Shown here: positions 1-25,138 of the stretch, piece by piece
How positions within the stretch are numbered: the first letter of the stretch is position 1
Layout of the letters: each line of letters opens with the position of its first letter
IMG/VR virus record: IMGVR_UViG_3300038629_000147
Span: 1 to 25,138 of that record
Strand: one strand, 5' to 3'
DNA from: a virus
DNA: 25,138 nucleotides
Program-made: the position numbers and the translations under genes
The notes under the pieces: generated by a model
Databases searched by the model: none
Seen by the model: only the letters and a program-made list of their open reading frames with translations
What the model was told of the DNA's origin: nothing

Positions 1-321
1 CGGATCGTCCCTCTCTGGAATCGTACCCTCAAAGTCTACTGCTGGCATGGAAATGGGATCTACTGTAATCTCCCCAGGATCGATGGGATTTATCCCACTC
101 AAACCAGCATCGTCTACCGGAACCCAACCAGGTATGCTCCAGATAATCTCGCCAACCGCTTCAGCCAATTCATCCAGAAGCGCAAGAGCTGTCTCTCTGG
201 CTTCGTCAGCGTACGCCTGGGCATTAGCAAACCTTTGGCTCACCAACCTTGAAGTATCTGTCGGATCGTCATAGGGCGTTATGAGATACTTGTCGTCCTC
301 ACCGTAGTCCAAAAGTTTCAT
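1..321 (-). CDS. Hypothetical phage protein, C-terminus cut off by window edge
   Basis: The frame is open from an ATG at 321 down to base 1 with no stop, so only the first 107 residues are visible. The product begins MKLLDYGEDDKYLITPYDDP and contains an alanine- and glutamate-rich helical stretch (about residues 27-58). A Pro/Gly/Asp-rich section follows (GLSGINPIDPGEITVDP). The start codon lies one base after the TAA of the cysteine-rich gene upstream, the tight spacing seen throughout this operon, which supports the start. I do not recognise the family. Its place at the end of the fibre region suggests a virion or tail-associated protein, but that is inference from position only. Confidence 0.75.
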   Translation of the reverse strand, partial: MKLLDYGEDDKYLITPYDDPTDTSRLVSQRFANAQAYADEARETALALLDELAEAVGEIIWSIPGWVPVDDAGLSGINPIDPGEITVDPISMPAVDFEGTIPERDDP

Positions 322-322
322 G

Positions 323-2323
323 TTAAACCTCCTCAGTTATCTCTTCACCAGCGTTGACTGAGTGTTGCGTCCAAAGGCTGTCATATTTCCCTACGGCTCT
401 ACACTTGCCGTTCCCATATCCTTGGGCGGGTTCATCTTCCCGATTTAGAGCTAAGTCCAGACCCTCTGCAGTTCCGTAAACATCATGCTCATAGCACCCG
501 AACCAAATACAGTTGTGATCGGGTTCAACCCCTTCCTCTAGGTAAAATTTCCCTTCGTAGTACATAAAATAAATTCGTTTGGAGGGTGCATTTCCATTGT
601 CCACCATTATGAAGATGCCACCGATATAGACCGGCTTGCCATGAAAGTCGTAAATCTTAAAGGTATCAGTCCACACAGCGTCCTGGTCTGTGCCTGGATC
701 GTGAATTATCCAGCTAGTTCCATCGTCAAAAGCGATACTCCAGCGATAAGGGTAAACAAAGACATAGGGTCGAGTGTGGTTGCCAAAACAAGCATCGAGC
801 GAATGATGAGCGGCATCCACCCAATGTGGTGCTTCCACGATGTTATATTTGTTGTCATATACAAATTCGTGGATGAGTGCCATCCAGTTGTCACCGCTTT
901 TATAGCCACGATCCTCAAAGCCAGGGGCGACAACAGCGTAATCTTCAACTAGGAATGATGTCCCATGCTCCTCATACATCTCACTCTGAGTACACGAAAC
1001 TTCATCGCAACCGCTAACGTCCCAACGTGAGGTTTTTGTGTACCATGCACTACTTTTGAACCTGACCTTTCCATCAACGGTAACCTGACTTTCCTGGCTC
1101 CAACTGACAAATTTATCCTTAGACTGGTGACAGACCTGGAAAGTGCGACTGCCAGTAGACCCCGCTGTCGCCAGATCCACAGGGGTCATTGTGCAATCCC
1201 TTATTCCGCTGCATGGGGTACAGATGTCTGTCCAGCGCCACCATTCACAGTAGCCAAATTTGTAGATCAGAATATCCAGATAACAGAAATAATCATAAGG
1301 ATTCCTATCTGCTTGACTCCCGCCCCCGCCTTTCCCATGAGAGCAGCCGAAGCAACAGCCAAGCCCCGCACCATTCGCCCAAAGGTTGTCAGTACAGCAA
1401 CAACCAAGCTGTGAGCTATCATAGTAATACCATGTCTCACCCGAACACTCGCCGTAAGCATCGTCAACGGTCCCTCCAGGCCCGATGTGGAAACCACCAC
1501 AGCCTCCACCTGTGCATTGGCAACCGTAACCACAACTGTATCCGCTTCCCCAATCGGGATTATATTCAGGCCACCCCAACTCTCCGAATCCTGGCCAAAC
1601 TATCGGTGCAGCGGGACATTCCAAATAATCGCAAGTAGGAGTACCCCGCTCGTCATACCAATGAGACTCATTCCCACAGGTATTGATAAGTTCGCTTTCG
1701 CTAGTCTCGTCTATCCTGCCGTCTTTCTCGCTGATAACATCGAGGCCCATGAACTCGGTAAGCATCCCTTCACCTGGGCCGGGGATCGTTCCCTTACTTA
1801 GTGGGCCAGGGAAACTCAGTTCAACCTCCTCCTCGCTGTAAGGAAGGTCGGGATCTTCTAGTTGCCATGCGTGAGGATGGCTCCACCTGTTTCCATTTAA
1901 GCCACAGACAAGAAAGCCCTGAAAAACATCATTGTCGTGCAAGTCGTAGCAGGGTACTGGTTGGCGAAGGGGTAAGTATCTGTCAATTATGTGTTCTCTG
2001 GGCTTTCGCACTATTTGTCCACGCCTTGCTATATAAATTACTGGCATCCCCTCCATAATCTTGATTTCATAACGGCCTGGACGCTGCAAGCTATAAATTC
2101 CAGAGCCAGGAACTCCCCGCAAGTATTCCTGCCAGATTTCCTCTGGAGTTCTCAGGGTCAAATCTGGATATTCTTGGCCAGGATTGGAAACAAGTATTTC
2201 TCTTTCCAATAGTTGATCCACTTCGTTCCTCGCCCTTTTTAGAACTGCGGCCACCTGGGGATCGCTTAAATCCTCATCATCGTCCACATGAACCCAGGCG
2301 TTTTGGTAGTTATGCCAACCCAT
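323..2323 (-). CDS. Large cysteine-rich virion-region protein (666 aa), function unknown
   Basis: The first ~120 residues look like an ordinary soluble domain (helical at 20-45, then GRYEIKIMEGMPVIYIARRG). Residues 264-377 hold 16 cysteines in 114 residues, set among glycines and aromatics, including a CCC triplet at 308-310 and CC..C at 323-327. More cysteines flank this at 216-236 and 398-444. The C-terminal third is rich in Trp, Tyr and His, with extended segments (YVFVYPYRWSIAFDDGTSW) resembling a beta-rich binding domain. The ATG shares one base with the upstream stop (TAATG), indicating coupling. The location after the fibre genes suggests an exposed adhesin or a disulphide- or metal-stabilised surface protein. 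I recognise no family. Confidence 0.85.
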   Translation of the reverse strand: MGWHNYQNAWVHVDDDEDLSDPQVAAVLKRARNEVDQLLEREILVSNPGQEYPDLTLRTPEEIWQEYLRGVPGSGIYSLQRPGRYEIKIMEGMPVIYIARRGQIVRKPREHIIDRYLPLRQPVPCYDLHDNDVFQGFLVCGLNGNRWSHPHAWQLEDPDLPYSEEEVELSFPGPLSKGTIPGPGEGMLTEFMGLDVISEKDGRIDETSESELINTCGNESHWYDERGTPTCDYLECPAAPIVWPGFGELGWPEYNPDWGSGYSCGYGCQCTGGGCGGFHIGPGGTVDDAYGECSGETWYYYDSSQLGCCCTDNLWANGAGLGCCFGCSHGKGGGGSQADRNPYDYFCYLDILIYKFGYCEWWRWTDICTPCSGIRDCTMTPVDLATAGSTGSRTFQVCHQSKDKFVSWSQESQVTVDGKVRFKSSAWYTKTSRWDVSGCDEVSCTQSEMYEEHGTSFLVEDYAVVAPGFEDRGYKSGDNWMALIHEFVYDNKYNIVEAPHWVDAAHHSLDACFGNHTRPYVFVYPYRWSIAFDDGTSWIIHDPGTDQDAVWTDTFKIYDFHGKPVYIGGIFIMVDNGNAPSKRIYFMYYEGKFYLEEGVEPDHNCIWFGCYEHDVYGTAEGLDLALNREDEPAQGYGNGKCRAVGKYDSLWTQHSVNAGEEITEEV

Positions 2324-3318
2324 TATCTTGCGTACCTCAAGATGTAATCCTCGAACCGTTCTTCGTACTGGAGATAAGCCGGATCAGCTTGGCCTCCAGA
2401 GTCTATCCCTGTACCTATGGGTCTAATGACAAGAGTTGGCAATTCCTGATCGAGAGTTGCATGGCCATCAACTATGCCTTCCGAATCCTCGATGAGAAGC
2501 GCTGGTAATTTCTCATCCAGCGTTGCATGGCCACCATACTGGATCGCTACGATCTTGAGAGTCGGCAACTTCCTGTCCAGAGTGGCAGAACCTTGATGCG
2601 TTAGCGTGGCCTCGATCTCCAGCGGAGGAAGGTCACGATCTAGGCTGGCAAGATTCTGATCTGCTATCGATGCCTCGCAGCGTATCCCAGGTAGATTCCT
2701 GGCAAGCCTCCCAATAAGACCACCAGTTACGGTGGCATCGATCTCCAGATAGGGAAGTTTCCCTGCGAATCTCAGACCACTCCTGGCATCGATTTGGAGT
2801 GTCGGCAGAAGTGAACTTAAATTTGCTGCGCCAATCCTTGATATTTGGCCTTCACTTTCGAGATGCGACAGTTTTGCGTCAAGATAAGCTCCAGAATAGC
2901 CCTCGGATCTCAGATCCGGCAAATCTGCGTCCACATCCCCTCGATGGCCGCAGGAGGCTTCTAGTCTGAGCCACGGCAAATAGTTGGGTTCCAGGCCGTC
3001 ACCCAGGTTTCCCCTGAAGTGGGGCTGGACCCGATAGGTGTGGCCCTCATCGATGAGAACATGATAGCAATCATCTACTTTGAGATTGTGGACGAAGACA
3101 TCGAGAACAACTATGGTGGCAACGTGATCGTGCCAGGAATCATCAGGGAAGAGAACTGTGCCAAGGCGAAGTTGGGTTCCAGGCGGCATGAATGTCATAA
3201 AATCTTGGACGGTAATCTCACTATCTGCAACCACCAGATCGTGGGTTTTATCATCCAGCACAATGAGCGATGTTTCCAGAAAATGCACAGGGCTATAAAC
3301 AATAAGATCGATAGCCAT
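2323..3318 (-). CDS. LPxLxI-repeat phage protein (331 aa)
   Basis: From about residue 113 to 300 the protein is a run of roughly ten units of 17-22 residues, each carrying the core LPxLxI followed by an acidic residue or Ala. Examples are LPTLQIDA, LPYLEIDA, LPPLEIEA, LPTLKIVA and LPALLIED, often preceded by (A/S)(T/S)LD.(K/D/E). This looks like a beta-strand repeat of a tail or fibre shaft. The first 95 residues contain two diverged segments resembling the repeat of the two large fibre proteins: THDLVVADSE at 25-34 and HNLKVDDCYHVL at 77-88. The last 25 residues are non-repetitive and acidic/aromatic. It has a good ribosome site (GAGGGGATTAAA-ATG) and is coupled to the downstream gene by TAATG. 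Exact function is unknown. Confidence 0.85.
   Translation of the reverse strand: MAIDLIVYSPVHFLETSLIVLDDKTHDLVVADSEITVQDFMTFMPPGTQLRLGTVLFPDDSWHDHVATIVVLDVFVHNLKVDDCYHVLIDEGHTYRVQPHFRGNLGDGLEPNYLPWLRLEASCGHRGDVDADLPDLRSEGYSGAYLDAKLSHLESEGQISRIGAANLSSLLPTLQIDARSGLRFAGKLPYLEIDATVTGGLIGRLARNLPGIRCEASIADQNLASLDRDLPPLEIEATLTHQGSATLDRKLPTLKIVAIQYGGHATLDEKLPALLIEDSEGIVDGHATLDQELPTLVIRPIGTGIDSGGQADPAYLQYEERFEDYILRYAR
2410..2985 (-). repeat. Coding LPxLxI repeats, about ten units
   Basis: The units recur every 51-66 bases on the minus strand inside the 331-aa gene. The last three (near 2570, 2505 and 2440) are closest to one another, with the HATLD.(K/E)LP core kept. Earlier units are more diverged, consistent with growth from the C-terminal side. 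Confidence 0.75.
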
Positions 3319-3341
3319 TTTAATCCCCTCAGTAAGTTAGT

Positions 3342-3367
3342 CCTGGCGGGATCTCAGCCCCGCCAAG
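3342..3367 (-). other. Intergenic hairpin without U-tract
   Basis: In the 58-base gap between two genes the minus strand can form a 9-bp stem (CTTGGCGGG with CCCGCCAGG, one G-T pair) around an 8-base loop. No run of T follows, so it is a poor intrinsic terminator. It may be an mRNA processing or stability element. Only the pairing is seen; a role is inference. Confidence 0.45.
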
Positions 3368-3376
3368 ACCTAAACG

Positions 3377-4126
3377 CTATGCTCCGTAGTATTGGGGCAG
3401 CGTCAGTTTGAAGGAGTCGATGGTATATGTGGCCCCAACGGTGATGGTAGTCGTGGACATATTCAGATCCGCTCCAGAAGTCCCAACACTTCCATCAACC
3501 CTCGGAAGAACCGTGTCTGCCGCACCGTTGTCGGTGGGGTTAGCCACCAGACGAAAATAGCCAGCGGTTCCGGCTGCAACGCCATCACCCTGCCATGTCT
3601 CACCGCTTGCCTTCTCCATCTCGCCATCTGTAGGATCGTCCTCGAACTCCAGGGCGTTATCGAAAGCACCGTGGACAAAGGCTCCAGCACTCTCGGTTAC
3701 GGTCAGGAGCAATGTTCCTGCAACGGCAGCATCCGGTGAACTCGGCTGAGATCCCGAATAGATGTGCATCTGGCCATCTTTGAAGATGTCCTTCAGGGAG
3801 CCACCCCTGGCAATAGCCACAACGGTTCCGGCCAAAGCAACCTCGGTTCCGGCTACTGTGCCGGTAGCGAAGGTGATGGTTCCGGCCACAACAGCCGTAA
3901 GGACCGCTCCGGTACAAGGCCCATCGTTACTGGTCGATCCCTGGACGAACAAAACGTCACCAGGGGCGAAGCCAGCGGTTATGAAGCCAGTATTGGAATC
4001 TGTAATGGTATCATCACCTCCAGAGCCGTCCACGAAGTCCAAGGTAATGCCAATGATAGCTCCAACAACGGTTCCCTTGAGTCCCAACATCTTGTCTCTG
4101 AGTCCTGTGGAAAGTTTGAGTGCCAT
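3377..4126 (-). CDS. Conserved phage structural protein (249 aa), function unknown
   Basis: The product starts MALKLSTGLRDKMLG and later reads GGSLKDIFKDGQMHIYSGSQP, SGETWQGDGVAAGTAGYFRLVA and GTSGADLNMSTTTITVGATYTIDSFKLTLP. I recognise this as a conserved type of virion-associated protein in podovirus-like phages. It has an N-terminal 'STGLR..ML' element, a beta-rich middle and a 'TIDSF' C-terminal strand. Between the two conserved parts (about residues 20-110) sits a Gly/Ala/Thr/Val-rich beta stretch. The gene follows the upstream stop directly (TAA-ATG) and has a strong GAGGAGGAAGATTAA ribosome site. It is probably a tail or decoration component; no enzymatic motif is seen. Confidence 0.85.
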   Translation of the reverse strand: MALKLSTGLRDKMLGLKGTVVGAIIGITLDFVDGSGGDDTITDSNTGFITAGFAPGDVLFVQGSTSNDGPCTGAVLTAVVAGTITFATGTVAGTEVALAGTVVAIARGGSLKDIFKDGQMHIYSGSQPSSPDAAVAGTLLLTVTESAGAFVHGAFDNALEFEDDPTDGEMEKASGETWQGDGVAAGTAGYFRLVANPTDNGAADTVLPRVDGSVGTSGADLNMSTTTITVGATYTIDSFKLTLPQYYGA

Positions 4127-4498
4127 TTAATCTTCCTCCTCTTCGTTTTTGAGTAACCTTCTCGTTAAAAACTTTGCTAACAGATTCTCACCGCTGTCCG
4201 TTTCACCCTCTCCAGTACGCTGTTGGGATGGTACTTGCCCTTGTTCGGCCCCCGCTACTTCTAGGTTTGCCTGTTTCATCCTCCTTCTGAACGCCAAGGC
4301 CCGGTGTGGCTCCTTGGCTCTTTCTTTTGCTGCTGTTCTCGATCCTGCCGCCATCGCACCCAATTTTGCAGCCCTCACTTCCTTCGATGATGGCATCCAC
4401 CTACCCGAAATAGCCCCGACCATTTTCACTTTCTGGTCGTGGAGATGTTCACGAACGCTGCGTCTATGTCCAGGCGTGATAAACCTACCGTATGCCAC
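4127..4498 (-). CDS. Small basic phage protein (123 aa), GTG start
   Basis: The first 75 residues are Arg/Lys/His-rich (MAYGRFITPGHRRSVREHLH, then KAKERAKEPHRALAFRRRMK). The end is acidic (KNEEEED). The start is GTG, chosen because a textbook GGAGGTGAGATC ribosome site lies just upstream and no ATG fits better. The gene is in the same close-packed run as its neighbours and abuts the next start. A run of three short, strongly basic products (4127-4942) suggests nucleic-acid- or lipid-binding virion components, but I do not recognise any of them. Confidence 0.7.
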   Translation of the reverse strand: MAYGRFITPGHRRSVREHLHDQKVKMVGAISGRWMPSSKEVRAAKLGAMAAGSRTAAKERAKEPHRALAFRRRMKQANLEVAGAEQGQVPSQQRTGEGETDSGENLLAKFLTRRLLKNEEEED

Positions 4499-4502
4499 GA
4501 TC

Positions 4503-4682
4503 TCACCTCCTTCCTAAAATTGACTGATGATACTTAGCCTGATCCCTTCTGCGCTTCAGCACATTGAAGGGAAGTGATTGCTGGCCCAACGTGGGCCTTT
4601 TTGGTAAAGCGTCAAAGCCGTACCGTGGCTTTTGTCGTTGGGACAGACTAAATTTTTTCTGCGTCTTGGTCGGTAAAAACAT
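4503..4682 (-). CDS. Small basic phage protein (59 aa)
   Basis: I place the start at the ATG at 4682, whose A is the last base of the upstream TAA (TAATG), rather than at an ATG 111 bases further up that would overlap the previous gene heavily. The product is 59 residues, MFLPTKTQKKFSLSQRQKPR through LKRRRDQAKYHQSILGRR, with no hydrophobic segment and very high Lys/Arg/Gln content. The family is not recognised. The extended 96-aa reading would add a segment rich in Gln, Arg and Ala that looks like a shadow of the upstream gene. Confidence 0.65.
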   Translation of the reverse strand: MFLPTKTQKKFSLSQRQKPRYGFDALPKRPTLGQQSLPFNVLKRRRDQAKYHQSILGRR

Positions 4683-4942
4683 TAGATCCCTCGCTTGCGA
4701 AACGGTCCCATCTGTTCTCTGCGCTTCGTCCTGTTTTTGAGAAATAGCTCCGGCCCTTCCCCTGGCGCTGCTATCTTCTGGAAATCTGTCCACTTGCGCT
4801 TGAAGGGCTTCCAGGCTGCAACCACCTTGGGATGTCCTGAAGGGTGCATGGTCCTGGCTTTCTCCCAGGCTATTCCCGCCTTCTCCACATCAGAGAATGC
4901 AAGTCCCTGATGTAACTTCCGTGTTCTCATATCCATTGCCAT
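4682..4942 (-). CDS. Small basic phage protein (86 aa)
   Basis: The product is 86 residues with many Lys, Arg and Trp. It starts MAMDMRTRKLHQGLAFSDVE and ends with two basic clusters (FLKNRTKRREQMGPFRKRGI). A ribosome site AGGAGCTTAATCA precedes the ATG. A second in-frame ATG lies two codons down, and either could be used. The gene is 3 bases from the upstream stop and coupled to the next gene by TAATG. It is unrecognised. The residue make-up fits a small protein that packs against DNA or an acidic partner, which is inference. Confidence 0.75.
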   Translation of the reverse strand: MAMDMRTRKLHQGLAFSDVEKAGIAWEKARTMHPSGHPKVVAAWKPFKRKWTDFQKIAAPGEGPELFLKNRTKRREQMGPFRKRGI

Positions 4943-4945
4943 TGA

Positions 4946-5428
4946 TTAAGCTCCTGGTGGTTTGCGTCCTAAGATCACAGGGATTCCGGTGATTTGATCT
5001 ATACTGAAATCCACTCCACCCACATTGTCGATACGGACCATCCAGTACCGGCCCTTGCCGTCACGGCCTATCCCCACCTTCTGGCCGTGTGACGAGAGAT
5101 CGGCAAAAATCGGCTCCAGGTTGAAGCTCCTCTCGTTATCCTGATCGTCTTTCACGGTCAAGACCAAATCACCTTCGGATTTGTACCCGATATACATGGA
5201 TCTCCAGCGCTTCTGGTTCGCTATGCCAAAGTCGCTGGTGGCCAGTTCAAAGAAAGCCTCGATCTGAGTGGCATCGTCCCGATCCCCGCTATCGAGTACG
5301 AAGATCCCGCTGTCATTGCCACCCAGGTGAACCCCATTGAACTTGCACATGGAGTTGAAGTTGTAGTTTGCATACTGTGAGACTCTGTAGCCTCTTAATT
5401 CCATGCAAAGGCCCAGGTAATCCGGCAT
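4946..5428 (-). CDS. Conserved phage virion protein (160 aa), function unknown
   Basis: Distinctive segments are YANYNFNSMCKFNGVHLGG (about 19-37), the acidic LDSGDRDDATQIEAFFELATSDFG, NQKRWRSMYIGYKSEGDLVLTV, and GKGRYWMVRIDNVGGVDFSI near the end. From memory of podovirus-like genomes this matches a conserved structural protein in which an acidic segment is followed by 'QKR.R..YIG' and 'GRYW.FR..N..G.DFSID'. I have no name for it. It probably forms a beta-sandwich and may belong to the tail tip or fibre attachment. It starts with ATG after an excellent AGGAGGGAATC site. Confidence 0.85.
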   Translation of the reverse strand: MPDYLGLCMELRGYRVSQYANYNFNSMCKFNGVHLGGNDSGIFVLDSGDRDDATQIEAFFELATSDFGIANQKRWRSMYIGYKSEGDLVLTVKDDQDNERSFNLEPIFADLSSHGQKVGIGRDGKGRYWMVRIDNVGGVDFSIDQITGIPVILGRKPPGA

Positions 5429-5437
5429 GATTCCCTC

Positions 5438-5755
5438 CTAAACAATCTTCGCCCTGAACTCGGCCCACTCCAGGCCGTTGGTATAGTTGGCATCGTAAAG
5501 CCTGACCTTGGATAAATAGGTCGCACTCCTCAAATTGATGATTTTCTGGAGTAGCCCAAGAGTGAGATCCAACTGGCCAGTAGCTCCGTTAGTAGACCAA
5601 TCGAAGATGCCAGAGTGATACTGGCTGTCGATTGTGACATCACCGATGGTAAGGACCATCCTGGTCGTGCCGGTTATGTCAACCGCAGACCCATTCTCCC
5701 TGAGTTCGAGAGAGTTTACGTTGTCCCTGTTTTTGTAGATTGTCTCAGTAATCAT
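5438..5755 (-). CDS. Small beta-rich tail/baseplate-region protein (105 aa)
   Basis: The layout (IYKNRDNVNSLELRENGSAVDITGTTRMVLTIGDVTIDS, then FDWSTNGATGQLDLTLG, then TYLSKVRLYDANYTNGLEWAEF) follows the pattern of small phage proteins in which 'N.L.L..NG..VDLTG.T...L..G' is followed by an FDWS/GL-W pair of strands. Such domains resemble the N-terminal assembly domain of baseplate or tail-fibre-region proteins, which is weak family knowledge. The ribosome site is AGGAGCATTCA. The gene directly follows the 593-aa repeat fibre, so it may dock or cap a fibre. Confidence 0.75.
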   Translation of the reverse strand: MITETIYKNRDNVNSLELRENGSAVDITGTTRMVLTIGDVTIDSQYHSGIFDWSTNGATGQLDLTLGLLQKIINLRSATYLSKVRLYDANYTNGLEWAEFRAKIV

Positions 5756-5764
5756 TGAATGCTC

Positions 5765-7546
5765 CTACGAATGGTGTATGGTTCTCTCCGTAGTTAAACT
5801 CACCAGATACCTTTCAACCGTCCGGCTCCAAATGCTCGGATCGACAATATCGCCCAAGGCTGAAGGGACAATATGAGTGATCGTAATTTGAGCCGAAATC
5901 ACCGCATCCTCACAGGAGTCAACGGTAAGAATGTGCAACTGAGTTATTGCGCTAAGATCATCGGTTAGGATATGCTCACAGGCAGCAACCACTAAGTCGA
6001 TAGCTCCCAAGACGGTAAGGATTAGGTCACCCTCTCCATCGTGTGCGTGGGACGCAGAGGCCACCGTTAGGATGTGTTTCTGAGTAAGGCCGATAGCAGA
6101 GGGTAGGTTTTCGTGAAATGCGTCCTGAACGGCTAAATCGAGTCCTGACGTTAGGTTAATTTGAGGAGACTCAACATCATGCCCACTACCGGCAACGATC
6201 AGTTCATGCTCTTGAATAAGGGCGAGAGGCCCAGGATCTTCTGTTCGGTGCATCGAATCAGCGACTACGAGATCGACCACGCCCTCGGAGGTGAGCGTTA
6301 TGGGGCCAGAGTCGATAACGTCATTTTCACAGTCAGCGCAAGTCAAGATGTGTTTCTGGATAAGAGCAAGTGGGCCTACATCCTCCAGCAAGCTAAAACA
6401 ATCTGCGACAAGAAGTGCATGGATCTGGAGAAGCGTAATCGGTCCACCGTCCTGGGTTTCGTGATAGCAGTCGTTGACGGTAAGTCCCACGGCCTGTGTT
6501 ATAGTTACGGGGCCATCATCGAAGATGTCACTACCCGCTGATGCTACTGTGAGGTAGTGGACCTCCTCAAGAGTTAGATCAGTCGGAGTGACGGCATGAT
6601 CGTGAGGGCCGTCTGCTACAGTAAGAATGTGCTTCTGTGACAGATCCAGATCGGTTGGGGTGGTAAAAAGGTCATGGGTACAATCTACCACGGTCAAAAT
6701 GTGTTTTTGGGTGAGAGTAACCGGCCCTTCATCCTCGACTGCGTGATAGGGATCAGGAGTGATGGTCAAAGTGGTAGATATTGCAAGAGTCAGATCAGTC
6801 GGAATAACTTCATTCAAGTGGAAACAGTCTGCCAGCGTTAAGATGTGTTTCTGAGTAAGCAAGATCAGATCATCGACATCATGCGGGTGGAAATTGTCGG
6901 CATCCTGCTCCAAGATGTGTTTTTGAGTTAGGAGGAGTAATTCGCTCGGTACGTTTTCGTGATAAGCATTATTCACCACAAGATCGATACCAGCGGATAC
7001 AACGTCCACAGAGACAGCCAACTGCAAGGGACTACCGACAGTCCCGATGTTCCCCTGGCTATCCCACACCCCAAAATAGTATGTGCTGCCGGAAGCACAA
7101 CCCGACAAATCTATGGCCCACCAAACCTCGAAACGATCACCTTTGGTGCTAACCTGAACTAACTGGGCTGCTTGACTGTCGTGAGCATATCCATCAGTCG
7201 CATCATTAAGGCAAAGCCCTGTGTTGTTTGCCGTAAACCAAGCTGTGTTCGGAGGGGTAAGGTCCGTATAATTCATATTGGCAGTACCGGCCATAGCGCA
7301 CTCAGACGCAACTAAAGTTAGCCAGCTACCGGCATCTTTTTTAACTTCGAGAGTCACGGTGGTAGGTACAGTTGTCTTTCCGCAGTTGCTACAGGACAGT
7401 TTTATGCCAACCCAAATCATGTCGTTGAGATCCCAAATCGCAAGAGTAGGCGAATTGGCGTGTTTGGCCGGAGTGGCCAAGTCGGCACTCACATGGGCGT
7501 TGTCAACTCCATCATCACCCACGGCATCAACGTAATAGGTTCCCAC
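5765..7546 (-). CDS. Histidine-rich repeat fibre protein (593 aa), GTG start
   Basis: Residues 1-180 form a beta-rich N-terminal domain (YYVDAVGDDG, IWVGIKLSCSNCGKT, WWAIDLSGCASGSTYYFGVW) with several cysteines. Residues ~185-555 consist of about 16 copies of a ~23-residue repeat with core HILTVADCxH........ITLTQK. The last ~38 residues are unique but share SLTTxR with the end of the 1785-aa protein. The GTG start immediately follows the upstream TAA and is served by TTGGAG; there is no better ATG. The repeats look like a beta-solenoid or beta-strand shaft of a tail fibre. Partner and receptor are unknown. It is clearly a paralogue, by repeat, of the larger protein two genes upstream. Confidence 0.85.
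   Translation of the reverse strand: MGTYYVDAVGDDGVDNAHVSADLATPAKHANSPTLAIWDLNDMIWVGIKLSCSNCGKTTVPTTVTLEVKKDAGSWLTLVASECAMAGTANMNYTDLTPPNTAWFTANNTGLCLNDATDGYAHDSQAAQLVQVSTKGDRFEVWWAIDLSGCASGSTYYFGVWDSQGNIGTVGSPLQLAVSVDVVSAGIDLVVNNAYHENVPSELLLLTQKHILEQDADNFHPHDVDDLILLTQKHILTLADCFHLNEVIPTDLTLAISTTLTITPDPYHAVEDEGPVTLTQKHILTVVDCTHDLFTTPTDLDLSQKHILTVADGPHDHAVTPTDLTLEEVHYLTVASAGSDIFDDGPVTITQAVGLTVNDCYHETQDGGPITLLQIHALLVADCFSLLEDVGPLALIQKHILTCADCENDVIDSGPITLTSEGVVDLVVADSMHRTEDPGPLALIQEHELIVAGSGHDVESPQINLTSGLDLAVQDAFHENLPSAIGLTQKHILTVASASHAHDGEGDLILTVLGAIDLVVAACEHILTDDLSAITQLHILTVDSCEDAVISAQITITHIVPSALGDIVDPSIWSRTVERYLVSLTTERTIHHS
5880..6990 (-). repeat. About 16 coding copies of the 23-residue HILTVADC-H repeat
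   Basis: In the minus-strand translation of the 593-aa gene, units begin with HILxx or xDLVV, then (A/V/N)D(C/A/S), and most have His about ten residues after the first His. The second half is usually one of DDGPITLTQ, TPTDLTL, VDDLILLTQ or VPSELLLLTQ. Unit length is 21-25 residues, with small insertions such as LGA or SEGV between some units. Confidence 0.85.
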
Positions 7547-7846
7547 TTAAAGCTCCAATTCCTCGAAGTTGACCTTTCGTAGCTCCATAGCACAATAATC
7601 TTCAATACACTCTGGAGCGGATACCGCACAGGAAAACGGCCTGTCGCTCCCCAGGCTGCACAACGTAGCTCCGCTATCTGGATGGACTCTTACCTTGGTG
7701 CATCTTCCCTCATCATCGGCAAAGACAAAGCTCTCCCCCCTGTCCAGGCAGCATTCACCACAGTAGACGCAATCCTTCTCGACAACCCACCATTGCTCCA
7801 ATGTCTGAATGGCATACATCTTGTTATCTTTGAAAATCGTTATCAT
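7547..7846 (-). CDS. YkgJ-like cysteine-cluster protein (99 aa)
   Basis: The product carries C26xxC29xxC32C33, then C49, C63 within CSLGSDRPFSC (C63, C73), and C80/C85. This is the spacing of the YkgJ/CxxCxxCC family of putative zinc- or iron-chelating (possibly Fe-S) proteins. The RPFxC element is characteristic. Family members are usually ~100-250 aa, so this is a short version. Its ATG overlaps the stop of the 1785-aa fibre gene (ATGA), and its TAA abuts the next fibre gene. It is therefore co-expressed between two fibre genes, which suggests a role in fibre folding, modification or metal loading. That role is inference. Confidence 0.75.
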   Translation of the reverse strand: MITIFKDNKMYAIQTLEQWWVVEKDCVYCGECCLDRGESFVFADDEGRCTKVRVHPDSGATLCSLGSDRPFSCAVSAPECIEDYCAMELRKVNFEELEL

Positions 7847-10800
7847 GCGCTCCCTGCCTTGATTATGGTCCTTTGCGAAACTATCTTACCGAAAGACCTT
7901 GCCGTTGTGAGCGATACCAGCGACAAGTGATCGAGATCACCCTCCAGGGTTGGGATCGTCACGTTGTCAGCCGTGTGGAGGATGTAAGTATCGAGAACGG
8001 TAAGGTTGTGAAGCTGAGTCAAAACAACGGCATCTGAAACATGAACATGAGAGATACCGCCCACGGCCAACAAGTGATCTTGGAGGAGGAGGATCGTGTC
8101 GGAGGTGACTTCGTGAGTCAGACCTTGTACCGTGAGCGGCACTATCATGGCCACGTTGTCAGAATCCAGTTCGTGGTCACAATCTGCCACCAGGAGTTCG
8201 TGTTCCTGGGCTAGGACTACGTTATCGGCTAGATGTTCGTGGTCACAATCTGAAACGGTGATGATGAGTTCTAAGGTGGGAGTTTCTGCATCGTGAACGT
8301 GGAAGGAATCGTTCAGACCCAAGATATGAGTCTGAGTGAGATCAATAAATGCAGGAGGAGCATGAATGTGGTAGCAACTCGCCACGATCAGAGCGATTAC
8401 CTGGACCAGATCAACATTCTCTACGAAATGCTCATGGCTGGCATCGGCCACTACGAGATCCACCTCACCCAGGCCAAGAGTTATCGGCCCATCATCCTCC
8501 AGGAGATGTTCGCAGTCGGCAACAACGAGATCGACCACCGAAATATGGACAATGGTTATTGGCCCATCATCTTCTAAGACATGAAAAGCACTCGCTAATG
8601 TCAGGATATGTTTCTGAGTTAAGGTGACCGGCCCTGGATCGAAAACCGTGTGTTCACAGGAGGCCACCACCAGATCGATTGCCCCCACAGTAATCGTTAG
8701 CGGTCCATCATCTTCCAAGACATTGAAAGCATCGGCAACGGTAAGTATGTGGAGTTGAGTCAGGGCTACAGGGCCGGTATCCTGCAGGACATTCTCACAG
8801 CTTGCCACCGTTAAGATGTGAGTTTGGGTAAGCGCCAGCAACTCAGTCACATCCTGAAGGTGGAAACAGTCAGCGACAGCAAGGTCGTGTTCCTGGGTAA
8901 GCGCTATGAGGCCGTCAGCGAAATGGTCGTTTTCGCAGTCTGCTACGACAAGATCGTGTTCTTGGGTGAGAGCAAAGGGGCCAGGATCTTCTAAGACATT
9001 GAAAGCATCCTGCATGACCAGAACGTGAGTTCCAGTAGTCTCCAGGGTGAGATCGGTGGGGTTTACCACATGGGGGTGATAATTATCTCCGTCCATCGTA
9101 AGGATATGGACTTGGGTCAGCGCCAGTAGCTCATCCACATCGTGAAGATGGAAGTTGTCGGCATCCATGACCAGGGTATGTTCCTGGGTCAAGGCCAGTA
9201 ACTCATCAACGTCATGGAGGTGGAAGTTGTCTGCGTCCATCGTCAGGGTATGCTCCTGAGTCAAAACAAGGAGTTCGGTCACATCATGCAGATGGAAACA
9301 GTCGGCCAGGATAAGAATGTGCGTCTGAGTTAGGAGGATCAGATCGTCAACATCGTGGGTATGGAAGCAATCAGCCACAACAAGGTCGATGGCCCCGACC
9401 TCAAGAGTCAAGTCCGTAGGGGCAACCTCATGGACATGGAAGTTGTCTGCATCCATAGTGAGAATGTGGATCTGAGTCAGAGCTACCGGAGCATCGTCTT
9501 CTAAAACATTGAAAGGATCAGCGACAGTTAGGTACTGCTTCTGAGTAAGGGCTATCGCAGAGGTATCGATGTCGTGTTCAGCATTCTGGACGGTTAGCCA
9601 AACTTTCTGCTCAAGAGTGATCGGGCCATCATCTTCTAAAGCATGATTCCCAACGTGAACAGGAATGGGAGCCTGGGCTATTAAATTCTCTCCGGTCCCG
9701 ATCTCGTAGTAGTCGATCTTAACCATTGTATTAGCATAAAGAATGAGAGGAACCAGAGAGCCGTACTCGAAGTTCCAATCAGTCTCAGTTACATCTAAAT
9801 CCCACCCGGCTGGCTCCTCGGTATCCGCAGCCCATACCTTGATCTTGAAATTCTGACCATTGGCTCGAACCCTGGTCCAGTACCAAGTATCTATACTCAT
9901 AGCCTTGGCAGCGACATTCCCTCCAGGTTGCGTAGTATCGGCCCATCTCCGTTGAAAGGTGACCTGATTTCCAGAAATGTTGTGAAAAACCATGTAACCG
10001 CTGTCTATGGTACTCCCATATAAGTGTGCTCTGAGAGCAAGGGCGAAGCCAAGGGTTACGTTGTTATTTGTCTGCCACCGTGTAAGCAGATCAAAATCGT
10101 CAAAGTGCCAACCTGAATAATTAGCTTGTAGCGGCCTCCATATCGGAAGCTCATCAGGCCCAACGCCTCTGTAGACAGATATGGTCCAACCATTTAGGTT
10201 TAGATACCGGCCACCGATGCAATCAGACAGGCTCTCTTTTACCTCATAGGCGTAATAGGCAGCGTCATAAGCAACTTCTGTCCAATCACTTGGCTGTGTG
10301 TCGAAAGCGTAGCCCCTGAAATCCCAGAGATAATCCTGGGAGAAGGTAAGATCCGTACTTGTCATGTGGTGGTGGGCATCGTCCACCAGGAGATCGTGGG
10401 GGCTTACCTCGTCAAGGACTATTTCACCCCTGATCTCTACCTTCTTTACGGCCACCCAGGTTCTTGCCCCAAAAGTTGTATCCTGATTTCCATACGTACC
10501 CTGCCTGTAATCCAGATACTGTTTGCCAGCGAGGGGATATTTACCAGCCTCAACGATCATTGTTTCATCGCCCGACCAGTTCTGGCCACACCAACCCATG
10601 TACTTCATGTTCGCAACGGCTGCAGGAGACAATTCCTCGCTGCTCAAATTCCCCTGCATCTCGACATGGATAATGTAATCTTCATCTGCGTCCAGATTGA
10701 CCTCGATCCAATCACTCCAGGCCCATTCGGTACTGTTCAAGTCTATGGCAGGATTCCCTGTGTTGAAGGTAATCCTGGTGGGAGTCTCCCTGTACTGAGG

Positions 10801-13200
10801 GCTATCGTCTGCAAGCATCCGACCTATGCTCATGCCCTTTATGTCCATCCCAAAGCCCCCTGCGGTAGTTGTCAGGATGCGAATATATCGGCCTGATCGG
10901 GCAAGGTGAATGCTTTTGAGTTTGTATCTGTTGTGATGATAGGTAGTTGCGGTCAAGCCACCACCTTCCCAAGCGCTATCACCAGTAGGGATTTTGGGAT
11001 CAAAAACCGTTACGGTCACATAGTCTGCAGCTTCGCAATCGTGAGCATGGTAATTATCTGCGTCCATTATGAGATTGATGGCCTCTGGCTCTTGTTCTAC
11101 AATCGTGATCGGGCCAGGATCTTCCAGAACATTGAAACAGTCTGCCACCGTGAGATTATGCTTTTGCGTAAGGGCTACAGCGCTGGTTTCAATGTCGCTT
11201 CCAGAGTCGGCCACCGTGAGATTATGCTTTTGCGTAAGGGCTACAGCGCTGGTTTCAATGTCGCTTCCAGAGTCGGCCACCGTAAGGTACTGCTTCTGAG
11301 TGAGCGCAAGGTCAGTAGGAGTAACTACGTTCTCATTGAAGGCATCATTCACCAAGATCGGGATGATCGGGACAATAGTTAAGTCTGTGGGGATAACTAC
11401 GAACTCATGGTAGTTATCTGCGTCCATTGCAAGGGTGTCGATCCTGACAAGGGTTAGATCGGTAGGAGTGACTTCATTTACATTGAAGGCATCGTTGACA
11501 GCTAGGCTGTGCTTCTGAGTAATGGCGAGGGGATCGTCAACTTCATTTACATGATAGTTGTCAGCGTCCATTACAAGATTGTGGACTCCCGCACCCGCCT
11601 CAAACTTGTAAAAGACAACGATTTTGGAGCTAAATATAAGGTCTGCTACCTTGACATCTGTATAGAGATCCTGGGCCGTTCCAGGCATAACCATTGCTTC
11701 GATGGGAAGGAGGCCAGGAAAGTTCAATCCTAGAGTGGACCAAGTTGATTTCGCATCATCGCTACCCATTATGTCGTAAGTGTCATCCCCCCAGGTCGAG
11801 TATCCAATTTGGAAATAAGCTCCAGAACTGCCATCGTTGTGCAATACCGCTATCCAGTAAACTGTCGTGTCAATAGACTCGTAGGGGGTATCAAAAAGAC
11901 CAATGTGCCACGCACTAGCAACTTCCAACTCAGCTACCGGAATTTGACCATCAGCGAGTGGTGAGCCAGGATCGGCCCCTGCAGCGTGGAGTTGCAAATC
12001 TATCTCAGTTGGTACGCTGGAAGAATAGCCAAAAACGCCCATGCCTATAATTTTACCGCCCTCGGCTGCGAACTCTGAAGCGACAGCTTCCCATGTCGCA
12101 CCATCATAAAGATCCCAACTTCCTTGCATGTTACTAAAAGTTTCAATGGCATGGCCGGTATGGCCAAGGATTTGGTGGGAAATCCCTCCATCAGGGGCTT
12201 TAATACGGCTCCCATCTAGCTCGTTGTCGGTGGCATACTCACAAGCGCCTTCAAAGGTAGCCCCGCTCGAACAATCCACAGTATGAACGAAGTGTAAGTA
12301 CCCACCATCTTCATCCCATTCGTTGGGGTCATATCGAGCAAAATACTCTTGGTTTCCTGCGCCACTTACCTGTTCAGAGATCATCTCCATTTGGGTCATA
12401 AGCTGGAGAATGTTGCTAACATCGGTTTGAACTATGTAGAGGTAAGCGTTGTAGAGAGTGACCGGATCTTTATCATCCTCAGTTAAGATTCGGATGCGAT
12501 ACCAAGCCTTATCCACCATCGTAAACGTAGTGCCAAAAGAGGCATGATGTACGGTCCCATCGCCTGTGGAGAAAACCTGGACGGTTTCCAACTGCGTCCA
12601 GTTGACGTTATCCTGGCTGTATTCAATGTCTAGCTGAATGTAATCCTTGTAGCTCTCACATGAATATGTGAAATAGCATTCGACTGTTGGGGTGGGTTCC
12701 CAAAAGCGGGAATCATAGTAAATATACTTTGGGGAAGCATTGGTCAGGGCTTCGGTTGAAACTGTCATGTAAGCCCCGATTTGGGGATGAGAAACCGTAT
12801 CGGTGATCTCGGTTGCATGACTCTGAAGAATAATTATTTTAACGTCAGCAATGGCTCCATTGGTAAACCAGATAGCGCTGGCTCCATCCCTGGTGTAAGC
12901 CCTAACCGTGCCGGTGGGCGGCAGATTAGTTATGGGAGCGGATCTGTAGCGTGTCCAACCTGAAGAGTTGGGTGGAATAGTTATGGAACTACCTGTGTAG
13001 GCTGTACTTCCATCGAAAGCGCAGAGGTCTACGGTTAAAGCCTCAGAACCATGACCGTTTTGGGCAGTCACTTCAAGGTGGTAGGTTGCGTCACTATACT
13101 TGGCTAACTCAATATAGGCCCACCCAGGCAGTCCTTGGGCAGAGACTCCGCCATAATCGGTAACTATCATGCATATTTCTTGTCGGAACTTCTGCGTCAT
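7843..13200 (-). CDS. Giant histidine-rich repeat fibre/adhesin (1785 aa)
   Basis: The protein is a mosaic. Residues 1-~540 are beta-rich modules (VDLCAFDGSTAYTGSSI; RILTEDDKDPVTLYNAYLYI; GGKIIGMGVFG) resembling carbohydrate-binding or fibre-head domains. Residues ~540-730 hold about 8 copies of the 23-residue repeat. Residues ~735-935 are a second non-repeat domain (ARSGRYIRILTTTAGGFG, TEWAWSDWIEVNLDADED). One degenerate repeat follows at ~935-952. Residues ~957-1177 look like a concanavalin/LamG-type jelly roll (VTFQRRWADTT, WYWTRVRANGQNFKIKVW). Residues ~1182-1747 carry about 24 more repeats, and the end is a 38-residue tail with SLTTAR. ATG directly follows the upstream TAA with GGAAGG before it. 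It is probably a host-recognition fibre; the receptor is unknown. Confidence 0.85.
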   Translation of the reverse strand: MTQKFRQEICMIVTDYGGVSAQGLPGWAYIELAKYSDATYHLEVTAQNGHGSEALTVDLCAFDGSTAYTGSSITIPPNSSGWTRYRSAPITNLPPTGTVRAYTRDGASAIWFTNGAIADVKIIILQSHATEITDTVSHPQIGAYMTVSTEALTNASPKYIYYDSRFWEPTPTVECYFTYSCESYKDYIQLDIEYSQDNVNWTQLETVQVFSTGDGTVHHASFGTTFTMVDKAWYRIRILTEDDKDPVTLYNAYLYIVQTDVSNILQLMTQMEMISEQVSGAGNQEYFARYDPNEWDEDGGYLHFVHTVDCSSGATFEGACEYATDNELDGSRIKAPDGGISHQILGHTGHAIETFSNMQGSWDLYDGATWEAVASEFAAEGGKIIGMGVFGYSSSVPTEIDLQLHAAGADPGSPLADGQIPVAELEVASAWHIGLFDTPYESIDTTVYWIAVLHNDGSSGAYFQIGYSTWGDDTYDIMGSDDAKSTWSTLGLNFPGLLPIEAMVMPGTAQDLYTDVKVADLIFSSKIVVFYKFEAGAGVHNLVMDADNYHVNEVDDPLAITQKHSLAVNDAFNVNEVTPTDLTLVRIDTLAMDADNYHEFVVIPTDLTIVPIIPILVNDAFNENVVTPTDLALTQKQYLTVADSGSDIETSAVALTQKHNLTVADSGSDIETSAVALTQKHNLTVADCFNVLEDPGPITIVEQEPEAINLIMDADNYHAHDCEAADYVTVTVFDPKIPTGDSAWEGGGLTATTYHHNRYKLKSIHLARSGRYIRILTTTAGGFGMDIKGMSIGRMLADDSPQYRETPTRITFNTGNPAIDLNSTEWAWSDWIEVNLDADEDYIIHVEMQGNLSSEELSPAAVANMKYMGWCGQNWSGDETMIVEAGKYPLAGKQYLDYRQGTYGNQDTTFGARTWVAVKKVEIRGEIVLDEVSPHDLLVDDAHHHMTSTDLTFSQDYLWDFRGYAFDTQPSDWTEVAYDAAYYAYEVKESLSDCIGGRYLNLNGWTISVYRGVGPDELPIWRPLQANYSGWHFDDFDLLTRWQTNNNVTLGFALALRAHLYGSTIDSGYMVFHNISGNQVTFQRRWADTTQPGGNVAAKAMSIDTWYWTRVRANGQNFKIKVWAADTEEPAGWDLDVTETDWNFEYGSLVPLILYANTMVKIDYYEIGTGENLIAQAPIPVHVGNHALEDDGPITLEQKVWLTVQNAEHDIDTSAIALTQKQYLTVADPFNVLEDDAPVALTQIHILTMDADNFHVHEVAPTDLTLEVGAIDLVVADCFHTHDVDDLILLTQTHILILADCFHLHDVTELLVLTQEHTLTMDADNFHLHDVDELLALTQEHTLVMDADNFHLHDVDELLALTQVHILTMDGDNYHPHVVNPTDLTLETTGTHVLVMQDAFNVLEDPGPFALTQEHDLVVADCENDHFADGLIALTQEHDLAVADCFHLQDVTELLALTQTHILTVASCENVLQDTGPVALTQLHILTVADAFNVLEDDGPLTITVGAIDLVVASCEHTVFDPGPVTLTQKHILTLASAFHVLEDDGPITIVHISVVDLVVADCEHLLEDDGPITLGLGEVDLVVADASHEHFVENVDLVQVIALIVASCYHIHAPPAFIDLTQTHILGLNDSFHVHDAETPTLELIITVSDCDHEHLADNVVLAQEHELLVADCDHELDSDNVAMIVPLTVQGLTHEVTSDTILLLQDHLLAVGGISHVHVSDAVVLTQLHNLTVLDTYILHTADNVTIPTLEGDLDHLSLVSLTTARSFGKIVSQRTIIKAGSA
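7960..9655 (-). repeat. Main block of the 23-residue repeat (about 24 copies)
   Basis: Consecutive units in the minus-strand translation read for example HILILADCFHLHDVTELLVL, HTLTMDADNFHLHDVDELLA, HILTVADAFNVLEDDGPLTI and HELLVADCDHELDSDNVAMI. Many units carry an HxH pair (HLH, HVH, HTH, HPH, HEH, HIH) at the same place in the unit. Neighbouring units with HLHDVDELLALTQ near 9120-9300 are nearly identical, a sign of recent expansion. Units toward the C-terminus (7960-8300) are more diverged. Confidence 0.9.
11000..11585 (-). repeat. First block of the 23-residue repeat (about 8 copies)
   Basis: Units include HNLVMDADNYHVNEVDDPLA, HSLAVNDAFNVNEVTPTDLT, IPILVNDAFNENVVTPTDLA and two identical HNLTVADSGSDIETSAVALT-type units. 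This block is separated from the main block by two non-repeat domains, so repeats and globular domains alternate along the fibre. Confidence 0.85.
11144..11275 (-). repeat. Perfect 66-bp tandem duplication
   Basis: Bases 11144-11209 and 11210-11275 are identical over 66 bases and encode the same 22 residues twice (ending ..ADSGSDIETSAVALTQKHN..). The next unit starts with the same seven bases at 11276 and then diverges. This is the youngest repeat event visible in the window. It is in frame and keeps the repeat register. Confidence 0.95.
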
Positions 13201-13668
13201 TTACGCCTTCCAACTACCCAATCTTGCGTAACCTGACTCCACCTGGACTCTCTCGGAATGGGTCAGCAACCTATTGAAATGGATCTCCATCCTGTCATGT
13301 ACCTTCGGACTGTTTACCGGATCAGACTCCACGGCCCAGACCGTTGCATCGAGATCGTCAATGCCTATGGACTCAATCCAAGCCTTAAACTTTTTGGTGT
13401 GCATAAAAACGTCTTTGACCACATAGACGTTGGAGTCAATATCGCCTACGAATCCTGCCAACCCCGCCTTAAACAAGGACTCATCGGCCATCAACTCGGC
13501 CAGTTTAGCTTCCTGGTCAGGAGACAATGCAGTCTCGAACCCAACGAGTATTTCCTTGAGGGTAAAGCTGGCAGAATAGGCGCTAAATCCAAGCACCTTG
13601 TCTATCTTCCACAGAACGTGCCAGTTCTTGCCGCTCCTCCCATCAAGGGGATAACGATATGTTTCCAT
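13201..13668 (-). CDS. Hypothetical phage protein (155 aa), tail region
   Basis: The product is a soluble, mixed alpha/beta protein starting METYRYPLDGRSGKNWHVLW, with FTLKEILVGFETALSPDQEA (helix) and a C-terminal half ending SERVQVESGYARLGSWKA. No motif is recognised. It is the first gene after the strong terminator at 13684-13715 and sits immediately before the giant fibre gene (TAA-ATG junction). It may therefore be a fibre-associated or connector protein and would lead a separate transcription unit. GTGAGGTACTAGC before the ATG gives a ribosome site. Function is unknown. Confidence 0.8.
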   Translation of the reverse strand: METYRYPLDGRSGKNWHVLWKIDKVLGFSAYSASFTLKEILVGFETALSPDQEAKLAELMADESLFKAGLAGFVGDIDSNVYVVKDVFMHTKKFKAWIESIGIDDLDATVWAVESDPVNSPKVHDRMEIHFNRLLTHSERVQVESGYARLGSWKA

Positions 13669-13683
13669 GCTAGTACCTCACCG

Positions 13684-13715
13684 AAAAAGGCCACACCCCT
13701 CTCGGAGTGTGGCCT
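13684..13715 (-). terminator. Strong intrinsic terminator upstream of the fibre genes
   Basis: On the minus strand AGGCCACACTCC and GGGGTGTGGCCT form a 12-bp stem (one G-T pair) around a GAGA tetraloop, followed at once by TTTTT. It lies in the 115-base gap between the 141-aa and 155-aa genes. It would end, or attenuate, the head/tail transcript before the fibre genes. Confidence 0.85.
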
Positions 13716-13744
13716 ATACCAGGGAAAAAGGAGAGAGGTTCCAT

Positions 13745-13766
13745 ATCCCTCACCCCTATGAGGGAT
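13745..13766 (-). other. Second hairpin in the same intergenic gap
   Basis: The minus strand has an 8-bp perfect inverted repeat, ATCCCTCA...TGAGGGAT, with a 6-base loop. It lies upstream of the intrinsic terminator and has no T-run. A smaller CCACCT/AGGTGG pair overlaps the upstream stop codon. These could be RNA-processing or protein-binding sites; only the symmetry is seen. Confidence 0.5.
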
Positions 13767-13783
13767 CTCGATTATCCACCTAT

Positions 13784-14209
13784 CTAGGTGGGATCACGCA
13801 GGGTGATCGTCCAGGCCGGGGTATTGACCTTGTTTCCACCTGTCAAGTTTTGCTGAGTGCAGGACGTAACATAAAGCACGTTCTGCAAACTCGCAGACGA
13901 TGAATGCCATTGAACAAGACCCACATGGCTGGCATTTGCGCTCGATGCAACACCGTTGACTGACATCGATGTCGCTACGCTAACCTGAAGCTCCCGACCA
14001 TTGGGAGAACCCTCGCCAGGGCCAGTATAGTTAGCCGAAGTAATGGTTTTCTCAGCCAACCGGAACCCGCTAGAGTCCTTATCCTTCTGAGCATTGGAGT
14101 ATGCCGAAGCTCCTACCGGCTCTGAGGTCAGCACCACTAGCCGTGTAGCGTTCGACTTGATGTAGCCCAACGCCTCGTCCAAAACATCATTGTGTACGTT
14201 CTTGCCCAT
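13784..14209 (-). CDS. Conserved podovirus-type virion protein (141 aa)
   Basis: The start MGKNVHNDVLDEALGYIKSN and the end LYVTSCTQQNLTGGNKVNTP followed by AWTITLRDPT match a conserved small structural protein that I recall from podovirus-like genomes. It has an N-terminal helix 'VLD.AL.YIK.NA', a beta-rich middle with SGRE/NGREL-type turns, and a 'YVT.CT.Q.LT.GN.VN.PAW' end. Its biochemical role is not known to me. It follows the 301-aa gene with a 23-base overlap and has a strong GGAGGTGACAGAAG ribosome site. It is the last gene before the 13684 terminator. Confidence 0.85.
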   Translation of the reverse strand: MGKNVHNDVLDEALGYIKSNATRLVVLTSEPVGASAYSNAQKDKDSSGFRLAEKTITSANYTGPGEGSPNGRELQVSVATSMSVNGVASSANASHVGLVQWHSSSASLQNVLYVTSCTQQNLTGGNKVNTPAWTITLRDPT

Positions 14210-15092
14210 CTTCTGTCACCTCCTTCTTTTGATTGTCGTAATCTGGAAAAACCGGCCTCCAATCGGGCCGGTCATGGAATGTATTAACAGGAGCAAACAA
14301 GATGTTGTTTTCCGTGAGCTTTAGATAGCTCCTGTCGCCCCATTGGTAAGCTCGATGAATCCACAGCGCAAACAGAGTGCCAAGCTGATACTGGTTCTGG
14401 TTGAAGTTAACCATATCCGGCACGAAGGCATCCATCGATAAGCGCTCGGCTTCCTCCTGATCTTCGTCCCAGGTCCACTCCTCAGAAGGACCGCAATGTT
14501 GCTCGAACTCCGTACAGGCTCTCTTGAGGATCACCGGCACTTGTTCCGGCAACGCCAAGTCCTTGGCCTCTTCCGCACTCATCAGAGAGGCAGTTATAGG
14601 AACGTCCAGAATCGTACCGGATCTGGAAGCTCCATTCTGGAAAATCCCTCTGATTTGTCCGTAACGAAAATGGCCCTCCTTGGGTGAATGGTTGTACCAG
14701 TATGCCCCATACATCTTGTCAGAGTTCATCCTGTCGCCCTCAATCCCACATTTCGAGGCGATGTCGAGTTCCCGCTGCAGATAGTAGGTGAAGATCAATT
14801 CCTCCAAATTGCGTGGAGCGACCACCACTTTCCAACAATGTTTCTGACACCAGATCGGAACCTTGTTCTGCTTGTGAAGGACGTTGAAAAGGACTTTGTG
14901 GTGGAAGTTACAGTTCTGGACGTAAGTGGGTTTGTGATAGTACCAGGGCGCAGTTGGATGAGGTCTGCGATGATGGTCGATCTTCCCATCAGCACCTCGA
15001 AGCCAGTACCCCTGACCAGTAGGGGTCGCCAGGAATTTCTCATTGAAATCCCTTTTCTGGGATTCGAGGTAAAGGTTAAGCGTTGCTACCAT
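14187..15092 (-). CDS. Conserved phage protein (301 aa) with Cys/His cluster
   Basis: A central region carries C61, H64, H65, C82, H85, C86 and C115 (VQNCNFHHKVLFN, VPIWCQKHCWKVVVAPRNLE, SKCGIEGD). This would suit a metal site, but no named motif fits. Conserved-looking elements are CWKVVV.PRNLEEL and KCGIE..R....YGAYWYN, and later PVILKRACTEFEQHCG. I recall similar proteins next to nozzle genes in other phages but do not know a function. A good GGAGGTGCAAAA ribosome site precedes the ATG. The C-terminus is acidic and Trp/Tyr-rich. It lies between the nozzle-like gene and a conserved virion gene, so a tail or virion role is likely. Confidence 0.8.
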   Translation of the reverse strand: MVATLNLYLESQKRDFNEKFLATPTGQGYWLRGADGKIDHHRRPHPTAPWYYHKPTYVQNCNFHHKVLFNVLHKQNKVPIWCQKHCWKVVVAPRNLEELIFTYYLQRELDIASKCGIEGDRMNSDKMYGAYWYNHSPKEGHFRYGQIRGIFQNGASRSGTILDVPITASLMSAEEAKDLALPEQVPVILKRACTEFEQHCGPSEEWTWDEDQEEAERLSMDAFVPDMVNFNQNQYQLGTLFALWIHRAYQWGDRSYLKLTENNILFAPVNTFHDRPDWRPVFPDYDNQKKEVTEDGQERTQ

Positions 15093-15106
15093 TTTTGCAC
15101 CTCCGA

Positions 15107-16015
15107 CTAAGGTTCGAGTAGCGATAGGTAGCGGTCAGCAAACAGTACGGCTGATCCTCGGAGTGCAGAGGGGTATTCCATTCTGCGCTGAGTGAGATTG
15201 ATAGCGGAGCCATCTTGGATGCCCAACATTATCCCCTCGGTGCTAGTCCAGAGCGCAGCCGGACCATAGAAGTCGCCACCACCTACCTTGCTTGCTTCAA
15301 TGACAACATCGGTATCCTCGATTGCCGGATAGTCACACACAAGCCTCCTCCTCATTTCTTGTGGTAACTGGCCCTCGATGAATATCGTGTTGGTTTCCAA
15401 CCCAACGAAAATACCGTTGGTAACAGGTCGAAACATACGGATCTCACTCTCAAAAGGCAGGAAATTCCTGGCCAGATCAAAGAGGTTCAGACCGTACGGC
15501 TCTGAGTGCCATGCGACAGCACCCTGGATCACATAGATGTGACCGTAATGGTACGCTAGGCGGGAGCCTACAGGAGGCCCAACAAACTCACGATCTGTAT
15601 CGGGTCCATAGTGGGTTCCCAAGCTCCAGGCATGGTTGATACCATCCTCGATGTAGCCTGTCTCGAAGCCATTGGCATAATAAGTACGGCCACCAAGCTG
15701 CAAGTAACGCATCTTTGCGCCTTGGGTCACAGTTGCAACTTCCTGGCGACTGTAATCAGCCCCTAATAGATACAGCTTGGTTCCGTTAACAAAAAGGCAT
15801 GGGCCACCCTCGCAGAACATGGAGTGAACCTCCTCGGTCCTGGTGGTGGGAGCAAAGCCCTTTCGTCTGCTTATCCTGCCTGTCTCGTCATGGTCTACGT
15901 TGTAGGCCGCAGCGAGATCCTGAACCCCTGTTTGGGGATCGTATGGCAGACGCACAGGATCTATCTTGTTATTCAAGCCGTTAGAGCTTGAAAAGATGCG
16001 AATGGGTTCAGCCAT
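15107..16015 (-). CDS. P22 gp10-like/nozzle-type tail protein (302 aa)
   Basis: The start reads ISSSNGLNNK-type: SSSNGLNNKIDPVRLPYDP, then AAYNVDHDETGRISRRKGF, HSMFCEGGPCLFVNGTKLYL, and YYANGFETGYIEDG. This 'G.NN..DP.RLP', 'A.NVD.D..GR.SRR.G', 'yvng..LY' order is typical of podoviral tail stabilisation or nozzle proteins (P22 gp10-like; the T7 gp12 role), which form the lower ring of the short tail as a beta-propeller. At 302 aa it is shorter than many members (450-800). It overlaps the adaptor gene upstream by 8 bases. Assignment rests on pattern memory. Confidence 0.65.
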   Translation of the reverse strand: MAEPIRIFSSSNGLNNKIDPVRLPYDPQTGVQDLAAAYNVDHDETGRISRRKGFAPTTRTEEVHSMFCEGGPCLFVNGTKLYLLGADYSRQEVATVTQGAKMRYLQLGGRTYYANGFETGYIEDGINHAWSLGTHYGPDTDREFVGPPVGSRLAYHYGHIYVIQGAVAWHSEPYGLNLFDLARNFLPFESEIRMFRPVTNGIFVGLETNTIFIEGQLPQEMRRRLVCDYPAIEDTDVVIEASKVGGGDFYGPAALWTSTEGIMLGIQDGSAINLTQRRMEYPSALRGSAVLFADRYLSLLEP

Positions 16016-16733
16016 GAGAGAAGTAAGAGTCCCAATCTATTTCGGTTTCGATGCCTACCGGAATCCTCGTTTGTGGCCCCAGGTATATACGGAGTTCCCC
16101 TTGAGCTTCAGCAAACTTCTTCGTGTACCAGATCGTGTTGACCTTTTCACCCTCAAGACCATCCTCGATCTCTTCGTAAATCTCTCTACACGCATAGCTG
16201 ACCAGCAAGGGTTCAACCAGGTGTTCCGGCAGGATCTCCACCTTCTCTGTTCGCATATCAATGCGATCAGGGTAACGCCAGTAATTCAGGCGAATGGTTT
16301 CTGAAGAAGAAGGCACTCGTTGGTAATACAAGTGCCTCCCTTTTATAGCCAAACCGACAATCCTACCTGTCTGATCGAGCATAGAAAACCAGCGAAGCAA
16401 CTGTACGGTGGACGGATAGATTTTGATCTGACGGTTGTGAGAGGTACTATGCGCCCACCTCAGATTGCGCTGATAATCTCTCGGCAGGGGTATATGATTC
16501 ACACCAGGATCGGTTTCGACATCAACGAAGGTTTCCAGATCCTCAATCAGATATTTCCCACAGATCCACCTCAAGCCGGTATTGAGCTTGTCCAGGATCT
16601 TGGCATAGGTGTAGGAAGCATCATCGATTTTGTCCTTAACCTTCTGAACCAGCGATTGGGCAACATCAAGGTGCGGTAGGACTTCGGCATAGGCTTCTAC
16701 TGCCGATAAGTTCGCATCAAGCGTGTTGGCCAT
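16008..16733 (-). CDS. Probable head-to-tail adaptor (241 aa)
   Basis: I chose the ATG at 16733, one base after the upstream stop, rather than an earlier in-frame codon 48 bases up that would overlap the preceding gene. Features are an N-terminal helical part (AQSLVQKVKDKIDDASYTYAKIL), then PLPRDYQRNLRWAHS, IVGLAIKGRHLYYQRVPSSS, LNYWRYPDRIDMRTEK, and helix LVEPLLVSYACREIYEEIEDG. This 'YP..YRRN..', 'YWRYP' then long-helix layout is that of short-tail phage adaptors (T7 gp11 and P22 gp4 roles) that bind the portal below the head. Its position between head genes and the nozzle gene fits. It has no enzymatic motif. Confidence 0.55.
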   Translation of the reverse strand: MANTLDANLSAVEAYAEVLPHLDVAQSLVQKVKDKIDDASYTYAKILDKLNTGLRWICGKYLIEDLETFVDVETDPGVNHIPLPRDYQRNLRWAHSTSHNRQIKIYPSTVQLLRWFSMLDQTGRIVGLAIKGRHLYYQRVPSSSETIRLNYWRYPDRIDMRTEKVEILPEHLVEPLLVSYACREIYEEIEDGLEGEKVNTIWYTKKFAEAQGELRIYLGPQTRIPVGIETEIDWDSYFSHG

Positions 16734-16734
16734 T

Positions 16735-16998
16735 TTAGTATCCTGTGGCTTCCCAGTAGCCGATTGAACTCGAATCCGCAACGATGGTCACGGCACTACC
16801 GGCCACCGGAAGGGACTCATTGACAACTGGCGCATTGGCCTGGACTGCGCTTCCCTGGTGCTGAAGCGCTAAGGTTTCACAACTGCGTAGGCCGGTATTG
16901 ATGTCTCCACCGCCAACGGACGAGCAATCAAACGTGCCAGAGTTTCGCCTTTTGTTGCCAAAAACTGTCTTTACGGTAATCGCACTTTCAAAAGCCAT
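16735..16998 (-). CDS. Small conserved phage structural protein (87 aa)
   Basis: The sequence MAFESAITVKTVFGNKRRNS, then GGGDINTGLRSCETLALQHQ and APVVNESLPVAGSAVTIVAD...GYWEATGY, is one I associate with a small conserved gene next to capsid/adaptor genes in podovirus-like phages. In those, an N-terminal 'T..KTVFGNKR...G' is followed by 'G.I.TGL' and 'NE..PV.G.AVTIV....G.W.A.G'. It is all-beta with no known function, and may be a decoration or head-completion protein. It precedes the adaptor gene with a one-base gap. Confidence 0.8.
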   Translation of the reverse strand: MAFESAITVKTVFGNKRRNSGTFDCSSVGGGDINTGLRSCETLALQHQGSAVQANAPVVNESLPVAGSAVTIVADSSSIGYWEATGY

Positions 16999-17024
16999 CT
17001 GCTTACCCTTTCGTTTTTGTGAAG

Positions 17025-17062
17025 AAACGAGAGGTAGGCAGACGTATGACTACCTCTCGTTT
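17025..17062 (-). terminator. Terminator-like hairpin between capsid-region genes
   Basis: The minus strand forms a perfect 13-bp stem (AAACGAGAGGTAG with CTACCTCTCGTTT) around a 12-base loop. It is followed by CTT rather than a full T-run, so termination would be weak. It sits in the 75-base gap after the 247-aa gene, a usual place for an attenuator or RNA-stability element that sets capsid-gene mRNA levels. Confidence 0.6.
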
Positions 17063-17073
17063 ATGGGTTTAGA

Positions 17074-17817
17074 TCAGTCGATCATCAGCCAAACCGGATT
17101 GTATTCGGTGTCTTTACCGGCAGTACCGAAAACGATGGCGTAAGGCTGGCAAATATCTACGGTGAGAGCGGTGGTAATAGCGATCATCGAGCCAGCGGTT
17201 GTGCCACCAATGGTCAGGATCGTACCGACTCCTGGAGTCGCTGTGGTCAGCACATTGGCCACGCCACCTGTCTGATTCCAGAAGAAGTGATTGGCCGGAA
17301 CAACCATCGGGGGAACTCCGGTCATAAAAGACTCTTCCGTTTGAGACTCGGTAACGCCATACCAGGGACTCTGCGTCAGGGTGAACTGAGTTGTCGTTGT
17401 GACCAGGGCCACCCGAATCGCATCGACCAAACCAACGATGATGGAGGTTCCTGAGAGGGCGACTGCACTTGACGAATTGATGAGGTATTGCTGGCCCTCA
17501 CCAGTACCGTCATTGGCCTGGAAATAGCCACCAGCGAAGAAATCCGCTGCATAAGCTGCAGCAGCAGAGGAGATGGTTTCCGAAATGGTCATAGCACCAA
17601 TCGCATGATCGCTGGCGCAATTCTCATCCATCACATCGGCTGCAATCGCTGGAGCGATATTGGCCTTACCGGGAGCCAGGGCTGAAGTTCCAGCCTTGGC
17701 ATACCGAAACTTGCGACCATCCTTGGTAATCCTCAGAGTGCCAACGGTTTCCTTGGCGACTGCGGAGGTGGCATAAAGTGGCTGAACGAATCCAGCACGT
17801 TTTAAGGGAGCGCTCAT
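17074..17817 (-). CDS. Probable capsid decoration/virion protein (247 aa)
   Basis: The start MSAPLKRAGFVQPLYATSA and ITKDGRKFRYAKAGTSALAPGKANIAPAIA match an abundant-looking, Ala/Gly/Thr-rich beta protein found just after the capsid gene in related phages. The middle has YFQANDGTGEGQQYLINSSS and the end PYAIVFGTAGKDTEYNPVWL. Low charge, small residues and position suggest a head decoration or minor capsid protein. There are no enzymatic motifs. AACAGGAGTAACAA precedes the ATG. The gene is bracketed by two hairpins (17846-17890 and 17025-17062), so it may have its own mRNA level. Confidence 0.65.
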   Translation of the reverse strand: MSAPLKRAGFVQPLYATSAVAKETVGTLRITKDGRKFRYAKAGTSALAPGKANIAPAIAADVMDENCASDHAIGAMTISETISSAAAAYAADFFAGGYFQANDGTGEGQQYLINSSSAVALSGTSIIVGLVDAIRVALVTTTTQFTLTQSPWYGVTESQTEESFMTGVPPMVVPANHFFWNQTGGVANVLTTATPGVGTILTIGGTTAGSMIAITTALTVDICQPYAIVFGTAGKDTEYNPVWLMID

Positions 17818-17845
17818 TTGTTACTCCTGTTGAAGCGCAGTTAAT

Positions 17846-17890
17846 CCGGCCCTCGCCCCGCTTCCTGGGGAATCTTTGTTTGAGGGCCGG
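17846..17890 (-). other. Long intergenic hairpin with inner stem
   Basis: The minus strand has CCGGCCCTC and GAGGGCCGG (9 bp, perfect) flanking a 27-base loop that itself contains a CCCC/GGGG pair. No T-run follows. It lies between the 59-aa paralogue and the 247-aa gene. An RNA processing or stabiliser role is possible; only the pairing is shown. Confidence 0.55.
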
Positions 17891-17904
17891 TTAGCCACTA
17901 TTGG

Positions 17905-18084
17905 CTAGGTGTCATAGATGATGTATCCAACACATTGATCCCGATCCCTAGAGGTGGGGTTGATGTCCATAGCCCGAATCGTCTTGGTGGTATCCACCGT
18001 TTCGATCTCGGTTGCCATCAGAGCTATCACCTCGGCATGGGTTCCAGGGGATGTCTTGAATGTTTCAACGGCATAATTAGCCAT
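17905..18084 (-). CDS. Small capsid-neighbour protein, short paralogue (59 aa)
   Basis: The product starts MANYAVETFKTSPGTHAEVI and ends NPTSRDRDQCVGYIIYDT. It aligns along its whole length with the first ~58 residues of the next gene upstream: the MANYAV start, TxxGTxxEVxAL, INPxSRDRDxC(V/I)G, and YD end are shared. Both genes have the same ribosome site and the same bases just before it (preceding TAG, AGGTGGATC, ATG), so this is a tandem gene duplication. It is a ferredoxin-like size with no catalytic motif. The role is unknown; the place directly after the capsid gene suggests a head protein or a nucleotide-level regulator. It lacks the C-terminal repeat unit carried by its twin. Confidence 0.8.
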   Translation of the reverse strand: MANYAVETFKTSPGTHAEVIALMATEIETVDTTKTIRAMDINPTSRDRDQCVGYIIYDT

Positions 18085-18093
18085 GATCCACCT

Positions 18094-18342
18094 CTAAGGG
18101 TTGGTCGTGATCGTAAGTGGCCCATCATCTTCAAGAACGTGATAGGCACTCTCTGCCTTGGCATAAGAGTCGTACATCACAAACCCGATACATCGGTCAC
18201 GGTCCCTGGAGACAGGGTTGATCCCTAGCATTCGCAGGGTTGCTGCGTTATCCAGGCTCTCGACAAATGTCTCCAGTAGAGCCTGGACCTCTTCGAGAGT
18301 ACCCAAGGGGGTCACATACGTTGAAACCGCATAGTTGGCCAT
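18094..18342 (-). CDS. Small capsid-neighbour protein with C-terminal fibre-repeat unit (82 aa)
   Basis: Residues 1-58 are paralogous to the 59-aa product downstream (MANYAVSTYVTPLGTLEEVQ ... NPVSRDRDRCIGFVMYDS). Residues ~63-82 add SAYHVLEDDGPLTITTNP. The HVLEDDGPLTI piece is the same half-repeat found many times in the 1785-aa fibre about 5-10 kb away, and the underlying bases are also close. The gene lies 9 bases after the major capsid gene with an AGGTGGATC-ATG start. Its function is unknown. The fusion of a fibre-type repeat to a head-region gene is unusual and could display or dock that unit at the capsid. Confidence 0.85.
   Translation of the reverse strand: MANYAVSTYVTPLGTLEEVQALLETFVESLDNAATLRMLGINPVSRDRDRCIGFVMYDSYAKAESAYHVLEDDGPLTITTNP
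18105..18150 (-). repeat. Orphan copy of the fibre repeat half-unit
   Basis: The minus-strand translation gives AYHVLEDDGPLTI. The matching plus-strand bases (GGCCCATCATCTTC followed by an A/G-rich stretch and TGA) recur in the giant fibre gene, for example near 8560 and 9630. It is a single unit at the C-terminus of the 82-aa gene and is absent from the 59-aa twin. Confidence 0.85.
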
Positions 18343-18351
18343 GATCCACCT

Positions 18352-19329
18352 CTACGAAACAGCGGAGTAAACGATATGGGCCTTCCTGTTGTTGACCACC
18401 AAGTTGCCGTCCCAATAGATTTTCATGGTCCGATCTTCTGGCGAATCAGGAATGACCTTCCACTTGTTCCTCATGTAGTACCCTTCTTGGTGAATCGCAA
18501 AACCGATGTGCCGACTGTTCAAGAAGAACATGGCGCTGGTGGGGCAAAAATCATCTGGGAAGATGTCTTTGCCTTCAAAGTGCAGACCTGTGAAACCAGC
18601 TTTGACCGCAGCGGAACCTTCGGTGGTAAACCGCTGTTGTACCTGGAGAATGTCTGCCACTATGTTCCAGAGAGCTTCGGTAGTGACTACCAGATTGGGT
18701 TTCCCGCCAACTCCGTCACGCAGCTTGGCTGCGGAGGCAGCGGTGCGGATCGTGTTCAGGGTAAGGGTTGTCGCTGTGCTGACATTCCTGCCTTCCCACG
18801 GCTTTGTGCCATCGACTGCAATCAGATCCTCTTCCTCGATAGCCCCATAAGGGACTCCAGCGGATTCGTTGCAGCAAGCAAGTACACCAGTTAAGCGAGT
18901 GGTATCCCCGCCAGCGGCATCGTAGATGGAGCCAGCCAGGAGTTTGGTGAGACTCTTCTGAGCGCCAGCCGTTCTTTGCTGAACTAGGCTGACTTCAGCG
19001 TACCGGCCAGCGTTCTTCAGAGTGTCGATTCGATAGATTGTAGCGTTGCCGTAGCTGTGCTTCCAATCAAAGTACGCAGCGGTCACCGACTCACGATCAT
19101 CGCTGACAACCGTGTCGCCCTTCTTGTAGAAGTGGGCTTCTTGGCCATCGTACTCTAATGGGATGCGGATCTTTTCGCCACCATCCGGCCTCTCCCACAG
19201 TCCCTTTTGCTGCTGCATCAGGTAAGTGAGAAGGAAGGAGGTGTAGAAATAGATGTCTACGGCCTTGCCCCCATCAGCCATGAAATAATCATTGGTGATG
19301 GACTCAAGTTCCTCGAACGGAAGTGCCAT
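18352..19329 (-). CDS. Major capsid protein, HK97-type (325 aa)
   Basis: The layout is typical of phage major capsid proteins: an N-terminal helix, then an extended beta region with KIRIPLEYDGQEAHFYKKGD and FDWKHSYGNATIYRIDTLKN (E-loop/P-domain), helix KSLTKLLAGSIYDA, the A-domain segment LRDGVGGKPNLVVTTEALWN, and the C-terminal strands GKDIFPDDFCPTSAMFFLNS and KWKVIPDSPEDRTMKIYWDGNLVV. It follows the acidic scaffolding-like gene, the expected order, and has a strong GGGAGGATCTACT ribosome site. At 325 aa it is in the normal range. It should self-assemble into the icosahedral head. Confidence 0.85.
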   Translation of the reverse strand: MALPFEELESITNDYFMADGGKAVDIYFYTSFLLTYLMQQQKGLWERPDGGEKIRIPLEYDGQEAHFYKKGDTVVSDDRESVTAAYFDWKHSYGNATIYRIDTLKNAGRYAEVSLVQQRTAGAQKSLTKLLAGSIYDAAGGDTTRLTGVLACCNESAGVPYGAIEEEDLIAVDGTKPWEGRNVSTATTLTLNTIRTAASAAKLRDGVGGKPNLVVTTEALWNIVADILQVQQRFTTEGSAAVKAGFTGLHFEGKDIFPDDFCPTSAMFFLNSRHIGFAIHQEGYYMRNKWKVIPDSPEDRTMKIYWDGNLVVNNRKAHIVYSAVS

Positions 19330-19354
19330 AGTAGATCCTCCCTACAGGAGCGAT

Positions 19355-20296
19355 CTAACCACCACTTCGTTGCTTTTGTCTTTCCTCGCTTCGTTTCGCA
19401 AGAACAGTAGTCAGACCGCCGAACTTTTGAGTGTTTTTCAGTTCCTGGGGGATCTGACTCGCCACCGTACTCGATCCAGTTGCACTCGGCCCACTTGGGA
19501 GCGTTTGAGTTTCCCTTTTGGCCCTGAGATCCTTCTCTATCTTTTCCCGCTCGTCCTTGACCCCCTCGGCAATTTTATCCTCGATGGTCTTGGCTTGCGT
19601 TAAAGCTAGGTAGGCTGAGATGGCATTGTGACCGGGGTTCGTTTGCATATAACGCTGCAACTCACCTCGATCCCACATATCATCGAACTCAGGGTTTTCC
19701 TTGGCAAACTCGTTGAAGGTATGCTCGACTTGGGCCTCGTAGTTCTGGTTCTGCATTTCGCCTCGCAATTCGCCCGAAAGCTCATGCTTGGCTTGCTGCA
19801 GGACGTTGACGTAATAACCCTTGGGATCGTCTTGCTGCCATTCCAACATCTGCTCATCCGACATTTTGGCGATGTCCTTAAAAGGCAAATCTCCCGAAGG
19901 CTTATCCCCAGGCTTCTGTGTTTTTACCGACTCAAGTTCCGTTTCGAGCTTCGTGGCCTTGGCTTCTGCAGCCGCCATCTTCTGGTGAAGCTCTTGGAAC
20001 CTGGGGTGCTTGTCGAACCGTTTGAACTCATCATCGGTGGTTTTACCCTTGCCCGAATCAGTCGGATCGGCTCCCTTGTCGGTCCCTTTGCCGTCTTTGG
20101 CCTCAGTCGCACCTTCCTGGTCACCTTCGGGTTTATCGCCCCCTTCAGGCGGTTGTCCTTCCTCTGGAATGGTCGGAATAGCCATATCCACAGTATGAAC
20201 AAGGTCACCTTCTGATGATGCCTTCGGTGGGGACGAGTCACCGGCTGCACCGGATTGACCGGCATCTGTATTTAGCGTCCCTTGATCGTCTGACAT
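19355..20296 (-). CDS. Scaffolding-like protein (313 aa)
   Basis: The first ~110 residues are acidic, disordered and low-complexity (Gly, Asp, Glu, Pro, Lys, with stretches such as EEGQPPEGGDKPEGDQEGAT). A helical/coiled-coil section follows (HQKMAAAEAKATKLETELES), then helices (EHTFNEFAKENPEFDDMWDR, LALTQAKTIEDKIAEGVKDE) and a basic C-terminus (KRSEERQKQRSGG). This make-up, and the place immediately before the capsid gene, are those of phage scaffolding proteins that guide capsid assembly through a basic C-terminal capsid-binding end. It has a GGAGGCCGT ribosome site. It is the first gene after the 20319 terminator. Confidence 0.8.
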   Translation of the reverse strand: MSDDQGTLNTDAGQSGAAGDSSPPKASSEGDLVHTVDMAIPTIPEEGQPPEGGDKPEGDQEGATEAKDGKGTDKGADPTDSGKGKTTDDEFKRFDKHPRFQELHQKMAAAEAKATKLETELESVKTQKPGDKPSGDLPFKDIAKMSDEQMLEWQQDDPKGYYVNVLQQAKHELSGELRGEMQNQNYEAQVEHTFNEFAKENPEFDDMWDRGELQRYMQTNPGHNAISAYLALTQAKTIEDKIAEGVKDEREKIEKDLRAKRETQTLPSGPSATGSSTVASQIPQELKNTQKFGGLTTVLAKRSEERQKQRSGG

Positions 20297-20318
20297 ACGG
20301 CCTCCATGTGAATTGAGT

Positions 20319-20358
20319 AAAAAAAAAGGCCCAACTCCCCCAAGGGAATCGAGCCTTT
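20319..20358 (-). terminator. Intrinsic terminator before the scaffold/capsid genes
   Basis: On the minus strand AAAGGCTCGATTCCC pairs with GGGAGTTGGGCCTTT (15 bp with three G-T pairs) around a TTGG loop, followed by nine T. It separates the accessory cassette (ending at 20386) from the scaffold gene starting at 20296. A capsid-gene promoter would therefore have to sit in or upstream of it, or transcription must read through. Confidence 0.85.
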
Positions 20359-20385
20359 ACTAGAATCCGCTCTTTCTATGCGGAG

Positions 20386-20607
20386 CTAGTCAGGGATCGG
20401 CTCAACGCAAGTCGTGCTTACGCTGAGTGATTGTTCGATGCTTTGTGAGGCGCATCGAATCCCACCTTGATAAAAATCAAGGGTGATTATTAGTCTGCCA
20501 GTAAATTCCAAATCTGTCAAATGCACGACATAGTTAGCGACCTTTTTTAGCGGGTCGCTGTTTAACCTTGGGCTTTTTGGCCCTTTTCTTGTTGGTGTCT
20601 TTTCCAT
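20386..20607 (-). CDS. Small hypothetical phage protein (73 aa)
   Basis: The first ~25 residues are basic and Pro-rich (MEKTPTRKGPKSPRLNSDPL). The rest looks like a compact beta fold (YVVHLTDLEFTGRLIITLDF then YQGGIRCASQSIEQSL), a pattern I associate with small phage 'F.G.I.I.F..GGI......E.SL' proteins of unknown function. The ribosome site before the ATG is weak. The frame is the same as that of the FN3-like gene upstream and is separated from it only by a TAG and 19 sense codons. It ends just before the terminator at 20319-20358. Confidence 0.65.
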   Translation of the reverse strand: MEKTPTRKGPKSPRLNSDPLKKVANYVVHLTDLEFTGRLIITLDFYQGGIRCASQSIEQSLSVSTTCVEPIPD

Positions 20608-20664
20608 CTGTGATAGTTTCTGCTTGGTTTCCCGCTTTCTTCCAATCTTTCTTCGGCCAAATCT

Positions 20665-21183
20665 CTACGGTACAGGTTTTGGCTGGAGTTTTGTGCTTGG
20701 GAGGGCAGCGAAAAACCTTATACCAAAATCATTGCCGGTCCCATCTCCGTCCGTATCAGCGCAATCGGCTGGATTATCCGACCAAGCGAACGTACTTTCT
20801 GCTAATTGCTCGTTGGTCCCATCCTCGATGTGGAGTGCCTTTACACCGACAACGTAGGAGCCTTTCTGGTTAAGCGTAATAGTAAGCTCGGTTGCCGTGA
20901 TAGGTGGATCTGTAATCTTTGTTGGATTCGCATGATTAGGGTCTGTAGCCTTGTTTGCCAGCCACACTTCGTACTCAACATGAGTGCCAGCGGGGATCGG
21001 ATCTCCATCGGTGTCAACGGGAACAGCGTCCCACATCACAGTTGCTTGATTGGCTGTTACCCACTCGATACCCCAGGCAGCGGTAGTGAAGGTGAAGAGA
21101 GCAATCACCAAAACTGAGACTGTTGCTAAAAACAATCCTCTGACTTTCTTAACTCCTCTGCGTAAACTCCTTCGTCTGGACAT
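20665..21183 (-). CDS. Secreted FN3-like protein with signal segment (172 aa)
   Basis: I start at the ATG at 21183 because GGAGGAGACAGCC precedes it; a GTG five codons upstream is less likely. Residues 1-38 form an N-terminal signal or anchor: basic n-region MSRRRSLRRGVKKVRG, then the hydrophobic core LFLATVSVLVIALFTFTTAA. The mature part has fibronectin type III-like strands (ANQATVMWDAVPVDTDG, HVEYEVWLANKAT, TELTITLNQKGSYVVGVKAL) and a Ca-binding-looking DTDGDGTGND near the end. A signal peptide is unusual for a protein coded among head genes. It may act at the host envelope, for example in adsorption blocking or superinfection exclusion, which is inference. It overlaps the methyltransferase-like gene by 58 bases. 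Confidence 0.75.
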   Translation of the reverse strand: MSRRRSLRRGVKKVRGLFLATVSVLVIALFTFTTAAWGIEWVTANQATVMWDAVPVDTDGDPIPAGTHVEYEVWLANKATDPNHANPTKITDPPITATELTITLNQKGSYVVGVKALHIEDGTNEQLAESTFAWSDNPADCADTDGDGTGNDFGIRFFAALPSTKLQPKPVP

Positions 21184-21815
21184 GGCTGTCTCCTCCACGA
21201 TTTAGGTTTCCTCCTTAGATCCTTCCAAGCCAGTATGTTACCTCCTTTCGTATCTTTCTCGCCCATTAAGTGAACAGCGAACCCCCTTCTTAGGAAGAAC
21301 TCAGGGGTTAGCGGTGTACGATAAACATCTTTTGGGTGCAGGAGTTCATCCTCACCGTTTTGGTATGGGTAGTTGCCCCAAGGATTCATTGCGACTAGAA
21401 GTTCGGTGCATACTGCTTCAAGTGAGGCAAGGGCGAGATCGATCTTTTTTACTTCCTCCAAAAGACCTGGGCCGTTAATCCACAAACCGACATCATAGCT
21501 CCTTCTAGCACCCAGGAGCCGCCCATTGCCTATATCGTCAATGTAGACATTTTGTATCCAGGGATATTTTTTAAGAACGGCATTGGCCCGATCCTCATCG
21601 ATCTCGAAAACCTCGACTTGAGCATTGAAAAAGTCGTAGGCCATTGCCAGCGAATATCTAAAATCGAATTGCTCTATACTGGCTCCAACGTAAAGGAAGC
21701 TGCGCCTACTCCAAATCTGCGGAATGTAACTCTCCAGTTGCATCTGCCTAATCATTTCCGCATCACGTTGCTTGGGTGGTTCCGTCATAAGCGAGTTGCG
21801 ATCATTCTCTGCCAT
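21126..21815 (-). CDS. Class I SAM-dependent methyltransferase-like protein (229 aa)
   Basis: A Rossmann-type order is visible: motif I-like strand FLYVGAS at 40-46, acidic strand end VFEID at 69-73 (ribose-binding position), an acidic turn YIDDIGN, then strand DVGLWINGPG at 108-117 and ELLVAMNPWG at 139-147. The glycine loop is reduced (GAS rather than GxGxG), so it could be a divergent or inactive enzyme. The substrate is unknown. It sits next to a pyruvyl transferase-like gene and overlaps its small upstream neighbour, suggesting a joint role in modifying a glycan or a virion protein. Catalysis is inferred, not shown. Confidence 0.55.
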   Translation of the reverse strand: MAENDRNSLMTEPPKQRDAEMIRQMQLESYIPQIWSRRSFLYVGASIEQFDFRYSLAMAYDFFNAQVEVFEIDEDRANAVLKKYPWIQNVYIDDIGNGRLLGARRSYDVGLWINGPGLLEEVKKIDLALASLEAVCTELLVAMNPWGNYPYQNGEDELLHPKDVYRTPLTPEFFLRRGFAVHLMGEKDTKGGNILAWKDLRRKPKSWRRQPCPDEGVYAEELRKSEDCF

Positions 21816-21963
21816 CTTCTTTTTCCTTTCGTGGACATTTGTACTTTCGCTTTTTTGCTGGTACGGCCTTGGCCGATTTGCCTAAGTAATATGCTTCGTA
21901 AAAGCAGTAATGCTTCCCCTGCCACCCCCCATAGGCGGGACAGGGGTTACACGATTTCGACAT
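21802..21963 (-). CDS. Small cysteine protein (53 aa)
   Basis: ATG at 21963 lies inside the end of the pyruvyl transferase-like gene, and the stop at 21802 lies inside the start of the methyltransferase-like gene, filling a gap that would otherwise be 131 bases. The product starts MSKSCNPCPAYGGWQGKHYC and ends KYKCPRKEKEDGRE, with cysteines at 5, 8, 20 and 43 and a Lys/Arg-rich second half. This suits a small zinc- or nucleic-acid-binding protein. I do not recognise the family. The reading frame, overlaps at both ends and conserved-type CxxC argue that it is real. Confidence 0.65.
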   Translation of the reverse strand: MSKSCNPCPAYGGWQGKHYCFYEAYYLGKSAKAVPAKKRKYKCPRKEKEDGRE

Positions 21964-22819
21964 GGGTATTCACTAACTGCCATATAAACTCACAACCCTT
22001 TAGCGCTGCATCCCGCAACTCTTTCATTTTTAGACCTCGCAAATCTTCGAGATCCTTAAATTTTGGCGTATAAGGGCCATAATAGATTGCCGGAACGTCC
22101 CAATAAACCGCTGCAACTCCAGGGTGATACCTAGCTGTGTGAACCATATCCAGAGTGCCGATGAAACCCATGAATTTTCTAGGCTGCAGTCTCATCCCAG
22201 GAATGCCTAGCTTTGGCTCATGTTCATAACCATCACTTGGATGCTCAAGAACCAGTTGGCAGTCATTCCCCTGGCCCATTTCATGTTGCATAAGAACTCC
22301 AGCCCTCATCTTCCTGGCTGTGGTAAACGATTTATTGAAGAGTTTCCTCTTGTCTTCTGGGTTCCACTCTTGAGGCTCGACTAGAAACGCAAAGTCAGGT
22401 GCGATAACCGGATGCCCCCCGGTAGTTCCCATGTAGTTCATTGCAGAGAATTTGCCTCTGGCTATGGCAGGGATCTTGACAACCATCTTCGGATCTGGCC
22501 GGTGGAAACTCGTTGGGCCATAGACGTAGTGGACATGGTGTGATTTTGCCTGGGCAATGTAGAAGGCTCTCATCCTGTCATAATCGTGGAGAGTCCCGCC
22601 AAGATCGACTGCTATGTCGGCCCATTGAAAAGCTACAGCCGATGCGTTGGGCCAAGTGAACTCATGCTCCAAGCTAGGCCACAAGGACTTGTCTTGCATC
22701 TCGTTGACAGCAGAGATTTTGGCATCTTGATCGAAGGTGCGGATACCGTTCAAAAAGCCCTCCATCTTCAACCGGCCAGCGACATCACGGCTGCTTGTAT
22801 TCACTATCAGGTAATTCAT
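21947..22819 (-). CDS. Polysaccharide pyruvyl transferase-like protein (290 aa)
   Basis: I start at the ATG at 22819 (MNYLIVNTSSRDVAGRLKME) with GAGG before it, because the 20 residues upstream only overlap the previous gene. Signs of the family are WADIAVDLGGTLHDYD at 66-81 (the 'D..i..GGG.L.D' position), HYVYGPTSF at 97-105, GHPVIAPDFAFLVE at 135-148, and near the end MVHTARYHPGVAAVYWDVPA followed by GPYTPK (the 'R.H....A...gvP.i...y..K' position). Such enzymes transfer pyruvate from PEP to sugars of capsules or cell-wall glycans. A phage copy could modify host surface or virion glycans. Key residues cannot be confirmed without alignment. Confidence 0.55.
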   Translation of the reverse strand: MNYLIVNTSSRDVAGRLKMEGFLNGIRTFDQDAKISAVNEMQDKSLWPSLEHEFTWPNASAVAFQWADIAVDLGGTLHDYDRMRAFYIAQAKSHHVHYVYGPTSFHRPDPKMVVKIPAIARGKFSAMNYMGTTGGHPVIAPDFAFLVEPQEWNPEDKRKLFNKSFTTARKMRAGVLMQHEMGQGNDCQLVLEHPSDGYEHEPKLGIPGMRLQPRKFMGFIGTLDMVHTARYHPGVAAVYWDVPAIYYGPYTPKFKDLEDLRGLKMKELRDAALKGCEFIWQLVNTHVEIV

Positions 22820-23168
22820 CCTCGACCTCACGGTAGGCACAGGTGCAGACTTCCCTGTTCTCATCACCCCTCGGTTCACCTATGCAGCAAACAAACGGCC
22901 TCGACTTGCCCAAGGGACAGTATTCAACACCCTTCTCATTGACCGTCAAATAGAGACATTCCTCCGGCTTATCTTCTTTCCTGGGAAGTCGCAGCCCATT
23001 GATGTAGGGCGCTTTGCAGCAAACGCCACACAAGTTGCAGCGAACAACCTTGACCAGCGGTTTCTTTTGTCCTAAATGGAGTTGCATAACTCCGATAAGT
23101 TCGGTTTCGGCCAGCAAGAAAAGACGTTTGTTATACGCATACTTCGGGATCTCGAAGGTCACTCTCAC
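22785..23168 (-). CDS. YkgJ-like cysteine-cluster protein (127 aa), GTG start
   Basis: It contains C44xxC47xxC50C51, C71, and C84 within YCPLGKSRPFVCC (C84, C94, C95), followed by C108/C110. This is the CxxCxxCC...C...C...RPxxC pattern of the YkgJ family of putative zinc/iron-chelating proteins. The N-terminal ~40 residues (MRVTFEIPKYAYNKRLFLLA) are an extra beta/alpha part. It starts with GTG overlapping the previous stop (GTGA) and runs into the pyruvyl transferase-like gene. It is a paralogue, by motif, of the 99-aa protein between the two fibre genes. A redox or metal-handling helper of the neighbouring enzymes is plausible; no substrate is known. Confidence 0.75.
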   Translation of the reverse strand: MRVTFEIPKYAYNKRLFLLAETELIGVMQLHLGQKKPLVKVVRCNLCGVCCKAPYINGLRLPRKEDKPEECLYLTVNEKGVEYCPLGKSRPFVCCIGEPRGDENREVCTCAYREVEDELPDSEYKQP

Positions 23169-23626
23169 AGGATCTCTCTCGCTCTCTCCAGGATCTCTTT
23201 AGGGGTGAATTGCCGACCTCCCTGGCCGGTGGCTTTCACGGCTGCGATTAGAAGTTGTTCGGCCCCTACCGCTTGCCAGCCTGTCTGAGTCGCTTGGCCC
23301 TCCGCTTTCGGGCCTGGGACTTGCCGTAATAGCTGCGCTCTACCGCCCTTAATTGGGCGTGGGCTTTCTTTTTGCTTTTGTGGCGGCCTAGAGTCCTTGT
23401 CGGACTTTTTACAGCGTATCCGTTTGTTTTGGCCACTCTGAAGGGCATTGAGTTCTCCTCTCAGGATGGATTGGAATAGAAATTCGTTGCCGTTTATGGA
23501 CCTCAAAAGTTGAGTTGCCAGGGACTTGGATATGGCCCTGAACTCGATCTCTCCTTTTGCATCGTCCCTTGGTATCAGAATGTGGGTTAAATTTCTATTG
23601 CCATCCTTTTCCGATGCTTTTCCCAT
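23165..23626 (-). CDS. Hypothetical protein (153 aa) overlapping a nested ORF
   Basis: The first ~65 residues look like a real folded part (THILIPRDDAKGEIEFRAIS, ATQLLRSINGNEFLFQSILR). The last ~30 (EQLLIAAVKATGQGGRQFTP then KEILERAREIL) form a plausible helix that ends in a GTGA overlap with the next gene. The middle (about 68-122) is Lys/Arg/Pro/Gln-rich and reads like the shadow of the nested 60-aa ORF in another frame. Either the gene is genuinely overprinted, or it is two genes (N- and C-terminal parts) around the nested one. It overlaps the zinc-ribbon gene by 40 bases. Function is unknown. Confidence 0.55.
   Translation of the reverse strand: MGKASEKDGNRNLTHILIPRDDAKGEIEFRAISKSLATQLLRSINGNEFLFQSILRGELNALQSGQNKRIRCKKSDKDSRPPQKQKESPRPIKGGRAQLLRQVPGPKAEGQATQTGWQAVGAEQLLIAAVKATGQGGRQFTPKEILERAREIL
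23266..23448 (-). CDS. Nested small basic protein (60 aa), alternate frame
   Basis: An ATG preceded by GAGGAGAACTCA, the best ribosome site in this stretch, opens a 60-codon frame inside the 153-aa ORF. The product reads MPFRVAKTNGYAVKSPTRTL and ends KRRAKRLRQAGKR. The NGYAVKSPTRTLGRHKSKKKA...AQLRAVE pattern resembles small basic phage proteins in which a 'G.Y.V.S..R.LG.H.SK..A..QLRAI' stretch recurs. Lys/Arg make up roughly 40%. It probably binds DNA or an acidic protein. The strong start and protein-like residue pattern favour it being translated; the double-coding arrangement is discussed as a finding. Confidence 0.6.
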   Translation of the reverse strand: MPFRVAKTNGYAVKSPTRTLGRHKSKKKAHAQLRAVERSYYGKSQARKRRAKRLRQAGKR

Positions 23627-23970
23627 ACTTCCCTGTTGACTTTCCTGTGGTCGGGAGGGGTCGGTTTTGTCGGGCGCTCTCCTGGATGCAACGGTCTGAT
23701 TCCCTCACCCTTCATCCATCGTTTGTAGTTTGCTCTCGTAGGGTTTTTTCTAAATTCGACACAATGCGGTTTATGAGGATCTTTGTCAACGACATCAACG
23801 ACTGATTTAAGCCATCCAGTATCTTCGTTAGCCGTAAAGACACCACCGCAAGTAATAAGGCGCTTCGATGGAGCATTACAAATCTCACACGCAAGAACTT
23901 CTTCCTCAATTCCAGCAATAACCTCGAATACATGACCACACTCCGTGCATTCCTGATCGTACAGGGGCAT
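23587..23970 (-). CDS. FmdB-type zinc-ribbon protein (127 aa)
   Basis: The product starts MPLYDQECTECGHVFEVIAG and has C8xxC11 and C28xxC31 knuckles with 'FEVIAGIEEEV' and 'APSKRLIT' between and after. This matches the FmdB/CxxC-CxxC zinc-ribbon family, which is common in phages near portal genes. Residues 45-127 are a phage-type C-terminal extension (PHCVEFRKNPTRANYKRWMK, then Pro/His-rich, then Lys/Arg). The role in phages is not established; a DNA- or protein-binding regulator or a virion component is possible. A GGAGGGGATT site precedes the ATG. Confidence 0.75.
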   Translation of the reverse strand: MPLYDQECTECGHVFEVIAGIEEEVLACEICNAPSKRLITCGGVFTANEDTGWLKSVVDVVDKDPHKPHCVEFRKNPTRANYKRWMKGEGIRPLHPGERPTKPTPPDHRKVNREVWEKHRKRMAIEI

Positions 23971-24096
23971 AATCCCCTCCTCAGAAAGAAACGATCCTTA
24001 GTCCAGCCAAGACAAGTTCAAAATCCATGAGATCCCCCAACTGAGGATACCCCAGGCAGAGAGATCACCAGGACTCAATCATGCCGTGTCGGCAAC

Positions 24097-24252
24097 CTAC
24101 CAGATCAGAAACCTCGCTGGCCATAAAAGCCCCAAGGGCCACCACAGGTAGCACCACCATTTCGGCACGGCAAGATCGGGATCTATCGCCTTGTCGATGA
24201 TCCATAACAACGCTCCGGCAGCTAGGTAAAGGCTGGACAGAAACCACATCAT
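24097..24252 (-). CDS. Small two-helix membrane protein (51 aa)
   Basis: ATG at 24252 (or the adjacent ATG at 24249) overlaps the portal stop codon, so it is coupled to the portal gene. The product is MMWFLSSLYLAAGALLWIID, then KAIDPDLAVPK, then WWCYLWWPLGLLWPARFLIW. It has two hydrophobic, Trp-rich helices with a charged hairpin between, as in a small hairpin membrane protein. A holin-like or membrane-anchoring role is possible but unproven. A longer ORF on the same bases in another frame (24065-24247, starting GTG) lacks a ribosome site and such regular structure, and I consider it a shadow. Confidence 0.65.
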   Translation of the reverse strand: MMWFLSSLYLAAGALLWIIDKAIDPDLAVPKWWCYLWWPLGLLWPARFLIW

Positions 24253-25138
24253 TCGTTATCCGATTTCAGACCCTTCTCTACGAATGGGCCTTGTTCTCGT
24301 TTGTTGGCCGTTTTCGTGGCATCACCATTGCCACTATCAGCTTTCACATCGATCTCTTTCTCTCTGAGTTCCATTTCCTTGAGGAGCTTGGCCCTATCGA
24401 TGGTGATTTTCTCCTCGTCAAACTGCACACCAGCAATCTTGACGGCTTGCTCCACCTTCTCCGTGTTGATTTGTTCGATAGTGAGTTGAGCCTCGGCATA
24501 CAGTTTCTCTACTTCGGCCTCCATCTTCTTTGACTCGGCCTCTTGCGCTCCTCCCATCCCTTCTTCTGGTGCGGTGAGGAGTTCCTGGGCCGTGGGGATC
24601 TGACCATCCTCGAAAGCCCTGTCGAAATCCTTCATGTCCATTTGCTGGAGGTACTGCATGGCTTGCAGGAACTCATCTGGGAATCCCATCTTCTGCAGCT
24701 TCTCCAAAAGGTCGGCAAGTGGTCCCAGGCCCATGCGTTTCACTACCTGTTTCCACATTGGCCAATCCATGCTTTTCAGGAGTTCTGCCTGATCGATGGC
24801 CCCCATCTGGTAAAGGCCGATAGCTTCCTCTCTCTCTTGGACCTTCGAGCGTGGGAGGGTTGATCCGCTGACAACATTGAGCTTGGCAGGGATAATCATT
24901 TCATTGCCTTGGATGGCCTGAGTCATTTCCTCGCCATCCTGCTCGTATGAGATCCAGCGTTCCTGGGTGTACCAGTTCATCACATGAGAGAGGTACATTC
25001 GGCCCCGCTCCCGAACCATCTTCGAGTAGTTGCGGATCTTGCCACGGAGCATGGTGGCTGCACGTTCCAGCAAGGTGGCGATAGCCTTGTAAGCTATTAC
25101 CTCCCTGCCTGGGGTCTGCGCTTGCTCCAACTCGAACG
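24249..25138 (-). CDS. Portal protein, C-terminal part (cut by window edge)
   Basis: The frame is open to the right edge, so the true start lies outside; the TTG at 25130 is not the start. The visible ~295 residues begin with helices (AIATLLERAATMLRGKIRNY). Then come SGSTLPRSKVQEREEAIGLY and QMGAIDQAELLKSMDWPMWK, the 'GS.LP.SK...R...A..LY..GAID...LL..LD.P' pattern characteristic of portal C-terminal regions. A long charged coiled coil follows (about 210-275: KKMEAEVEKLYAEAQLTIEQ). Portal proteins form the dodecameric DNA-entry ring. The C-terminal coiled coil fits short-tailed phage portals with a barrel or extension. Confidence 0.75.
   Translation of the reverse strand, partial: FELEQAQTPGREVIAYKAIATLLERAATMLRGKIRNYSKMVRERGRMYLSHVMNWYTQERWISYEQDGEEMTQAIQGNEMIIPAKLNVVSGSTLPRSKVQEREEAIGLYQMGAIDQAELLKSMDWPMWKQVVKRMGLGPLADLLEKLQKMGFPDEFLQAMQYLQQMDMKDFDRAFEDGQIPTAQELLTAPEEGMGGAQEAESKKMEAEVEKLYAEAQLTIEQINTEKVEQAVKIAGVQFDEEKITIDRAKLLKEMELREKEIDVKADSGNGDATKTANKREQGPFVEKGLKSDNE

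What the first reader, a model, noticed from the sequence alone, without database searches (positions are those of the whole stretch)
5765..13200. An unnamed ~23-residue histidine-rich repeat family builds two giant phage fibres
Seen: about 33 copies in the 1785-aa product and about 16 in the 593-aa product, core HILTVADC-x-H...(D/E)xGPxxLTQ, strands alternating with short turns, interrupted by globular domains. Family knowledge: short beta repeats form shafts of phage fibres. I cannot match this repeat to any named domain family. Inference: a solenoid shaft carrying lectin-like heads for host binding.
Basis: partly seen in the sequence, partly recalled or inferred. Interest (0 to 1): 0.75.

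Follow-up and report, generated by a model that had tools for sequence, protein, structure and literature searches.

The report
Histidine-rich repeat shaft of phage fibres
Two large proteins of this uncultured bacterial virus are built mostly from a short histidine-rich repeat, absent from the family libraries tested, which turns out to be widespread in uncultured phages; it most likely forms the shaft of surface fibres that carry sugar-binding heads for gripping host cells.

Summary
A repeat model finds 32 units in the 1785-aa protein and 16 in the 593-aa protein, about 23-24 residues apart. It also finds units in two more proteins: the N-terminus of the 331-aa protein and a half-unit forming the C-terminal tail of the 82-aa protein beside the capsid gene. 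Pfam, PHROGs, NCBIfam and PDB sequences give no match. The window repeat is a divergent form of a widespread 22-residue unit (VxDAxHxHxADxxxLTQxHxLx): about 104 arrays and 1,144 distinct units in IMG/VR, yet only one sequenced cultured phage (Microcystis phage Mae-JY22). An HMM built without the window or its relatives hits the large protein at E=4e-8; the best of 200 shuffles reaches 0.8. The arrays have a near-constant partner: a homologue of the window's 141-aa protein lies within 2.5 kb, on the same strand, of 47 of 48 testable arrays. Inserted domains shuffle between the two fibres, and one looks lectin-like by fold (low-confidence model). Best reading: a receptor-binding fibre shaft with heads on the virion surface. 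Solenoid versus intertwined trimer is unresolved. Metal binding through HxH is not obligatory, because whole arrays use QxQ or SxS.

The parts
7843..13200 (-). 1785-aa repeat-bearing fibre protein (BIG)
   Evidence: ORF; 32 units by window HMM; independent HMM E=4.3e-8
11590..13200 (-). BIG N-terminal region (aa 1-537), no detectable relatives other than the 100% identical contig
   Evidence: jackhmmer over fetched loci
11029..11589 (-). BIG first repeat array (aa 538-724), includes a recent 66-bp unit duplication (98% identical) at 11139-11283
10399..11028 (-). BIG inserted globular domain (about aa 725-934); a relative sits inside the SMALL homologue of phage G002
   Evidence: tblastn 9e-7, alignment A4 24% identity
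9646..10368 (-). BIG inserted domain (aa 945-1185), concanavalin-A-like lectin fold predicted
   Evidence: homologues in L012 (two copies), L014, L020, L121; Foldseek PDB hits mostly ConA-like, E 5e-5, prob 1.00, from a low-pLDDT model
7951..9645 (-). BIG main repeat array (about aa 1186-1750)
7846..7950 (-). BIG C-terminal tail with short R-T-h-x motif shared with many family members
7547..7846 (-). 99-aa cysteine-rich (CxxCxxCC-like) protein between the two fibre genes, conserved in L012 and L014
5765..7546 (-). 593-aa repeat-bearing fibre protein (SMALL): N-terminal domain, then 16 units, then ERTIHHS tail
   Evidence: homologues in L012/L117 and L014/L121
5867..6988 (-). SMALL repeat array (aa 187-560)
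13784..14209 (-). 141-aa partner protein of repeat arrays (p141)
   Evidence: homologue within 2.5 kb, same strand, of 47/48 testable arrays
18094..18342 (-). 82-aa protein whose C-terminal tail (18097-18156) is one repeat half-unit
   Evidence: tail conserved in L012, L013, L014 and L129
3043..3300 (-). repeat units at the N-terminus of the 331-aa protein
   Evidence: window HMM; homologue in L117 with HTH/HGH units, window HMM E=9e-4

Best explanation
BIG and SMALL are surface fibres of a (probably short-tailed) phage. Shown: each is an N-terminal domain followed by tandem units of one repeat, almost free of Lys and Arg, interrupted in BIG by globular domains, one of them lectin-like by predicted fold, and ending in a short shared C-terminal motif; they are encoded in the virion structural module after the connector genes and next to a partner gene (p141). 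Inferred: the repeats are beta-structured and stack into a stiff spacer or shaft, the conserved positions (V1, H6, H8, A10, L13, L15, Q17, H19, L21) packing like against like between rungs or between chains; the lectin-like domains are heads that bind host-surface sugars; p141 attaches or assembles the fibre; the single repeat unit at the C-terminus of the 82-aa protein docks to the fibre by the same packing. Unit number and head domains change fast between relatives, as expected of a host-recognition device.
For: Repeat confirmed in both proteins. Homology to a widespread phage array family shown in both directions: HMM without window or relatives hits BIG at 4.3e-8, best of 200 shuffles 0.8; window-only HMM hits a canonical array at 4e-62. 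SU10-type adaptor, portal, major head protein and Hc3 connector in the window. p141 linkage 47/48 forward, 32/39 in the reverse test. A sequenced Octadecabacter phage has a p141 relative just upstream of an annotated tailspike. Lectin-fold hits. Flanking virion proteins are mostly about 50-80% identical to their relatives in L012 and L014, BIG and SMALL only 23-34%, with head domains moved between them. A diversity-generating retroelement lies in the same module as an array in L067. Repeat half-unit tail on the 82-aa protein conserved in relatives and, in L129, encoded between p141 and the fibre. Lys+Arg 0.3% over 1,144 units.
Against: No member has a solved structure or tested function. In L046, L036, L032 and L077 the array lies next to portal, capsid or minor head genes, so it may be a head fibre. 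The lectin-domain model has mean pLDDT 45.6. No enzyme or receptor is identified. SMALL on its own is not significant with the independent canonical HMM (E=0.19) and joins the family through BIG and intermediate arrays.
Confidence: 0.72

Rival explanations
1. The arrays are capsid (head) fibres or decorations rather than tail fibres: flexible appendages that concentrate phage on mucus or cell-surface sugars without being the primary receptor-binding device.
For: Arrays between portal and major head protein (L046), next to the major head protein (L036), portal (L032) and a minor head protein (L077); in the window the 82-aa protein beside the capsid gene carries a repeat half-unit tail.
Against: In the window, L012 and L014 the arrays follow the connector genes; in L048 and L067 they are in tail modules; p141 sits beside an annotated tailspike in an Octadecabacter phage; the 82-aa gene lies beside the fibre in L129. 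Gene position is weak evidence either way.
Confidence: 0.3
2. The shaft is an intertwined trimer, with HxH pairs from three chains coordinating metal ions along the axis, as in the T4 gp37 needle.
For: HxH at positions 6/8 in 70% of 1,144 units at regular 22-residue spacing (sampling was biased towards HAH by the search pattern); T4 gp37 precedent cited in PMC11705849; AF2 monomer confidence is only moderate and varies 32-65 between models.
Against: Whole arrays use QxQ (L026), SxS/CxS (L032), FxL (L145) or HxQ instead; by a loose regex only about a quarter of window units keep HxH (9/37 and 3/17). No PDB sequence match, T4 gp37 included.
Confidence: 0.25
3. The shaft is a single-chain parallel beta-solenoid with one 22-residue unit per rung and a ladder of stacked His/Gln inside.
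For: AF2 model of nine canonical units: three strands per unit, pLDDT 65, pTM 0.53; best PDB fold neighbours are right-handed beta-helices; one BFVD phage protein at TM 0.57, prob 1.00; array-wide like-for-like substitution at positions 6 and 8.
Against: No PDB fold match at E<=0.001; AF2 is reported to build unrealistic solenoids for repeats (PMC11795689); units in G002 shrink to about 16 residues, a large change for a fixed rung.
Confidence: 0.4
4. The repeats are flexible low-complexity linkers between heads, without a regular fold.
For: Unit length varies from 16 to 26 residues; AF2 confidence is moderate.
Against: Strong position-specific conservation over 104 arrays (L15 87%, H6 89%, L21 79%, Q17 68%) with alternating hydrophobics, unlike disordered linkers.
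Confidence: 0.08

Closest known systems
T4 gp37 receptor-binding tip (HxH iron needle)
   Same: Phage fibre, beta-rich, regularly spaced HxH motifs in most units of the wider family
   Different: No detectable sequence relation in PDB searches; HxH often replaced by QxQ, SxS or HxL; far longer arrays; trimer and metal not shown
Alteromonas phage R22Y gp12 (PMC11705849)
   Same: Four HxH motifs spaced exactly 22 residues
   Different: The residues between are of another type (HxHxIEDIxGL...); canonical repeat HMM gives E=24 on it, so a separate family
Beta-helical phage tailspikes
   Same: Predicted parallel beta coil; a p141 relative lies upstream of an annotated tailspike in Octadecabacter phage DB virus 2
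   Different: No sequence or significant fold match; tandem near-identical units rather than irregular coils
Concanavalin-A-like lectin / LamG domains of phage and bacterial adhesins
   Same: Inserted domain 9646-10368 matches VIP36, ERGIC-53, CBM66 and galectin folds; Mae-JY22 carries a weak Laminin_G_3 match upstream of its array
   Different: No Pfam model hits the window domain; binding residues not examined
Microcystis phage Mae-JY22 XAI95683.1 (hypothetical protein)
   Same: Same repeat (8 units at 22-residue spacing), p141 partner encoded nearby, similar C-terminal RALxI motif
   Different: Much smaller; one putative lectin domain followed by one array

Membership tests
22-residue VxDAxHxHxADxxxLTQxHxL phage array family (defined here) | Profile match by an HMM built without the window | tested here: met
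   BIG E=4.3e-8, best of 200 shuffles 0.8; SMALL alone 0.19, joined through BIG
22-residue VxDAxHxHxADxxxLTQxHxL phage array family (defined here) | p141-like partner gene nearby on the same strand | tested here: met
   Window p141 at 13784-14209, upstream of BIG; 47/48 arrays overall
22-residue VxDAxHxHxADxxxLTQxHxL phage array family (defined here) | HxH at positions 6/8 in most units (a common, not a defining, feature: variable across the family) | tested here: not met
   About a quarter of window units by a loose regex; also replaced array-wide elsewhere in the family
T4 gp37-type HxH iron needle | Sequence relation to solved gp37 chains | tested here: not met
   hmmsearch of A1 and A2 against PDB sequences: no hit up to E 10 and 1
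T4 gp37-type HxH iron needle | Trimer with octahedral metal sites | not testable with these tools
   Only monomer prediction is offered
Parallel beta-helix / beta-solenoid | Regular coil of stacked strands | tested here: inconclusive
   AF2 pLDDT 65, pTM 0.53; known AF2 bias (PMC11795689)
Parallel beta-helix / beta-solenoid | Significant fold match to solved beta-helices | tested here: not met
   No PDB match at E<=0.001, TM at most 0.40 among those listed
Concanavalin-A-like lectin domain (window 9646-10368) | Jelly-roll fold match | tested here: met
   35 PDB matches at E<=0.001, those listed mostly ConA-like lectin or carbohydrate-binding folds, prob 1.00; model confidence low
Concanavalin-A-like lectin domain (window 9646-10368) | Pfam lectin/LamG model match | tested here: not met
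   No such Pfam hit
Concanavalin-A-like lectin domain (window 9646-10368) | Carbohydrate binding | not testable with these tools
   Needs a binding assay
Phage receptor-binding fibre | Encoded in the virion module, fast-evolving, swapped domains | tested here: met
Phage receptor-binding fibre | Present on the virion and binds host | not testable with these tools
   Needs proteomics, microscopy and adsorption assays

The most novel reading that the evidence does not exclude
The arrays define an undescribed fibre system of uncultured phages: a new repeat shaft with a like-on-like ladder of His or Gln, a dedicated partner protein (p141), and small proteins that dock through a single copy of the same repeat unit, giving modular fibres whose length and sugar-binding heads can be changed unit by unit.
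Probability: 0.35. Interest if true: 0.65.

Novelty: new variant of a known kind. Interest (0 to 1): 0.52.

Why it matters
It describes a repeat that recurs in many uncultured phages but is missing from the standard libraries, so the genes carrying it are left as 'hypothetical'. With the partner gene p141, it gives a two-part sequence signature for finding adhesion fibres in dark phage genomes, and a cultured phage (Mae-JY22) in which the structure and role can be tested directly.

Tried and rejected
Family libraries for the repeat: only sub-threshold chance hits (NosD, PWP3A-B_N, HycI). Kinship with Alteromonas R22Y gp12, suggested by its 22-residue HxH spacing: rejected, different sequence and HMM E=24. 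Most of the 24 genome-contig pattern matches were chance; only L102, L108 and L109 (betaproteobacterial MAG contigs) hold clear arrays of several units. The structure job for the lectin domain gave low confidence; only its fold-class match is used. Literature searches found no description of this repeat in the open-access library. The array itself as target of the retroelement in L067: rejected, the variable repeat ends a neighbouring 724-aa ORF.

Full report
OBSERVATION. The window is a 25,138-bp virus record with no tRNA genes. BIG (7843-13200, minus strand, 1785 aa) and SMALL (5765-7546, minus strand, 593 aa) are open reading frames at the stated coordinates. An iterated profile made only from window sequences marks 32 units in BIG, a few of them weak, and 16 in SMALL. 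Self-identity peaks at lags 23 and 24 and exceeds all of 2000 shuffles in both proteins. One 66-bp unit is duplicated at 98% DNA identity, a direct sign of growth by unit duplication. The same profile marks units at the N-terminus of the 331-aa protein and a half-unit at the very end of the 82-aa protein next to the capsid gene.

THE REPEAT IS A WIDESPREAD FAMILY. A tblastn search of 50,697 phage records found one relative, Microcystis phage Mae-JY22, whose repeats are 22 residues long with an HxH pair. DNA patterns for this unit then found arrays in many IMG/VR contigs. Over 104 arrays and 1,144 distinct units the consensus is V-x-D-A-x-H-x-H-x-A-D-x-x-x-L-T-Q-x-H-x-L-x, with Lys+Arg 0.3% in total. 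The window version has one or two extra residues in the turn after position 12 and has lost the second His in most units. Homology does not rest on resemblance: an HMM built without the window and its relatives hits BIG at 4.3e-8 while the best of 200 shuffled sequences reaches 0.8, and the window-only HMM hits a canonical array at 4e-62. SMALL alone is not significant with the first HMM (0.19); it belongs through BIG, with which it shares the window profile. No library names the repeat: Pfam, PHROGs and NCBIfam gave only sub-threshold chance hits for the window or for canonical members, and PDB sequence searches with profiles gave nothing.

PARTNER GENES. The 141-aa protein (13784-14209) has a homologue within 2.5 kb and on the same strand of 47 of 48 non-redundant arrays with enough flanking DNA; 23 further arrays had too little flank to judge. 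In reverse, a scan for p141 alone gave 39 new contigs that could be scored; 32 hold an array and 7 do not (contigs with short flanks and no array were set aside, and the p141 profile was trained on array-linked members, so this fraction is an upper estimate). In Octadecabacter phage DB virus 2 a p141 relative lies upstream of an annotated tailspike. Among 50,697 phage records only these two phages had a p141 match. The 82-aa protein keeps its repeat-like tail in L012, L013 and L014, whereas a tail-less paralogue lies beside it in the window, L012 and L013; in L014 both copies carry a tail. In L129 the tailed copy lies between p141 and the fibre gene and carries about one and a half units.

VIRION CONTEXT. 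The window encodes a portal C-terminus, a major head protein, an SU10-type adaptor and an Hc3 head-closure protein, which suggests a short-tailed phage, though no terminase or tape-measure gene was recognised in the fragment. BIG and SMALL keep their place in L012 and L014, but while flanking virion proteins are mostly about 50-80% identical they are only 23-34% identical. Head domains move: the domain at BIG aa 725-934 and the lectin-like domain of BIG have relatives inside the SMALL homologue of phage G002. In G002 many units shrink to about 16 residues. In L067 an array shares a module with a reverse transcriptase and a template/variable repeat pair in which 17 of 19 differences fall on adenines, the hallmark of a diversity-generating retroelement; the variable copy ends a neighbouring 724-aa ORF, not the array. 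In other contigs arrays lie among head genes (L046, L036, L032, L077), so the general statement is 'virion surface', not 'tail'.

STRUCTURE. AlphaFold2 on nine canonical units with 51 aligned arrays gives three strands per unit, pLDDT 65, pTM 0.53, and five models ranging from 32 to 65. PDB fold neighbours are beta-helices, none at E<=0.001. One viral predicted structure (Podoviridae sp. ctU557) matches at TM 0.57 and prob 1.00. Because AF2 is reported to produce unrealistic solenoids for repeat sequences (PMC11795689), this supports beta structure but does not prove a solenoid. The alternative, an intertwined trimer with metal-binding HxH pairs like the T4 gp37 needle, is suggested by the HxH motif but not required: whole arrays carry QxQ, SxS or FxL at those two positions. 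What both models explain is like-for-like stacking at positions 6 and 8, although tandem duplication would also make arrays uniform. The lectin-like domain model is poor overall (pLDDT 45.6), yet its fold matches are mostly ConA-like lectins and carbohydrate-binding modules.

VERDICT. Observation confirmed. The interpretation as fibres with lectin-like heads is supported by indirect evidence; the solenoid is undecided; the head or tail location is undecided. The repeat is an undescribed family (within the libraries and open-access papers searched) of a known kind of structure, the phage fibre.

Noticed in passing
window 18094-18342 (-); L012:10976-11227, L013:1256-1507, L014:7321-7599 and 7592-7858, L129:5614-5919: A small protein family ends in one fibre repeat half-unit (SAYHVLEDDGPLTITTNP in the window); a tail-less paralogue lies next to it in the window, L012 and L013. 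Its gene moves between the capsid region and the fibre cassette.
   Followed up: yes
L017:3866-4900: A relative with the same flanking genes has only 266 bp between p141 and the 105-aa gene, holding what looks like the C-terminal remnant of a fibre gene: a natural deletion, or an assembly collapse at repeats.
   Followed up: partly
L067:8300-10109 (-): A diversity-generating retroelement (RT, 113-nt template and variable repeats, 17 of 19 mismatches at A) in the same module as a repeat array; the variable repeat ends a neighbouring 724-aa ORF.
   Followed up: partly
window 7547-7846 (-) and 22785-23168 (-): Two paralogous cysteine-rich CxxCxxCC-like proteins, one lying between the two histidine-rich fibre genes and conserved there in L012 and L014; a role in metal handling is a guess.
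   Followed up: no
window 2323-3318 (-), L117:3313-4359: After its fibre-type units the 331-aa protein carries a different tandem repeat, roughly 21-25 residues, of the type ATLDxxLPxLxIxA.
   Followed up: no
L079, L041, L065, L068, L109 and others; window 7846-7950: Many array proteins end in a short repeated motif of the type R-x-h-x-h every 9-12 residues (e.g. ERRVLAIVAESRWLAIAAERRLLTIH), shared in reduced form by BIG and SMALL.
   Followed up: partly
L121 (G002:C1:7500-14200), 1347-6038 (-): A 1564-aa SMALL homologue with units shortened to about 16 residues (EAYHLVVTSDPLWWVQ), lacking the LTQxH segment.
   Followed up: no
L026, L029, L032, L023, L145: Arrays in which the HxH pair is replaced throughout by QxQ, SxS/CxS or FxL.
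   Followed up: partly
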